A DNA stretch of 64,000 bases, from positions 124,001 to 188,000 of the forward strand of contig JAJAPY010000001.1 in assembly GCA_020523885.1 (NCBI GenBank), in the 5' to 3' direction. The notes under the pieces were generated by a model. The model saw only the letters and a list, made by a program, of their open reading frames with translations, was not told the origin of the DNA and ran no database searches. The translations under genes were made by a program, and so were the position numbers. Below are positions 1 to 64,000 of this stretch, one piece after another; position 1 is the stretch's first letter; every line of letters begins with the position of its first letter. This DNA is from Candidatus Liberimonas magnetica. Lineage in GTDB: Bacteria > Elusimicrobiota > Endomicrobiia > Endomicrobiales > JAFGIL01.

Positions 1-20
1 AAATACCTCCTGCGGACAGG

Positions 21-3000
21 ATGGCAGAGGAATTACAAAACCCTTCTTCACCTTTTAATACTGCATTAGGTTATGAGTCAAAAGGTTTTGTTTCTGACTC
101 TGAAGCAATACTAAGCATTTTTCAATCCGGTCAAAAAATCCCGGAATTACTTGCATCACCTTACGGAAACACAATTACTATTCGTTCGTTTATTTCATCG
201 GATAATTCAAGAACAGCTGAGCTGCGGAGGAGCCTAGAGTCATATATAGAAAGTATTAACCTGTATCACCCTGGCGAACAGGTAAGAATTATAGTATTTG
301 ACGATTCCAATGGTAAGTATGCAGACATAACAAAAGCACTTGTTGATGAATTTAAGGGAAGAGTAGAGTATGTGGGCCCGGTTGAAAAAGAAAGGTTTAT
401 TGACGAACAAGCAAAACGGGCAGGTATGACACCTAACGAACAGGTTCGAAATACACTTTTGTTTAATAAAAATTTCATCGGGTATTATTTACAAAAACCA
501 TATATAGTGGCTGATGAGGATTTAACTGCTCAGGCATTTGCCCTTAATTCCGAGGCAGCTAAACTTGCCCGGGATATAGGTGATCGCTTAGCTAAAGGGA
601 TACCTGTGACTGATATAATAAATGAATTAAGTACTAAATATCCTTCCCTGCCAGATAAATGGAAAGATCTGCTGATGCGTTATGGCAGCGTTATTCCTGT
701 TTCAACATTAGAGAACATTATTGAAAAAGTAATTGCTGGTGATTCAGATTACTTTAAGCTTGTGCCAACCGATGTGCTTTCAGCAATGAATAATGCTTCC
801 CTGCGCGGCAGTGCAAAAGGTGGGCAAACGGTTACTGTTGATACCGGGCTTGTTGGCGATATTGATTTTTCTGCTTTTGAAATCATCTCTCAATATATAA
901 GCACTTTAGATGAGAAATATAGAAGTGGTGCTGTTGGAGAGAAAATATCTCATTCTATTCCCCGTTTCAATGACATTCTTTTTGAATCAGAAAAAGGGAT
1001 TGTTTTTATGATTTTGGGTATGGCAGCTGCTTTCCAAATGCCCTTTCCGTCATTGAAATTCAAATTAAGAAATGATGATGTTCTTTTATCATTTCTTACA
1101 GCGCAAGCTTCTGAAAGTGCTATCAGAGAAGACGCAAATGTTTCTCTTTATCATAAAAGGGGGGCAAGGAATATCAGGAATCTCGCAGCCTTTTACAAAT
1201 GGGAAATAATGGGAAGCGGACTCCTTGTTCCGCTAATAGAAGATAATTTAAATAGATTAATATATGGGGGTGTAAAACCCGGGCCAAGTGCTGTATCACA
1301 GAGTTATGATGAGCTGGCAGCCCTATTGCAGCAAACCTCGGAAAATTATGATTATACAGGCCCAGGCGAGAAAGATAGAACTTCAAAGTTAATTTGTGAT
1401 TTTGTTGATAGTCAATTAAAAGCTGCTGCAAAGTATATCGAAGATCTTGAGAAACAAAAAAGCGCACATCCGGATAAAGCTGCAAGCATTGACCAGGTTA
1501 TAGCTGAATTTAGAACTGAATTCCACTTGGATTCACAAAATCCAAGGGATGAATTATATAAGGAAGTAAGGGCATTTCTTGTTGACGAAATACAAAATGA
1601 AGCGCAATTTATTCATGTTTGGAATCAATTAATGGAGAATAGGCAGAGTCAACAGGAGTTACAACCAATTATTGATGATTTAGCGGGAAAGGAAGCTCCT
1701 GACAGAAAAGCCGATAAAACGGAAATGAAGGATGAGCAGAAAAAAGAGGAAGCCAAAGCAGCGCCGGGGATGACAGCTAAAAGAGCAGTGCAAATCGGTG
1801 ATATTTTATCTGCAATTGCAGATAAATTGAGGAGCAGAGGCACAGATTTAAAAACAGATGCAGCAGCGGATATGCAGTTAAGTGAAATAGTTAGAGAGAT
1901 TGATGAGAATTTAGATTTCATTGAACTTTTAGGAATAGGCGGATTTTCAATAGTAATTAAAGTAAAGGACAAAACGGATAATCGTGAAAAAGCCTTAAAA
2001 ATAGCCTTTGATAAGACAGGCGCAAACCTTTCTCATGAGAAAGAACTCCTTAATAGAATAACACGGGCGAATGTCAGAAACGTAGTTAAAATCGACAGGG
2101 AAGTCGGCAGCCAGAGTATATTAGAGGAGTATATAGCAGGTAAAAACTTAAAAGCTAATACTTTGTCAGTTGAGGCAGGTAAGTTAACTGAAAGGTTTTA
2201 TGAGACTCTGATGGATGCTGCCCGAGATTTGGCTAAACTTAATCTATACTTAGATGATATAAATTCAATGATGCTTGATGAAAATAGAGGGTATCTTGTG
2301 GATGTTGAGATGTTTAAGGAGGTTAGTGAACAGGACGGCGGGGAGCAGGAGGCATTAAAGCGCAGTATTAAGACGATTGAAAATGAGAGATGGATAGCGA
2401 TATATCCAAGGCTGACAAAAAAATTAGGCAGGATGCCGGAGGATGCGGAGTACGAGGGAGTATTAAGTATATTTTTAAATGGGCAAAATGGGGAGCAGTC
2501 TACTATTGATGGTGCAATAGAGGGTTTTTTAAAAGAGGATAGAAACGATGCGGAAAAAAATGATACTCTTCGTAAAAAATTATCTTTGCTTGGCATAACA
2601 TCCGATGCAGAACAGGCAGGGATCATGGGCAGGTACGGAGACAACATAGAAGGTTTGTTAGAACGTATAAGCCAGATAGAAAAAATTATAGAAGCTCTGG
2701 AGGCAGCAACCGGGATACCTGACGGGGTGAAGGCAGAAATAATAAAGAAAGGATTAAGACATAAGGATTTCATTAAGGGATTACGTCAAGCAGGGCTTAC
2801 CGATGCACAAATAAAGATAGCGCTTGAGATAATACAAAGTTTAGCCAATCCTAAGCAACAGGAAGTTAAAGGAGCAAAGAAAGTAAAAGAGAATACTACA
2901 GAACCATTTGCCAGACTCCAAGAATTAGGCAGAGGTGTCTTAAGTGAAGAGAGTTTCAGATTATTGGCCGGCGATATAGATGGTTTAAGAAAATTATTAA

Positions 3001-6000
3001 GGAGGCTTATCCGTGCCTTAAGGACACGAGACACACCCAATATACATGGAGTATTAGGTGAATTAAGCGGTGTTGCAAGATTGGCTGAAGCAGGGCATGC
3101 AGCGGTATATTTGGGATTAGGCTTAGGTGTGGACATAGATATATTAACGGCTGACGGCCTTTTTGTCGAAGAGAAGAATTATAATCAAGGATATACAGAC
3201 AGCAGGGAAGAACTGATAGAATTTACAGGTATTAAGACTAAGTATGAGAAGATAGAGAAATTTTTAGAATTGCTTAAAACTCCAACCAATGAACGCTCAA
3301 ATGAGGCATTAGAGGTATTAAAAGGGATATTCGGTGATAGGGTAGATGATGTAATAAACGGCAGCTATCCTGTAAATATGGCATTAAGCATAAGTGTAGA
3401 GGCCTTTGCCGGCAAAGGAAGAGGGCATGCCTCTATCCAGCAGATGTTAGATGATATAGGCAGTAACCTTGGGAATGCAGACAAGCTTAAAGATATATAT
3501 GCGCGGATCTATGAAACCAGCCCTGAAATATATATTTGGATAGCAATAGTTGCGCCTGAGATAAGGCATAGCATGATAGAGTGGATGAGAGACAGCGGCC
3601 ATACAGCCGGGCCTCCACAGATCATAGAGTTGTTAGGCAGGCTGCATAATGAAAGGTTTGCAGATTCGGTATTAATCTCTCCGTTTTTTGACCCTACCGG
3701 CAAAACCCCGCCTTATACCTTTAAGGGAAAAGAATTATCTACACATATAGTAGAGCTTCCAGCAGACATACGCACGTTAATTGAAAAAGAATTTGGGCCT
3801 GCGGCCGGTATAAATGAAGCTGTCAGGACAGCAGTGAATGCAGCTGCAGGGCCTGTTATAGCAGGAGCCGATAAGATAGCAGAAAAAGTCGGCGGGGCGG
3901 CGAGCCGATCTGATGCAGGGAAAGCAGCAGGGGCAAGCCCGGAAGCAAAGCAAATATCTTTTGCCAGGTTGTTTGATTCAGAGGCTGTTTTGGCACAAGA
4001 CGACAGGCTTGGACGGATCATCGATATAGGAAAAGTTTGGAAAAGCCTTAAACCTTCAGAAAAAGAAGAACTGGCAAGACAACTGACAGAACTTGACTAC
4101 GAAGCATTTGGAATAAGGAGTTTTGAATCAGTTAAGAAAGATTGGATGGATAAACTATATAAAGCAAACCTGTATATTCTATTTGATAACGATGGTATTG
4201 TTAAAGGTTATAGTGAAACTGAGCTAACTGCTAAAGAAGCTGTACTTAATAAGATAGCCGCGTATCAAAAAGACAGAGGCAGGGGGGCTTTCTTGATGGA
4301 TACACTTCTGGGGAGATTAAAAACCCTAGATGTAAAAGCACTAAAATGGAAAGAAGTCGGTGATGACATTGGATTCTATCTTAGTTATTTAACGGAGAAC
4401 GCATTTTACGGGATTGAGGTTTATTACGCATATTCTCAATTTACTGCTTATCCTGTTACATTTAAAGATCTTACACCTCAACAATTAGAAGAAAATATTG
4501 CTTATTATGAAAGGAATAGAGCAAGAATTGAAGCAAAGCAATGGAAAGATCTAGAGGCAAAAAAAGCGCGTTCTACAAAAGGAGTATTATCGAAAGCGAA
4601 GGTTGTTGTAGAGCCTGAAATCGACGCCGTGGGTTCTGGGTTTTGGGGAAGATCAAGCTGGGATAATGGAAAAATAGTCCCTGATAATGAACTGGTCAGG
4701 GATGAGTCTCAAATACTCGGCGAGAGGATGCAAGAATCAAATTACCAAAGAAACAGCCTGATATTGCGGAGTAAGATCTTAGAACTTGTGGCTTCTGGTG
4801 AAAGGATAGACGGACAAAAACTGGTTGACTATGTCAGATCTTTTAATTCAATTACAATGCTGGGTTATGATAAATTCGATCTTAATGCGCAAAAGGATTA
4901 TTCCCCATACTTTGGTGAGAATAAATATTTTGGTGATCTGGATTTGGTCAGTCTTGCAGGGGAGATTTTAGGTCCTAAAAAAGAAAATATTATCAGGAAT
5001 GCAGCGCCGTTGCTAAATAAAATTATTGAATTAAGGAATGCCGGGGTACAAGAATACATTGATGCCGTGTTTGATTTTTATTCGTTCATTATGTTTGAGT
5101 CGGAATCAAAAATATTTGCTACGGTGAATAACTCTTTTCTAATGAATATGGTCAACAGCATGCTTCGTTTACGGGGTTTGAACGGAATCTCTCATGGACA
5201 TATAGATATTTTTATTCTTGAAAGGGACATACACAGGCGGGACTATGGCAATCCAAACATTGATGTTGGCAGAAGTGATTTTGTCAATCGTGTCGCGTTA
5301 GCTAATCCAGGCAAAGTTTCTGCGGAGTACATACAAAAGCTTTATAATGCAGCTAAGCCATTTTTACTTAAGACTACTATGAAGGATTGGTATGCTATGC
5401 CGCCTATAATTGACGAGTCTCAAAAAGCAGAAACTGCCGGGGGTGCAGCAAAAGATTTAGTTGGAGAATTGGACTGGGAAGGGGCGCTTGAAGTATTGTG
5501 GGATTCAATAATCTCTTCTTCAAAACAACAACCTTCCGGCCCAAGTGATGACAAAAGCGTAGTCGAACGTTTCGGAAGTAAAACCAATCAGGAAAATTAT
5601 AGAAAAAACAGCGAGGCGGTCAGAAGGATGTTTGTTGAGCTTATGGGTAAGCCTGGGAGCAGGTCAAAAAGTATTGATAATATGAACTTTGATGAATTTG
5701 CAAAATATTTAATCAGTATGCATGAGACCATGGTGTTGGGAGAGGATGGGAAAACAATTTATATACCACCTACAGTGCTTGAGTTAATGAAATATAGAGA
5801 ATCGAAATACATTAACCAAGAAGCCCTTGAATACAAAGCGAGGCAGTATGTTGTAGATCGAGTTGCAGGAAATTTTAACACCCCATTTGAAGAAAAAATT
5901 ATACAGCTTACCATTCTTTATAGAACTATCAGAGAGTTTAGAAAAAATAGTATTAATGATGGCGAGCATACTTTAGAGGATATTGTTTGGGATATAATAG

Positions 6001-9000
6001 AATTTTATTATTTTGCAATGCGTCATTTTGGCTGGCCTTTTGAAAGGGTGAATGAATCATTTTTTATTAATATGGTTAATGCTATGCTTCAAATGCATGG
6101 TTTAAATCCCATTTCTACTGAAGTAGAATCAAGGTTTGCAGATTTAGAAGGAGAAGAATATTATAAAGGCTTTTATGAATTAATTGCTAGCGAAAACTCG
6201 GAAAAATTGGATAAAAATGCGGTTAATAGATATAAAAGAAATGATATCATGTCCAAGGTTATTGATGCAATGCGCTCGCTAGAAGAAAATAGAAGAAAAG
6301 ATGAAGAAGAACAAGTTAAAGGTGACAGTAGACAAAATGAAAAAAAGGGCAGTACAGCAGATGCTTTCAAGGCAGCAGCGGATACCCTGGCAGAGCCTGT
6401 CACAGCAGTAACCGATGCAATCGCTGGAGAAGTAGGAGATGTGAAAAGATCAAGCGGAAGTTCAGAAACTGGCGCGAGTGCAGCAAAGGATTTAGTTGGA
6501 GAGTTGGATTGGGAAGGGGGGCTTAAGGTATTATGGGATTCAATAATCGAGTCTTCAGAACAACAAACTTCCGGGCCAACTGATGACAAAAGTGCAGTTG
6601 AACAATTTGGAAGTAAAAGAAATCAAGATAATTATAGGAAAAACAGTGAAGCGGTCAGAAGGATGTTTTATGAGCTTATGGGGATGCCGGGAAGTAAAGC
6701 AAAAAGTATTGATACTATGGATTTTGATGAATTTGTAAAATACTTAAGAAATATGCATTCTACCCTTCTGTTGGGAGAGGATGGAAAAACAATTTATATA
6801 CCTCGTACACTATTTACTCATCTTAAATCTGTTGACGACTACAGCCTTCAGGAAGAACCTCTTGAAACCAGAGCGACGAGGTATGTTGTAGAGCGAGTTG
6901 CAGGAAAGTTTAACCGTCCTTTTAAAGACGTAGCTGTACCTCTTAATCTTGTTTACAGGGCTCTTAGAGAATTTAGAAAAATTAGTGTGAATGACGGGAA
7001 ACACACGCTAGAAGATATTGTTTGGAATATAGCAGAATTTTATTATTTTGCAATGCATCATTTTAGTTGGCCTTTTGAAAGGGCGAATGAGTCATTATTT
7101 ATTAATTTGGTCAATGGTTTGCTCCAGCTGCATCATTTAAATCCAATTCCTACATCGGTGGAATTAGAGCTTGTAAAATACCGGGGAGAAGAATTTTATA
7201 AACGATTCTTTGAATTAGTTGCTGAAAAGAACTCTGACAAATTGGATAAAGATGCAGTTAATAGATATAAAGGAACTGATATTGTGTCCCGGATTGTTGA
7301 TGTAATGCTCTCCCAAGAAGAAAATGGAAGAAAAGATGCAAAAGAACAAGCTGAAGTTGATGCAGCAACAGGAGAAAAAACACAAGCAACGGGAACTTCG
7401 ACAGATGAGGCAATTAAGGATGCAGGAAAACGATTGGCTCAGAAACTGAAAGAGGCCGGGGAAAAGAAAAGAAGAGAGGCTGAAATTGATGCAACAAGAA
7501 ACGGAGCTCAAGAAACAAAAGCTGAAGTCACAAGAAAAGTCGGCGAGATGGCAGGTGGATCTACTGCAAAGCAGATATCTTTTACCAGATTGTTCGATTC
7601 AGATGCCGTTTTGGCACAAGACGACAGGCTTGGCAGGATTATTGATATCCGGAAGATTTGGGAAAGCCTCAGCCCTGCAGAAAAAGAAGATCTGGCAAGA
7701 CAAGTGACTGAAGTTGACAATGATGCATTTAAATGGTCAGAAGATCTGAAATGGATGGAACAGTTATCCGATAGCTCCATAGATTTTCATATTCTGTTTG
7801 ATAATAACGGAATAGTTAAGGGTTTTAATGTGATTTATCCTGGTATTGGTCAAACTACCAAGCTGGACAGGATAGCTACTTATCAAACAGACAAAGAAAG
7901 AGGCAGAGGGACTTTCTTGTTGAATACGCTTTTAAGTCAATTAAAAGCTATGGATAAAAAAGAGCTGAAAATCGAACCCGCAGATGAAACTGCAAAAAAC
8001 TTTTATATTTCTTATTTAAGAGAAACTGCATACTATAAACTTAGTAATGATGGGATTCTCATTTATCTGGACACATTAAAAAATCTTACTCTTCAGCAAT
8101 CGCAGGAAAATAATCATAATTATGAACTCATCAATAGCGTGGGTAAGTACATAGTAATTGGCGGAATTGTCTGGACAATTAACCAAATATGGCTGAACGG
8201 AAAAGTTTTCATTAAAGATGCAAATAATGAAAAAGAAGAAACTGCTAAGGCACTAAATCCAGATGAAGTCCATCAGATTTTCGAAACAAAAGAAGATGCA
8301 GAAGCATCAATTGAAGTGAACGCAGATAAGAGTACAACAAGAGCAGAAGAAAAAAAAGGAGCAATAGGAACTACAATAGATTCTGCATTTGAGGATGCGG
8401 CAAAACGATTAGCCAGGAAATTAAGAGAAGCTAAAGCTAAAGAAAAAACGGAAGCTGAAATTGATGCAACAAAAGAAAGGGCACGGGAAGATGTATTGAC
8501 AAAAGAAGAAGTGCAAACAGGGACGATGACAGAGTTTACAGATATGCAAAAAGCAGGGTCGCCCGCTTTTGGCAAAGGACAAACAGAACCACAGGTTGTG
8601 CCTCTGGATAATCAAACTGCTGCAAAAGCTGCTGCACAAACTGATGAAGGTGTAGTAGGCAAAGTAGTTGGAAAAATGAAAGAAGCACGGACTGGTGTAG
8701 AAGAAGCATTAAAAACCGAAGCAGCAAGAAGAGCGGCGGAAAAAGAAGCAACGGAAAAAGAAGCGCTCCAAAATGCCTTAAGAAGAGCGCTGGGTGATTT
8801 TCAGCCGGCCGCAAAAGCAGATGAAGACATTTCTTCAGGTGTAAAACTCGTAAAGGATGTGTTTAAAAATTATCTCGATGCAGAACAGATGAGAAGGCTT
8901 AACGGTATAATAGAAATAGCAAAAGGCCATCCCGCTTTGCTTGCCGAACTGATCAATTTGACACGTTTACTCAGGCGGTTAGTAAGAGCTCTGAATGCTT

Positions 9001-12000
9001 ATAATAGTTTACTGAAAAGACTATTGTATGAAGATAGCCTGGGAGCCTTGGCAGGAATACGCGAATCAATTAGTGTTTTCATATTTTTAAACAAAGAGAT
9101 TAAAAGAACAATTGGCAATATAAATCATTTGGCTGACGGGGTAAATGGTTTGGGATTTCTTACAGAAATTCTAAATACTTCAATTGCGCCCGTAGAAAAA
9201 AATATTAAAGGGGCAGTTGAGCTGTCAAAGAGGTTGGAACAGGGAGAAAAAGCAATACAGAGTTTATTTACTCAAGGCTCTGCTGCTGCCCAGCCGGTAA
9301 ATTTTGAGCAGGAAATGAAGCGGTCAAGTGATGCCTTGTCGGATGAAGGGGCCATTGATAGGTCAAATTTAGAAAAAGTAGCAAAGCTGCTTGAACATAT
9401 AGCCGCTGCTGAAGCCATTGAAGCCAGTGAAAGGAGAGAAAAAGGTGCAGATATAACAGCAAAAATATTGGGCGGCTTTGCATTTTTTGGCGGCCAGGCA
9501 CTTGCCTTGCTATTAATGCTCGTTAAGGTCCTGACAATAGGCCAGGATATTAACATCTTTGGGCACACTGTTAGATTAGGAGTAGGGCCTCTCCTGGCAC
9601 TGATCTTAACCGCTCTTATATTTATTGGCCGAGCTTCCTGGATAATTATGAGCGGGATATACTCTATTATGCAAGACCTTAATGAAGCTTCCGTAAGAGG
9701 TGTAAATATTGCCGCATTAGCAAATCAAGCCGACACCATGGACAAGGCATCGATACAGAAAATGGAAAACGAAATAGCGGAACAAAAAAAGAAAGCTCAA
9801 ATGAGAAGAGAAGCCCGGAAACTTGAAATCAGCCCAACATTAGATTTCGGCACTTTGCGGGATGCGTTTGCTTTTCCAGCTGCAGGTTTGCTGGCAATAG
9901 GGCTGACAGCGGTTTTCTTTCCTATAGCGCCGGGAGTCCTGTTAGCTGCGGTTGCAGCTGCTTTTGGTTTAGGGGTCATCGACTTGTTCACAGGTTTCAG
10001 GCTTTTCGGCGCAGCTGATTTTTTATTTGAAAAACTCATAGAAGGGGTTGTAAATGCAATGAAAGGTTTGGAAAAAGGCATACATGAGAAGGCAGAAGAT
10101 ATAAAATTCAATGAACAATTTATAAGGCAGCTTTTGGATAATCAAATGAAGTCCTGGCAGTCCATGTGGCATGTCTACAACAAGATAAAAGAACTTACTG
10201 ACCAGCAAGATACAATTATCGGAGAAATTAAATCACGCCTTAATGGAGCTCTAAAACGTTTTGATGGTTTCAGCAAAAAAGCAGATGTATTTGAGGGCGA
10301 TATGCAAAAAGAGGCAGAGGAAGCTGCCAGGGCGCTCAGCCGGCTGCAGCAGGCTGTTACGGATATGGAAACCGTTTATAGCAAGGCAGAACAAAAAGCA
10401 ATGGATATTCAAAATAGCATGCAGGAAAGTTCAAATCGTGTGGCAGATTTGCTGATCGGTCTTGAAAAACTGGTTGAAGAAGCAAAAAGAGCCAAGGAAA
10501 GGGCTCAACTTGATGTGGAAGAACAAGTCAGGGAAGCAGATGGACTGATCTCTGAACTGAAAAATTTGATAGTTACACTGGAAACTGTGCGCGCCAGGAT
10601 AAATCAAATGAATAGTTTATTTAACAGCAGCCGTGTTAGTACTTTTCAGGAGCTTATCAATGCAACCAGAGAACAATTTAAACTGCAAGCTGATATTACC
10701 GCCTTAATAAAGAAACAGGATGAAAAACTTAAAGAACTTTCTAAAATTCCCGCGCGGGTTGAAGCAATTAGAAAACGTTTAAAAGAGGAAATTGAAGATA
10801 AGATCTTGCCGGAAGCCCAAAAACTGGCAGAACGGGTCCTTGCTGAACAGAGGTCTGCAACAAAGCTGATGGAGCAATTAGCGCAATTAAGGCTGGAAAC
10901 TCTCAGAGAAGCGCAAATAATTAAAGAGGCCGCAGAAAAAGATGCGGCGATAGTTGCGTCTACCGGCCAGGACTGGGCAGCAAGAAAGGCTGAGCTGGAT
11001 AAAGAAGCCGGAGAAATACAAGCAGAGCTGGATGGGATCAATAGTAAGATAGATGAAGCAGAAAAATTAACACCGCAGATAGAGGCAGGTTTAGCTGATT
11101 TCCAGGGACAATTGGAGATTTTTGAAAATGCCCAGAGAGAGATGAACTTGCATCTTCAGCTGGACAAACTGCAAAGTGCAGAACTTGACGGGCTCATTCA
11201 AGAGTTAAAATTAGCCTATGGGCCTGATAAAGTACACAAAGCTGCTGACGGCACCTATTATGTTTCATCTGTAAGCAATGATAAACTAAACGGCTTATTA
11301 AAAGATGTTAATGAAAAGGCAAAAAAGGCGGCTGAAAACAAAAAAGAAATAGATAGATTAAGATCTGAAGTCCAGGCTTTGCAAAGAAATTTAAACGCGC
11401 GTATTACACAGTTTGACCGGGCATATCAAAAATATACCGAATTAATCAAAGAATATAAAATTCAGGCAGGGCAGCTTATGAAAAAACTGGGTGATGCAGA
11501 GACAACCGGGTTAGCCCGCCTGGATGCAGTAAGAGCCGACATTCAGGTGATGTATGACAATATTATGAAAGTTGACCCGCAAAAGTACATTGGTGAAATT
11601 AAAAAGGTTTATGAGGAAGCCCTGGAGGTAGTTAATTTAAGCGTTTCTGCGCTGCGTCAGAGGGAACGGAATATTGCTGAAGAATCCAGGACAGCAGATG
11701 CATCCGTCAATGCCGCCTACGAAAGATTAGTAAAGGCTATTGCTCAGGCTGTCCAGGCTACGGTTGTTGATCCGTTAAACAAGGCTTTGGCAGATGCTAA
11801 TAAATTAAAGGATTTTATTGAAAAAAATCCTTCAAGAATAGTCATTCCCGGTGTACACGCAGATGACAGGGGAGAAATTACAGGGTTAATTCAAAGCATG
11901 GCCGGTGAATACAGCGTCACTATTAACACTGCCGGCGAAGATTTAGTCGTTGAAATAAGCCAAAAAAACATTGATTCGTTAGAAGATACAAACATAAACG

Positions 12001-15000
12001 GCAAAAGCCTGGAAGAATTAATAGCAATGTTAAAAAGAACAAATGATTATATCCGAAGATTACAAGATTTAAACAGCCAATTAATCAGGCGGTCTAAAGC
12101 TATAATGGATGCTGCTATAGCAAAGCGAAATGAATTAAGCCAGGCAAGATATCAAAAAGAACTAGAAGAGTATAATAGGAGCAGAGACGGCCTTTTGAGG
12201 GAATTAGCTGCAGCAGAAGAGAAACAAAGGACTCAGCAGCAAATGCGGGAAAGGAAAAGGAGTTTGGGGATTTCTGAAGAAGACGATGCAGGCGCTTACG
12301 AATCGGAAGTTCAAAGAAGTGTAGGTGCTATACAAGCTGCTATCAATTCCTTATCAGGAAAGAAACCAGGCAATATAAGCCTTAGAAGAGCAACGCACAG
12401 CGGAGGCCAAAGCCTTCCGGATTTAAAAGCGGGTAATAGGGATGATGGAGGATTAGATACAAGTAGGGTGGCGCTGGGAATTGCGCGAAGGCTTATGGAA
12501 GCCGCACAAGGGTATGCCCCATTAACTTCTGATGAGAGGGCGATATTAGAACGTCAAATAGGAGGACAAGCTGCCGGTGCTGCTTCTGATAAAGCTACCG
12601 CTGAAGCCGCTGCTGAAGCCGCAAAAATAATAGCTAAGCTGGGCGGCAGGAATGCCCGGCCTAAACAAGGGCCGGATGCCCAGGGCTTAACTATTAATAT
12701 TATTCCTCCCTCGCCTGCAGAATTAGCGCAAGAGCAATCAGCAAAGGGTGCCCAAGCGAAATTAGAACAAGCAGGAAGAGATACGGAAAACCTGAGATTG
12801 GCAAAGCTAAGGTTATCAGAACCAGATGAGCATGCTCAAAGGATGCAAGCAGAAAGAGCAAATAGAATCGCATTGGCAATGGAGGAAGCTGCAGAAAGAG
12901 CAAAACTGCCTGAAGGTTTAAGAATGAAACTAGCAGGAGTAACGCTAACAGATCCGGACGGGCCGGTATCCTATTCAGTAACTCAGGAAGGTGCACGAAA
13001 AGGAAGGCTTAGTTCGGAGGAAGGTCCAACCGCTGAAGGCATAATGCGGCAAAGAATTATAGATTTAAATGGCGAGTTGGCAATACAAACTCAAGTAAGC
13101 AGACAAGTCCGTGAAAGCATATCGCAAGAACTAGCACAGCACCCTGTTATGAGAGATAATCCGACAGTTGATGTTGCGGAAGCAAGAGCATCCATGGAGA
13201 GCCGAGGTAGTCGTTTAGCTATTGACCCCCGAGATGGCAGGACTGTAACATTACCACCAGTACATTCAGAACCTGCACAAGCAAAACCTTCACAATCTGC
13301 ACCGGCAAAACCAGCAGCACCTGCACCTGCTGCCGCCCCCGCCGGCCCGGGAGCTAAGGCCTATTCCTTTGTTGGCCGTGCCCTTATTGCTTTAGGTACA
13401 TCTTTGATAGCCTTGGCGATTGTGGAAGCCTTACTTCATATTAGCATTTTAGCCGCTCAGGTTGCGGGATTTTCTTCAGGTGCTGTTATTTTATTTTATA
13501 CTGTACAATTTTCCACTTTAGTTCTTGCAAAATTCAGTAAGGTTACGCCTGAAAAACAACAGCTGGTGTTAGACGAAATAACTGAAACGGTTAATGACTT
13601 AAATTTACAGCAAGCACAGCAGGGACAGGGTAAACCGATTGCCTTGAATACCGGCTATTTATCCAAACGGTGGAATCCGGCGCCTGCGCGAACAATCAAT
13701 GAAGGTGAATATTATGTGCTTGATATAGACCTTAAATTGATTTCCGGCCTGCCAAAATGGCAAAGGGGCCTTATTATAGAACATGAAATAGGGCATATAA
13801 CGGAATCCGGAAATACCGCGAAATCAGAAGCCACGAGAATGGGTAAGATATGGAACGAAATCACTAATTCATTAAAAGACATGAAAAGATTTTTAAGACC
13901 GGCATTAAGACCCGGTGTTGCAGCTGCCGGCGCTGCCCTGCAAATAACAAGGCGGGATAGTTTTGTTTCCAGGCAGGCAAGGAATTTGATGGGCGGATAC
14001 TTGATAAGGATAGCATCCGGGCAGGAAAATGAACAGGAATTAAAGGGTATGGCCAAGCTTGGAGTCAAGCTGGTCAATATAAGGATGCTTGAAGCCGGAA
14101 CCGCCGGCCTGGTTCTTTTAGCAGAGAATATCAATGTGAATGTCGGCAATTCAATGGTTTCAATTAACGTCTACGGGCAGAACAGAAAATTGGAAGATTG
14201 TCCGGGAGAAATTTCAGATATATTTATTGAAGTCTCGGATAAAACTCAGCTCTCGGACCTTGGAATAAAAAATATACTTCCGTATGCAGGTATCAAAACA
14301 ATAATAGAATTAAAAGAAGGTGTTTTAAATGCTGCTAACAATGAACTTATGGCCAAAACCCTGGGAATTTCAGGGTTTAAACCTCTTGCAGTTGAAATGG
14401 ATGACAGGCTGACGGAAGAGAAGTTTCAGGATTATAGCAGCACAGCAGATGGCCTGCTCGCAAAAGATAAGATGCTTGTGTCCAGCCAGTGGGTAAGGTC
14501 TTTAGTCGTACGTTCAGGCAGCCAATTAACAGCTGGGATGGCCAATATGAGAATATATTTGCAGGAATTAAGCGTTGAAATAGGCAACAGGTATGACGCT
14601 AAAGGCTCTTTGCTCAGGAACGAAAAGAAGCACGGAAAAGAAATGTCTGAAGGTGAAGTCTGGGCCAGGGTGATAATAGGTGCGCTGGGCATAGAAGCAG
14701 AAGACAGGATTGTAGGTAAACTTGCAGATGTCAATGATTTCAATGAACAGATGAGAGGCTCGGTAAATGTTATCGAGCTTTCAGGATGGATGCCGAGCGA
14801 CAGCTTAAAACAGGAAAACAGGGGTTTATATGCACCGGTCATTGACAGCCTGGCGGTGGATTTGAGCAAAGAATGCAAACAATACGGAGTAAAAGATAAG
14901 GAGCTGGACAGGATAATGACAGAAATAAAAGACCTTGCTTCGCAGGCCGCAGGCAGAGAGGCAATAAACGGTGTGTTGGCAGATGACTTAAGGAGGCAGG

Positions 15001-16313
15001 AATTTGACCTCGCCAAACGGTTATTAAAGTCCCTATCAGCCGCAGGCAAGGTTAACGAAGCTGAAATAGAAAAGGCTGTTACCGGGAACACTGTTTTAAA
15101 TAACGAAAGTATAAAAACTTTGGCTATGCTCAAGGGTATTACGAACTCGCCGGAAGTCATGAACAAAAACAGCAAAGAGCTTGAAAACCTGTTCGGGGCT
15201 GAGAATCTCAGGACTGCCAGGTATCTGGAGTGGGTCAAGGCCAAACAAATAGCGGACGTGGCAGATCTGATACACAAGAAAGAAGGAAAAGTTGTAATTC
15301 AGTTAAGCGGCGCAGGATTAGAAGATACCGTAAGGCACGAGCAGGTGGTTAATGAAATAATTGAATGGCTGCGCATGTTCGACGGTATAAGGATCGATGT
15401 GTCTGGTTTAGGCGAAGGCCAGCAGGGTATTGAGGTTTTGAGCCTGTTCGCAGGAAAGCTGAATTCTGGGATCAAAATGGAAGCGGCTAAAGAGGCTCTG
15501 CTGCACGGCGCAAGGGCCGGGGATGTGTGGCGTAATAAAACGATCGTGTTTGATATCGGGACAGCTCAGGGGATGGAATGGGAAGGAAATATAAGAGATA
15601 TTCGCTGGAAATACGGTTTCAAGTTTGCCGGAAAATTCATGTACCAGCAAGGCGGAGTCCTGGATGTTGATGTTTCAAAGATAGATAAAACAAAAGGCGA
15701 GGAAACGCTGAAGGAAGTATTTACCCGCGGTGCAGAAGTAGTGAATCTGGTCCTTGGTTCAAGCGAAGGCGATGAACTTATACGGCTTAAAAGCATAGCT
15801 GATAAGTCCGAAGGATTTAATATATTTAACGCCTGCCAGTTAATAAGCAGTTTATCGAGCGCAGTGAAGGTCAGCGGTGAATACGGCAGGTATCTGGAAG
15901 GCTACAAAAGAGGCATGAGGATGATCGAAAACTGCGACGGCATGGACCTGGCTAAAGTAGTACAGATAATAGAAATGCTAAGGAAGGTCGTTAAGATAGA
16001 TGATGAAGGAAGGAAGATACTAAAAGACCTGAAAGCAAATAATTGGAAGGTTAATCATCTAAAGGATATTCTTAAGGAGTTTTCATCGGATAAAGCCGGC
16101 CTTGAAAATGTCGATGCCCTGGTGGCAGAATTGAACAAACTTATATATGAAGCCAATTCCCCGGAAAAAGTAGCTGAGCTTTCAGGGTTTATTAAAGGGG
16201 TATTTGGAGACGGATTTGAACACGCGATGGAAATGAATATTATGGAAAACCTTAAAATGTACGCCCAGCCTGCCGCAGTTAATGCTGTAAAATCAATTCT
16301 TGTTGCCGCATAA
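21..16313 (+). CDS. Giant multidomain protein A (>=5430 aa, 5' end probably outside window)
   Basis: An uninterrupted reading frame covers positions 3-16313. The first ATG is at 21, but the frame is open to the window edge and no convincing ribosome site precedes it, so the true start may lie upstream. Regions in order: glycosyltransferase-like (aa ~47-543), protein-kinase-like (~627-768), PD-(D/E)XK-like (~995-1105), GNAT-like copy 1 (~1312-1494), three copies of a Fic-like module (~1556-2435), GNAT-like copy 2 (~2514-2697), Ala/Lys/Glu-rich linkers, two membrane hairpins (~3144-3344), a coiled coil of about 900 residues, a third membrane hairpin (~4448-4509), a HEIGH motif (4588-4592) and an unrecognised helical C-terminus. 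I recognise no single family. The mixture of enzyme-like, membrane and coiled-coil parts suggests an envelope-associated protein, which is inference. Downstream is a ferredoxin gene with its own promoter. Confidence 0.9.
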   Translation: MAEELQNPSSPFNTALGYESKGFVSDSEAILSIFQSGQKIPELLASPYGNTITIRSFISSDNSRTAELRRSLESYIESINLYHPGEQVRIIVFDDSNGKYADITKALVDEFKGRVEYVGPVEKERFIDEQAKRAGMTPNEQVRNTLLFNKNFIGYYLQKPYIVADEDLTAQAFALNSEAAKLARDIGDRLAKGIPVTDIINELSTKYPSLPDKWKDLLMRYGSVIPVSTLENIIEKVIAGDSDYFKLVPTDVLSAMNNASLRGSAKGGQTVTVDTGLVGDIDFSAFEIISQYISTLDEKYRSGAVGEKISHSIPRFNDILFESEKGIVFMILGMAAAFQMPFPSLKFKLRNDDVLLSFLTAQASESAIREDANVSLYHKRGARNIRNLAAFYKWEIMGSGLLVPLIEDNLNRLIYGGVKPGPSAVSQSYDELAALLQQTSENYDYTGPGEKDRTSKLICDFVDSQLKAAAKYIEDLEKQKSAHPDKAASIDQVIAEFRTEFHLDSQNPRDELYKEVRAFLVDEIQNEAQFIHVWNQLMENRQSQQELQPIIDDLAGKEAPDRKADKTEMKDEQKKEEAKAAPGMTAKRAVQIGDILSAIADKLRSRGTDLKTDAAADMQLSEIVREIDENLDFIELLGIGGFSIVIKVKDKTDNREKALKIAFDKTGANLSHEKELLNRITRANVRNVVKIDREVGSQSILEEYIAGKNLKANTLSVEAGKLTERFYETLMDAARDLAKLNLYLDDINSMMLDENRGYLVDVEMFKEVSEQDGGEQEALKRSIKTIENERWIAIYPRLTKKLGRMPEDAEYEGVLSIFLNGQNGEQSTIDGAIEGFLKEDRNDAEKNDTLRKKLSLLGITSDAEQAGIMGRYGDNIEGLLERISQIEKIIEALEAATGIPDGVKAEIIKKGLRHKDFIKGLRQAGLTDAQIKIALEIIQSLANPKQQEVKGAKKVKENTTEPFARLQELGRGVLSEESFRLLAGDIDGLRKLLRRLIRALRTRDTPNIHGVLGELSGVARLAEAGHAAVYLGLGLGVDIDILTADGLFVEEKNYNQGYTDSREELIEFTGIKTKYEKIEKFLELLKTPTNERSNEALEVLKGIFGDRVDDVINGSYPVNMALSISVEAFAGKGRGHASIQQMLDDIGSNLGNADKLKDIYARIYETSPEIYIWIAIVAPEIRHSMIEWMRDSGHTAGPPQIIELLGRLHNERFADSVLISPFFDPTGKTPPYTFKGKELSTHIVELPADIRTLIEKEFGPAAGINEAVRTAVNAAAGPVIAGADKIAEKVGGAASRSDAGKAAGASPEAKQISFARLFDSEAVLAQDDRLGRIIDIGKVWKSLKPSEKEELARQLTELDYEAFGIRSFESVKKDWMDKLYKANLYILFDNDGIVKGYSETELTAKEAVLNKIAAYQKDRGRGAFLMDTLLGRLKTLDVKALKWKEVGDDIGFYLSYLTENAFYGIEVYYAYSQFTAYPVTFKDLTPQQLEENIAYYERNRARIEAKQWKDLEAKKARSTKGVLSKAKVVVEPEIDAVGSGFWGRSSWDNGKIVPDNELVRDESQILGERMQESNYQRNSLILRSKILELVASGERIDGQKLVDYVRSFNSITMLGYDKFDLNAQKDYSPYFGENKYFGDLDLVSLAGEILGPKKENIIRNAAPLLNKIIELRNAGVQEYIDAVFDFYSFIMFESESKIFATVNNSFLMNMVNSMLRLRGLNGISHGHIDIFILERDIHRRDYGNPNIDVGRSDFVNRVALANPGKVSAEYIQKLYNAAKPFLLKTTMKDWYAMPPIIDESQKAETAGGAAKDLVGELDWEGALEVLWDSIISSSKQQPSGPSDDKSVVERFGSKTNQENYRKNSEAVRRMFVELMGKPGSRSKSIDNMNFDEFAKYLISMHETMVLGEDGKTIYIPPTVLELMKYRESKYINQEALEYKARQYVVDRVAGNFNTPFEEKIIQLTILYRTIREFRKNSINDGEHTLEDIVWDIIEFYYFAMRHFGWPFERVNESFFINMVNAMLQMHGLNPISTEVESRFADLEGEEYYKGFYELIASENSEKLDKNAVNRYKRNDIMSKVIDAMRSLEENRRKDEEEQVKGDSRQNEKKGSTADAFKAAADTLAEPVTAVTDAIAGEVGDVKRSSGSSETGASAAKDLVGELDWEGGLKVLWDSIIESSEQQTSGPTDDKSAVEQFGSKRNQDNYRKNSEAVRRMFYELMGMPGSKAKSIDTMDFDEFVKYLRNMHSTLLLGEDGKTIYIPRTLFTHLKSVDDYSLQEEPLETRATRYVVERVAGKFNRPFKDVAVPLNLVYRALREFRKISVNDGKHTLEDIVWNIAEFYYFAMHHFSWPFERANESLFINLVNGLLQLHHLNPIPTSVELELVKYRGEEFYKRFFELVAEKNSDKLDKDAVNRYKGTDIVSRIVDVMLSQEENGRKDAKEQAEVDAATGEKTQATGTSTDEAIKDAGKRLAQKLKEAGEKKRREAEIDATRNGAQETKAEVTRKVGEMAGGSTAKQISFTRLFDSDAVLAQDDRLGRIIDIRKIWESLSPAEKEDLARQVTEVDNDAFKWSEDLKWMEQLSDSSIDFHILFDNNGIVKGFNVIYPGIGQTTKLDRIATYQTDKERGRGTFLLNTLLSQLKAMDKKELKIEPADETAKNFYISYLRETAYYKLSNDGILIYLDTLKNLTLQQSQENNHNYELINSVGKYIVIGGIVWTINQIWLNGKVFIKDANNEKEETAKALNPDEVHQIFETKEDAEASIEVNADKSTTRAEEKKGAIGTTIDSAFEDAAKRLARKLREAKAKEKTEAEIDATKERAREDVLTKEEVQTGTMTEFTDMQKAGSPAFGKGQTEPQVVPLDNQTAAKAAAQTDEGVVGKVVGKMKEARTGVEEALKTEAARRAAEKEATEKEALQNALRRALGDFQPAAKADEDISSGVKLVKDVFKNYLDAEQMRRLNGIIEIAKGHPALLAELINLTRLLRRLVRALNAYNSLLKRLLYEDSLGALAGIRESISVFIFLNKEIKRTIGNINHLADGVNGLGFLTEILNTSIAPVEKNIKGAVELSKRLEQGEKAIQSLFTQGSAAAQPVNFEQEMKRSSDALSDEGAIDRSNLEKVAKLLEHIAAAEAIEASERREKGADITAKILGGFAFFGGQALALLLMLVKVLTIGQDINIFGHTVRLGVGPLLALILTALIFIGRASWIIMSGIYSIMQDLNEASVRGVNIAALANQADTMDKASIQKMENEIAEQKKKAQMRREARKLEISPTLDFGTLRDAFAFPAAGLLAIGLTAVFFPIAPGVLLAAVAAAFGLGVIDLFTGFRLFGAADFLFEKLIEGVVNAMKGLEKGIHEKAEDIKFNEQFIRQLLDNQMKSWQSMWHVYNKIKELTDQQDTIIGEIKSRLNGALKRFDGFSKKADVFEGDMQKEAEEAARALSRLQQAVTDMETVYSKAEQKAMDIQNSMQESSNRVADLLIGLEKLVEEAKRAKERAQLDVEEQVREADGLISELKNLIVTLETVRARINQMNSLFNSSRVSTFQELINATREQFKLQADITALIKKQDEKLKELSKIPARVEAIRKRLKEEIEDKILPEAQKLAERVLAEQRSATKLMEQLAQLRLETLREAQIIKEAAEKDAAIVASTGQDWAARKAELDKEAGEIQAELDGINSKIDEAEKLTPQIEAGLADFQGQLEIFENAQREMNLHLQLDKLQSAELDGLIQELKLAYGPDKVHKAADGTYYVSSVSNDKLNGLLKDVNEKAKKAAENKKEIDRLRSEVQALQRNLNARITQFDRAYQKYTELIKEYKIQAGQLMKKLGDAETTGLARLDAVRADIQVMYDNIMKVDPQKYIGEIKKVYEEALEVVNLSVSALRQRERNIAEESRTADASVNAAYERLVKAIAQAVQATVVDPLNKALADANKLKDFIEKNPSRIVIPGVHADDRGEITGLIQSMAGEYSVTINTAGEDLVVEISQKNIDSLEDTNINGKSLEELIAMLKRTNDYIRRLQDLNSQLIRRSKAIMDAAIAKRNELSQARYQKELEEYNRSRDGLLRELAAAEEKQRTQQQMRERKRSLGISEEDDAGAYESEVQRSVGAIQAAINSLSGKKPGNISLRRATHSGGQSLPDLKAGNRDDGGLDTSRVALGIARRLMEAAQGYAPLTSDERAILERQIGGQAAGAASDKATAEAAAEAAKIIAKLGGRNARPKQGPDAQGLTINIIPPSPAELAQEQSAKGAQAKLEQAGRDTENLRLAKLRLSEPDEHAQRMQAERANRIALAMEEAAERAKLPEGLRMKLAGVTLTDPDGPVSYSVTQEGARKGRLSSEEGPTAEGIMRQRIIDLNGELAIQTQVSRQVRESISQELAQHPVMRDNPTVDVAEARASMESRGSRLAIDPRDGRTVTLPPVHSEPAQAKPSQSAPAKPAAPAPAAAPAGPGAKAYSFVGRALIALGTSLIALAIVEALLHISILAAQVAGFSSGAVILFYTVQFSTLVLAKFSKVTPEKQQLVLDEITETVNDLNLQQAQQGQGKPIALNTGYLSKRWNPAPARTINEGEYYVLDIDLKLISGLPKWQRGLIIEHEIGHITESGNTAKSEATRMGKIWNEITNSLKDMKRFLRPALRPGVAAAGAALQITRRDSFVSRQARNLMGGYLIRIASGQENEQELKGMAKLGVKLVNIRMLEAGTAGLVLLAENINVNVGNSMVSINVYGQNRKLEDCPGEISDIFIEVSDKTQLSDLGIKNILPYAGIKTIIELKEGVLNAANNELMAKTLGISGFKPLAVEMDDRLTEEKFQDYSSTADGLLAKDKMLVSSQWVRSLVVRSGSQLTAGMANMRIYLQELSVEIGNRYDAKGSLLRNEKKHGKEMSEGEVWARVIIGALGIEAEDRIVGKLADVNDFNEQMRGSVNVIELSGWMPSDSLKQENRGLYAPVIDSLAVDLSKECKQYGVKDKELDRIMTEIKDLASQAAGREAINGVLADDLRRQEFDLAKRLLKSLSAAGKVNEAEIEKAVTGNTVLNNESIKTLAMLKGITNSPEVMNKNSKELENLFGAENLRTARYLEWVKAKQIADVADLIHKKEGKVVIQLSGAGLEDTVRHEQVVNEIIEWLRMFDGIRIDVSGLGEGQQGIEVLSLFAGKLNSGIKMEAAKEALLHGARAGDVWRNKTIVFDIGTAQGMEWEGNIRDIRWKYGFKFAGKFMYQQGGVLDVDVSKIDKTKGEETLKEVFTRGAEVVNLVLGSSEGDELIRLKSIADKSEGFNIFNACQLISSLSSAVKVSGEYGRYLEGYKRGMRMIENCDGMDLAKVVQIIEMLRKVVKIDDEGRKILKDLKANNWKVNHLKDILKEFSSDKAGLENVDALVAELNKLIYEANSPEKVAELSGFIKGVFGDGFEHAMEMNIMENLKMYAQPAAVNAVKSILVAA
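160..1650 (+). other. Giant A domain: glycosyltransferase-like N-terminal region
   Basis: The segment resembles the start of GT-A/GT2-type folds. A strand-helix unit contains SLESYIESINLYHPGE followed by the strand VRIIVFDDSN, and an acidic D165-E166-D167 (VADED) could be the metal-binding DXD. Later, LRNDDVLLSFL and HKRGARNIRN resemble the acidic and basic motifs seen after the acceptor loop in such enzymes. The assignment is by pattern only and may be wrong. Any other GT-A-like nucleotide-sugar-binding fold would also fit. Confidence 0.35.
1900..2330 (+). other. Giant A domain: protein-kinase-like fold
   Basis: A glycine-rich loop (LLGIGGFSIVIKV) is followed by ALKIA, which would carry the ATP-binding lysine, and then by a glutamate-bearing helix (LSHEKELLNRI). 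Further on, YLDDINSMMLD and GYLVDVEMF occupy the places of the catalytic loop (D-x4-N type) and the DFG aspartate (here DVE). The order and spacing fit a compact serine/threonine or aminoglycoside-type kinase fold. The HRD histidine is not kept and the C-lobe is short, so activity is uncertain. Confidence 0.5.
3000..3330 (+). other. Giant A domain: PD-(D/E)XK nuclease-like motif
   Basis: The stretch around aa 1017-1053 reads helix RLAEAGHAAVYLG, then strand VDIDIL with D1038 and D1040, a turn, and strand LFVEEKN with E1050 and K1052. A buried aspartate followed by a strand ending E-x-K is the hallmark of the PD-(D/E)XK nuclease fold, found in restriction enzymes and many polymorphic toxin tips. 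No nuclease family is recognised. Giant B has its own version of the motif. Confidence 0.45.
3954..4500 (+). other. Giant A domain: GNAT-like acetyltransferase, copy 1
   Basis: Starts with KQISFARLFDSEAVLAQDDR and runs through LYILFDNDGIVKGY (beta hairpin) to AAYQKDRGRGAFLMDTLL. In that last segment RGRGAFLM stands where GNAT enzymes bind acetyl-CoA pyrophosphate (R-x-x-G-x-G/A followed by a helix). Copy 2 at 7560-8110 is clearly homologous, sharing most of the first 45 residues. The acceptor substrate cannot be told. The two copies bracket the Fic-like modules. Confidence 0.5.
4685..5390 (+). other. Giant A repeat module, divergent copy (Fic-like?)
   Basis: A divergent first copy of the module repeated at 5449-6300 and 6478-7325. 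The shared core is the helix around NNSFLMNMVNSMLRLRGLNG, which matches NESFFINMVNAMLQMHGLNP in copy 2. Upstream parts are only loosely similar. The fold suggestion is explained under the next copy. Alternatively this is simply an all-helical repeat without known relatives. Confidence 0.4.
5449..6300 (+). other. Giant A repeat module, copy 1 (degenerate Fic-like?)
   Basis: Begins AAKDLVGELDWEG and ends near AMRSLEENRRK. It is followed by a close second copy about 1.03 kb downstream, and the pair is a tandem duplication with long identical stretches such as YRKNSEAVRRMF. Within it, MHETMVLGEDGKTIYIP resembles the flap region of Fic proteins (LH..L..G..G.YR). W2005-PFERVNES with its following helix aligns with the Fic motif HPFxxGNGR, but His is replaced by Trp and the Gly and Arg are lost. 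If the relationship is real, this copy cannot transfer AMP. Confidence 0.45.
6478..7325 (+). other. Giant A repeat module, copy 2 (degenerate Fic-like?)
   Basis: Second close copy of the module, beginning AAKDLVGELDWEGGLK. The presumed active-site segment is WPFERANES, degenerate in the same way as copy 1. Most differences from copy 1 lie in the middle (TLFTHLKSVDDYS against VLELMKYRESKYI). The duplication therefore looks fairly recent, with the helical core conserved. It is followed by an Ala/Lys/Glu linker and then GNAT-like copy 2. Confidence 0.45.
7560..8110 (+). other. Giant A domain: GNAT-like acetyltransferase, copy 2
   Basis: Homologous to copy 1. TAKQISFTRLFDSDAVLAQD opens the domain, and ERGRGTFLLNTLL is the presumed acetyl-CoA loop. 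It is flanked on both sides (7423-7500 and 8393-8476) by a near-repeated linker containing KRLA-KL-EA and ending EAEIDAT. This pattern suggests that the domain plus linker moves or duplicates as a unit. Confidence 0.5.
9450..12900 (+). other. Giant A: two membrane hairpins followed by a ~900-residue coiled coil
   Basis: Hydrophobic pairs occur at aa ~3144-3215 (GGQALALLLMLVKVL and LGVGPLLALILTALIFIG) and ~3283-3330 (GLLAIGLTAVFFPIAPGVL and LLAAVAAAFGLGVIDLF). After these, aa ~3345-4330 is almost uninterrupted charged heptad-like sequence rich in K, E, Q, A and L, typical of an extended coiled coil. The layout resembles a membrane-anchored rod such as those of SMC-like or tethering proteins. 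Which side of the membrane it faces cannot be decided here. Confidence 0.75.
13360..13900 (+). other. Giant A domain: membrane hairpin plus HEXXH metallopeptidase motif
   Basis: Two hydrophobic segments (aa ~4448-4509, ALIALGTSLIALAIVEALL and GAVILFYTVQFSTLVL) precede a short globular stretch ending IIEHEIGHITE. H4588-E4589-I-G-H4592 is a zinc-binding HEXXH, and KSEATRMG some ten residues later could supply the third ligand glutamate. A membrane hairpin followed by HEXXH and a downstream Glu is the layout of M48/M56-type gluzincins. The domain is short, so it may be a remnant. Confidence 0.5.
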
Positions 16314-16355
16314 ACATAACAGCATTAATCTATTCTCGCTTATTTAAGATAATTG

Positions 16356-16384
16356 TTGACATGGCAAAAGCAACATGATATAAT
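16356..16384 (+). promoter_or_regulatory. Consensus sigma-70 promoter for ferredoxin
   Basis: TTGACA at 16356-16361, a 17-base spacer and TATAAT at 16379-16384 form a perfect housekeeping promoter. It lies 106 bases before the ferredoxin ATG. The untranslated leader contains the word-repeat hairpin at 16414-16470. Confidence 0.9.
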
Positions 16385-16413
16385 CGCTAACATAAAAAGA
16401 AAATAAAACCAGT

Positions 16414-16470
16414 GATAAGGGGTAAGGTGTAAGGGGTAAGAAACTACTTCAATTCTTACTGCTTATCCCT
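16414..16470. repeat. Word-iterated inverted repeat (GGGGTAAG type)
   Basis: The left arm is a degenerate iteration of GGTAAG/GTGTAAG words (16414-16440). The right arm carries the inverse, CTTACTGCTTATCCC (16455-16469). The core stem GTAAGAA (16436-16442) pairs with TTCTTAC (16453-16459). It lies in the 5' leader of the ferredoxin gene and belongs to the same structural class as the elements at 20785, 22762, 23922/24346 and 31151, but with a different word. Confidence 0.7.
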
Positions 16471-16490
16471 GAATTTAATGGAGGTGTAAA

Positions 16491-16679
16491 ATGAAGGTTT
16501 ATATTGACAAGGAAGCCTGTACCGGCTGCGGATTATGTGTTTCTACCTGCCCGGATGTTTTTGATATGGACGAGAACCTGGCTGTGGCAAAGCAAAGGAA
16601 TATTAATGACAAGAATAAGGAAAGCGTGAAACAGGCAGCAAAGGATTGCCCGCTTGAAGCTATTAAAATAGAAGAATAA
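16491..16679 (+). CDS. Ferredoxin, single [4Fe-4S] cluster
   Basis: A 62-residue cytoplasmic electron carrier. The cluster ligands are C10, C13 and C16 (C-TGC-GLC) plus C53 followed by proline (DCPLEAI). C20 occupies the position that forms a disulfide in Thermotoga-type monocluster ferredoxins. A strong ribosome site (GGAGG) lies six bases before the ATG. It has its own consensus promoter and terminator, so it is monocistronic. It could accept electrons from the KorABCD oxidoreductase encoded about 5 kb away, which is inference from function and not from shared transcription. Confidence 0.95.
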   Translation: MKVYIDKEACTGCGLCVSTCPDVFDMDENLAVAKQRNINDKNKESVKQAAKDCPLEAIKIEE

Positions 16680-16689
16680 ATTAGTAAAC

Positions 16690-16736
16690 AATAGCCGCAG
16701 GTTCCTAATCAAAAACCTGCGGCTATTTCTTTTTTT
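16690..16736 (+). terminator. Rho-independent terminator after ferredoxin
   Basis: A perfect 14-bp stem, AATAGCCGCAGGTT (16690-16703) with AACCTGCGGCTATT (16714-16727), has a 10-base loop and is followed by a run of T. It starts 10 bases after the ferredoxin stop. Confidence 0.95.
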
Positions 16737-16779
16737 AATTTGACTATTCCACATAGCTTGCTACGTGGTTCCTTTTCAG

Positions 16780-16873
16780 GTCATTGCGATCCCTCAAAGA
16801 GGGAGAAGCAATCTCGAAAATGATCTTGCAACGTCGAGATCGCCACGGCCACCCATGGTGGCCTCGCGATGAC
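16780..16873. repeat. Palindromic interspersed element of the GTCATTGCGA type
   Basis: Ends in near-inverted GTCATTGCGA (16780-16789) and TCGCGATGAC (16864-16873). It contains three internal hairpins: CCCT/AGGG, ATCTCGA/TCGAGAT and GGCCACC-CAT-GGTGGCC. It includes the segment GAAGCAATCTCG, which recurs in inverse form inside the element at 21335-21461. Repeats with this core are scattered in many bacterial genomes. It occupies the leader of the nth gene and shows no coding potential. Confidence 0.75.
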
Positions 16874-16917
16874 AAGTCTTTGATATCGCTCAGCTTGTTT
16901 TGCGAAGGTTCAATTCC

Positions 16918-17547
16918 ATGAAAAACAATATTTTAGAAGCAATAAAAAGATTAAAAAAAGAATACCCGGACGCAAAGGTTGCGTTAAGTTATTCCAACCC
17001 TTTAGAGATACTTGTTGCTACCATACTTTCAGCCCAGTGTACGGATGAGCGGGTCAATATAGTTACACAGGCTTTATTTAAGAAATACAGGAAACTCGAC
17101 GATTACGCAAATGCGGACCTGAAAGAATTTGAGCAGGACATACGTTCAACGGGTTTTTACAGGCACAAGGCTAAAAATATCATAAATTCAGCAAAACTGA
17201 TATTGAAGAATTTTAAAGGCAAAGTCCCGGATAAGATGGAAGAAATATTGACCCTCCCCGGTGTTGCAAGAAAGACTGCAAATGTAGTTTTGGGCAACGC
17301 TTACGGGATAATCGAGGGGATAGTAGTAGACACTCATGTTATAAGGCTTTCACAAAGATTAGGGTTCACCAAAAATGAAGCCCCTGAAAAGATCGAACAA
17401 GACTTGATGAAGATAGTGCCGAAAAAAGACTGGTTTGCTTTTTCCTACCTCCTGCAATCCCACGGAAGAAAAATCTGTAAAGCCCGAAACCCGGACTGCC
17501 CCGGCTGTTTCCTGAATTACCTTTGTCCTTCAAGCGGCAAATTTTAA
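16918..17547 (+). CDS. nth: Endonuclease III (DNA glycosylase/AP lyase)
   Basis: A base-excision repair glycosylase for oxidised pyrimidines, 209 residues, the normal size. The helix-hairpin-helix LPGVARKTANVVL carries the catalytic lysine, VVDTHVIRL carries the catalytic aspartate, and the C-terminal C-x6-C-x2-C-x5-C holds the [4Fe-4S] cluster. I start at the ATG at 16918, which has GAAGG nine bases upstream. A TTG at 16900 would add six residues with no family support. The gene sits alone downstream of a palindromic element, and no clear promoter was seen. Confidence 0.95.
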   Translation: MKNNILEAIKRLKKEYPDAKVALSYSNPLEILVATILSAQCTDERVNIVTQALFKKYRKLDDYANADLKEFEQDIRSTGFYRHKAKNIINSAKLILKNFKGKVPDKMEEILTLPGVARKTANVVLGNAYGIIEGIVVDTHVIRLSQRLGFTKNEAPEKIEQDLMKIVPKKDWFAFSYLLQSHGRKICKARNPDCPGCFLNYLCPSSGKF

Positions 17548-17576
17548 TTGACACACCCAGAAGCTTATTATATAAT
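17548..17576 (+). promoter_or_regulatory. Consensus sigma-70 promoter for hicBA
   Basis: TTGACA (17548-17553), a 17-base spacer and TATAAT (17571-17576). It begins immediately after the nth stop codon and lies 38 bases before hicB. HicB proteins usually repress their own promoter, and no clear operator palindrome is visible. Confidence 0.9.
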
Positions 17577-17614
17577 CTAAATGTATTATGTGTAGCATGT
17601 GGGAGAAATAATTT

Positions 17615-17833
17615 ATGAACAAAAGATTTAATGCGGTTATTACTAAAGAAAAAAAATGGTATGTAGCTCACTGCGTTGAATTGGATGTAGTCAGCCAGGG
17701 AAAAACCATTGAAGCAGCCCAGAAGAACTTAAAAGAGGCAGTTGAACTTTATCTTGAAAGCTTTAGTAAAGATGATATCCCTGAAAGCAAAGGTGAAATG
17801 GTTATATATCCCTTTGAAATTGCCGTTAGATAA
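17615..17833 (+). CDS. hicB: HicB-type antitoxin
   Basis: 72 residues with the partial RNase H-like HicB fold: FNAVITKEKKWYVAHCVEL (strand hairpin), VSQGKTIEAAQKNLKEAVEL (helix), then a short tail. There is no DNA-binding domain after the HicB core, so this is the short form. It lies five bases before hicA, antitoxin first, transcribed from the consensus promoter at 17548. Its role would be to neutralise the HicA mRNA interferase by direct binding. Confidence 0.9.
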   Translation: MNKRFNAVITKEKKWYVAHCVELDVVSQGKTIEAAQKNLKEAVELYLESFSKDDIPESKGEMVIYPFEIAVR

Positions 17834-17838
17834 TTAAA

Positions 17839-18054
17839 ATGGTTAAGCTTCCAATACTTTCAGGACATAATTTAATAAAAGTATTAAAGAAAGCCGGATT
17901 TGAAATTATTCGACAAAAAGGCAGCCATGTTAGTTTAAGTAAAGAACAATTTAGAACAGTAGTTCCTCTTCATGACGAATTAGCCAAAGGTACTTTGCTT
18001 GCCATCCTCCGCCAATGCGGCCTGACCAAAGAAGATATTTTTAAATTGAAATAG
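17839..18054 (+). CDS. hicA: HicA-type mRNA interferase toxin
   Basis: 71 residues with the double-stranded-RNA-binding-like HicA fold. The catalytic histidine is in QKGSHVSL, and the C-terminal GTLLAILRQCGLTKEDI helix is typical. Paired with hicB upstream. HicA toxins cleave mRNA in the cytoplasm when the antitoxin is lost. The key residues are present, so it is probably active. Confidence 0.9.
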   Translation: MVKLPILSGHNLIKVLKKAGFEIIRQKGSHVSLSKEQFRTVVPLHDELAKGTLLAILRQCGLTKEDIFKLK

Positions 18055-18067
18055 GGAAGGTTAATAA

Positions 18068-18511
18068 ATGATTTCAGTAATTATTGCTGTTATTGGATTA
18101 ATAGCATCTGTTGTTACTGCTTCTTTATCTTATTACTTTGCCAAACAACAACAAATAAAAATACAAGAACGTAGGTTAAAAGAAGAATACTATAAGTCGT
18201 TTATTAAAGCCCTTAGCGATGTCGCAATAGATAATAAAAGTGATGAAGCACTAATAAAAATGTCTGAGGCGTTTAATTCTCTTATAGTAATGGGAAGCCC
18301 TGAAGTTGTTGAAAAAGTGATGGATTTTCATGATTTTGTAAAACCAAGTAATAAGGAAATAAATAGATTATCTCAAGAGTGGCTACAAAAACATGATCAA
18401 TTATTAAGAGAGATGGTAATTGTAATGCGTAAAGATTTATTTGGTAAAGAAAAAAATATCAATAATTATCTTCATAATGTTCATTTAGTCGGTGGAAAAC
18501 TCAATAAATAA
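18068..18511 (+). CDS. Small membrane-anchored protein of unknown function
   Basis: 147 residues. An N-terminal hydrophobic segment (ISVIIAVIGLIASVVTASLSYYFA) is followed by a charged helical cytoplasmic part. No family is recognised. It begins 13 bases after hicA with the ribosome site AGGGAAGG, so it is probably cotranscribed with hicBA. Single-helix proteins of this shape are common in defence and toxin loci, but nothing in the sequence shows a function. Confidence 0.75.
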   Translation: MISVIIAVIGLIASVVTASLSYYFAKQQQIKIQERRLKEEYYKSFIKALSDVAIDNKSDEALIKMSEAFNSLIVMGSPEVVEKVMDFHDFVKPSNKEINRLSQEWLQKHDQLLREMVIVMRKDLFGKEKNINNYLHNVHLVGGKLNK

Positions 18512-18551
18512 TTATTAATAACCCTATCTAAATTTAACACTTGCCTTATTT

Positions 18552-18591
18552 TCTTATAGCTTACAACTTACGGCTTAACACTTCATTAAGT
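18552..18591. repeat. Degenerate word repeat (CTTATAGCTTA type)
   Basis: A string of CTTATAGC, TTACAACTTACGGC and TTAACACTT words. The word CTTATAGCTTA also forms the arms of the inverted repeat at 20785-20870, so the same short unit lies on both sides of the pcrA gene. It overlaps the pcrA promoter. Confidence 0.5.
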
Positions 18592-18603
18592 ATTTGCTAT
18601 AAT
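18575..18603 (+). promoter_or_regulatory. Sigma-70 promoter for pcrA/uvrD with very short leader
   Basis: TTAACA (18575-18580), a 17-base spacer and TATAAT (18598-18603). The ATG at 18618 lies only 14 bases past the -10 box, so the transcript would have about 8 bases of leader. No Shine-Dalgarno sequence is visible. Confidence 0.8.
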
Positions 18604-18617
18604 CTTTTAAACAAATT

Positions 18618-20783
18618 ATGACTAACGCATTTTTGGAACAACTTAACAAGGAGCAGCAGGATGCGGTGCTCCATATAAACGGGCCGCTGATAATATTTGC
18701 AGGAGCAGGCACTGGAAAGACCCGCGTCATCACTTACCGTATAGCCCACATGCTCAATCAGGGGATATCGCCTTATCACATCCTGGCAGTTACTTTTACC
18801 AATAAAGCAGCCGAAGAGATGAGGAAAAGGGTAGACAACCTGGTACCTTCGCTCGGCAAAGCCGTGTGGGTCTCAACTTTCCATTCTTTCTGCGCTCATT
18901 TTTTAAGGGTAGAAGCAAAAAATATCGGGCTTGACCCTCAGTTCCTGATCTATGACGATACTGACCAGAAGAACGTTATAAAGAAGTGCATAGAAGAGCT
19001 TATCCTTGACGACAAAAAGTATAAACCTGCAAGGATATTAGAGATAATATCCAGGGCAAAGGACGACATGCTTGACGCTGACTCCTTTGAAATACATGCA
19101 CAGACATCCGCTGACACTTTCAGGCAGATTGTGGCGACGGTTTACAAGCTTTATCAAAACAAACTTAAAGAGGCAAGCGCTCTTGATTTCGGTGACCTGC
19201 TCTTGTCTACGGTAGAGGCTTTGCGTGATGACGAGCGGTTAAGGCAGAAATATCAGGAGAGGTTCACCCATGTCCTGGTAGACGAGTACCAGGACACCAA
19301 CCACGCCCAGTACCTCCTTACAAAATATATCTCGGCAAAACACAAGAACCTTTGTGTTGTAGGCGATGACGACCAGTCTATCTACTCCTGGCGCGGCGCA
19401 GACGTAAGGAACATCCTTGAATTTGAAAATGATTATCCTGAGTGTAAGATGATAAAACTCGAAGAGAATTACCGCTCTGTATCTAATATACTGGATTCCG
19501 CCTGGAACGTAATAAAAAACAACGAGAAACGCGTAGATAAAAAACTTTGGACGAGCAAAAAAGAGGGCAATGATGTTAAGCTTTATGAATCAGCTACAGC
19601 TATCGAAGAAGCCCAGAGCGTTGTAAGCAGGATAGAGTACCTGAAAAATAACAAGAATGAAAAATTCAATGATTTTGCGGTCTTTTACCGCACTAACGCC
19701 CAGTCAAGAGTCCTTGAAGACGCTTTCAGGCGTGCAGGCATACCTTATGCCATAGTCGGCTCCGTGCGGTTTTACGACAGGCAGGAAATAAAAGACTTGA
19801 TGGCCTACCTCAGGCTTCTCCATAACCCGAACGACAACATCAGTTTTGCAAGGATAATAAATGTGCCTAAAAGAGGAATCGGTAAAACTGCCTTTAAATC
19901 GATAGAGCAGGCCTCAAAAGATAAAGGTGTTTCTCTCTGGTATGCTCTTGAGCACATGAGCTCGATTGAAGCGACTCCTTCTGCAAGAAAATCTATCCTT
20001 GAATTCAAAGAAATGATATATCAGCTGAGGCTTTCAAAAAACAATCTGACTATAAGACAGATAACTGAAAAAATAATCGAAAAAACAGGTTATTTAAAAG
20101 AACTTGAGGCTGAAGACACACCTGAGGCACAGAACAGGATCGAGAACATATACGAACTCTTGACCGCGATAGGCGAGTTTGAAGCACGCTCGCCCGATAA
20201 ATCCTTATCCGGTTATTTGACCCAGGTATCGCTTGTAAATGATATAGACGAGTGGAAGGATACTTTCGATAAGGTAACTCTGATGACGCTCCATCTTGCT
20301 AAAGGTTTGGAGTTCAGGACGGTTTTTATCACCGGGCTTGAAGAGGGGCTTGTTCCTATAGGCGAATCTGCCTTTGATATGGATGAACTCGAAGAAGAAA
20401 GAAGGCTTATGTATGTCGGAATGACAAGGGCAAAAGAAGACCTTTATTTAAGCTGGGCACAGGAGAGGACGGTTTTCGGCAAAACCCGCTGGAACATGAG
20501 GTCACGGTTCATTGACGAGGCAAAAGTATTTATAGAAGAAAGAGCAAGCATGCCTGAAATAAAAAGAAACGTTTCATCCTATAGCCCTGAGCCCGCTCCT
20601 ACCAAGGCTAATTCCGGGCCGTTCCAGCTTGAATCCCGTGTAAAACACGAAAAATTCGGCCTGGGGAGGATCATAGATAAATCCGGTTCAGGAGACGATT
20701 TAAAAGTTGTTGTTTTATTTGATACAGGGCAGTGGAAGAAACTTGTAGTAAAGTATGCCAACCTTGAAGAATTAACAGATTAA
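18618..20783 (+). CDS. pcrA: UvrD/PcrA-type superfamily 1 DNA helicase
   Basis: A 721-residue 3'-5' helicase used in repair and in clearing replication conflicts. Visible motifs are FAGAGTGKTRVI (Walker A), TFTNKAAEEM (Ia), VDEYQDTNHAQY (II), VGDDDQSIYSWRGA (III), YRSVSNIL (IV), LMTLHLAKGLEF (V) and RRLMYVGMTRAK (VI). The C-terminus (aa ~650-721, HEKFGLGRIIDKSG) is the Tudor-like module typical of PcrA. The length is normal. Initiation appears leaderless or nearly so. Monocistronic, convergent with argA. Confidence 0.95.
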   Translation: MTNAFLEQLNKEQQDAVLHINGPLIIFAGAGTGKTRVITYRIAHMLNQGISPYHILAVTFTNKAAEEMRKRVDNLVPSLGKAVWVSTFHSFCAHFLRVEAKNIGLDPQFLIYDDTDQKNVIKKCIEELILDDKKYKPARILEIISRAKDDMLDADSFEIHAQTSADTFRQIVATVYKLYQNKLKEASALDFGDLLLSTVEALRDDERLRQKYQERFTHVLVDEYQDTNHAQYLLTKYISAKHKNLCVVGDDDQSIYSWRGADVRNILEFENDYPECKMIKLEENYRSVSNILDSAWNVIKNNEKRVDKKLWTSKKEGNDVKLYESATAIEEAQSVVSRIEYLKNNKNEKFNDFAVFYRTNAQSRVLEDAFRRAGIPYAIVGSVRFYDRQEIKDLMAYLRLLHNPNDNISFARIINVPKRGIGKTAFKSIEQASKDKGVSLWYALEHMSSIEATPSARKSILEFKEMIYQLRLSKNNLTIRQITEKIIEKTGYLKELEAEDTPEAQNRIENIYELLTAIGEFEARSPDKSLSGYLTQVSLVNDIDEWKDTFDKVTLMTLHLAKGLEFRTVFITGLEEGLVPIGESAFDMDELEEERRLMYVGMTRAKEDLYLSWAQERTVFGKTRWNMRSRFIDEAKVFIEERASMPEIKRNVSSYSPEPAPTKANSGPFQLESRVKHEKFGLGRIIDKSGSGDDLKVVVLFDTGQWKKLVVKYANLEELTD

Positions 20784-20784
20784 A

Positions 20785-20870
20785 CCAGCTATAAGTTATA
20801 AGAAAAGGCAACTGCATTTAATGGTTTTGATTTTTCTTAAAGCTTATAGCTTAAAACTTATAGCTTATAA
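20785..20870. repeat. Word-iterated inverted repeat (GCTATAAG type) between pcrA and argA
   Basis: The left arm GCTATAAGTTATAAGAAAA (from 20788) is inverse to the right arm, in which CTTATAGC and ACTTATAGC words are iterated (20834-20870). The stop codon of argA (20865-20867) is part of the right arm. It may also act as a weak bidirectional terminator between the convergent genes. Confidence 0.7.
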
Positions 20871-21317
20871 CTGCCTTGCGAGCGGGACTTCGCCGCAGTC
20901 CGGGAAAAAAGGGCACCTGACGCATTCACCCCAGATCTTATGAGGCAGCTCTTCCCTTGCTATTTTCTTATAACCTATTTTTTCAAAAAAGTTAGGCACA
21001 AAGGTAAGGCAGAATACCCTGTTTACTCCGAGGTTCTTTGAGATCTTATGGCATTCTGACACCAGTTTTGACCCGAGCCCTTTTTTATGGAATTTCTCGT
21101 CAACAGCCAGGGCCTTTACCTCTGAGAGGTCTTCCCAGGATACATGCAAAGCGCAGCAGCCGGCTATTTTGCCTTTTTCCTCGGCTACTACGAACTCCTG
21201 GATATTCTCATAAATTTCGCTTAACGGCCTTGCCAGCATCTCTCTTTTTTGCGCGAAATGATTTATCAAGGCATGTATAGCTTTCACATCTCTTACTTTG
21301 GCTTTCCGTATTTTCAT
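20865..21317 (-). CDS. argA: Short N-acetylglutamate synthase (ArgA-like GNAT)
   Basis: A 150-residue GNAT acetyltransferase of the short ArgA group, which lacks the amino-acid-kinase domain. LAVDEKFHKKGLGSKLV is the acetyl-CoA loop. The family-specific C-terminus HKIWGECVRCPFFPDC carries four cysteines. It would make N-acetylglutamate for arginine synthesis. A GGAG ribosome site lies six bases before the ATG. The stop codon is donated by the repeat at 20785-20870. No other arginine genes are in view. Confidence 0.85.
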   Translation of the reverse strand: MKIRKAKVRDVKAIHALINHFAQKREMLARPLSEIYENIQEFVVAEEKGKIAGCCALHVSWEDLSEVKALAVDEKFHKKGLGSKLVSECHKISKNLGVNRVFCLTFVPNFFEKIGYKKIAREELPHKIWGECVRCPFFPDCGEVPLARQL

Positions 21318-21334
21318 TTTAACTCCATTTTATA

Positions 21335-21461
21335 TGCTTATTGAGAGTCCTTGAGAGCCACCTTTTGCCGGAGCAAGCTATATAGTAACTTCGAGATTGC
21401 TTCGCCTTCGGCTCGCAAAGACGGCTTTATTGTGCTCAATGTTGAATTATGTCAATAAGCA
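21335..21461. repeat. MITE-like element with 10-bp terminal inverted repeats
   Basis: TGCTTATTGA (21335-21344) and TCAATAAGCA (21452-21461) are perfect inverted ends of a 127-base stretch between argA and korC. Inside is CGAGATTGCTTCGCC plus GCTCGCAAAGAC, the inverse of the GCAATCTCG core seen at 16780-16873. No ORF is present. It could also insulate argA from the kor operon. Confidence 0.65.
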
Positions 21462-21462
21462 T

Positions 21463-22011
21463 TTATTTAAAGTTGTATCCCAATTCCAATGCTGCCTGAT
21501 TGGCTTTTATTAGTTCTGGTTTATCCGGAAAGGCTTTTTCGCAGGCTTTTTTTGCGCTGTTTAAGCTAAGGATATTTTTTGACCTTAAAAACACACCCAG
21601 AGTTATCATATTTGCCGTCCTTACATTTTTAATCTGTTTATCAGCAAGCTCGGTTGCCGGGATAGGTTTTACAGTTACATCCGGTATATTTGGTTTTTTA
21701 CAAACCAGAGAAGAATTATATATTATCATAGAACCATTTTTCATCTTCGGAAGAAATTTGTTTAAAGACTGTTCATTTAAAGCTATCAGGGTTGATGGGT
21801 TTACAAAAACAGGAGACCCTATCTCCTCGTCGGATATGATAACGGATGAATTAGCCGTACCGCCGCGCATCTCTGCGCCGTAGGACGGGAACCAGGTGGT
21901 ATGTTTGTCTTCTTCAAGTGCAGCCTGGGCAAGTATCATGCCTGTAAGAAGGACCCCCTGCCCGCCAAAACCAGCAATGATTATTTCTTCAGAAATCATA
22001 TTTTCTTTCAT
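21463..22011 (-). CDS. korC: 2-oxoacid:ferredoxin oxidoreductase, gamma subunit
   Basis: About 182 residues. IIIAGFGGQGVLLTGMIL is the diagnostic N-terminal loop, and FPSYGAEMRGGTANSSV is the second conserved block. It pairs with KorA and KorB in CoA-dependent oxidation or reductive synthesis of a 2-oxoacid, probably 2-oxoglutarate, using ferredoxin. I start at the ATG at 22011, one base after the korB stop. A start at 22038 would add nine residues inside korB. It is the last gene of the kor operon. Confidence 0.9.
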   Translation of the reverse strand: MKENMISEEIIIAGFGGQGVLLTGMILAQAALEEDKHTTWFPSYGAEMRGGTANSSVIISDEEIGSPVFVNPSTLIALNEQSLNKFLPKMKNGSMIIYNSSLVCKKPNIPDVTVKPIPATELADKQIKNVRTANMITLGVFLRSKNILSLNSAKKACEKAFPDKPELIKANQAALELGYNFK

Positions 22012-22012
22012 T

Positions 22013-22750
22013 TTATTGTTTATCTTTATAAATGCCAAGTGGGAATGTTTTTAAAAATACTTCATCTATCCACTTGATAGATTCGTTTGGTGTCATTGCC
22101 CAGTTGACAGGGCACATGGAAAGGACTTCAACCAAGGAAAACCCTTTATTATTTATCTGGTTCTGAAAAGCTTTCTTTATCGCCTTCTTAGCCTTGATTA
22201 TATTTTTAGGGTTATTAACAGCAACTCTTTCAAGGTATGCCGCACCCTGTGTCTGAGACAAGAGTTCGCAGACCTTCAAAGGGGGGCCGTCTCTTTTAAG
22301 ATCTCTTCCTGCGGGAGTGGTAGCCGTTTTCTGGCCAAGAAGGGTGGTCGGCGCCATTTGGCCGCCGGTCATTCCGTAGATAGCGTTGTTTACGAAAATA
22401 ACAGTTATATTTTCACCCCTGTTCGCCGCATGTACTGTTTCGGCGGTGCCGATAGCTGCCAGGTCTCCGTCACCCTGATAGGTGAATACAACTCTGTCCG
22501 GCAACACCCTTTTTATCCCGGTTGCAACCGCAGGAGGCCTGCCGTGAGGCGCTTCTGTGACGTCAACATTGAAATAATCGTAAGCGAATACAGCACAGCC
22601 TACAGGAGCGATACCTATGGTTTTTTCTCTTACCCCAAGCTCATCTATAACTTCTGCCACAAGCCTGTGGATTATCCCGTGCCCGCAGCCGGGGCAGTAT
22701 AAATGCTCATTTGATTTAAGCGATAAAGGACGGCTTAATATACTTTTCAT
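22013..22750 (-). CDS. korB: 2-oxoacid:ferredoxin oxidoreductase, beta (TPP-binding) subunit
   Basis: 245 residues. CPGCGHGI is the cluster/TPP-associated motif at the N-terminus, and [13 protein letters not shown] with [14 protein letters not shown] is the thiamine-pyrophosphate-Mg motif. [12 protein letters not shown] and TATTPAGRD are typical of KorB rather than of pyruvate oxidoreductase. The gene follows korA after a 97-base junction filled by a word-iterated inverted repeat, which is unusual for a tightly coupled operon. The ATG lies directly after the repeat, in the sequence CAGTTATATG. Confidence 0.93.
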
Positions 22751-22761
22751 ATAACTGATTT

Positions 22762-22861
22762 AATGCAAAATGCAAATTGCAAAATAAAAAATGAAAAATA
22801 AAGATTATTATTAAGGTTTTAAATTTGCATTTTGCACTTTGCAATTTTCATTTTGCAATTG
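22762..22861. repeat. Word-iterated inverted repeat (TGCAAAA type), empty copy between korA and korB
   Basis: The left arm AATGCAAAATGCAAATTGC (from 22762) is inverse to the right arm TTTGCATTTTGCACTTTGCA (about 22824-22843) and beyond. Only about 25 AT-rich bases lie between the arms. The korA stop codon (22848-22850) is inside the right arm. The structure matches the pair that flanks the four-helix-bundle gene at 23922-24379, and both end at a CAGTTAT-ATG start context. Confidence 0.8.
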
Positions 22862-23912
22862 TTTTTATCTCTTGAAGCACTTCCTGTTCATTGACAAGCC
22901 CGCCGCCGGGCCTGCCTAAAAACTCAACCGGGCACTTACCGTTTACGGCAAGACGGACATCTTCAACCATCTGGCCCAGGTTCATTTCTACAACCAGAAA
23001 CTTTCTTCCGGGTTTTGCATTATCAGCTATTACTTTTTCAGGGAACGGCCAGAGCGTTATGGGCCGTATTAAGCCGGCTTTTATTCCCTGCTCTCTTGCT
23101 TTTCTTGCTGCGACCTTTGCGACCCTTGCAGCTATACCGAAAGCAACGAGTATTATATCCGCATCTTCAATGTTTTCAGACTCATATCTAACTTCATTTT
23201 TTTTAATACTATTATACTTTTCATTAAGCTTCCAATTAAGCTTTTCAAGTGCTCCATCGTCCATTAAAAGCGACCTGTGAAACCTCGGAGGCCTGCCTTT
23301 TGCCCCGGTCAAAGCCCAAGCTATTTGTTGTTGGTCTTTACTGGTTACTGGTTTCTGGTCACTGGTCACTATGGTTACCGGTTCCATCATCTGGCCTACT
23401 ACACCGTCTGCAAGGATTAAGACCGGGTTCCTGTATTTAAAGGCAAGGCCGAAGGACATATTTGCAAAATCATACATTTCCTGTACTGTTGACGGCGCAA
23501 GGACTAGCATCCTGTAGTCTCCGTGGCCGCCGCCTTTTGTGCTCTGGAAATAGTCGCCCTGAGAACCAGCAATATTGCCCAGGCCCGGACCGCCGCGCTG
23601 GACATTGACTATTAAAGCCGGAAGCTCGCATCCCACCAGGTACGATATGCCTTCCTGTTTTAAGGATATCCCGGGCGAAGAAGAGGAAGTCATGGCAAGG
23701 GCGCCTGTACCTGCAGCACCGAGCACCATGTTTATAGCAGCAAGCTCGGACTCTGCCTGCAAAAACACGCGGCCAAGCTCAGTCATTCTTTTTGACATGT
23801 GAGCAGGTACCTCGTTTTGCGGCGTAATAGGATAGCCGAAATAGGCCTGGCATCCTGCCGCGATAGCCCCTTCGCATAAGGCTATGTTTCCTTTTAATAA
23901 TATCTTATTCAT
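22848..23912 (-). CDS. korA: 2-oxoacid:ferredoxin oxidoreductase, alpha subunit
   Basis: About 354 residues, the KorA subunit holding the pyrimidine and transketolase-like domains. NIALCEGAIAAGCQAYFGYP opens it, and GAAGTGALAMTSSSSPGISL and the C-terminal FLGRPGGGLVNEQEV are diagnostic. I start at MNKILLKGN (23912). The frame continues ten codons upstream to 23942, but those codons translate the TGCAAAA word repeat. Residues encoded at 23334-23383 (TSDQKPVTSKDQQQ) also come from an iterated word sequence inserted in frame between the VVGQMMEPV and WALTGAKGRPPR blocks. The C-terminal IAK-stop lies in a third repeat. Confidence 0.93.
   Translation of the reverse strand: MNKILLKGNIALCEGAIAAGCQAYFGYPITPQNEVPAHMSKRMTELGRVFLQAESELAAINMVLGAAGTGALAMTSSSSPGISLKQEGISYLVGCELPALIVNVQRGGPGLGNIAGSQGDYFQSTKGGGHGDYRMLVLAPSTVQEMYDFANMSFGLAFKYRNPVLILADGVVGQMMEPVTIVTSDQKPVTSKDQQQIAWALTGAKGRPPRFHRSLLMDDGALEKLNWKLNEKYNSIKKNEVRYESENIEDADIILVAFGIAARVAKVAARKAREQGIKAGLIRPITLWPFPEKVIADNAKPGRKFLVVEMNLGQMVEDVRLAVNGKCPVEFLGRPGGGLVNEQEVLQEIKTIAK
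23334..23383. repeat. In-frame word-iterated insertion (ACTGGTTACTGGT type) within korA
   Basis: ACTGGTTACTGG, TTTCTGGTCACTGGTCACT and TGGTTACCGGTT are variants of one 7-8 base word. On the coding strand they translate to TIVTSDQKPVTSKDQQQ, a polar stretch in a linker of KorA. There is no frame disruption. Confidence 0.65.
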
Positions 23913-23921
23913 AACTGACTC

Positions 23922-23958
23922 AATGCAAACTGCAAAATGCAAATTGAAAATTGAAAAA
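23922..23958. repeat. Word-iterated arm (TGCAAAA type) left of the four-helix-bundle gene
   Basis: AATGCAAACTGCAAAATGC, then AAATTGAAAATTGAAAA: degenerate iterations of one word. It lies between the restored stop of the four-helix-bundle frame (23959-23961) and the korA start, and is inverse to the arm at 24346-24379. Confidence 0.75.
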
Positions 23959-24013
23959 TTATTTACTTTTCTTTGCTGTTATTATTGATTTTGCAATTAT
24001 TTTGGTTAATTCT

Positions 24014-24310
24014 TCACATTCTTTTATTTAATGTTAAAATGCTTAAATTCTTTACTAAATTCGTTCTTTCAATTAGTTTTAGACAATACGTAGTTTCTCT
24101 TAATTCTTTAAGGACTATTTGCATCTTGTGAACAAAATCCAAACGGCTTTCAGCGCTGCAAGCCTCTTCATAATTAGCTCCGCTGGATGTTGCTGACCTA
24201 ATAATTTGTTTTCCTATAATCCTTAATTCTACTCTGTCATAAAAGTGAGATGTCAATTTAATTATTTGTGCTGCAAAGTCTAATAATCTTTCAGAAATAT
24301 TATTTTGCAT
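24014..24310 (-). CDS. Four-helix-bundle protein (S23/IVP family), C-terminally frameshifted
   Basis: 98 residues as read. RSATSSGANYEEACSAES and IVLKELRETTYCLKLI are the signature blocks of the family first seen as 23S rRNA intervening-sequence proteins, related to Avd of diversity-generating retroelements. After TLNK the frame runs out in RM-stop. One base fewer in the A4 run (T4 on the + strand, 24022-24025) would let it continue as ECEELTKIIAKSIITAKKSK to a stop at 23959, the expected C-terminus. The gene is therefore a recent frameshift or a sequence error. Its ATG lies in an ATGCAAAAT word. It interrupts korD-korA and is flanked by inverted word arrays. Confidence 0.85.
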   Translation of the reverse strand: MQNNISERLLDFAAQIIKLTSHFYDRVELRIIGKQIIRSATSSGANYEEACSAESRLDFVHKMQIVLKELRETTYCLKLIERTNLVKNLSILTLNKRM

Positions 24311-24345
24311 TTGTTTATCATTCAGCAGTTATTTTTTGTTTAATA

Positions 24346-24379
24346 CTATTTTGCATTTTGCACTTTTCACTTTGCATTA
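24346..24379. repeat. Word-iterated arm (TTTTGCA type) right of the four-helix-bundle gene
   Basis: CTATTTTGCATTTTGCAC followed by TTTTCACTTTGCATT. It is inverse to the arm at 23922-23958. The korD stop codon (24367-24369) is inside this arm, just as the korA stop is inside the equivalent arm at 22848. Confidence 0.75.
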
Positions 24380-24582
24380 TCTTTATGTACTTCTATACAG
24401 ACTTCCGGGCACATCAGGTAGCAGAAACCGCAGCCTGTGCAGCCGTTTTCTGCTATAGGGACAGCCGGATGGTAGCCTTTTTTGTTGAATTCCTTTGAAA
24501 TTATGAGTGATTTTTTAGGGCAGACTTCTATGCAGAGAGTGCAGCCTTTACACCTGTCGGTTTCAATAATTACTTTGCTCAT
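24367..24582 (-). CDS. korD: 2-oxoacid:ferredoxin oxidoreductase, delta (2x[4Fe-4S]) subunit
   Basis: 71 residues with two ferredoxin motifs: C-KGC-TLC-IEVCP and C-TGC-GFC-YLMCP. It is the first gene of korD-korA-korB-korC and passes electrons between the catalytic dimer and free ferredoxin. The last residues NAK and the stop are encoded by the word repeat. The distance to korA is unusually long (454 bases) because of the inserted four-helix-bundle unit. No good ribosome site is seen before the ATG. Confidence 0.9.
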   Translation of the reverse strand: MSKVIIETDRCKGCTLCIEVCPKKSLIISKEFNKKGYHPAVPIAENGCTGCGFCYLMCPEVCIEVHKDNAK

Positions 24583-24624
24583 ATAAAAATATATTACATC
24601 TTTAGAGAGAAAAAGTCAAAAAAT

Positions 24625-25728
24625 TCAGCGCACTGAAATATCCGTCAGGAATTTGGCTTTTAATATGCCTTCATCCCATTCGCCTTGGGGGGTGGAATCC
24701 CAGATAATACCTCCGCCTATCCCCATCTCTCCTTTCCCTCCTTCAAGAAGCAGTGTCCTTATCGGGATATTGAAATAGAAACTCCTGTCCGGAGCTATAA
24801 AACCTATAGCGCCGGTATAGATGTTCCTCTCTTCTGTTTCTATTTCGCGTATGACCTCCATGGCACGTATCTTGGGCGCTCCAGTAACTGAGCCTGAGGG
24901 GAATAAGGAAGCAAAAATATCATAAACTGAGATATTGTTTTTGACCTTTGCTTCAATGCTTGAGGTCATCTGATATAAAGTCTTGTATGATGAGACTTCG
25001 AACAAGCGCGTAACATTTACATCTTCTCCGATCCTGCCCAGGTCGTTCCTTAGAAGGTCTGTTATCATGACATTTTCAGCGCGGTTTTTTAAGTCATATT
25101 TGAGCTGAAAACGCGCGGCAAAGTCAAGCACAGGGTTTTTTCTGCGGGGCCAGGTCCCTTTCATCGGTTTTGTGCTGGTGAGCCTGCCGTTTCTTTTCAT
25201 GAACATCTCCGGCGATAATGACACTACCTTAAAACGGTCAGCTTCGATGTATGCCGGGTACGGCACGGGCTGGTCATGCAGGAGCCTTGAAAAAAGAGAA
25301 GTTTCGCTGCCTTCAAATTGAAATTTCATTTTTATACAATAGGTGATCTGGTACACATCGCCTATTGAAATAAAATCATGGATACGGCGTATATTCTGTT
25401 GGTAATCTTCGTAAGAAAGAGATGTTTTCAGCCCGCTTACTCGGAAAGTACCGGATGCTTTTTTAAGGAAATCCTTTGCTGGTACAGGCCGGCTGTAGCA
25501 CCCCATATAAAGAAGCGGGAATTTATAGGTTTTATCGAGTTTCAGTTTGTCCTCAAAACCGTAGCCTGCCTCATAAGATAAAAATCCCGCGATGTAGTAA
25601 CCTTTGTCAAGCAGGGACTCAAGGGCTTCAAAAGCTCTCTTAAGATCCGAAGGAGTATTGCAGGAAATGACAGCTTTGGGCGAGCTGAAAAGAAGGGGTT
25701 TATTCTCAAATCGTGTGTATACCAGCAT
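24625..25728 (-). CDS. pabB: Aminodeoxychorismate synthase component I-like
   Basis: 367 residues of the chorismate-binding family. STKPMKGTWPRR carries the lysine of the PIKGT-type motif that marks PabB rather than TrpE. LLRNDLGRIG, YQMTSSIEAKV and FPSGSVTGAPKIRAMEVI are the Mg- and chorismate-binding blocks. It lacks about 100 N-terminal residues relative to full PabB, as short PabB forms do. Role: 4-amino-4-deoxychorismate synthesis for folate. No pabA or pabC is in the window. It is preceded by a 185-base gap with hairpin repeats, so it is probably transcribed apart from metXW. Confidence 0.85.
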   Translation of the reverse strand: MLVYTRFENKPLLFSSPKAVISCNTPSDLKRAFEALESLLDKGYYIAGFLSYEAGYGFEDKLKLDKTYKFPLLYMGCYSRPVPAKDFLKKASGTFRVSGLKTSLSYEDYQQNIRRIHDFISIGDVYQITYCIKMKFQFEGSETSLFSRLLHDQPVPYPAYIEADRFKVVSLSPEMFMKRNGRLTSTKPMKGTWPRRKNPVLDFAARFQLKYDLKNRAENVMITDLLRNDLGRIGEDVNVTRLFEVSSYKTLYQMTSSIEAKVKNNISVYDIFASLFPSGSVTGAPKIRAMEVIREIETEERNIYTGAIGFIAPDRSFYFNIPIRTLLLEGGKGEMGIGGGIIWDSTPQGEWDEGILKAKFLTDISVR

Positions 25729-25813
25729 AAGGCATCCATTGGTTCGGCCGGGATGCCCGTTGAGCGCGGGCTAGAACATAGCCTTGAATTTCTTTTATCC
25801 CGCGGCATGGAAT

Positions 25814-25906
25814 CCCCCGTCTTCAGACGGGGGAGGAATGCGTTCGCATTCGTCCCGAGAGGGCGACAGATTTAAGGAGCCTCCGGCTTCAGCCGGAGGG
25901 GTCGCC
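25814..25906. repeat. REP/BIME-like cluster of three hairpins between pabB and metW
   Basis: CCCCCGTCT-TC-AGACGGGGG (25814-25833), GAATGCG-TT-CGCATTC (25836-25851) and CCTCCGGCT-TC-AGCCGGAGG (25880-25899). An outer stem GGCGAC (25862-25867) with GTCGCC (25901-25906) encloses the last hairpin. Such GC-rich paired hairpins in an AT-rich intergenic region resemble REP elements or the ends of IS200/IS605-type elements. No transposase gene is nearby. It may also terminate the metXW transcript. Confidence 0.75.
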
Positions 25907-25913
25907 ACTAAGA

Positions 25914-26504
25914 TTATTTTGACAGCACAAAAATCGCATCGTAAGCAAAAAGGTTCGGTAGAAAATGGATTTCCCTGTTTTTGCCCAGGAAATGCGCTTC
26001 AAGTATATTGAAATTTTTTTCTTTACAGAACCGCTTAAAATCAGCGGCGCTTAAAAACCTGACATTCGGGGTATCATGCCACTGGTATGGCAGGGATTTT
26101 GTTACCGGTGAGCGGCCCTGAATAGAGAGCATATACCTGGCTTTATAATGGGCGAAGTTCGGGAAACCTATAATAACGTTTTTTGCCACGCGGAAAGCTT
26201 CTTCCATAACAAAGTCTATCTTCTTTATTTGCTGCAAACTCTGGTTAAGGATTATGTAATCAAAGGCTTTATCGGGAAAATCAGGAAGCCCGGAATCAAT
26301 ATCGGAGTGGAATACGTTTAAGCCCTTTTCTATGCAGTCATGGATGGCTTTTTCATCCACTTCTATGCCCTGGACTTTTGCCTTTTTTTCTTTTTCCAGG
26401 TATTCGATCAATTCGCCGCTGCCGCAGCCAAGGTCAAGAACGCGGGAACCTTCTTGTATGATATCGGCTATTATCCTATAGTCAAGCCTTACAATGTTTG
26501 TCAC
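25914..26504 (-). CDS. metW: MetW-type methyltransferase-like protein
   Basis: 196 residues with a SAM-binding fold: VLDLGCGSGELIEYL (motif I), VQGIEVDEKAIHDCIEKG, then FDYIILNQSLQQ. MetW typically sits with MetX and is needed for homoserine O-acetyltransferase activity in many bacteria. Here it begins with GTG at 26504, four bases after the metX stop, with AAAGGA upstream that overlaps the metX end. Translation of the two is probably coupled. Confidence 0.93.
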   Translation of the reverse strand: MTNIVRLDYRIIADIIQEGSRVLDLGCGSGELIEYLEKEKKAKVQGIEVDEKAIHDCIEKGLNVFHSDIDSGLPDFPDKAFDYIILNQSLQQIKKIDFVMEEAFRVAKNVIIGFPNFAHYKARYMLSIQGRSPVTKSLPYQWHDTPNVRFLSAADFKRFCKEKNFNILEAHFLGKNREIHFLPNLFAYDAIFVLSK

Positions 26505-26508
26505 AAAT

Positions 26509-27633
26509 TTATCCTTTAATTTTATCTAAAAAATGTTTTATTAGATTTGTTTGAGCGTCAACTTCAACTAAAAACGAATCGTGGCCGTAGGTTGACTTTA
26601 TTTCGCAGTACATTACATCAATATATTTCTTCCTTATCTGCTTTACTATCTCCCTTGACTGGTATGACGGGTACAGCCAGTCCGATTCAAAGGAAAGGAC
26701 GAGAAACTTGATGTCGTGTTTCTTGTCTTTTTGGGTCAGTTTTTTTCCTGAGAGGTCAAAATAATCCATGGCTTTAGTGATATAAAGGTAGGAATTTGCG
26801 TCAAACCTTTTAACGAAGCTGTCTCCCCTGTAGCGGAGGTAGCCTTCCACTTCAAAATCCGTTTTGAAGCTGAAGCTGTAATTTTCGTCCTTTAGCCTTC
26901 TTGAAAATTTTTCCTCCATGGACTGATCGCTCATATAAGTAATGTGGCCTATCATGCGGGCCACGGAAAGCCCTCTTACGGGCTGGCCTTTTTCGTAATA
27001 GTTACCGTTAAGCCAGGACGGGTCAGCCATTATCGATTGCCGCCCTACTTCATCGAAGGCGATCTGCTGGGGGGAATGTTTTAAGGTCGTGGCTATAGGT
27101 ATACAGGATAAAACTTTTTCAGGGTATGAGGCTATCCATTGAAGCGCCTGCATCCCGCCCATTGAGCCGCCTGTCACGCAAAGGATCTTATCGATACCTA
27201 AATGCTCAATTAAGTGTTTTTGAGCCTCTATCATGTCCCGGATCGTTATATGCGGGAAATCCAGCCCGTAGGGTTTGTTCGTAGAAGGATTAATCGAAGA
27301 AGGTCCGGTACTGCCTTTGCATCCTCCTATTATGTTTGAACATATAACAAAATACTTGTCCGTATCAAATGCCTTGCCTGGGCCTATCATGTCATCCCAC
27401 CAGCCTGGCTTTTCTTCGCTTTTTAAGTAACCCGCTGCGTGAGCGTCACCGGAAAAAGCATGCAGGACAAGTATAACGTTATCTTTTTGTCTGTTCAGGT
27501 TCCCATAAGTTTCATACGCGATTGTAATAGGCCCGAGTTTATGGCCGGATTCAAGTACCAGTTCGTTTGGAGGCTGGGCAAAAGTATAATATTTGGTTTC
27601 TACTTCACCAATGCCTTCTTTTTTATTTTCCAT
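26509..27633 (-). CDS. metX: Homoserine O-acetyltransferase
   Basis: 374-residue alpha/beta hydrolase fold enzyme making O-acetylhomoserine from homoserine and acetyl-CoA. The nucleophile serine is in [15 protein letters not shown], the aspartate in [13 protein letters not shown] and the histidine in [11 protein letters not shown] start at the ATG at 27633, which has GGAAAGG upstream. A TTG five codons earlier lies in the ribosome site itself. It feeds MetY in the same gene block. Confidence 0.95.
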
Positions 27634-27685
27634 GTTTATCCTTTCCAATTAACTATAGCATAATATCATTTATTCATAAATTAAG

Positions 27686-28825
27686 TCAAAAATCAAGGGC
27701 ATTTTCAATGTCATTTTTCAAGTCGGCTATGTCTTCTATGCCTACGGAAAGCCTTAAAAGGTTATCCTTAATCCCGCGTTTCACCCGTTCCTGCCTTGAA
27801 AACGAAGCGTGGGTCATCAAAGGTGGATAACAGACAAGGGATTCAACACCACCCAGGCTTTCTGCAAGGGTAAATATCCTCAGCCTTGAAACAAATTGTT
27901 TTACGGCATCGAATCCTTCTTTTAGCTCAAAGCTTATAATCCCGCTGTAGCCGTCCATCTGTTTTTTTGCAATACCGTGATTTGGATGAGTTTTTAAACC
28001 AGGATAATATACTTTTTCAACTTTCTTATGGCCTTTAAGAAAATAGGCTATAGCGGTAGCGTTTGACTGGTGCTGCCTCATCCGTACTCCAAGGGTTTTA
28101 ATCCCTCTTAAGACAAGCCACGAGTCCCAGATGCCAGGCACAGCTCCCGCCGCATTCTGGTAAAACTTGATGTCTTTATATAAGGCCTCATCTGAGGTTA
28201 TCACGGCGCCCCCGATTATATCGCTATGGCCGGAAAGATATTTTGTGGTGCTGTGCACAACGATGTCTGCTCCAAGCGCAAGAGGCCTCTGGAAATATGG
28301 GCTTGCGAAGGTATTGTCTACAGCCAAAATTGTTTTACTTTTTTTTGCTATTGAAGCCAGGAGTTTTATGTCAATTACCTTGAGAAGCGGGTTGGTAGGT
28401 GTTTCTATCCATATAAGCCTGGTGTTCTTTTTTATCGCCCGTTTAAATGATTCGATTTTATCAGCCAAGGCATAGGTAACCTCTAACCCCCAGCGCCTAA
28501 ATACTTTTTCAATCAAGCGGTAAGTTCCGCCGTAAATATCATCACCCGCGATTATATGGTCACCTTTCTTAAGAAGGCTTAATACTGCGGTTGTCGCTGC
28601 AACACCTGATGCGAACGCCAAACTATATTTTCCGTTTTCAAGCGACGCAAGCGCCTCTTCAAGCGCCTTCCTGGTCGGGTTACCCGTCCTTGTGTATTCA
28701 AAGCCCTTATGCTTTCCAATTTCATCCTGTTCGTAGGTGGATGTCTGATATACCGGCACAATCACCGCCCCCGTCCCGGGGTCGGGATTCTGGCCGGCGT
28801 GAATGGCGCGTGTTTCAAATTTCAT
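27686..28825 (-). CDS. metB: Cystathionine gamma-synthase / gamma-lyase family enzyme
   Basis: 379-residue PLP enzyme of the Cys/Met metabolism family. VYQTSTYEQDEIG, FASGVAATTAVLSLLKKGDH and VHSTTKYLSGHSD (PLP lysine) are visible. MetB and cystathionine gamma-lyase cannot be separated by eye. Because it overlaps cbs and the block has MetY for homocysteine synthesis, I favour a gamma-lyase role completing reverse transsulfuration. The start overlaps the cbs stop by 11 bases, with CAGGAG as ribosome site, so translation is coupled. Confidence 0.9.
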   Translation of the reverse strand: MKFETRAIHAGQNPDPGTGAVIVPVYQTSTYEQDEIGKHKGFEYTRTGNPTRKALEEALASLENGKYSLAFASGVAATTAVLSLLKKGDHIIAGDDIYGGTYRLIEKVFRRWGLEVTYALADKIESFKRAIKKNTRLIWIETPTNPLLKVIDIKLLASIAKKSKTILAVDNTFASPYFQRPLALGADIVVHSTTKYLSGHSDIIGGAVITSDEALYKDIKFYQNAAGAVPGIWDSWLVLRGIKTLGVRMRQHQSNATAIAYFLKGHKKVEKVYYPGLKTHPNHGIAKKQMDGYSGIISFELKEGFDAVKQFVSRLRIFTLAESLGGVESLVCYPPLMTHASFSRQERVKRGIKDNLLRLSVGIEDIADLKNDIENALDF

Positions 28826-30194
28826 AGATGTGCTCCTGTTTCCGTGTGATCAAATAATCTATAATATCTGACCTGGTAAGTATCGCTACAGGATTTTCAT
28901 CGTTTCTTAGAACGATGATACCTGAGCTTCCTGAAAGAAGTATCCTGTAGGCCTCGGAAATCTCCTGGTCTTCATGCAAGTGTGGAAGGGGTTTACCCAT
29001 AACAGCGCTTATGTTCTGCTTTGAAAAATCTATCCCGTCGGACAAGTTTTTCATTACAGATGCTTCGTTCAGGCTTCCTATGACTTTTCTGTTATCAATG
29101 ACAGGGAGCTGGGATATATTGTACCTGTGCATAAGCTTGACCGCAGAAGCAAGAGTTTCGTGCGGCTGCACTGAAATAAGAGGCGGCAGATTCCTTCTGG
29201 CATCCAATAGTTCCTTAACTTTTACCGGCCTGTTTTCCCTGCCTTCCCAGAAACCGTTTTCCTGCATCCAGGAGTCAGAGAATATCTTGTTTAAATAGTT
29301 CCTTCCTGTGTCAGGAAGCAAAACAACTATAAATTTCGGGTCTTCAAGTCTTTTTGCGTATTTTAAGGCAGCCGCAAAAGCAGTCCCGGCTGACCCACCC
29401 GCCAGTATCCCTTCTTCCCTGGCAAGCCGCCTCGCAGCATTAAAAGATTCCTTATCGCTGACTCGTATCATTTCATCCACAAGCTGTCTATTGAATGTTT
29501 TAGGAATAAAATCTTCTCCGATGCCTTCAACCTTGTAAGGTCTTGGCGAGTCCCCCGAAAGTATGGATCCTTCCGGGTCTGCCCCTACGATTACTATATG
29601 CGGATTCTTTTCTTTCAAATATTTTGCAGTCCCTGAGATAGTCCCGCCTGTACCCATTCCGGAAACAAGGACATCTATTCTTTTCTCTGAATCAACCCAT
29701 ATCTCAGGCCCGGTAGCCATATAATGGGAAAGAGGATTGTTCGCATTCTCAAATTGATTAGGCCTATATGCCCCAGGTATTTCCTGCGCAAGACGGTCTG
29801 CTACACTGTTATAGCTTTCCGGAGAGTCCGGGGGGACAGAGGTCGGAGTTATTACTACTTCTGCCCCGTATGATTTTAAAAGATTAATCTTATCCTGGCT
29901 CATTTTATCAGGCATTACGAATATGGAGTGGTAACCTTTTACTGCCGCGGTCATGGCAAGCCCTACGCCGGTATTTCCTGCTGTAGCTTCAATTATCGTA
30001 CCGCCAGGTTTTATGAGGCCGTCTTTTTCCGCAGCTTCTATCATAGCAAGCGCGACCCTGTCTTTTATGCTGCCTCCGGGATTTAAAAACTCGGCTTTAA
30101 CATAAATCTCCGATCTAATATCTTGCGTGATATTATTTATCCTGACCAAAGGAGTCCTTCCTATAGCTTCAAGTATGTTATTGTATCTTGCCAT
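28815..30194 (-). CDS. cbs: Cystathionine beta-synthase with C-terminal CBS domain pair
   Basis: 459 residues. The N-terminal PLP domain has FLNPGGSIKDRVAL (PLP lysine), EATAGNTGVGLAM and VSGMGTGGTISG. From aa ~330 it has two CBS motifs (LISVQPHETLASAVKLM and then DQEISEAYRILLSG...ILTRSDIIDYL), the regulatory module that binds adenosyl ligands in related enzymes. Function: serine plus homocysteine to cystathionine. The CBS pair distinguishes it from the adjacent cysK. It starts 16 bases after cysK and overlaps metB. Confidence 0.93.
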   Translation of the reverse strand: MARYNNILEAIGRTPLVRINNITQDIRSEIYVKAEFLNPGGSIKDRVALAMIEAAEKDGLIKPGGTIIEATAGNTGVGLAMTAAVKGYHSIFVMPDKMSQDKINLLKSYGAEVVITPTSVPPDSPESYNSVADRLAQEIPGAYRPNQFENANNPLSHYMATGPEIWVDSEKRIDVLVSGMGTGGTISGTAKYLKEKNPHIVIVGADPEGSILSGDSPRPYKVEGIGEDFIPKTFNRQLVDEMIRVSDKESFNAARRLAREEGILAGGSAGTAFAAALKYAKRLEDPKFIVVLLPDTGRNYLNKIFSDSWMQENGFWEGRENRPVKVKELLDARRNLPPLISVQPHETLASAVKLMHRYNISQLPVIDNRKVIGSLNEASVMKNLSDGIDFSKQNISAVMGKPLPHLHEDQEISEAYRILLSGSSGIIVLRNDENPVAILTRSDIIDYLITRKQEHIYEI

Positions 30195-30210
30195 AGCTCA
30201 TACCTGCCGG

Positions 30211-31134
30211 TTACTGAAAAAGCCACGTTGAAAGGTACCGCTCACCCGTATCTGGCAGAAGTACGACGATAGTCTTATCCTTGTTTTCCGGCCTTTTTGC
30301 AATTTCAAGCGCAGCCCAAAAAGCAGCCCCGCTTGATATACCTACAAGCAGGCCTTCCTCTTTAGCTAGTTTTCTTGATGTTTCTCCTGAGTCTTCATTC
30401 GTTACCTGGATTATTTCATCAACGATTTCCTTGTTATAAACTCCGGGCACAAAACCTGCGCCTATACCCTGTATTTTGTGCGGGCCTGGTTTGCCTCCGG
30501 AAAGTACAGGCGAATCTTTAGGCTCAACAGCTATTATCTTCACTGCTGGTTTTCTTTTCTTAAGCGCCTCTCCTACGCCTGTTATGGTTCCGCCGGTGCC
30601 TACGCCGGCAATGAATATGTCTATTTTTCCATCCGTATCTTTCCAGATCTCTTCTGCCGTGGTCCTTTTGTGTATTTCCGGGTTCGCTGGATTGTTGAAT
30701 TGTTGAGGCATGAAACTGTTAGGAGTAGTTTTAATAAGCTCCTCTGCTTTTTCTATCGCGCCTTTCATCCCTTTTGTGCCGTCTGTAAGCACAAGCTCGG
30801 CGCCGAATATCTTTAAAAGCTGTCTGCGTTCCATGCTCATGGTTTCCGGCATTGTAAGTATAAGTTTGTAGCCTTTTGCCGCAGCGCAGAATGCCAGGGC
30901 AACACCGGTATTTCCGCTTGTCGGTTCAATAATAACCGAATCTTTTCTTAGTACGCCTCTTTTTTCAGCATCTTCGATCAGTGCGATGCCTATTCTGTCC
31001 TTTACGCTTGAAAGAGGATTGAATGATTCCAACTTTGCCAATATAGTAGCGCCGGTATCTTTCCCCAGTTTATTTATCCGTACAAGAGGTGTGTTGCCTA
31101 TTGTTTTTGTTATATCATCATATATCTTTGCCAT
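30211..31134 (-). CDS. cysK: Cysteine synthase (O-acetylserine sulfhydrylase)
   Basis: 307-residue PLP enzyme: [14 protein letters not shown] (PLP lysine), [13 protein letters not shown] and [14 protein letters not shown]. The length fits CysK/CysM. It makes cysteine from O-acetylserine and sulfide. In Firmicutes CysK also binds the Rrf2 regulator CymR, and an Rrf2 protein heads this gene block. AAGGAG stands before the ATG. The junction to metY holds a word-iterated inverted repeat. No cysE is in the window. Confidence 0.95.
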
Positions 31135-31150
31135 AATATATTCTCCTTTC

Positions 31151-31209
31151 TAGTCCTGCGTCCTGAGTCGTGTGTCAAAGACTCAAGACCCAGGACCCAA
31201 GACTCATAA
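31151..31209. repeat. Word-iterated inverted repeat (GACTCAAGACCC type) between metY and cysK
   Basis: Left arm AGTCCTGCGTCCTGAGTC (from 31152), right arm GACTCAAGACCCAGGACC and GACTCA (31180-31207). The arms are inverse and each repeats a GGACCC/GACTC word. It has the same architecture as the elements at 20785 and 22762 with an unrelated word. Confidence 0.75.
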
Positions 31210-31213
31210 CATT

Positions 31214-32515
<1,302 letters not shown>

Positions 32516-32526
32516 TTAGCTCCTTG

Positions 32527-32540
32527 CTGCCGTAAGGCAG
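32527..32540 (-). promoter_or_regulatory. Hairpin adjoining the metY ribosome binding site
   Basis: CTGCC-TTAC-GGCAG on the transcribed strand, one base upstream of the AAGGAG of metY and 31 bases downstream of the leader ORF stop. It could modulate ribosome access to metY. No run of U follows, so it is not a terminator. Confidence 0.5.
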
Positions 32541-32570
32541 ACTTTATAATTAGGTTTTCTTATTTTATAT

Positions 32571-32624
32571 TTATAGCAGGCTGTTTAAACAACAACACAT
32601 TCGTTTTGTTTTATACATGTTCAT
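32571..32624 (-). CDS. Candidate cysteine leader peptide (17 aa, CCC)
   Basis: The ORF reads MNMYKTKRMCCCLNSLL-stop. A perfect AGGAGG overlaps the stop codon of the HPr gene and stands nine bases before the second ATG (third codon), so translation is very likely. Three consecutive TGT cysteine codons near the end, immediately upstream of the metY-cysK-cbs-metB-metX-metW block, are what a cysteine-sensing leader requires: scarcity of charged tRNA-Cys would stall the ribosome there. The stop is 58 bases before metY. Leader peptides with Cys runs are known before sulfur genes in mycobacteria. The mechanism here (attenuation or translational coupling) is inference. Confidence 0.7.
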   Translation of the reverse strand: MNMYKTKRMCCCLNSLL

Positions 32625-32632
32625 ATTCCTCC

Positions 32633-32899
32633 TTAGATGCCTGCGCCATCTGAAAAATAACTGGAAATGGCGCTTATCACTTCTTTTGCATCAGCGCCTT
32701 CGGCGCTTATGGTAATCGTGTCGCCCTTTTTTGCTCCAAGCATCAACAAACTTAATACGGAACAACCTTCTGCTTCGGCGCAGTCTTTGCACGACAAGAC
32801 AACTTTCGATTTATGCTCGTTGCATATTTTTACCACTTCAGAAGCGACTCGCAAGTGTAATCCGTTGGGATTAGTAATCTCTATAGTCTTTTTTTCCAT
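32633..32899 (-). CDS. ptsH: HPr-like phosphocarrier protein
   Basis: 88 residues with the HPr fold. H15 in NPNGLHLRVASEVV is the phosphorylated histidine, with Arg17 kept although the usual HARPA is HLRVA. S47 in CSVLSLLMLGAKKGD matches the regulatory serine site. It has three cysteines close together (CKDCAEAEGC), unusual for HPr. Located between the Rrf2 regulator and the sulfur genes, with 37 bases to the former. No enzyme I or HPr kinase is in the window. The role may be regulatory rather than sugar transport. Confidence 0.85.
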   Translation of the reverse strand: MEKKTIEITNPNGLHLRVASEVVKICNEHKSKVVLSCKDCAEAEGCSVLSLLMLGAKKGDTITISAEGADAKEVISAISSYFSDGAGI

Positions 32900-32936
32900 T
32901 TTATTTAACCCTGATAAGAATAATTTAAATAACGAA

Positions 32937-33386
32937 TTATATGTTATAGTCTAAAATGTTTTTCCTGTTCATTTTAATGGTTTTTTCTACCATATCCTGA
33001 AATGTTGTTTTATCCACTACTTCATTAACCCTGTCTCGGACATCTTCCCAAACGCTTTTAAAGGAGCACTTTGATTCAAAGTTACATCTTGTATAGCACG
33101 ATTTGCTTACGCAGGTGACAGGGGATGTGGGGCCCTCCATTAAGCGGATAACCTCGCCTAAGGTAATCTGGTTTGGAGCTTTGGACAGGGAAATCCCGCC
33201 TTTCGGCCCTCTTTGTGTTTTTATGTATTTCGCGCCTTTTAATATGGTTACTATCTGTTCTAAATATTTTTCCGGGATATCCAGCCTTTTTGAAATATCC
33301 CGTATCTGGGAAAGCCCTTTTTTGTAAGACAATGACAGGTCGAGTATTATTTTAAGTGCATAGTCGCCTTTAAAAGATATCTTCAT
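32937..33386 (-). CDS. Rrf2-family transcriptional regulator
   Basis: 149 residues with an N-terminal winged helix: MKISFKGDYALKIILDLSL, then ISKRLDIPEKYLEQIV and the wing TQRGPKGGISLSKAP. The middle part has four cysteines (C-VSKSC-YTRC-NFESKC), three of which could bind an iron-sulfur cluster as in IscR. The head position in a sulfur amino-acid block suggests a CymR-like role in cysteine control. A strong ribosome site, GGAGGAGCAGG, precedes the ATG. It would be transcribed from the promoter at 33451-33479 and probably represses it. Confidence 0.92.
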   Translation of the reverse strand: MKISFKGDYALKIILDLSLSYKKGLSQIRDISKRLDIPEKYLEQIVTILKGAKYIKTQRGPKGGISLSKAPNQITLGEVIRLMEGPTSPVTCVSKSCYTRCNFESKCSFKSVWEDVRDRVNEVVDKTTFQDMVEKTIKMNRKNILDYNI

Positions 33387-33420
33387 CCTGCTCCTCCAGT
33401 AAATGTTTATTGGCCTAACA

Positions 33421-33479
33421 AAAGTCTACTATGTCTACTAACTTACTATACTAATAGCATTTTAATTTTCTTTTGTCAA
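33421..33479 (-). promoter_or_regulatory. Promoter of the Rrf2-HPr-sulfur block with candidate Rrf2 operator
   Basis: On the minus strand TTGACA (33474-33479), a 17-base spacer and TATTAG (33451-33456). The bases overlapping and following the -10 box repeat TAGTA units (TAGTATAGTAAGTTAGTAG, then CATAGTAG), a likely site for a dimeric Rrf2 regulator. The operator part is inference from position and repetition. Confidence 0.6.
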
Positions 33480-33585
33480 GAGGTTTAATAAAATATTTTA
33501 ACCTGACACTTCCACCCAGCCTGCTGAGCGGAGACCTATTTCCTTTTTGCTTTTATTTTTGAAATATTGTATAAATAAAATACCA

Positions 33586-33645
33586 GCCATTACCGATGCG
33601 TTGTGCCATCCGAAGCCTTGGCGAAGGATGGGGATCGGTAATGGC
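33586..33645. repeat. Nested inverted repeat upstream of the radical SAM gene
   Basis: Outer stem GCCATTACCGAT (33586-33597) with ATCGGTAATGGC (33634-33645), 12 bp perfect. Inner stem CCATCC (33606-33611) with GGATGG (33626-33631) and innermost GCC-TT-GGC (33615-33622). It lies in the 315-base gap between the divergent Rrf2 and radical SAM genes. It has no U run and is better read as an interspersed palindromic repeat than as a terminator. Confidence 0.75.
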
Positions 33646-33701
33646 AAGTAAGTTTTTTATAAAGAAATTGCGGATTTGCAGGCGCTAATTCAAAATAGGC
33701 T

Positions 33702-34769
33702 ATGAAAAAAAATATAGTTCTGATTTTATCATTAATATTTTTGATGCACATGCCTTTGTCCGGGAAAGAGGCGAGGTTCTGGGAAAAACTTGCCGCGGGC
33801 CAGGTACAATGCCTGCTTTGCCCCAGGGAATGCATTATAGAGGATGGTAAAACCGGTGTTTGTACCGTAAGGAGAAATAAAGGGGGGAAGCTTATAAGCC
33901 TTGTCTATGCAAAACCCGCATCTATCAATATCGATCCTATAGAGAAAAAACCACTGTTCCATTTTCTGCCGGGTACAGAAACATTATCGATAGCAACCCC
34001 GGGGTGCAACCTTAGATGCGTGTTCTGCCAGAATTGGAGTTTGTCTCAGGCTCTGCCTGATGAGATCCAGACTCATGACCTTATGCCTGAGGATGTGGTA
34101 AGGCTTGCAAGGGATAAAAACTGTCCTTCCATTTCATACACCTACAGCGAACCTACGGTCTTCTATGAATATATGTATGATACCGCCTGGCTTGCCAAAC
34201 AGCATAAGATAAAGAACGTCATGATCTCCTGCGGGTATATAAACCCTGAACCGCTAAAAAAATTATGCGGGGTGCTGGATGCCGCGAATATCGACCTGAA
34301 AGGTTTTTCAAACTCGGTTTACCGCTGGGTAGCTGGCGCAAAACTTGACCCAGTGCTTGAAACACTGAAGGTATTGAAGCAAAACGGTGTCTGGGTCGAA
34401 GTTGGATATTTGGTCATACCTACGGTAAATGACAAAGACGAGGACATGAAAGCATTGCTGGACTGGTACGTTGAGAATCTGGGAACCGATGTCCCAATGC
34501 ATCTTCTGAGGTTTTTCCCGCAGCACAAACTCACGAACCTTCCTCCGACTCCTTTAGCAACTCTTGAGAAGTTTTATCTTGAAGCAAGAAAGAAAGGCCT
34601 GCATTATGTCTATCTCGGGAATGTGCCGGGGCATAAGGCAAATAATACTTATTGCCAGAAATGCGAAAAAATGATAATTGAACGGGAAGGGTATTTTTTA
34701 AAGCAGTTTAAACTGGCCGGAGGCAAATGCAAGTTTTGCGGCCAGAAAATCCCCGGAGTGTGGAAATAG
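33702..34769 (+). CDS. AmmeMemoRadiSam-type radical SAM enzyme with signal-peptide-like N-terminus
   Basis: 355 residues. The cluster motif is CNLRCVFCQNW (C-x3-C-x2-C) within the block SIATPGCNLRC. CLLCPRECIIEDGKTGVC upstream and YCQKCEKMIIEREG/GKCKFCGQKIPG downstream are the extra Cys motifs of the family, in which the radical SAM partner accompanies AMMECR1 and Memo proteins. The first 20 residues (KKNIVLILSLIFLMHMPLSG) look like a Sec signal or membrane anchor, odd for a SAM- and cluster-dependent enzyme. No AMMECR1 or Memo gene is adjacent. Related pyruvate-formate-lyase-activating folds are the alternative. Confidence 0.85.
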   Translation: MKKNIVLILSLIFLMHMPLSGKEARFWEKLAAGQVQCLLCPRECIIEDGKTGVCTVRRNKGGKLISLVYAKPASINIDPIEKKPLFHFLPGTETLSIATPGCNLRCVFCQNWSLSQALPDEIQTHDLMPEDVVRLARDKNCPSISYTYSEPTVFYEYMYDTAWLAKQHKIKNVMISCGYINPEPLKKLCGVLDAANIDLKGFSNSVYRWVAGAKLDPVLETLKVLKQNGVWVEVGYLVIPTVNDKDEDMKALLDWYVENLGTDVPMHLLRFFPQHKLTNLPPTPLATLEKFYLEARKKGLHYVYLGNVPGHKANNTYCQKCEKMIIEREGYFLKQFKLAGGKCKFCGQKIPGVWK

Positions 34770-34771
34770 GT

Positions 34772-34854
34772 AATAACAAGAAAATGACTAAGAGAATAAA
34801 TCCAAATTAAAAATCTTAAAAGTATTGTTCGTCATGGGGATTTATCTTGTTATT
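34772..34854. repeat. Interrupted inverted repeat at a convergent junction
   Basis: AATAACAAG (34772-34780) and ATAAATCC (near 34796) on the left match the contiguous GGATTTATCTTGTTATT (34838-34854) on the right. It reaches into the stop codon of the minus-strand gene. It may work as an AT-rich bidirectional terminator, or be another member of the intergenic inverted-repeat class. Confidence 0.45.
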
Positions 34855-36344
34855 TAGCGTAGGTTTTGTGCTAGTTTTATAAAACACGGATCGTTTTCCT
34901 GCCAGGCAGCAAAATCTATCCCTTCTAAAGCGTAATCCTTGATGCTCTTTATGTCGTGTATTATTTCGCCTTTTTTCTGAAAAGCCATCGAATTCATGGC
35001 CAGGGTGATGTCCCCGCTTACGGATTCAAGATAAAACCCGCCATCGACATACCTCAGGTTGAATTTTATCCCGTAGGAGTCGGTCAGCTTTTCGCTCAAA
35101 GACTTTATAGAATACATGTTTCTGAAAGCGTTGTAAGGTGTGTTGTTAAAGCTGGCAAGAAAACCTTTTAACTCCGGCGTATTGGTGCTTATGGTATCGC
35201 AAAGGAACTCTTTGTTCTTTACTCTGAGCCAGTGCCCGCCTTTCTGGTTCTTAGGGTTTTCCACAAGTTCTAGCACGACCTCCTTATTTTTTTCATTTAT
35301 CTGGTAAATACCGTAGGCAAGTTTTTCGACAGCGAGCACTTCAGCGGTCCACTTGGTCATGTCATTTATCCTGTGAGTGCCTAGAACAGCACAGCCGCTG
35401 TTTAGAAGTTCTCCAATAACGCTTTTTTTAATCAAACTTTCCTGCCCTGCCCTGTCAATTTTTACAGCCTCATTATCATAGATTATCTGCATCGTGGCAT
35501 GCCCGTGCCCGAACGGAAGAGGCTCGCTGTTATTGTCTATTACAAGCTTGTTATTTTTTATTATGGCTGCTTTATAGGTGGGTTGTATAAGTATGAAAAC
35601 CCTGTCAGGGTTAAAGCCGTAAAAATTATTTGTCAAAAGGTCATGCTTTACTTCTTTTGCCACATCGCTGTTCAGGTTAAGTATCAGGCTCGTTTTTTCT
35701 AAAACGCCTGAAACGGCTTTACCGTGTTTCTTACTAAGCGTTTCCAGCTTTACCCTGTACTGAAGGAGCTGCCTTGCACCCATGCCTATATGTATGGGTT
35801 TTATTTTAGCCCGGTATTTTTTTAATTTATCTATTGCCAGGTTTAATTCTTCATAAGTAAGGGGTTTAAGTTTGTTTATATGGGCTTCCAGGTGTTTCTT
35901 TGAAATGTATTTAAGGGCTTCTTTTCTTTTACCTGATATCACATCCCCTATTACAGCCAGGTTTACGCCCCACATTGTGCCAAGGCCAAAACGCGTGGCG
36001 CCTCCGGCAAAAAGAAATTGCGGGACATATTTGCCCTTTAAGAGGTATTGCTCGGCCAGGGTCTTATAGTATTTATAAGCCGGGCTGTCCGTAAATTTAT
36101 CAAGGTCGCCGACCTTCCCGAATTTTATGTCTTTAGTTTTTGTTTTTTTGCCTGAGATCTCAAGGGAATTGATTTTGTTTACTATTTCGGAGATATTTTT
36201 ATCGATTTCTTCGGTAAGCCTGTGGTTTGAACGGGCATAAGCCAGGTTTTTTACCTTATCCCAGGAACTGCCTAAGAGGGTTCTTATTTTTAAGGGTATG
36301 TCCGCCTCGCATATTTTATTTACGGTACATTTTTTTCTTGTCAT
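34854..36344 (-). CDS. UDP-sugar pyrophosphorylase-like nucleotidyltransferase
   Basis: 496 residues. LFAGGATRFGLGTMWG resembles the G-x-GTRLG-x-x-x-PKG nucleotide-binding loop of the UDPGP/UAP family, and LPFGHGHATMQI resembles the GHGD motif of the same family, though the canonical lysine of PKG is not evident. Expected reaction if active: sugar-1-phosphate plus UTP to UDP-sugar. The N-terminal 100 residues and the C-terminal part (LRYVDGGFYLESVSGDITLA) are unfamiliar. Monocistronic. AAGGT lies close before the ATG. The family assignment is moderate and the substrate unknown. Confidence 0.6.
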   Translation of the reverse strand: MTRKKCTVNKICEADIPLKIRTLLGSSWDKVKNLAYARSNHRLTEEIDKNISEIVNKINSLEISGKKTKTKDIKFGKVGDLDKFTDSPAYKYYKTLAEQYLLKGKYVPQFLFAGGATRFGLGTMWGVNLAVIGDVISGKRKEALKYISKKHLEAHINKLKPLTYEELNLAIDKLKKYRAKIKPIHIGMGARQLLQYRVKLETLSKKHGKAVSGVLEKTSLILNLNSDVAKEVKHDLLTNNFYGFNPDRVFILIQPTYKAAIIKNNKLVIDNNSEPLPFGHGHATMQIIYDNEAVKIDRAGQESLIKKSVIGELLNSGCAVLGTHRINDMTKWTAEVLAVEKLAYGIYQINEKNKEVVLELVENPKNQKGGHWLRVKNKEFLCDTISTNTPELKGFLASFNNTPYNAFRNMYSIKSLSEKLTDSYGIKFNLRYVDGGFYLESVSGDITLAMNSMAFQKKGEIIHDIKSIKDYALEGIDFAAWQENDPCFIKLAQNLR

Positions 36345-36377
36345 ATCTAACCTTAAGTTTTAAATTAAAGCTGTTAA

Positions 36378-36450
36378 ATCCCGATGGGCGAGACAATAAT
36401 CTTGATTACACAGATTGTAAACTTGGATTATACAGAAACATCGACGGGGT
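36378..36450. repeat. Intergenic imperfect inverted/word repeat (GATTACACAGATT type)
   Basis: CCCGATG at the left and CATCGACGGGG at the right enclose GATTACACAGATTG and GATTATACAGA words. It is weaker than the other word-iterated elements and listed as a possible member. No gene fits in this 136-base gap. Confidence 0.4.
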
Positions 36451-36480
36451 TTAATCATGTGATCTTGGTGAGTCTATAAT

Positions 36481-36921
36481 CTATAAAAAACTTTCGAAAT
36501 TGATATGCTTATAATACTCTGAATCATTAGCAGCATTAATTTCAGCTTTATCGAAAATATTTTTGTTAAGTTGTTCCTTTACTATTTTACAAAGTTTCTT
36601 TTCTAGTAATTTTAGATCTTTTTTAATAATGCCAAAGACTACAAAAATATCAATTCCTGTATATTCGTGAGTTATGCGGTTTCTGAAAGCTTTTATTTCA
36701 GCCCAATTTATTTTATGCTTTTTTTTAAGTTCATCGCTTATTTTATTAACATTTTCGCCAATCTGAGTAAGCAATGTTAAGGCAGCATTAAAATTTAATT
36801 GATCATTTCTTCTATATAGCTCATCGGCACTTTTGCAATATTTTGTGTAAATATATATCTTCTCTATCGATTCTAATATGTTTAATAAATAGACCAGATC
36901 GTTTTTAATGTTTTTCAACAT
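36481..36921 (-). CDS. hepT: HEPN-domain RNase toxin (HepT-like)
   Basis: 146 residues from the ATG at 36921, all-helical. FRNRITHEYTGID contains R-x4-H-x-Y, the catalytic motif of HEPN ribonucleases. The start lies 17 bases inside the MNT gene, the normal overlap for HEPN/MNT pairs. A longer frame from 36942 is possible but has no better ribosome site. It would cut RNA unless modified by the neighbouring nucleotidyltransferase. Confidence 0.88.
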   Translation of the reverse strand: MLKNIKNDLVYLLNILESIEKIYIYTKYCKSADELYRRNDQLNFNAALTLLTQIGENVNKISDELKKKHKINWAEIKAFRNRITHEYTGIDIFVVFGIIKKDLKLLEKKLCKIVKEQLNKNIFDKAEINAANDSEYYKHINFESFL

Positions 36922-37192
36922 AAATAGCTTCTTTTCTTGCACGGTATAAAATTATTGGGTTTGCATATTTTTCTATTACCATATCAATTTTTTTATTCGT
37001 AATTTTTTCAAGTTCTTCTTTAAGGGACAATGCATTTTTGTAGTTAATACTATCTTCAATTAATACATCAATATCTTTTGCTTTTTTTGCTTTAATAAAC
37101 GAACCAAAAATGCCAATTCTTCTTAGATGATACTTATTTAGAATGTGTTTTTCTGTTATTAAAGATTTGAATATATTAAAGTTTAATTTCAT
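36905..37192 (-). CDS. mntA: MNT-type nucleotidyltransferase antitoxin
   Basis: 95 residues, minimal nucleotidyltransferase fold. GIFGSF, then D-I-D in AKDIDVLIED, and the third acidic residue in KIDMVIE make the Mg-binding triad. The spacing between GS and DxD is eight residues rather than the common ten. In characterised pairs this protein adds AMP units to the tyrosine of the HEPN motif. First gene of the pair. No Shine-Dalgarno sequence is seen. Confidence 0.88.
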   Translation of the reverse strand: MKLNFNIFKSLITEKHILNKYHLRRIGIFGSFIKAKKAKDIDVLIEDSINYKNALSLKEELEKITNKKIDMVIEKYANPIILYRARKEAIYVEKH

Positions 37193-37272
37193 AACAACAA
37201 AATACCATAAAAAATAAATAAAATCAAGGCAAAAAAGGATTCTTTCTCAAATATTTTAGGGATTTTTCTAAA

Positions 37273-37311
37273 AAAAACCACAGGGCTGTAGATACCAGTT
37301 CTGTGGTTTTT
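37273..37311 (-). terminator. Rho-independent terminator downstream of giant B
   Basis: AAAAACCACAG (37273-37283) and CTGTGGTTTTT (37301-37311) form an 11-bp stem with a 17-base loop. Read on the minus strand the hairpin ends in a run of eight T. It lies 76 bases after the giant B stop and separates it from the mntA-hepT pair. Confidence 0.9.
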
Positions 37312-37336
37312 CTAGAATTAAATCTTGATACCAAAA

Positions 37337-37386
37337 ATGTGGAATGAAGAATTACAAAATTCAAATCCCGCATTCGGGCTTGAGTA
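37337..37386 (+). other. Start-like remnant resembling the beginning of giant A
   Basis: ATG at 37337 begins MWNEELQNSNPAFGLEYY, which resembles MAEELQNPSSPF at the start of giant A. Thirteen of fourteen bases match over GARGAATTACAAAA. After 37386 the frame only runs antisense to the end of giant B. It may be the 5' relic of another + strand gene cut off by giant B, or chance. Confidence 0.35.
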
Positions 37387-40300
37387 TTATCCTGCCGTCT
37401 GGATAAGGCCGTACAAGAATGTATTGTCGCTCACAGCCTGTGATGCTTCGTTCAGGGAATCTTTGAACGAAGGCAGAGGCGGTTCTGCAAATTCGAGCAA
37501 CAGGGCTATGATCTCGGAGTAATTGTCACTTCCCAGATCGCGGTATTCCGGCAATGTACCAAGCATCCCGGACATAGACGCAGATATAAGCCCGCTCATG
37601 AATGTCTTTAACTGAGCGTTCACGTCTTCTCTGGTGGCTGTTGTCTTCATGTTTGTAAGGATATCTTTGTATCTGGCCCACTTCCTTGATTCGTCTCCAT
37701 TCGTAGTTTTATCGGCTAGTTTCGATAGTTTCTGTTGGACCAGGAGCATGCCAAGGAACGGATAGTAGGTCTTATCTGCAAAGCCAAGCCCTGCAGGTAA
37801 TTGATATTCTTTTGGCATAGTATTGATCATCTGGCTTCCGAGAGCTCCATACCAGAACCCGCGTTTTTCATCGAGGTCCTCAATTCCTTTCGATACCAAG
37901 GATAATATATTATCGGGAATACTATCCAGGTAGGCGAAATCTTCAGATTTACTAGAAGCTAATCTCCCGCTTATAGTGTCCTGCATCGTAAGCGTTAAAG
38001 AAGCGAGCTCAGCTTTTGTTAGTTTGCCTGACATGATCACACCTTTTAAGAAATGCGCTTCAGGTGTTACGGGTTTGTTAAACGCAAGTTTCTGCTTTAT
38101 GGCATCGGACAGTATCTTGACCAGGTTCACTTCCTTCAAGGACTTAATATGCCCGTCTTTTATGCCGCCGTACAATAAGGCAAGGTTATACTCAAAATTA
38201 CTCTTTTTTAGGTGGTCGATTATGTTTGTTAATTCAGTGCCGATAGCTACAGGCCCTTCTATATCTATCGTTTGAGTGTTCTCATCTTCACCCGGGAAAA
38301 CTAAACGGTACCGGACACCTTCTTTATCAGCCGGAAGCGCATTACCTTGCCCGAGCGTGAAAAACTCGATTATCTCATATTTGTTTTTTAAAGCAGGGCC
38401 TATAGCAGCCTGTGTTTCTGATAATACGATAGACATATAGCTTGGCAATAAAAGGTCATTTTCTTTTGAGATAACCTGGGCGTCTGTTGCAGCTTTTAAG
38501 GCAATAAGGTCGTCTGCGTTTATAGTGCCATTTTCGCTTATATCAAGTTCTGCTCCGGCCAGGTTGCATTCCCTGATAGTACTTATAATACTAGCTTGAT
38601 TTTTTTGACTCTCATGCCAGTTTTCATCTTTGCCGACTTTATGGCTGTATATTACACGGATGTTCCTTATGCTTGCATAGTCAACTACATCCCGTATATC
38701 TTTTGCAGTAAATTTTTTACCTGCAAGAGCTTCTTCCAGATAAGTTAAACGCAGGATATCTCCGTTGACCGCATTAAGCCCGTCAATGTATTTCTTTACA
38801 GTGGCAACATCATTGACCTTATTAATATCCATCCAGGCTCCTGAGAAGGAACTCGGGACGCTGGCAGACTCAATGGCTTTTACCCTTGATTCTATCGCGA
38901 GAGAATGTATGTAGCTTTCCGCGTTTAAGTCTGTCATAGGATCTACGCTTACCGTATTCTTTAAAGTCTCATTGTCCCAGTAAGAGGCAAGTATCTTTTC
39001 GTCTAACTTGCTTTCATAGGAAATCATGGGGGCTACGCCCTGCTTAAGGGTTACGCCCAAATCAAGGAGTTGTTTCTGCATAAGAGTATCTCCGTGAATC
39101 TGTCTTAGCGCCAGGATAAAAGCATCTTCATATTCTTCTTTGGTTATAACGGCATCTTGAAAATTAAGGAGTATCGCCGGCGCTGAGTTCCCTTCCTTTG
39201 AGGTAATCTCTGCTGCTTCAATAGTAAACGATTTGTTATTGACTGAAAGGAGAGTACCACCCTGTTTCCCGAGAACCATAGGTCGCGCCTTAAGGTTGTA
39301 ATCCAGCCGCTTAACAGACCACAGCGGGTTGACCAACCCGGTTTTATTAACCACCTGTGCTGCCTTATTAATGTCCTCATCAGTGATACCGTTGTCAAAA
39401 TTCGAGAGCCAGTGTACAACCACTCCTATCAGACCGGGTTCCAGCGCTCTTAACTTTGCTGTTTTGTCCAATATACCCTGTATTATACCAGGAAGCCTCG
39501 CGGGAGCTGCGGCGGTCGTACTTGCTTGTTTAACCGCATGCACGACATTCGCCTTCACGCCGGCAGAAGGAGCCGGTGCTTCTTTGAGTTCTGGTTTACC
39601 TTTTGCAGCTGTAAGTTCTACTGAGAGCTGTTGTGTGAGCGCATCATAGAAAGCCCTTATCATCTCTTCGATTTCAGGGGTTATTTCATTGAACTCAAAT
39701 AGAATAGTAGGGGAAACCTGGGCTGTGCGCTGTATGTTGGGGAAAGTCATAGAGTCGTTTGTCTGGTTAACGTTTGCACCGTCAACGTTTTTATACTGGG
39801 CTTTTTCTGTCATATCCTTGAATTGCTCATTGTAATACGGGTTGTCACCCAGATTTCTTGCATTCAGGAATATGTTTATAGTTTTATTTGCAAGCATGGG
39901 TTTATGAGCATCTTTTGAATAAGCCAAAGTCGCTTCATGTCCCTTATGAGCCCTGATAGGATATAATCCTTTTTCAATAAGCCAGCCGAAAACTTTTGCC
40001 AAACTGCTCTGATAGCTCTTTTCCCTGAGCTCCTTGGCAAGGCCAAGCAGGTTATCAGAACCTGCAAAAACATTGAGCCTGCTTCTGCCCTCAAGGAGGC
40101 CGTCTTTGGCAAGCTGTTTTGCCAGCGCCTGGCCCATAGCTCTTGCATCCTCGGGAGTATTCATCTGTTGTTGTTTATTCGGGGTCCCTATTTCATCGTC
40201 CCCGGGCTTGCCCAGGCTGATAAGTACTTTAGCTTCTCCTTTTCCCAAGGGGTCAGTTGCGTATCTTGCGGCCGTGTCTTTCCAGGTGCCTACATATTTA

Positions 40301-43300
40301 GCCGTTAACTCGCGAACGACTTTAACGTTCGGGTTTGAGTTAGCGTCTACTCTTAAGAGCGTGGTAAAGACTGTAATAAAATCCGTCCACAATATGTCGA
40401 ACGCAGCCTGCTGGTTTATGCTTACACCCTGCCAACCTTTTTTACCCATTTGTTTTGCCGCTTCATTTGAATCAATAGTGAAAATCATTAACGGCATCCT
40501 GTTTTGCAGCGCTTTTACTCTTGCAAGGTCCTTTTTATAAGCCTTGGCTGCCTTGTCCAGCATAACTATGCCTATGGTAACTTCTCCTGCAGGGCTGTTT
40601 GCCATATTTGATAGAACATATTCAGGTTCGCTTGTAAAGTCGTGGATGCCCATAGAGATCACGTCTTTCTTGTTTGCCCCTTCCATTATATACTGTTCCC
40701 ACTCTGAACCTGCCAGCCTCATCTGGTCAGAGTTTGTTATTAAAGCGATATGTTCCACGTTCCTGGTTTTCATGGAAGCCTGCAGGAATTTGCCGCTTGC
40801 TACAGCTATACTGTCAGAATCATTAAAGTCGTTTGCTTTGTCATACTTGTGGTTTTCGGCTGCAAAAACTTTAGAGTCCATTTCCGGCACAAACATACCT
40901 GCAATAGTCTGCATAGTGTAATATATAGGTGTTTTGCGGTGCATATTCCTTCCGCCGATATCAGGATTTATGCCTATGGTAAGCGATGCTTCTGAAGCTT
41001 TTGCCAGCTCTACAAGCGCTCCGCCGTTAGCTAAGGTTATTCTCTTGCTAAACCCTTTTTGTAATAAACGTTCAGAAACTTCAACACCTTCCCAGGTGCT
41101 CCCGGAGCGGGAAATATCAACGCATAGAGTGTTTGCAGGTGTTACTGCAGGATTAGCCAACACTTGAGCGAGTTCTCTTGCTGTAACGACGTGATACCAG
41201 ACCGGGTCGCCTTCCTTTCTGTTTTTGTTATACATTTCAACCAAAGACCACATGAACTGGTCGTTAGCGCCTATGCCGTTAGAGATAATTGCCTTCAAGG
41301 GCTCGCTTTTAGCATTAAACTGAGCCTTTACAAAATCACGTATCTGTGTATAGCAATTTTTCATGAAATAATCGTTGAAAAACTCTTCAACTGTCTGCCT
41401 TGTGCCTGTTCCGCGGTAATTATACTGGCCTTTTGCCATATCGGCAAGCATGGCTTCCTGGTAGTTCTGTAAAGCTTCGAACAATTGGCTGTTAGCTTTG
41501 GTTCCTTTTGGTGTTGAGAATTGAACTTGTATGCCGTTTTTCTTGTAAAATCTTCCAGCTTTTATATTAACAAGATCGCGATGTGTTATTTTCCTAACTA
41601 TATTCGCAAAAATACCGCCTTCTAATTCATAAGTAGCGGTAACTGTCGGGAAGATTTTGTTTTTCTTTAATGTTTCTAAGACTTCTTTAAGGCTTGGCCC
41701 ATTGATAGGGTCTGCAAATGAATTAATAAAACTGATTGAATCTAATGAATTTAAAATTATCCTTTCTATCCTTACTGCGGATAAATCAACCATAGCAGGG
41801 TTTTGAGATGAGGCAACCTGCAATTTTATGAACTCAGCCAGCTTGCTTGTGCTGTAAAAGTCTTTCGTAAGTTTATAGTCATAGGCATGTGCATCCACAA
41901 TTACGGCGATACCTGCCTTTTCCATATTTTCCAGGGCTTTTGCTTTTGATATACCTACTGATTCTGCAAAATCGTTTAAAAGCATATTTTTGTCTATGGC
42001 GCTTAAGGCATTATATATTGAATCAGCATTGATGTCTAAAGTCTTTGCCATATCCGTCATTTGTTTCTCAAGGTTTTCTGTCGGGGCTTTCTCCGGTGCC
42101 TGCGTATCAATAAGCGTGGAGCCCACTTCATAGTTTTCAGTTTTTGTCAAAGAAGCAATCCTGCCGGGCAATTCTGAAAGCGGGATTTTTGCAGACACTA
42201 ATTTCCTGACCTTGTCTGCGAATTCACGGTTAAGCAGAATTTTAAAGGCATTTCTGAAATCATCATTGGTTTCACCGAAAGAACCGGAAATAGACACTTT
42301 CTTTCCCCAAAGTGTGCCTTCTGCTTTTTCTTCATTTTTTCTAACCTCATCAATGGTTTTTCCTTGTTTTAATTGTACATCTTCAATTCCTTCATTGTCT
42401 TTGCTTTGTCCGGCATAGACATGAACAATGCCTTCTGTTTTTACCAAGTTGGCACTTGCCTGTATAATGTTCTTATAGGCACGGTTTGTTGTAACTACTA
42501 CTGCATCAAAAGTGCCAAATTTGTTGGTGTCAATTTTATCAATTGCAGTTATGCTGCCTTTAATTAGATGCTTTTCTGCTATATAGGCAGGCCAGGCGTC
42601 TTCAATATTGAACAATTCAACTTTAGCTCCAAGTTGCTGCAATAACCAGGCATGGAAGAGGCCGGCTTTTCCTGAGCCAAGGATAGCTATTTTCTTTCCT
42701 TTCAAAGGCTTAACAATTTGTATTTGTATGCCTATATGTTTTAACAGGTTATCAATACCTGCAAGCAGTCTTAATAACCACGCTTCTGCAGCCAGATGTT
42801 TTAGCAGGTTATCAACACTTCTTGAAACGCATGAGAGCGGTTCTGCAAAAGCAACTAAATCATCGCTTATATCCTGGTCAACCTTTACAATTGCGTCATT
42901 GGCTTTGTCAAAAACATACATGTAATCTGAAAAACCTGTTGTTCTGTCCGCTTCAAAATTAGGATTGAAACAAACTCTATCTCCGGCTTTGAACTTAGTA
43001 TTTTTTCCTGCAGATACAACCTCTCCAACTAATTCATGCCCAAACACCGACCCGCCCTTATGAACGTAACTTTCATCAGTCACTTCTTTAAGGTCAGCGG
43101 CGCATATGCTCGCCCTGGAGATCTTTACAACAACCATATTGTCCTTGTCAGCCTTTAAAAGGTCTATATTTTCTTCTTTTATTACCACTCCTTCCGGTGT
43201 TATTTCAGCGTAGGTCCTGTGTGTCGGGATCTCAGCGGCTTTTTCAGTAGTGCTAGGTTGATTTTTTATAGAGTTTTTTATCCACCGATCTGCAAATGGG

Positions 43301-46300
43301 TTTATAAGCCAGCCAAAGAATATAATGTTTGAGAGTTTTGCAAGGAACGGATGGCTTTTTTCCCATTTTTTACGCCAGGTTTCGTGTAAAAGAGGCTTGC
43401 GTTCGTTTGCAAGTACAGCTTCTTTCTTCTGGCCTAATTTGGTGTATACATCTTCGGGTACAGCGTCAAGCATGGCAACTATAAGTTCCTGAGGCATTGC
43501 CTGCGGTTTGCTAAGGTCTACTTCAAAACCCTGCAGTTTTTTTTCTTTTAACCAGGCCTGGATCTTTTCCATATGATCGTCCGGCAATTCTAAGGTTCTT
43601 ACAAGCCTTCTTTTTTCAAGTTCTGCTCTTTGCTCATCATTTAACTCTCTCGGGTCTACTACTCTTCCGAATATTTCCCAGGCGGACTGCATTATCCTTG
43701 CCCTGTCTATAGCGCTTTCTCCGGTCTCACCCCAGTAGTGCATCAGATTAGTATTGTCCGTGAACGATTCCGGGAGTTTGCCGGCCACGTTCTCGTTAAA
43801 CCCGAAACCCCAGGTGTCAATGGTGACCCTGTCCATATCCTTGCCGAAACCGTATGCTTTAAGTTTAGGGTCAGTGCCTGAAGGCCTGAATAAGATGAAC
43901 CAGGTTTTTCCGTCTTTCTGAAACTCGAACATTACTCCGTCGCCCGTATACCTGATATCAACAAGCGAATCAATGTCTACGTTGTTAAAGCGTTCAAGGA
44001 AAACATCCTGGTAAGCTTCCTGAAAATTCATAACATCATAATCATCCATAAACACGCTTAAAACATTTCTGATATCATCGATTGTGATTTTCTTGTTGGG
44101 GGAACTTTCATAATTAGTTTTAAGGGTATTGAGGCGTTCTTCCATCTGTTTATAATCAGGATTTGAAAACTCTTTGCCAAGAAGCAGCTGCGCAGTCTCT
44201 ACAATTTTTTTGGCTGTATCCTGTGCAGCAGCCTCGCCTTTTGCGAAAGAATATGCGGCTTTCCATATTTCACTGTGAAGTTTTCTGGTGTTATATTCCT
44301 GATTAAAAATATCTTTTAACACAGTTTTTGCTTCCTTTAAATCAATCTGGTTTTTCATAAAGGCGAATACTATTGACAGGTAGGCTCCGAATATCCTGCC
44401 TTTCCTTTCGTTCCCGACCCGTTCTTCTTTAGCTGCTTTTTCGCTCGTTCCCGGGACAGACAGGGGGTTATCAAAACGAATATCTATAGGTGTGTCTATT
44501 GCATCCCTGTCATATAAAAACTTTAAGAATTTATCCAATCTTACTTCTTCTTTTTGTTGTTTTTGCAGCTGCGAAATCAACGCTAAAGACAAGAACATGG
44601 ATTCAGTGGCGCTTTTTTCACGCATTGCGATGAAGAGTTTTCCGAACAAGTCCTTCATTCGTTTTATAACTCCGATATTGATTCCGCCGCTCTCTTCCCA
44701 GGCAGCTACTATTATAGGGTCTGAACCGACATTTATGTTTTTGCCGGAAGCATCTGTAATTACTATATCCTGGCCCGGCTTTTCTCTCATCTCGCCTTCC
44801 GTGCGGTACATCACGTTTGCAAGCTTTGCATAGCCTACCGCTGTATTAATGACAACCACCATATCCTCTGTTGTATTAAACTTCTGTTTAAGCTCCTCGT
44901 TTCTTTTTTGAGCCCATTTATCAACAGCAGGCGTGGAAGCCAGGGTCTTTAAAACCACTATCTTCCTTGTTTTATCAATTTCTCCGGCTTCCATAAGCCT
45001 TACTATGCGCCTAAAATTCATCTCGTGGAGCATATGGAAGAACTTGTTTGGTATAAACATAGCGACCAACCTGCCGTTCGGAACGACGTTATATACAACG
45101 CCGAGTTCTGCAAGCAAGGCCCTGTTTTCTTTGGTATCTTCCAAGACCTGGCTTACTGCCAAACGGTCATTATCCATGTCCGTATGCAGCGTAATAGCGC
45201 CTATCGGCATCTGCGCAAACTTCTCGGTATAATCAGCCGTGCACAAAACCGCAAAATATTTCAGCACTTTTCCTGAGGGGAGGACCTTCTCAAAGACCTG
45301 GTTTACATCTGCGCCTAAATCAAATAACTCCTGCTTGCCGTTTTTCGGGTTTTCCTGCAGCTTACCGATATTCCCGAAATCCGCACGGGGTTCGGTATGC
45401 CACCAGTGCGCTTTATCTGTAACAGTGTCGATGCCTATTTTCTTAAAAAATGCTTTTAAGGTAGGTTCTGCAGAACCGTGCTGGCAGTCTATATAAACCA
45501 TTTCCGGGTTTATGCCTTTTATCTCTTCCAAAGTCATATCATCCGCTGCAGCTTTTTCCTGATAGTTTTTGTACACATCCATGCCGCCAGATGTTGATTC
45601 ATAAAGCTGCTCGCTTATTCGGGGGTCGTTTGCCGCAGATAAGTAGAAATCCACATAGCCGTCTTTTTCCACTTTTTCCAGCAGCGCTCTCTGTATGGCT
45701 ATCATGGCTTCTATTTGTTCCGTTAAGAACTGGCTTCCCTCATAATCGCCTATCTTTAACCCGTTAATCTGGCTCGGCGAATGGCTGGAGGTTTCATACA
45801 AAGATAATACAAAACTAAAGAATTTTCCCATGGTAAAAGTATTCCATATTGCAGTCGGCTTGTTTTCCGGGAATACGTTTATAACAAACCCCATTGCCGC
45901 TAAAGTCCTTACAGCTATGTCCTGCATAGCAGCGTTATGAATCCTTACTTCGTGCCCGTAGTTTGTCTGATAAGGAAATCCTGCGCCTTTGTTGTACATT
46001 ATTTTTACCATTAGAGCTAAAGATGTTGTAGTTAAAAGCCTTTCAACGGAATTTTTCACCTGCCGGGTGTCATGGACATTGGCAAAATTTATTACGTGCC
46101 TTATGCCTGCTATGGCTAACGGCCCCAGCGTCTCATAGACCTTAAATGATTTCCATATATTTCTTCCTTCAAGGTTATATTTTTTGTTGCCTTTATCAAG
46201 CATCTTTAATATGCCTACCAGGGCCCTAAGCATTATTTTCCCGGCAAAAGACCTGAAATGCTTGTTTAGGAATTTTATAAATTTAGGGGCTTTATAATCG

Positions 46301-49300
46301 CCGAGCATCTCTTTTGTCAGCCGTACTCTTAAAACGCCTTTTTGGGTTTCTACAGGGACTAGAGCATCTTCTCCCCAATCAGGCAAGTCTTTCTTTAACT
46401 GGGCCATTATCGCATCCTGCCACCACGACTCATCATACGACCCTTTCTTCAATTTTATTATGTCTTCACTTTGTGCAGAATCTCTAACCTGAGTTTCTTC
46501 TGGAGCCTGCGTCACCTGCTCAACTCCTCCAGCAGAGATTTGTGTAGTAAGAGCGGCTCTTTTTGCATTTTCCAAGCCTTTCTGCAGCCTGACATATTTT
46601 GAATTTACCCTATAATGTGCGCTTATCAGCGCCCTGTCACTGTTTACTCCGTCTCTGATTGATTGTGCATAATCTAAAAGGAATTCTCTTATCATTTCTC
46701 TTCTGATTCTTTGTCTGTCATTCTCCAATGACACCTGATTTTTAATTGAAACAAGTAAAGCTGCTTTATAGTCACTACGCAGATAGATAGCATCAGTACC
46801 AAAACGCTGAATTGTCTTATAGACATTCTTCATAGCCAAATCCAAATCTAAATAACCCTCTTTGTCAAAGCTTTCAAAAAGGCTCAATAAGACATCAATC
46901 TTTATACCATAAATAGTTGAATTTTCAGCCATTTTTATCAATACTGTTTTCAATATTGCCAATGCCGACCTGTGCGCTGCTTGCACTTTTTCAGGATCAT
47001 CAGAGTTAAATAGAGATAGAGCTATGGCTCTATCAAGTAAATAATTGATGGTTCGTTGAGGAGTTTCAGGTGCAGCAGGGCTGTATTGTGCAGGCAGAAG
47101 TTCATGGGAAGACAATATCTTTCCTACAGCTTCTCCAACAGAAGGTGTTTTTAATACATTGTCAATATTACTCTCTTCAAACCTGGAGATATTATATTCT
47201 TTGCTTATATCTTCTACTAATTCCTTGAGCATCCCTATTTCAGCTACAGGAGCTACATAGGTTTTTATTAAATCAATTATTTTTGCAGCCAGAGGGAAAG
47301 CAGCTGCGTCATTTTCTGAGATTATTTCGCCTATAGATTTCCCTGATTCATATGCATAGATTATCAAGCTTAAGGGTTTTCCAGTTTCAAATAAACCTCT
47401 TACGCTGATTCCCTGACTTGTTTGCAGTTTTCCTAACGCTTCTACGAGTTTGGTGTAATAAGTAACAGACCTGTCACTTAAACTGAAGGGTACATCCAAC
47501 CACTTCTTTAGTTCGTCAGAACTTGCCTGTAATGCCCAATACAGCGTTCCCGTAGTGGTAAGCGCAGGTGCCCTGGTGCCCCTGTCAGCGAACGCCATAC
47601 CTCTCTTGCGGCCGTTTTCTGCAAGGGTTTTCAGGTTTTCTTTCACGTTGTCAAGCTTTAGGCCGGAGGAAAGGAGTGCGTTGCCTATATTGATAAATTC
47701 ATCGCGGACTCCTGCTATACCCATCATCCCGGGATCGTCCGTGTTTATAGTCACCAGGTCCCTTAGGCCTTCAAACTCTTTTCCGTTAAAGCCAGAAGCC
47801 ATAAGCCTGACCAGGGGATGACCCTCAAAGTTGGAGATAAACTTGCTGATCAGTTTATTAGAGGTGGGGTTAAATTCTATAAAAATACCGCGTTCTATTA
47901 TCTTTTTAACGATGTGCTTGGAGATCGAAAGTATTTCTTCTTTTGTAAGGAAAGGTCCATCGAAGGTTATAACCAGGTCTTCTTGTGTATTTTCGTAAGG
48001 CGCTAACATAGATTCAAGCCTTGTTGTGTTGACAGAAACACCTTTTAGCTCTTTAAGCCACGTCAGGGTTTTTCTCAATTCCGAAAGGTTAGCCTGTTGT
48101 TTGCCGGTAATGGTTCCGCCGGAAAAGGGGATCATGACCGCAAGAATATGGCCCAGGGCCTGGGGATTCATGGTTTCTATTACATCATCCACATGCCTCA
48201 TGGCCGTAATGTTGTCATGGGCCTTATTCCCGACTTTTCCCCAGTCTTCTCCGACATGAAAAGTACAGTGAAGAGGGGGGTTGTCCTTGTTGTATTCTCT
48301 AACAGCGTCAGCTAGGAACTTGAACTTTTCCGGGGAGTTCCCGATTTCTAAGGATGCTAGATCCCAGCCTGCGACATGTTTTTGGACCTGCGGGTCGGTT
48401 TTCAAGACATCCATAAGCCATTCAACTTTTTGTTGTAATAGCCCGACAGGGTCATGTTTTACGAAGACTATCACAACATTAACGGTAAGGCCCGGGTATA
48501 GTGTTTTCGCTTTTTCTATTTCTTTGGCTATTGCCTTTAAGGCTAATTTAAACTTCTTCTCGTTGTATAACGGCTGTATCCGTAGTTCCACATAACTATT
48601 GTCTTTGTTCTGTTCGATTATCTGTTTAGCATACATGCCGTTTATCGCAGCGAAGTCATTATCCGGCATTCCGCCTTCAATACTATCTTCCAAACCTAAT
48701 GAGTTGTTGATATCATAATTTCTCAGGAAGTCATTTAGAGAAGTTGCTTCGCCTTTGACAGGCAGATAGGTGGTATGTTCAAGGAAAACCTGTTTTAAGG
48801 CGAAGTATTGTTCGATGTCGGCCCTTAACTCGTCAGAAGGAGAGTTAAGCAGTGCCTGCATAATGCCTGTATCTGTTATGGAGTAAGGTTCGTTAAGAGC
48901 ATCGGTGATTTCTTTCCGCAATTCCCTCACATTTGCCAGAAGTTGTGTAAGGTCTGAATCATCTGGTTTCCCCAGATAGTTCCAGTTCAGGGATAACTTG
49001 CCGACTTTTGCTGCGTCAGGATACAAGGCTTTCCGCAACCTTATAGATATCCCTTCAGGCTCTTCAGGTAATGCTATCCGGCCTATAGCCAGGCTCCAGA
49101 CATATTCAGGGCTGACCTGGGCCGCAAAATGAGTATGGTTATCTGCTAACTTGCCAAGGGCGCCGCTGTCAATCCAGTCAGCCAGGTCATTAGGCAATTC
49201 TTCAAAAATAACATTCGTTCCTTGAGCTGTTTTGGCTTCTGCCAACTTTATTATTTGATTATAAAGCAGCGATTTCGTATATTCAGTAAGGGCAAGCCTG

Positions 49301-52300
49301 CCCAGGAAAGAAACTCTTTCTCTGTTTACTCTAATGACATATACGCCGCGTTCAGCGTCGTATGAAACTGTATAGGTGCCAAACGCAGCTCTTTTTATCA
49401 TAGCCATATAAGAGGCCAGGGCTTTATCTAACCCAGCTTTATTCTTAAACATCGGGCTGAGTTTTTCATAAAGCTGCTGGTCTAAGACACCGTTCGTTTT
49501 TAAGTCTTCCAAAGCTTTAACTGCAGAAGCAAGTGTTGCTTCAAGAGTCGTACTACTGCCGGTTTTAGTGCCTGTTTTGTCAAGAAGAATCCCTTCTTTT
49601 TCAAGAGTAGAACTGCGGTAAGCTGCTGCGAATAAATTGAGCAGTTGTACAGGCCAGCCTATTTTTTCGGCTCTATCATCGTAGATAGGCCCTATAATAG
49701 TTTCCAGTCCGCTTTTTGGCAACAAAGCTTCAACTTCCTCCTGCAAAGAAGAGGTTTCATCTCCGGCTGCAAACACCGGCACGACCGGTTTGCGGTCTGT
49801 CCCGGCTGTTTTTTGCATACCGAGTATTAAAAGGGGCTGTAGGGCAGAGGGGGATTTTTCGGAAGGTCCTGTTTTGAAAAGTTTTACTATTCCTTGTTTA
49901 GCTTCAAGTTGTTTGATAACATCTAAAAATTGAAAAAATACTTCTACATCATTTCTCTGATCAGGGTAAGGCAGGCTCTTAATAAAGTTCAGTATCTCTT
50001 CATCTTTAGGCCAGTTGCCTGCCATGCCGGTTTTGATCAGATATAAGAAAGCTTCTTTTGACCTTACTGAGCTCACTGGTACGATATATTTTTGAAATGC
50101 ATAGGCCAATACCCATACCGGCGGCGGAGACCTGCCTTTTTGCGCTTCCAGCCATACCTGGCTCATTACGACCGCTATTTCTTCCGGCATTAAACCTTTT
50201 TCCATATTTTCCATATTTTCCATATCATTGATTATATCTATAAAACCTATTTCCTCTATCTTAGCCTTTATAGTGTTTAAATCTCTCACTACCTTCTGTC
50301 CTGCCATATTGAGCTTGGCTATTTCTATAGCTACAAGAGGAGGTGTCAATAACTTCATAAGGAATTGGCCGACACTTCCCTTTAGCCCGCCGTTATACTC
50401 TAATTGACTTTCTATTCTATTTGGCAGTCTTTTTACAGTGGCTTCCAGCTCTGTTTTCCATTTTGGTTTACCATAGACTTTTTCAAAGACCTTGCTTGTT
50501 TGAAGAAGGCCAGGGATTTTCAGTAAAGTGAAATCAAGTATTTCCGGTAGATCGCTAGCTTCCACTAAATCCATGAAATTATAGCGCGGCATTGTGCCTT
50601 TTGCAATTATTCCTTCTACCATTCCTTGCCTTAACCATTTCTGCACGTTCTTTTCTGTAGCTACAGCGTATAAATGATTTATTGCTTTTTTCCAGTCATT
50701 CAGTTCCGGTTGTACTAAGGTGCTGAGATACTCTTCCATGAACCGTGCCACTACAAAGGGCAATGCCCCGCCTGATACATGCTGCCTGTAACACATGTCT
50801 GCGATTATTATAGAGACGTCTTCGGATATCACTTCAGCCAGTACATGTATGTCACCTGAAACTGTGTATAATTCACGGCCGCCCAGGATAGCATCCCTGT
50901 TGCCAAGGGAGCCTTTAATAGACAATAATAGTTCACCCAGCTTGTCAGCCATCTGTTCTTTTGATATTTGCCTGGCTGTCAGGGTGTGATTTCTATAATC
51001 AAGCAGAGCTTTATTGTTTCCAAGCGGCAAATCCTTTTCACTCTTATCAAGTAAGATCTTACCTATTTCATATTTTTCTGCGAACGTAAGCCCAATTTCA
51101 GGGTCATCCCAGACTTTCCTGATTTGATCTATGTCCCCTGAGGTCAACATCTTTTCATATTGTTTATATCTCCGATTGGATAAATAGCCATTTAAAACGT
51201 TCAGTATCAAAGTTTCATATTTCATTTTCATTGATACCTTACCGGTAGCTTCATCCTTAACCGCTGTAGTCCGGTCCTGTACCTTAAAGACCCATTCTGC
51301 ATAGGTCCGTACCATACTTTGGGATTCCAGGGCAACGTCCACTATCTGAGTGGAGGGAAACCTGTTTATTAACATCCCAATCCTGTCCTGCAGCTCAACG
51401 TTTGCATAATTTTGCGGCATCATGAAGCCTAACCTGTGTCTAAACTCCGAGCCCAGCACTCCGGGCCACAGGGCAATATGATCCATTACCCTGCTATAAA
51501 ACGCATTATTCCAGGGGTTATCTATGTTATGTATAACACTTGAACTGAACAGATATCTCCTGTGCCAGCCTGGATAAAATGTTAGATCTAATGCAAGGCT
51601 ATGGAACTCTTCCTGCTTGGCGCATAACAAAGCCAAAGCAAAATGTTCCGGGCTCTCTTTTCTGTCCACATCCAATACCTTCATGAATTTATAGTACCTC
51701 TTTAAGAGGCTTTGTTTATAAACATAATACCCTATTTTAGGCCCCTGTTTTCCAACCATCCCGGCCAATAAGATGTCCTGCCAGGGGGCGAGCTGCGTCC
51801 GTCCGATCTTCGGGACCAATGATTCCCAAAAAAGCAACTTGGCATAGTTATTTTCTGCCAGCACTACTTTTGGAAGGAATTCTGTTATCCATTTCTGGTA
51901 ATCTTCGGGTGTTTTACTCTTTGTCAGTTTTTCTATCAACAGTGTTATGGAATTTCCAGTGATTAGTTTACCGTTATCGGGTATCGTTATTTTCTTGCCG
52001 GTTAGAGCACCTGATTTCACCAACTCTGACATAAGAGCTATTGCCGGGGCAAAGACCTGGATCTTTTCCAAATTTTCTTTCGGATCAAAGATGTCTTGCA
52101 TATGTTTCAACAATAATTCGATACTTTCTTTGTCCATGGGGATTATCTGGAATAACCCGTAAGTAACCAGAAACTTGTCAAAATTTTCTATAAGATACGG
52201 CAGATATTCGAGTATAGCTTGCGATTTCTGCCACATCTCTTTGACGTTCGTTGAAAAATACCTGCTGAATATATGGCTCCTCTTTGTATTAGACACTATC

Positions 52301-55300
52301 CATTGCTGTAAGGTTATACCTTTGGGATGTTGTTTTTTGTCATAGACCTCCATACCCAGGATCTCTTCCGGCAGTGCCACATCAAGCATACTGTAGGCTA
52401 GTTTCTGACTCCTTAAAAGCGTATTCATCAAGCCATAATAGAAATAGAGGGTATTAGGCCTGTCTATTAAAGGCTTTGCCCCCGCGATCAGGGTTTTGCG
52501 GAAAGCTCCGTCTTTTGTGAAGAAATTGTTCAGCACTTCCTGGTACCTGGCCCTGTATTCGGACAATACTATATATTTAGAAAAAAGAGTTTGGTATTGG
52601 TCGTTTTCGTGTTTTTGTCTTTCAGCTTCAAGCTGTTTCTCCTGTTCAGCATTTTCTTTGCCCAGTTCCTTCCGGTGTACTATTTTCCGGGCCTCTTCTT
52701 TTTTTTCGCCTGATACTATTTTACGCAGTTCTTCTTTAAGGTCTTTCAATAGTGCTTCTTGAGCAGCTATTTGCTCCATTACCTTTTTTGTCTGTTTTTG
52801 TGATTTTAGCTCTTCTATTTTTTTCTGGCACTCATTCACGTTGTTTTCGGCATCGGCTTTGATGGATTCCCATAATCTTTCAAGCTCGAAATCCAGATTT
52901 TGGCCCTTGTTTTTTATGTCCCTTAGATTTCTCGCTAAAAGCCACAGGTCATTTATGCGGTCCGGCTTTTCTATAAGACTGGCCTTCAATTTCTCAAGAT
53001 CGCTGAAATTCGCCAATATATACTCTCCGAATTCCGGGTTTATCTTTGCTACCAGGCTCAACATTTCAAATATTTCAGCTTCGTTAGGCTCTTCTTTCGG
53101 TTGTTGTCCCACTAAAGCCAGCAAAGAAGCCGGCAAGCCAGCCGGCAGCGCCTGATGTTTCTTCGGGGTTCCTAATATTTTTTCAAGGTCTAACTCGTTG
53201 TTGGCATCTATAAAATATTTCAACGTCTGGAGGTGTTCTTTCCTTACATCCAGCGTGGCTATGTCATTTTCTACTTTTACCACTATGACCCTGCTTATTG
53301 CCGGCAGTGCTGTAGCTAAATTCTCTGCTACTCCCTCCTGTGCAAATAATTCGAAATATGCGGGCATACTGACTAACAGGCTCACCAATTCCGGGTCCTG
53401 GTCATAATACTCTTCCAGGGCTCCGATGCTGTCTGAAAAGTTATCCAGGTTTTTCATTATTTTTTGGGCTAGTTTCTTATAAATCGGTTTATTCAGTATT
53501 TCCAGCACGTGTAGCCCTAGTTTTTCGTGTTCCAATATACTGCTGGTGAACATCCAGGCATCCATATTAAAAAGCTTGCCGACCAACTGCCTCAGTTGCG
53601 CCTGGTCTAACACTTCATTCTTGAAAAGCGTTCCTCCTATATTAATTTCATTTGTTTTTTCATCTATCAATACCGTGTTTTCTATGGTCTGAGAAAAATA
53701 GTAGAGGCATTCCAGGCTCTGCTCGCTCTGTGCGGCTCCGCTTATTATTCCGTTTTTCTCAAGGAATCTGGCTAACTCCAGGTCACGCCCGGCTATATTG
53801 AGAATTACCCTGAAAACATGCTGGCTTTTTTCATCCTTAAAGATTTGGCCGTAATTAAGCGACCCTGCGCTGTCACAATACCCGAACCCCTGGAATAAGC
53901 TCCTGTAATCTTTGTTTATTTTTGAACCTATGAATACATCGTCCATTGCAGCTATGTCATCTGCTACCAACAGTAGGCCCATCAGGTAATCCGGGCCCTG
54001 CTGTTTATCATAAAGTCTTGTAAAATCCAGATTCTGTAATACATTCATGCCGAGTAAAGGCGCTGCTCGCAATAACATCAAGAGGGGGGTCCCCATATCT
54101 TCAAAATCTTGCAGTAAGATCCCGTAAAATTTATTTGCTTCTTGTGTGCTCGTAAAGGTCTTTAGAAAGAGGGGGTTTTCCAGCATCTTGGCAAGTAAGG
54201 AGGGATGCAAATCCAATAAAAAGCTTATCCCTGCACTATTAAATATTTGGTTTGCTACCTCACTGTTCATTATTAGGTTTATAAATTTGTCGTTTGACAA
54301 TATAATCTCTGTAAAAGGCGCATAAGGGCCGCGCAGCAGGTCAGCAAATAATGAAAATGTATTTGCCCGGCTGAGCTTATCCGAGAGCCATTCCTCCTTA
54401 AGGTTCCCGTTCTTATCAAAGAACCATCTTTGTAAGGCTTTATATTTTCCCTTGTACAGGCGTTTATTAGAACTCATAATAACGTCTACTAACGGCTCAA
54501 CGTTATACTTGTAATTGTATTCGATCAGCTTTTGCGCCGCTATGCTTAAGCCTATCTGTTTCAAAGCTTCCACTACCGCAATACCGTCTCCCGGTTTAAG
54601 CTCATTTAAGGCTTTTAAACCTTCTAATATTTTCTTAGCGTTTTCCGGCAGTTTGTCAAGGTTGTTGTCCTTCAACTCTTGGGGAGTCAATTGGCTGTAG
54701 GGTTTATTTATACGGCTCAGTATAGCTGCGGCATTTTTTAGCAAAATAGCGGTTTGGCCGGCTTTTTCAAAATCTTCAACCGTCAATTCACTGTAACCTT
54801 TATTCAGTTCATGTGCCAGTTTATTAACTCCGGTCAATTCCAGCCCGTCTGCCCGGCCTGATACCTTTAAGTTTAATATATCCCTGTACAAAATGGTCCT
54901 TTCATCAATTGACAAGTTTATGTTCAAATCATCAAATAATTTATCTAATGATTCTGCCGTTATATTGAATGATTTTTTAAGCAACCCCTCTTTTTCCATC
55001 TCGCCTATTTCAATTATTTTCTTGACAGCGTTGTAAAGTTCTGAACCTATAAGTATCTCATTGTCAAGTAATGATAGGAGGCTGGAAATCTGAATTTCTT
55101 TGCCCTGGCCTGTTTTCAGAGTTATGCTTAGGTCTGAAGGGACTTTAGGCGGAGTGAAACGTTCGTCAAAAACTTCGTGGGCTTTAGTTTCTGGCCCTTC
55201 CAGATAGCCTTCAGTTCTAATTGCGGTCTTTCTGGTTTTTGATAGCCATATATCCTCAGCTCTTGATACCTGTCTATCTGCAGGATGCTGAGCAGCCTGA

Positions 55301-58300
55301 TGCCCTCCAGCTTTTGCTGATAACCGGCCTGTTTCTGCAACCGGCCTGGCTAGTTCATTTATTCTAATTTCAATACGCTGAATCCCGCTGGCATTTTTTA
55401 GGGCCAAATATATTTGTTCAGCTAAACCTTCATCTGATGGCAGTTTTAATTCACGATATTTATCTACCAGGGCTTCATACTTTTCCATGTCCTCCTGAGA
55501 TGAAGATAATTCATCGCCTTCAAAACCCAGGTTGTAAATTTCTATGATTGTCTCTAACTCAACTATACTAAAATTACTGATCATTCCATCAACTAAAGAC
55601 GCAGCTTTTTCTTTTATCGCAGTTTCAACACGCATAATACCGCCGGCATCGTCTATCATAGCAACTACCTTGTCAGCTGACGGCATCCTTAATCCCGGAT
55701 ATCTCTTTGCAATAGCAACATACTTTATAATTAATTCACGAGGTTTAAGGATAAGGGATTCATGATCCCAAATTTCCTTAATTACGGTTAACTCGGCTAT
55801 GTTAAGTTCTCTAAGCATTCCGTCTACATCAGGGCCTCCGAGTTCAAGGGTAGCCCAGTTGAGTTTTTTTGCTATTATACGGTTATACACCCCGAAATGG
55901 GCTAGGTAGTTTGCAAGCAATATGGCAAGGCCTGCTATGGTAACAAAATTTGTGTTTTTAAAGAAGAAGTATATAATGATATTTACAGCGATCACCATAG
56001 AACCTGTTATTATGTGCATGCCGATTATTCTTTGTTTTTGAGGTTCGGTTGTTTCTTTTTCTTGGTTTGTTTTTTCTAATTGCCAGGTTGTAATGGCTTG
56101 ACGAATAAAAAACGCACCAATAAATACGAGCGGGTTCGCATGGGTAAGAATAAGCACACCGGCCATAAGCAAAGAAACAGCGGCATCGCCCAGGCTGCTC
56201 TCTTTAATACGGCCTTCATGCGCCAATAGGAAAGTCTCTGGTGCAACGATGGAGAACACAACTTCCACTAACTGGAAGAATACAAGTTTACTTAAAGTAA
56301 AAATATTTTTATTGCTGTTATAAGCCGCATGAGCTTTTGCCGTAAAGCCGAGTTCAAGCCTGGAAGGCATGCCCATTGCTTCCATAGCAGCGTTAATTTT
56401 AGATTCTATAGCAACAGCAATGATCTTATGTGCTTCCTTCATGGTTAAACCTGCTTCTTTCTCAGTTTGCGGAAGGCTTAGAAATTCTATCGCTTCTTGA
56501 GTCATCGATACCATGTCGTCTTGTTTAGGCGCTAAAAATGCACTTAATTTATCTAAACAGGCCTCAACTTCTTTATCACTTGTAGAGCTCCAGAAAGACA
56601 ATTCTTGAATTGGAACAGGTTCAAGTGTTGCAGCTAAAACATAGGCTATTCTTATTTCTTTTTGAGTTAATTTTGCGTTTTTCCATATACTCATTTGCCT
56701 GCTATAATCCTTGGCAGGGGCAGGTAAAGTGCTAATTTTTCCATTTTCTACCATAGTGCCGTCTATTGATTGTATATCGCTTAAGAATATCCCGAATGGA
56801 CTGCCACTAACGCTGATAAGAGTGTCATTTAGATAAATCGCTTCAATTACGACATTTTTTTCTGTAATAACCTTTCCAGAATAATGATCCTTCCTGACCA
56901 AAGTAATTTTTTGCCCGCTTTTTTGTAACTGTTTGCATCTTTCCACCAACGAACCACTTTTTGCCTGAGGCGTAGAAGGAAGAGGGGAAGCCACAACAGG
57001 GCTTGGTGCTACTACTTTAGCTTTAGGCACAACAGGAGCAAGCCTGACAAATTCAAGAGGGGTTTGAGCTACAGGGTGGCTGCCTCTTATACCGGTGGCT
57101 AATTCATATCCCAGGGGATACATTGCATCCTTAAATTCCGGTTTCCAGGAATATAATGTTTCTGCCCCTGTTTTATCTATAATTAAATAATCTTTCCAGT
57201 AATCTAAAACCTTTATTACTATATTTTCATCAACTTCTGAATTTTCGCTAAGCCGCTTAACGCTGGCTCCTCTACCCGATATCACATACATCACATTGCC
57301 CCATAAACCGGTTTCAGTTCCTGCTTTTGCAATCATAGAGTTTATTGCATCTTCTGGTACTTTATTTTTTCCGAGCTCAAGGGTAGCCAGGCCATGTTCC
57401 CTTGCGTAGGGATTATATATCACAAAATGCGCTATGTAGTTTGTAATCAATGTACTAAGGATCAGTGCCGGCCCAAAATATGGTATATTTTGAAGTACCG
57501 AGCTTATAATGTAAAAAACTAATGCTGTACTGACGTCTATAAACGCCATACCTAGTTTTCTATCTTTCTGAGCTTCAGTTTCTGGTTCATAGTATCCTGT
57601 TTGTGCGTAAAAAGTTATAAAAGAACGAACAAGGAAAGGGAATATCACTGCGGCAGGGTTGAGATGAAAAGTAATAACTAAAACTAATGGAATAAAAATA
57701 CCTATAGCAAAAATTAGATCTGTTGCAAATTGAAAGGAGAAAACATATTCAACATATTCTTTATCTCCTTCTTCATGCATTAAAAGGAATTTGATAGGTG
57801 TAACAAGGGAGAATACAACTTCCACGGCCTGGAAGAATACAAGTTTAAGCGCATTCCAAAGGTTTGGATCCCTTTCATAATCCAACCGGGCTTGTTCTGT
57901 AAAGACAAGTTCAAGGGTTGCGGGAGTGGGGGGTAAAGATGCGGGGCTGGGAGCTTGAACGGTTGGAGCTATTCCTTGTTCTTGTTCAATGGCAGTTAGT
58001 TTATTAATAAGTTTATCTAAGAATTCATTTAAGAGTTGGTTTTTCTGAACTGAACTGTAATTCGGGCTGTTCTGGAGCCTGGCCATGTATTCAAGTATGG
58101 CCTCAGCGCCTTGAACGTTTTTGAACAATTCTGAAAAATGTTTGTAGAAATCGCTCGGATCGCCGTTATGCCTTTCAATATACCATTCCGAAATGTTTAA
58201 GTTGCTCTGTTCGGCACTTTTCTTTTTAGCTATAAAACCCGTTAACCCTGCATTGTCAGCCGGCTGCCCGTAAAACTCAAAAGGCCTAAAAGGTTTGGTA

Positions 58301-61300
58301 CGTGTAATAGGGTCTACTTTGCCTGTATTTCCTGTTCTAAGCAGGCCTTCGGTAACCTTAGCCAGGTTTTCCTCGGTTTTGACTTGTTCAGCGAACGCTT
58401 CGACAGCTTCATCCCCGGAAGCCCTCTCTTCCCTGACACTTTTAATGTGTTCGTTAAAAGCCAGTAATTCCATAAATGAGGTGATTTTGGCAGTGCCTAC
58501 CCTGGTAAGCATCAGGGATTTAATTAAATGCTTTGCAACTAAAAGCCTTTTTACCGACCACATTTTAAATACTTCAAGCACGGTTTTTCTAACAGACTCC
58601 TGGGAGAGCCCGTAGGGGTCTATGCCCACTGTATTCCAGGGTCCTTCTTCATCCTTAAAATAGTCGCCTTCACCTACTATACCCTGCTCTGTAATGGCTC
58701 CTTCGCCGGTTAACACCTCTATGAGGTGGTCAATGAAATTTATGGCAACAACCAGCAAACCAGCAGCTGTGCCGTTTGCTTCCCAGAACTCATTTGCACC
58801 TGTTCTTGCTTTAGAGTTATACTCATTACGTGAATCAAAGCCGATGGCAATAGATGCAAGCATTGCCAGGTCTTTTTCTTCTTTCTCAAACTGCGGCAGG
58901 AAAATAAACTTACCGGGGAATTGGCCCGGGTTTTCTTTGCATTCTCTTTTTAGATATTCATTCAGCCCCTGATACTTTGCATAAAGGTCCTTGCTGTCCC
59001 TGTTACTCTGCACGCGCGAACATACAACTATTTGCCCGCCGGCTTTAACATACTCTACGATGTTCTCTGTGCTGAACAAAAAGTCGCCGAATTTTACGCT
59101 TACAAGCCTTCCGACATACACCATAGTGCCTTTTTCCGGGTCAAGCCGCATAGCGCCTGTAAGTTCCAGTTTGTCATTCAGTTTCTCCATAGCCTTTTTC
59201 TTTACAGCTATTACCTCTTCAGTGGTTATTGTCTTGACATCAAAAGGTTTTGTTTTGTTAAAGCCAAGTTCATCATAGATACCTTTAAAGACATTTAAAG
59301 CTTTTTCAATGTCGTCACCGTTGGAAAAAGCTGCCATGTTGGAAACGCCGAACAAATCCCTCATGTAGCGCGCATGGGTATCTGCAACACCTCCGAACAC
59401 CTGGGCAAGCTTGCCTCCAAGCTGTGCAACTACATAAGAGTCACCTCTTTTGGCGCATTTGGCAAGCTCAAAATATTTAGGGTCAATCCCAAGGCTGGAC
59501 AATGCATTGTGCCCATACATAAACGGATAATCCTGCGTATTGCCGATTGTGTGGCATAAGAATGCTATAAGTGAATTATACAAAGGCGAGTTCTCATCCT
59601 GGCTGGCTTCCCAGGCCTTTATCATCCCGGGTACGGGCTGTGAATCATGAAAGTAGTTGATAGAAGGCTGAGCCCCGGGGTTATCTCTTTTGCGGACTTT
59701 CTCAACTTCTTCCAATGCGATTTTCTCAGCTGTACCCATAAATGCGGCAAAATCTTCCCAGTAACAGCGTCCTTCGGGATTCTCCTTTGATTTATAGTCA
59801 TAGATATACTCTGTAAAATACGGTTCCTCTTTTACTGGTTTACCGTCAACTATTACTGGTTTACCGTCAACTATTTTATCAGGGCAAACTTCTTTAATAA
59901 GCGTTCTCTGGATACCATCTTTTGGTTGTTTTGTTCTCCATATTTCTATTGTAACGTCTTTACCCCTGATGTTTGCCGTTTTTTCACCTATTTTTTCTAT
60001 TTCGCCTACAAGTTCCTCCCAAGTAACTGGTGTCAATTCAATATTGCCTTGTTTATTGCGCACTTTCATGTATTTATACATAGGCTGAACAAAATTGACA
60101 TTTACCCCAAAGTCCTTCAGTAATGACGCATAACCTGTGCCTCGGGTCTGCACAACAGGCCCAAGCCCGCCTCCTATAATATCTACTTCTGAAGATACTA
60201 TGTTTACGGCTCTGCCTTTTAATTCACTAAGCATGTGTTGAACCAATTCATGCGGAACATTGTCTTTGTCTTTTAAATTCAAAGCCAGGAGCAGTGAAAC
60301 TAATAAGGGAGAACTTGCCATGTTTTCTGCAGTTTCTTTTTTCAAGATTTCTATAATCAGGTCTTCGTTTTCTTTGCTCATAACAGATACAGCGTGCGTT
60401 ACTGCGTCCTGGCCTTGTACGGGATTTAATTTGCTTACGCTTGCGCTGGCTTTATTGAGGAAATCTATTAATTTCTTTTCTGCAGTTTCTCTTTTCTTGC
60501 TCTTTTTTGGATGTTTTTTAATTTCGGCAAGATACTTGTCCTCAATAGTTGTCTTGAAATAGCTCCACTCCCTGTTTTCAAGCCTGCACTTAAAAAATAA
60601 TGATTCTATAGTGCGGGACAGCCCCATCCCTGTTTTTTCTGCCACTTCTGCCTCTTTATAAACTATTTCCGCTAAAGCTTTGCGGTGCTTAGGCTTAAGC
60701 ATATCTACTGACCTTAAAAGCGCACTATGCCATTTATAATAGTTGTTGTCTGCTTCTACATTGTCTACAAGCGCTAAAAACCCTAACAATTCGCCTGTTA
60801 TGTCCGCTTTTTCCTTGTCTTCTGCAATATTGGCAAGGAATCCTTGCAGGGTCACTTTAAAAAACTCTGCATCGTTTTCTCTCAGCGCTTTTGCTACTTT
60901 AGCGTCATCTTTGTTTTTTAAAGAGGCTTTTAATGCTAATATTTTTTTAACTTCTGTTAAAACTTCTTGAGGTGACATTTCTTCAGTCTCAACAAGTATG
61001 TCTACCGTATTATGTAAATTACTTAATAAATATTTTGTAAGCTTAGCAGAGCCGAGCTCAAGGACAGCCATTTTGTGTTTCCTCGCGTAAGGGTTATATA
61101 TTCCAAAATGGCCTATGGCATTTGCAATTAGTATGCAAAGGGCTGTTATAGGAACAAAATATGGGTTGTTTTTGAAGATCAGGCTTGCAATAAAACTTAC
61201 TAAAAAACCGGCTGCAAAACCTGCTACCATAGAACCGGTTATCGTCCGCAGGCCCTTTATTCTCTGCTGAGTTTCTATTGGTTCTGTTTCGTATCTCGTT

Positions 61301-63930
61301 TTTAATTGCAGGAGGCTGATAGCTTCATGGACAAGGAACATGGCAGCAAATACAAGCGGGTTTGCATGGGAAACAATAAATAAAACAAAAAGAAGAGAAG
61401 TAACGCCGACATCCAATACCAGGGTGCTTACTTTAAACTGCTTTTGATGCGCCAATAGGAAAGTGTTTGGGGAGAGAGTGGAAAATACGGTTTCCATTAC
61501 ATATAAACCCAGCAGTTTAGCCCAGTCTATGATGATTACGGATAACGGGACATCCTTTTTACTAACCTTTCTGGCAGCTATGTCCCTATCAAGCTTAGCG
61601 TGAGCTTTTGCCGTAAGGCTAAGTTCAAGTGTTAAATAACTGGCATCAGGTGTATATTCAAGGTCAGGCCCGATATCTCCAGGAAGGGGTTGAACGTCAT
61701 TCAAGAAATTATTTAAAGCGGCTTGGCCAAGACCGAGACGACTAAGACTTTCTCTGAAATCGGCAGCTGTTAACCTGCCAAACTCATGAATTCCAACACC
61801 TTGTTTGGTCTTACGTCGGGAAGCTTTCTGCGGCCTGTCCAGAGCACTTGGTTGTACGGTGTCAATGCATTCTAAAAATACGAATTCTACAGGGAAACCG
61901 TACAGCTCGGTTAATTCCTGTTGTTTGCCTTCAAGGAACGGGATAAGTTCTTCGTTCCGGCCGACATCAACTACGATTTTTGCACCGTAAAAATGTTGGT
62001 CCGGGCTCAAACCCATGCCGCGTTCTATAGCAATACGTTCTTTTTTGTACATATCAAGTTTGTACAATACCTTTCCCTTTAGGACTTCTTCTGGGGAAAG
62101 AGGCGTACGTGCGGCTTTGCATTCCACTATCCAGATATTACCGTCCTCGTCCTGGACAACCTGATCCAGCTCAGTTTTATAATGGCCGTCAGCGCCGGCT
62201 ATCTCTATACCGCTTGAAAGCAGTTTGAATTTATTCTTATGGTGATAGTCGTTTGACCTCAGTTCAAGAAGAAGTCCTACATAGCGGCTGTAGATAAGCC
62301 CTTCTATTATGCCTAACAGCGGGCTTGCGGCAGCGGAAAGTGTTTTTATCATTTCTTTGATATCTTCTGTTATAACTTTAGGATCCGAAGGTTTTTTTAC
62401 AATGTCATCCAGGATTACTATCGCATATTTGTCAGCGATTTTATTGCCAAGTTTTTCTTGTATTTGAGGAATACGCTCTCTTACTTTATCGGCTATTTCC
62501 GAAAATCCGCGGGTATCAATGACTATCTTGACACGGTCAACCTTCCCTCCAAGAGCAGATATATTTATGGGTTTTTCCATCTGTATTATGAAATTCTCTA
62601 TGAAATCAGGTTTTATGGGTTTACCGTCTTTCATATTTGCTTCGCCAAGGCCCAGCCTGCGCAGTCCTTCGGCTATCTGGGATTCTCTTGTGCCTGGATG
62701 GAAGTAAACCTGGTGTGTATAGACGGCAGTCCGTTCTTTTTTACCCTTCTTGCCTATGGTTTCTATTACCGCATCGATCCACACCAGCGTGTTGGGCAGA
62801 TGGATGTTTGCTTTAATTATCTTTCCGGTGTTGCCTATAAAAAATTGAACAGCTTTTATTTTTGCCCAAATCGCATCATAAACGTCACCCATAACGTCAA
62901 GGGTCATCTTGAGGTCTACTATTTTGCCGATGCGGCCTACAATTTCCATGATGAGAGGGTAATACTCCGCTGACCTGCCGAGGATCGGCACACCGTCTTC
63001 GTTCACATCGTAGTTCTGTGAGGGTATATTTGAATACTTATAAATAGTAGACGCGTTGGCAGCATTGGCTTCTGCTTCTTCAAGTACCCCGGTAGCAACT
63101 TCGGTTATTCGTGAGCTGGGGGCAAGGGCCTCGACTGTTTTTTGACCGAGCCCGGTTGTAAGAGGATAAAACGGGTTAAATATGTTATATACGGTATGGG
63201 CTATTACGTTAGCTTTTAATTCAGCTTGTTCTGTTGTTCTTCCTATCCTGCTTATTCTTCCTATTATTTTTGCGATTGATACAGAAATAAATGGAAGTGA
63301 TTTGATGCTTTCAGCCCCGGGTACATTGTCAGCCACTTCATTGACTGCTATCTTAATAAAATCAAGGCCTTGTTGGCGCTGAGTCAATCCTTTATTTGTC
63401 AAATCAATGACCTTATTTCCAGTAATTCGGTATACAGCGGAAACCCTATTATTTTCATGGATTTCATAGATAACTAATATATCTCCAATAACCCTGTAGT
63501 CCTTATTTTTTTCCATTGGTACTATTGTGGCAATGCCTCTGCCGATGTTATTATAAATCCGCAGTTCATCGCGCACTGCATCAGGGGTACGAAATATACT
63601 CATGTTCCTGCCGTGGGCATTTATATAATATCCATCCCGGCCATCTTTCATTCTTTCTTCATATCCTTCAGGAATAAAATGGTCAATAATATATTTATCT
63701 CCATAGATCTTGCTTAAGACGGCTTCCTTGGCTATATCTTTTTCATATTCAGGGGCGATGCTAAGTATCAGATCAAGTCTTTCTAAGGGAGTAAGTTTGC
63801 GGCTTATTCTTTTTTGTTTTTTGTAGGCTGTTTCGGTATCCTTGTCTCTTCCAGGCAGGTCAGCCAGAGCCTTGTCAATAAGTTCTTTATCTTCGACACT
63901 GCATTCCGGGCCAGAAATATAATCCCTCAA
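37387..63930 (-). CDS. Giant multidomain protein B (>=8847 aa; frame open past the window edge)
   Basis: One uninterrupted frame from 64000 to the stop at 37387. The first usable start codon is a TTG at 63930 without a ribosome site, and the frame stays open upstream, so the gene almost certainly continues beyond the window. Residue numbers here count from 63930. Regions: PD-(D/E)XK motif (~540-680), membrane domain 1 (~768-963), GT-B glycosyltransferase-like (~1235-1778), membrane domain 2 (~2003-2189), Pro/Ala linker, membrane domain 3 (~2523-2699), about 2200 mostly helical residues with one coiled coil, adenosine deaminase (~4918-5444), phosphohexomutase (~5865-6718), zinc-type alcohol dehydrogenase (~6901-7278), glucose-6-phosphate isomerase-like (~7404-8094) and an unrecognised C-terminus. 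The reading frame is clean, without frameshifts, at these homologous blocks. Confidence 0.92.
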   Translation of the reverse strand: MRDYISGPECSVEDKELIDKALADLPGRDKDTETAYKKQKRISRKLTPLERLDLILSIAPEYEKDIAKEAVLSKIYGDKYIIDHFIPEGYEERMKDGRDGYYINAHGRNMSIFRTPDAVRDELRIYNNIGRGIATIVPMEKNKDYRVIGDILVIYEIHENNRVSAVYRITGNKVIDLTNKGLTQRQQGLDFIKIAVNEVADNVPGAESIKSLPFISVSIAKIIGRISRIGRTTEQAELKANVIAHTVYNIFNPFYPLTTGLGQKTVEALAPSSRITEVATGVLEEAEANAANASTIYKYSNIPSQNYDVNEDGVPILGRSAEYYPLIMEIVGRIGKIVDLKMTLDVMGDVYDAIWAKIKAVQFFIGNTGKIIKANIHLPNTLVWIDAVIETIGKKGKKERTAVYTHQVYFHPGTRESQIAEGLRRLGLGEANMKDGKPIKPDFIENFIIQMEKPINISALGGKVDRVKIVIDTRGFSEIADKVRERIPQIQEKLGNKIADKYAIVILDDIVKKPSDPKVITEDIKEMIKTLSAAASPLLGIIEGLIYSRYVGLLLELRSNDYHHKNKFKLLSSGIEIAGADGHYKTELDQVVQDEDGNIWIVECKAARTPLSPEEVLKGKVLYKLDMYKKERIAIERGMGLSPDQHFYGAKIVVDVGRNEELIPFLEGKQQELTELYGFPVEFVFLECIDTVQPSALDRPQKASRRKTKQGVGIHEFGRLTAADFRESLSRLGLGQAALNNFLNDVQPLPGDIGPDLEYTPDASYLTLELSLTAKAHAKLDRDIAARKVSKKDVPLSVIIIDWAKLLGLYVMETVFSTLSPNTFLLAHQKQFKVSTLVLDVGVTSLLFVLFIVSHANPLVFAAMFLVHEAISLLQLKTRYETEPIETQQRIKGLRTITGSMVAGFAAGFLVSFIASLIFKNNPYFVPITALCILIANAIGHFGIYNPYARKHKMAVLELGSAKLTKYLLSNLHNTVDILVETEEMSPQEVLTEVKKILALKASLKNKDDAKVAKALRENDAEFFKVTLQGFLANIAEDKEKADITGELLGFLALVDNVEADNNYYKWHSALLRSVDMLKPKHRKALAEIVYKEAEVAEKTGMGLSRTIESLFFKCRLENREWSYFKTTIEDKYLAEIKKHPKKSKKRETAEKKLIDFLNKASASVSKLNPVQGQDAVTHAVSVMSKENEDLIIEILKKETAENMASSPLLVSLLLALNLKDKDNVPHELVQHMLSELKGRAVNIVSSEVDIIGGGLGPVVQTRGTGYASLLKDFGVNVNFVQPMYKYMKVRNKQGNIELTPVTWEELVGEIEKIGEKTANIRGKDVTIEIWRTKQPKDGIQRTLIKEVCPDKIVDGKPVIVDGKPVKEEPYFTEYIYDYKSKENPEGRCYWEDFAAFMGTAEKIALEEVEKVRKRDNPGAQPSINYFHDSQPVPGMIKAWEASQDENSPLYNSLIAFLCHTIGNTQDYPFMYGHNALSSLGIDPKYFELAKCAKRGDSYVVAQLGGKLAQVFGGVADTHARYMRDLFGVSNMAAFSNGDDIEKALNVFKGIYDELGFNKTKPFDVKTITTEEVIAVKKKAMEKLNDKLELTGAMRLDPEKGTMVYVGRLVSVKFGDFLFSTENIVEYVKAGGQIVVCSRVQSNRDSKDLYAKYQGLNEYLKRECKENPGQFPGKFIFLPQFEKEEKDLAMLASIAIGFDSRNEYNSKARTGANEFWEANGTAAGLLVVAINFIDHLIEVLTGEGAITEQGIVGEGDYFKDEEGPWNTVGIDPYGLSQESVRKTVLEVFKMWSVKRLLVAKHLIKSLMLTRVGTAKITSFMELLAFNEHIKSVREERASGDEAVEAFAEQVKTEENLAKVTEGLLRTGNTGKVDPITRTKPFRPFEFYGQPADNAGLTGFIAKKKSAEQSNLNISEWYIERHNGDPSDFYKHFSELFKNVQGAEAILEYMARLQNSPNYSSVQKNQLLNEFLDKLINKLTAIEQEQGIAPTVQAPSPASLPPTPATLELVFTEQARLDYERDPNLWNALKLVFFQAVEVVFSLVTPIKFLLMHEEGDKEYVEYVFSFQFATDLIFAIGIFIPLVLVITFHLNPAAVIFPFLVRSFITFYAQTGYYEPETEAQKDRKLGMAFIDVSTALVFYIISSVLQNIPYFGPALILSTLITNYIAHFVIYNPYAREHGLATLELGKNKVPEDAINSMIAKAGTETGLWGNVMYVISGRGASVKRLSENSEVDENIVIKVLDYWKDYLIIDKTGAETLYSWKPEFKDAMYPLGYELATGIRGSHPVAQTPLEFVRLAPVVPKAKVVAPSPVVASPLPSTPQAKSGSLVERCKQLQKSGQKITLVRKDHYSGKVITEKNVVIEAIYLNDTLISVSGSPFGIFLSDIQSIDGTMVENGKISTLPAPAKDYSRQMSIWKNAKLTQKEIRIAYVLAATLEPVPIQELSFWSSTSDKEVEACLDKLSAFLAPKQDDMVSMTQEAIEFLSLPQTEKEAGLTMKEAHKIIAVAIESKINAAMEAMGMPSRLELGFTAKAHAAYNSNKNIFTLSKLVFFQLVEVVFSIVAPETFLLAHEGRIKESSLGDAAVSLLMAGVLILTHANPLVFIGAFFIRQAITTWQLEKTNQEKETTEPQKQRIIGMHIITGSMVIAVNIIIYFFFKNTNFVTIAGLAILLANYLAHFGVYNRIIAKKLNWATLELGGPDVDGMLRELNIAELTVIKEIWDHESLILKPRELIIKYVAIAKRYPGLRMPSADKVVAMIDDAGGIMRVETAIKEKAASLVDGMISNFSIVELETIIEIYNLGFEGDELSSSQEDMEKYEALVDKYRELKLPSDEGLAEQIYLALKNASGIQRIEIRINELARPVAETGRLSAKAGGHQAAQHPADRQVSRAEDIWLSKTRKTAIRTEGYLEGPETKAHEVFDERFTPPKVPSDLSITLKTGQGKEIQISSLLSLLDNEILIGSELYNAVKKIIEIGEMEKEGLLKKSFNITAESLDKLFDDLNINLSIDERTILYRDILNLKVSGRADGLELTGVNKLAHELNKGYSELTVEDFEKAGQTAILLKNAAAILSRINKPYSQLTPQELKDNNLDKLPENAKKILEGLKALNELKPGDGIAVVEALKQIGLSIAAQKLIEYNYKYNVEPLVDVIMSSNKRLYKGKYKALQRWFFDKNGNLKEEWLSDKLSRANTFSLFADLLRGPYAPFTEIILSNDKFINLIMNSEVANQIFNSAGISFLLDLHPSLLAKMLENPLFLKTFTSTQEANKFYGILLQDFEDMGTPLLMLLRAAPLLGMNVLQNLDFTRLYDKQQGPDYLMGLLLVADDIAAMDDVFIGSKINKDYRSLFQGFGYCDSAGSLNYGQIFKDEKSQHVFRVILNIAGRDLELARFLEKNGIISGAAQSEQSLECLYYFSQTIENTVLIDEKTNEINIGGTLFKNEVLDQAQLRQLVGKLFNMDAWMFTSSILEHEKLGLHVLEILNKPIYKKLAQKIMKNLDNFSDSIGALEEYYDQDPELVSLLVSMPAYFELFAQEGVAENLATALPAISRVIVVKVENDIATLDVRKEHLQTLKYFIDANNELDLEKILGTPKKHQALPAGLPASLLALVGQQPKEEPNEAEIFEMLSLVAKINPEFGEYILANFSDLEKLKASLIEKPDRINDLWLLARNLRDIKNKGQNLDFELERLWESIKADAENNVNECQKKIEELKSQKQTKKVMEQIAAQEALLKDLKEELRKIVSGEKKEEARKIVHRKELGKENAEQEKQLEAERQKHENDQYQTLFSKYIVLSEYRARYQEVLNNFFTKDGAFRKTLIAGAKPLIDRPNTLYFYYGLMNTLLRSQKLAYSMLDVALPEEILGMEVYDKKQHPKGITLQQWIVSNTKRSHIFSRYFSTNVKEMWQKSQAILEYLPYLIENFDKFLVTYGLFQIIPMDKESIELLLKHMQDIFDPKENLEKIQVFAPAIALMSELVKSGALTGKKITIPDNGKLITGNSITLLIEKLTKSKTPEDYQKWITEFLPKVVLAENNYAKLLFWESLVPKIGRTQLAPWQDILLAGMVGKQGPKIGYYVYKQSLLKRYYKFMKVLDVDRKESPEHFALALLCAKQEEFHSLALDLTFYPGWHRRYLFSSSVIHNIDNPWNNAFYSRVMDHIALWPGVLGSEFRHRLGFMMPQNYANVELQDRIGMLINRFPSTQIVDVALESQSMVRTYAEWVFKVQDRTTAVKDEATGKVSMKMKYETLILNVLNGYLSNRRYKQYEKMLTSGDIDQIRKVWDDPEIGLTFAEKYEIGKILLDKSEKDLPLGNNKALLDYRNHTLTARQISKEQMADKLGELLLSIKGSLGNRDAILGGRELYTVSGDIHVLAEVISEDVSIIIADMCYRQHVSGGALPFVVARFMEEYLSTLVQPELNDWKKAINHLYAVATEKNVQKWLRQGMVEGIIAKGTMPRYNFMDLVEASDLPEILDFTLLKIPGLLQTSKVFEKVYGKPKWKTELEATVKRLPNRIESQLEYNGGLKGSVGQFLMKLLTPPLVAIEIAKLNMAGQKVVRDLNTIKAKIEEIGFIDIINDMENMENMEKGLMPEEIAVVMSQVWLEAQKGRSPPPVWVLAYAFQKYIVPVSSVRSKEAFLYLIKTGMAGNWPKDEEILNFIKSLPYPDQRNDVEVFFQFLDVIKQLEAKQGIVKLFKTGPSEKSPSALQPLLILGMQKTAGTDRKPVVPVFAAGDETSSLQEEVEALLPKSGLETIIGPIYDDRAEKIGWPVQLLNLFAAAYRSSTLEKEGILLDKTGTKTGSSTTLEATLASAVKALEDLKTNGVLDQQLYEKLSPMFKNKAGLDKALASYMAMIKRAAFGTYTVSYDAERGVYVIRVNRERVSFLGRLALTEYTKSLLYNQIIKLAEAKTAQGTNVIFEELPNDLADWIDSGALGKLADNHTHFAAQVSPEYVWSLAIGRIALPEEPEGISIRLRKALYPDAAKVGKLSLNWNYLGKPDDSDLTQLLANVRELRKEITDALNEPYSITDTGIMQALLNSPSDELRADIEQYFALKQVFLEHTTYLPVKGEATSLNDFLRNYDINNSLGLEDSIEGGMPDNDFAAINGMYAKQIIEQNKDNSYVELRIQPLYNEKKFKLALKAIAKEIEKAKTLYPGLTVNVVIVFVKHDPVGLLQQKVEWLMDVLKTDPQVQKHVAGWDLASLEIGNSPEKFKFLADAVREYNKDNPPLHCTFHVGEDWGKVGNKAHDNITAMRHVDDVIETMNPQALGHILAVMIPFSGGTITGKQQANLSELRKTLTWLKELKGVSVNTTRLESMLAPYENTQEDLVITFDGPFLTKEEILSISKHIVKKIIERGIFIEFNPTSNKLISKFISNFEGHPLVRLMASGFNGKEFEGLRDLVTINTDDPGMMGIAGVRDEFINIGNALLSSGLKLDNVKENLKTLAENGRKRGMAFADRGTRAPALTTTGTLYWALQASSDELKKWLDVPFSLSDRSVTYYTKLVEALGKLQTSQGISVRGLFETGKPLSLIIYAYESGKSIGEIISENDAAAFPLAAKIIDLIKTYVAPVAEIGMLKELVEDISKEYNISRFEESNIDNVLKTPSVGEAVGKILSSHELLPAQYSPAAPETPQRTINYLLDRAIALSLFNSDDPEKVQAAHRSALAILKTVLIKMAENSTIYGIKIDVLLSLFESFDKEGYLDLDLAMKNVYKTIQRFGTDAIYLRSDYKAALLVSIKNQVSLENDRQRIRREMIREFLLDYAQSIRDGVNSDRALISAHYRVNSKYVRLQKGLENAKRAALTTQISAGGVEQVTQAPEETQVRDSAQSEDIIKLKKGSYDESWWQDAIMAQLKKDLPDWGEDALVPVETQKGVLRVRLTKEMLGDYKAPKFIKFLNKHFRSFAGKIMLRALVGILKMLDKGNKKYNLEGRNIWKSFKVYETLGPLAIAGIRHVINFANVHDTRQVKNSVERLLTTTSLALMVKIMYNKGAGFPYQTNYGHEVRIHNAAMQDIAVRTLAAMGFVINVFPENKPTAIWNTFTMGKFFSFVLSLYETSSHSPSQINGLKIGDYEGSQFLTEQIEAMIAIQRALLEKVEKDGYVDFYLSAANDPRISEQLYESTSGGMDVYKNYQEKAAADDMTLEEIKGINPEMVYIDCQHGSAEPTLKAFFKKIGIDTVTDKAHWWHTEPRADFGNIGKLQENPKNGKQELFDLGADVNQVFEKVLPSGKVLKYFAVLCTADYTEKFAQMPIGAITLHTDMDNDRLAVSQVLEDTKENRALLAELGVVYNVVPNGRLVAMFIPNKFFHMLHEMNFRRIVRLMEAGEIDKTRKIVVLKTLASTPAVDKWAQKRNEELKQKFNTTEDMVVVINTAVGYAKLANVMYRTEGEMREKPGQDIVITDASGKNINVGSDPIIVAAWEESGGINIGVIKRMKDLFGKLFIAMREKSATESMFLSLALISQLQKQQKEEVRLDKFLKFLYDRDAIDTPIDIRFDNPLSVPGTSEKAAKEERVGNERKGRIFGAYLSIVFAFMKNQIDLKEAKTVLKDIFNQEYNTRKLHSEIWKAAYSFAKGEAAAQDTAKKIVETAQLLLGKEFSNPDYKQMEERLNTLKTNYESSPNKKITIDDIRNVLSVFMDDYDVMNFQEAYQDVFLERFNNVDIDSLVDIRYTGDGVMFEFQKDGKTWFILFRPSGTDPKLKAYGFGKDMDRVTIDTWGFGFNENVAGKLPESFTDNTNLMHYWGETGESAIDRARIMQSAWEIFGRVVDPRELNDEQRAELEKRRLVRTLELPDDHMEKIQAWLKEKKLQGFEVDLSKPQAMPQELIVAMLDAVPEDVYTKLGQKKEAVLANERKPLLHETWRKKWEKSHPFLAKLSNIIFFGWLINPFADRWIKNSIKNQPSTTEKAAEIPTHRTYAEITPEGVVIKEENIDLLKADKDNMVVVKISRASICAADLKEVTDESYVHKGGSVFGHELVGEVVSAGKNTKFKAGDRVCFNPNFEADRTTGFSDYMYVFDKANDAIVKVDQDISDDLVAFAEPLSCVSRSVDNLLKHLAAEAWLLRLLAGIDNLLKHIGIQIQIVKPLKGKKIAILGSGKAGLFHAWLLQQLGAKVELFNIEDAWPAYIAEKHLIKGSITAIDKIDTNKFGTFDAVVVTTNRAYKNIIQASANLVKTEGIVHVYAGQSKDNEGIEDVQLKQGKTIDEVRKNEEKAEGTLWGKKVSISGSFGETNDDFRNAFKILLNREFADKVRKLVSAKIPLSELPGRIASLTKTENYEVGSTLIDTQAPEKAPTENLEKQMTDMAKTLDINADSIYNALSAIDKNMLLNDFAESVGISKAKALENMEKAGIAVIVDAHAYDYKLTKDFYSTSKLAEFIKLQVASSQNPAMVDLSAVRIERIILNSLDSISFINSFADPINGPSLKEVLETLKKNKIFPTVTATYELEGGIFANIVRKITHRDLVNIKAGRFYKKNGIQVQFSTPKGTKANSQLFEALQNYQEAMLADMAKGQYNYRGTGTRQTVEEFFNDYFMKNCYTQIRDFVKAQFNAKSEPLKAIISNGIGANDQFMWSLVEMYNKNRKEGDPVWYHVVTARELAQVLANPAVTPANTLCVDISRSGSTWEGVEVSERLLQKGFSKRITLANGGALVELAKASEASLTIGINPDIGGRNMHRKTPIYYTMQTIAGMFVPEMDSKVFAAENHKYDKANDFNDSDSIAVASGKFLQASMKTRNVEHIALITNSDQMRLAGSEWEQYIMEGANKKDVISMGIHDFTSEPEYVLSNMANSPAGEVTIGIVMLDKAAKAYKKDLARVKALQNRMPLMIFTIDSNEAAKQMGKKGWQGVSINQQAAFDILWTDFITVFTTLLRVDANSNPNVKVVRELTAKYVGTWKDTAARYATDPLGKGEAKVLISLGKPGDDEIGTPNKQQQMNTPEDARAMGQALAKQLAKDGLLEGRSRLNVFAGSDNLLGLAKELREKSYQSSLAKVFGWLIEKGLYPIRAHKGHEATLAYSKDAHKPMLANKTINIFLNARNLGDNPYYNEQFKDMTEKAQYKNVDGANVNQTNDSMTFPNIQRTAQVSPTILFEFNEITPEIEEMIRAFYDALTQQLSVELTAAKGKPELKEAPAPSAGVKANVVHAVKQASTTAAAPARLPGIIQGILDKTAKLRALEPGLIGVVVHWLSNFDNGITDEDINKAAQVVNKTGLVNPLWSVKRLDYNLKARPMVLGKQGGTLLSVNNKSFTIEAAEITSKEGNSAPAILLNFQDAVITKEEYEDAFILALRQIHGDTLMQKQLLDLGVTLKQGVAPMISYESKLDEKILASYWDNETLKNTVSVDPMTDLNAESYIHSLAIESRVKAIESASVPSSFSGAWMDINKVNDVATVKKYIDGLNAVNGDILRLTYLEEALAGKKFTAKDIRDVVDYASIRNIRVIYSHKVGKDENWHESQKNQASIISTIRECNLAGAELDISENGTINADDLIALKAATDAQVISKENDLLLPSYMSIVLSETQAAIGPALKNKYEIIEFFTLGQGNALPADKEGVRYRLVFPGEDENTQTIDIEGPVAIGTELTNIIDHLKKSNFEYNLALLYGGIKDGHIKSLKEVNLVKILSDAIKQKLAFNKPVTPEAHFLKGVIMSGKLTKAELASLTLTMQDTISGRLASSKSEDFAYLDSIPDNILSLVSKGIEDLDEKRGFWYGALGSQMINTMPKEYQLPAGLGFADKTYYPFLGMLLVQQKLSKLADKTTNGDESRKWARYKDILTNMKTTATREDVNAQLKTFMSGLISASMSGMLGTLPEYRDLGSDNYSEIIALLLEFAEPPLPSFKDSLNEASQAVSDNTFLYGLIQTAG
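39650..41720 (-). other. Giant B domain: glucose-6-phosphate isomerase-like (double SIS)
   Basis: VDISRSGSTWEGVEVSERL is the SIS phosphate-binding loop. INPDIGGRNMHRKTPIYYT resembles the GGR loop of phosphoglucose isomerase. NQQAAFDILWTDFITVFTTL and RAHKGHEATLAY lie at the places of the later catalytic segments. The region is more divergent than the mutase but in the right order. Activity is uncertain. Confidence 0.6.
42100..43230 (-). other. Giant B domain: medium-chain (zinc-type) alcohol dehydrogenase
   Basis: ISRASICAADLKEV (first zinc-ligand Cys), SVFGHELVGEVVSAG (GHE) and FKAGDRVCFNP are the GroES-like catalytic domain. KKIAILGSGKAGLFHAWLLQ is the NAD(P) Rossmann loop. Between them is an imperfect internal repeat of VDNLLKHLAAEA and IDNLLKHIGIQI. 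The structural-zinc cysteines are absent, as in several sugar-alcohol dehydrogenases. Confidence 0.8.
43780..46340 (-). other. Giant B domain: phosphoglucomutase/phosphomannomutase fold with all four motifs
   Basis: S6049 in TSSHSPSQINGLKIG is the phosphoserine of the TASHNP motif. D6251-M-D6253-N-D6255-R is the Mg-binding DGDGDR site, W-E6412-E-S-G-G the sugar-binding loop (GEESGG), and R6682-PSGTDPKLKAY the phosphate-binding loop. All four active-site motifs of alpha-D-phosphohexomutases are thus in place. Insertions make the domain about 850 residues instead of about 550. Confidence 0.88.
47600..49180 (-). other. Giant B domain: adenosine/AMP deaminase fold with complete metal site
   Basis: H4932-T-H4934 (ADNHTHFAAQ), H5225-V-G-E5228 (TFHVGEDWG), H5261 (ALGHILAV) and D5398-D5399 (TINTDDPG) match, in order and spacing, the zinc ligands and catalytic Glu/His/Asp of adenosine deaminase. 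IEFNPTSNKLISKF matches the conserved PTSN block. All residues needed for hydrolytic deamination are present. The substrate may differ from adenosine. Confidence 0.85.
52580..52850 (-). other. Giant B coiled-coil segment
   Basis: ECQKKIEELKSQKQTKKVME through QEALLKDLKEELRKI to EKQLEAERQKHENDQYQ, about 85 residues of charged heptads (aa ~3694-3780). It interrupts the helical region, which is otherwise hydrophobic-rich and may form a solenoid. Confidence 0.7.
55835..56365 (-). other. Giant B membrane domain, copy 3
   Basis: Starts SRLELGFTAKAHAAYN and ends LNWATLELGG. It is close to copy 1 in VEVVFSIVAPETFLLAHEGR, LTHANPLVFIGAFFIRQAI and IITGSMV. As in the other copies, a LEL motif marks both ends of the domain. 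Confidence 0.75.
57365..57925 (-). other. Giant B membrane domain, copy 2
   Basis: Starts ATLELVFTEQARLDYE and ends GLATLELGK. It shares VEVVFSLVTPIKFLLMHE, HLNPAAVIFPFLVR and NYIAHFVIYNPYAREH with copies 1 and 3. The most divergent of the three. It is followed by a Pro/Ala/Val linker around aa 2260-2290. Confidence 0.75.
58600..60230 (-). other. Giant B domain: GT-B glycosyltransferase-like (glycogen synthase/phosphorylase type)
   Basis: VDIIGGGLGPVVQTRGTGYA followed by LLKDFGVNVNFVQPMY is the N-terminal donor loop pattern of starch synthases (GGLG). INYFHDSQPVPG stands at the HDxQ position. GTMVYVGRLVSVKFGDFL opens the second Rossmann half, and ARTGANEFWEANGTAAG is the C-terminal donor-binding stretch, closer to phosphorylases. 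GT5 and GT35 relationships are both possible. Contains a perfect 21-bp tandem duplication (59834-59875) encoding VDGKPVI/VDGKPVK. Confidence 0.55.
61040..61630 (-). other. Giant B membrane domain, copy 1
   Basis: Begins LTLELSLTAKAHAKLD and ends HKMAVLELG. Hydrophobic segments lie at LDVGVTSLLFVLFIVSHA, NPLVFAAMFLVHEAISLL, MVAGFAAGFLVSFIASLI and FVPITALCILIANAIGHF. It shares VFSTLSPNTFLLAH, SHANPLVF, ITGSMV and HFGIYNPYARK with the other two copies. Function unknown; the number of transmembrane spans is about five. Confidence 0.75.
61890..62315 (-). other. Giant B domain: PD-(D/E)XK nuclease-like
   Basis: E587-L-D589 in KTELDQVVQDEDGNIWIVE is followed by E603-C-K605 (IVECKAA), a textbook D...ExK arrangement with the intervening hairpin DEDGNIW. 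Downstream helices with KLDMYKKERIAIERG and a strand YGAKIVVDVG fit the rest of the fold. Of the two giants this is the more convincing nuclease-like motif. Confidence 0.6.
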
Positions 63931-64000
63931 CTGTTTAAGAAAAGCGGATCTTTCGGTTTTGTCTTTTACGAAAACAAGTTTTTCAAGTTTCGCTGCGATC

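Follow-up and report, generated by a model that had tools for sequence, protein, structure and literature searches.

The operon for a 2-oxoacid:ferredoxin oxidoreductase (kor) in the window, i.e. the whole 64,000-nucleotide stretch of Candidatus Liberimonas magnetica DNA that was analysed, raises the question of why a small four-helix-bundle gene lies between korD and korA, bordered on either side by an array of a short repeated word in inverse orientation. The segment concerned extends from 23922 to 24379. The S23/four-helix-bundle family to which the gene belongs is common and, to our knowledge, without known function. An earlier note on this DNA took the segment for a mobile cassette with ends of iterated words. 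That architecture was found; movement is indicated by patterns of presence and absence and by differing junctions. The kor cassette is probably a degenerate example of a very widespread kind of small mobile cassette, here called IVP elements. In an IVP element, a single gene for a four-helix-bundle protein of the ring-forming Avd/S23 fold stands between two arrays that are reverse complements of each other and are built from a word of 7 nt or, in some clades, of 8 or 9 nt.

The kor cassette and other arrays in the window

In profile searches, the mechanical ORF of the inserted gene scored 60.6 bits with PF05635 (23S_rRNA_IVP), for which the curated cut-off is 33.8, and 80.6 bits with TIGR02436 (four helix bundle protein), for which it is 24, in agreement with the earlier note that a gene of the S23/IVP family interrupts korD-korA. 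The AAAA run at 24022-24025 has one A too many; the resulting frameshift cuts the ORF short, and the C-terminus, ECEELTKIIAKSIITAKKSK*, resumes in another frame with its stop at the edge of the arm (Table 1). The kor IVP appears to be a decayed copy, the extra A being due either to real decay or to an assembly error. PF05635 is the cargo of the cassette, within which no nuclease, transposase or reverse transcriptase gene was found; a search of 22500-24700 gave no Rfam match.

The two arms, which the earlier note had described as inverse TGCAAAA-word arrays, have a best ungapped match of 19 to each other, a score that shuffling reproduced once in 1000 pairs (mean 10.4). Ten TGCAAA words lie in the 500-base stretch from 23901 to 24400, where 1.8 are expected and 500 shuffles gave a maximum of six. 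The start codon of the kor IVP lies within the repeat word (AAATGCAAAATAAT), also as described. The stop codon of korD falls inside the first word of the arm that follows, and that of korA inside the first word of the array at the korA-korB junction. Genome-wide, TGCAAAATGCAAAA occurs 31 times and its reversed control not at all. In this genome TGCAAAA is, in addition, part of a separate, abundant GC-hairpin palindrome family. In this composite palindrome (L001-L028), arms of TGCAAAA enclose a pair of GC hairpins, GTGTCCGC..GCGGAC and TCCCGC..GCGGGATAC, and AAGTTAG..CTAACTT often borders the whole.

Table 1. Coordinates of the kor cassette, its neighbouring genes and further heptamer arrays in the window.
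Feature	Position	Strand	Remarks
IVP/S23 four-helix-bundle gene, frameshifted	23959..24310	-	PF05635, TIGR02436; mechanical ORF 24014-24310
Upstream arm (in gene sense)	24346..24380	-	heptamer array of GTGCAAAATGCAAAA type, TTTGCA words
Downstream arm	23921..23962	-	inverted heptamer array, TGCAAA words; plus strand ATGCAAACTGCAAAATGCAAATTGAAAATTG
korD	24367..24582	-	ferredoxin-like subunit, upstream of cassette
korA/VorB	22848..23912	-	2-oxoacid:acceptor oxidoreductase alpha, downstream of cassette
korB	22013..22750	-	after korA-korB mini palindrome
Cargo-less mini palindrome	22764..22858	-	TGCAAAA-type word of the kor cassette; between korA and korB
Heptamer array inside korA frame	23335..23372	-	word TTACTGG/CCAGTAA
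Cargo-less mini palindrome	16407..16480	+	word GTAAGGG (GATAAGGGGTAAGG .. CTTACTGCTTATCCC)
Cargo-less mini palindrome	20787..20874	.	word TTATAGC; between two convergent genes

Arrays in the window are not confined to the cassette, and three cargo-less mini palindromes are included in Table 1. The one between korA and korB forms an RNA hairpin of -29.3 kcal/mol (z -4.9). For the kor cassette taken as a whole, the RNA folds only mildly better than shuffles do (z -1.7). The array inside korA is translated in frame and gives rise to an extra variable-loop segment that is absent from relatives. Two GC-rich hairpins (CCCCCGTCTTCAGACGGGGG and CTCCGGCTTCAGCCGGAGG), of a kind seen near DUF559 genes, lie at 25800-25900 beside a pabB/trpE-like gene, and a single ORF of 5430 aa with repeated domains occupies 21-16313, ahead of the region.

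Inverted arms, repeat period and fold of IVP genes at large

The source genome has six PF05635 genes, each with flanking arrays of a period near 7. The words at the six loci all differ (TGCAAAA, TAAGCTG, GTTGTGA, CAGTGAA, GGACGAA and AACAATT), and a fixed TGCAAAA-tagged family was ruled out, as the word changes from one IVP locus to the next.

Flanks were scored by comparing the upstream flank with the reverse complement of the downstream flank, an ungapped score of at least 12 being taken as inverted arms. Of the loci that could be tested, 31 came from the order and 77 from about 20 phyla, and such arms were detected at 95 of these 108. In the controls the rate was 3% for windows at a distance of ~0.8 kb and 7-10% for mismatched loci. 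The order sample, drawn from the source genome and 11 others, gave 27/31 loci with arms versus 66/930 mismatched pairs and 1/28 distant windows; strong lag-7 arrays were present in 19 of its 62 flanks, and in 0/310 shuffles and 0/59 far windows. From about 20 phyla, 80 further loci (77 testable) were collected with a five-sequence profile of one subfamily, a sample that is biased to the main IVP subfamily and Bacteroidota and contains partly non-independent loci. Arms were present at 68/77 of these, versus 197/1950 mismatched loci (Fisher p ~1e-53, although p-values from mismatched pairs overstate independence) and 2/68 far windows. Among the nine failures in this set, arrays are nonetheless clear at several loci, in some cases directly oriented, and only L089, L114 and L134 have no evident arm pair. 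Arms were also seen at the four plasmid copies checked, weakly on a Trichormus plasmid, and no IVP match was found in 50,697 phage records.

The strong enrichment in both samples bears out the suggestion of the earlier note that the association of gene and iterated words is general, with the correction that TGCAAAA is particular to this locus and host. The note had further stated that N-termini of other family members often encode such words; for the most part, the arrays are found immediately outside the start of the IVP coding sequence.

The word itself is free. Below 60% identity, how alike two proteins are says almost nothing about how alike their words are. This argues against simple sequence-specific binding, and the word as a protein-specific binding site was ruled out on these grounds. 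Nor is there a conserved family-wide terminal sequence of the kind expected of an insertion sequence or transposon, since words differ by locus. What is conserved is the period. Among 68 loci in which both arms are strong, the two periods are equal in 64, namely 49 (7,7), 12 (8,8) and 3 (9,9), as compared with ~40 expected from the marginals. The period changes 13 times on the IVP protein tree, and at least 14 times in shuffles (0/300 as low). In three genomes (G014, G019 and G024), 8-nt arms accompany one IVP clade and 7-nt arms another within the same host. Given this clustering and the mixed periods within hosts, the period belongs to the lineage of the element and not to the host.

Complementarity of the arms is conserved likewise. 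At the gmk-nadD junction of Flavobacterium, for elements with IVP genes of 70-75% nucleotide identity, an arm matches its own partner with a score of 18.8 versus 11.4 across loci; the arms of one element change together and stay complementary. Orientation is also constrained, in that both neighbours are sense to the IVP gene in 69 loci versus both antisense in four (p 2e-16), and the upstream array starts at a median of 1 nt past the upstream stop codon.

The predicted model of L009, an intact paralogue from the source genome, has a pLDDT of 92 and matches 2GSC with a TM of 0.92; it also matches 2RLD, and Avd, a protein of diversity-generating retroelements (DGRs; 4DWL and 8UB7), with a TM of about 0.8. 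The kinship with Avd asserted by the earlier note is confirmed at the level of this predicted fold; an association with reverse transcriptase is not. The polar residues Q34, R37, S41, N45, E48 and E71 (aligned L009 core numbering) are 98-99% conserved in 110 diverse members. To judge from its citation in PMC4990558, a published Xanthomonas structure gives the family a homopentameric ring.

Probable mobility of the cassettes and alternative explanations

The earlier note had proposed comparing orthologous kor operons, and among relatives the site was found empty, occupied at another junction or filled by arrays alone. Spacers are empty and only 3-13 nt long in G001 and G003, the IVP gene lies at korB-korC instead in G014 and G022, and cargo-less arrays with other words are present in G002, G005 and G037. 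The earlier note would have been refuted by orthologous operons that all carry the gene with unrelated flanks, or by flanks that lack enrichment; neither was observed. Heptamer arrays occur at kor in 7/12 IVP-positive versus 2/18 IVP-negative genomes (p 0.0125). In 200-kb samples, densities thus being based on sampled stretches of genomes, five palindromic arrays were found in IVP-positive genomes versus none in IVP-negative ones. The corresponding comparison of IVP presence with array presence within Flavobacterium was uninformative because the family is nearly universal in that genus (196/200 genomes).

Other operons show similar patterns. Among gmk-nadD spacers from 91 Flavobacterium species, 19 contain IVP elements and nine are no longer than 30 nt; the remainder are mostly palindromes, either heptamer/octamer ones, in which more than ten words are represented, or those of the CACAGAGATTCGCAAAG type. 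This junction (L252-L346) is a hot spot of turnover within the genus, being empty, loaded with IVP or occupied by palindromes of more than ten words. In Bacteroidota fad operons, IVPs with 86% amino acid identity and related words occupy different places in two genomes, L079 lying upstream of fadB and L081 at the fadB-fadA junction; the fadA-acd junction is used by other IVP lineages. An IVP gene is found at purN-purB in three genomes, the words of both arms being related but diverged. Excision, insertion or target-site duplication was not seen directly in these operon comparisons, in which empty sites are too diverged and arrays abut the stop codon. Presence and absence, together with close relatives at different junctions, suggest that IVP cassettes are mobile.

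If so, the element would move as DNA or via a copy, gene and arms together, as the operon comparisons indicate. By analogy with intervening sequences (IVSs) of 23S rRNA, and given the folding of the mini element, the arms may pair into a stem in the host transcript, which would limit harm to the operon, be open to processing by RNase III and leave the IVP ORF to be translated from the transcript of the host. The link between period and lineage and the ring fold are consistent with an IVP ring that reads the regular heptad spacing and not a fixed sequence, and the ring might recruit enzymes of the host that copy the whole element or the arms. Mini palindromes would be leftovers of internal deletion, and slippage combined with strand-to-strand copying between arms could account for fast change of the word in arms that stay matched.

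A bolder form of this proposal is that IVP elements are a new class of mobile element with ends set by period and mutual complementarity and not by sequence, in which the ring gauges, on RNA or single-stranded DNA, how far apart the repeats of its arms lie (7, 8 or 9 nt), any word is possible and free to change, and 23S rRNA IVSs, Nostoc intron hairpins and many intergenic palindromes are products of the system. We hold this only tentatively, at somewhat under even chances. If true, a protein lineage that sets the repeat period without a fixed word would be a mode of recognition unusual for mobile DNA.

Cargo-less palindromes outnumber loaded elements, and arrays may therefore be made without IVP. 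This leads to the strongest alternative, in which heptad palindromes are made by the host through slippage and template switching between arms and act as hot spots, the IVP genes being captured or tolerated passengers. Cargo-less palindromes with many words are common, and other small genes (PF13366 and PF04480) lie within other kinds of inverted repeat, as such a process would allow. Against it stand a period that tracks the IVP lineage inside one host, arms of 7, 8 or 9 nt that go with IVP genes but not with RAYT, GxxExxY or DUF559 genes, and an enrichment of arrays in IVP-carrying genomes. On balance a host origin of the palindromes is unlikely, yet deserves to be taken seriously.

A regulator acting at the level of RNA is less probable still. 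The IVP ring would in this case bind heptad-phased leader RNA and tune its own operon, as a domesticated and not a mobile gene; TRAP, which binds phased triplets, offers a model. Sense orientation in operons, arrays placed at the stop codon, the fold of a ring-forming family and the stable RNA hairpin of the mini element would all fit. A domesticated regulator is difficult to reconcile with patchy presence, unrelated host operons and unrelated words, and with a kor copy that is frameshifted at a site that is empty in relatives.

It is very improbable that the IVP protein is part of a retroelement, acting as an Avd with a reverse transcriptase and spreading the arms by cDNA. The fold does match Avd and the DGR ribonucleoprotein, and PF05635, which has been compared with Avd, recurs near DGRs (PMC10053308). 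However, no RVT_1 (PF00078) reverse transcriptase was found in the source genome, which is 97.8% complete and carries six IVP genes, and within the order a reverse transcriptase is present in only three of 12 IVP-positive genomes, making a DGR-like role unlikely; a DGR-type Avd acting with a reverse transcriptase was ruled out for the source genome. Chance or AT-rich low complexity, to which the AT-rich kor arms might point, is ruled out for practical purposes, as shuffles, far windows and mismatched loci fail to reproduce the arms and the GC-rich words CTCGGAC and GGACGAA show the same pattern as AT-rich ones.

Comparison with known systems

The reading of the kor segment as a mobile IVP cassette places it in what looks like a widespread group of small mobile elements, largely unrecognised so far, that are carried within operons, and gives the S23 family a context, nearly every tested copy being the cargo of an inverted heptad-array cassette. 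No statement that the whole PF05635 family lives between inverted heptad arrays was found in the literature searched, which covered few subscription journals and no preprints.

IVP proteins resemble Avd in fold, and both Avd structures (4DWL and 8UB7) hold several Avd chains. They differ from Avd in the lack of a reverse transcriptase, in sequence (12% identity) and in gene context.

In REPtrons and TIRtrons (PMC3733652), too, inverted repeats enclose a small gene, copies without cargo are dispersed, and the terminal sequence is particular to each element. Their RAYT is an HUH transposase, whereas IVP has no known catalytic site and the kor cassette has no Y1/HUH gene; in addition, the terminal inverted repeats of RAYT genes in these genomes are non-periodic, unlike IVP arms. 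In related genomes, RAYT/Y1_Tnp genes (L189-L218) lie between inverted terminal repeats (GGGGACGTTGTTAA.., GGGGTCAGGTCT.., GTGTCAGGCTT..) in 21/25 cases, with no 7-nt period, an arrangement that corresponds to the known TIRtrons. The same arms around other small genes were ruled out, the inverted repeats of RAYT, GxxExxY and DUF559 genes being of other kinds. GxxExxY (PF13366) genes are located between inverted CACAGAT/CGCAGAT-type arrays at L219-L224 and in gmk-nadD spacers (e.g. L259-L276), and cargo-less CACAGAGATTCGCAAAG-type palindromes are found in Flavobacterium genomes with PF13366 genes. The PF13366 arrays are possibly a sister system to the IVP cassettes. DUF559 (PF04480) genes at L228-L246 are flanked by CCCCTTTT..AAAAGGGG inverted hairpins in 5/10 cases.

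Degenerate 7-nt units with fast turnover have been described in the P6b heptanucleotide hairpins of the Nostoc trnL intron, on both sides of the stem (PMC4476775), and in the TAACTGA repeats of Beggiatoaceae (PMC4679880). They share these features with IVP arms and differ in having few words, no link to an IVP gene and no cassette. The four-heptamer GGACCGG elements of Geobacter, each a run of roughly four heptamers located within a gene or in an intergenic region, are alike in being dispersed heptamer arrays; the portion of PMC2700814 consulted draws no link to IVP.

The closest counterpart is the IVS of 23S rRNA. In Coxiella burnetii, the IVS includes an S23p ORF, a 28-bp terminal stem and tandem GACAGAT heptamers in a number that varies between strains, and RNase III cuts at the first repeat (PMC4990558). 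An S23/IVP ORF within a terminal inverted-repeat stem, heptamers before the ORF and sense orientation in the transcript are common to both, and the IVS is regarded as selfish (PMC4990558), much as IVP cassettes are here read as mobile. The two differ in location, as the IVS sits in rRNA and IVP cassettes, including that of kor, lie outside 23S rRNA in protein operons and tRNA neighbourhoods. They differ also in the standing of the repeats, since the heptamers are a local detail in PMC4990558 but form the general ends of IVP cassettes, with a free word and a fixed period. IVS elements are probably one outpost of the large class of IVP cassettes, and the 23S rRNA IVS with its heptamers, the heptanucleotide hairpins and the dispersed intergenic palindromes would then be joined in one testable system.
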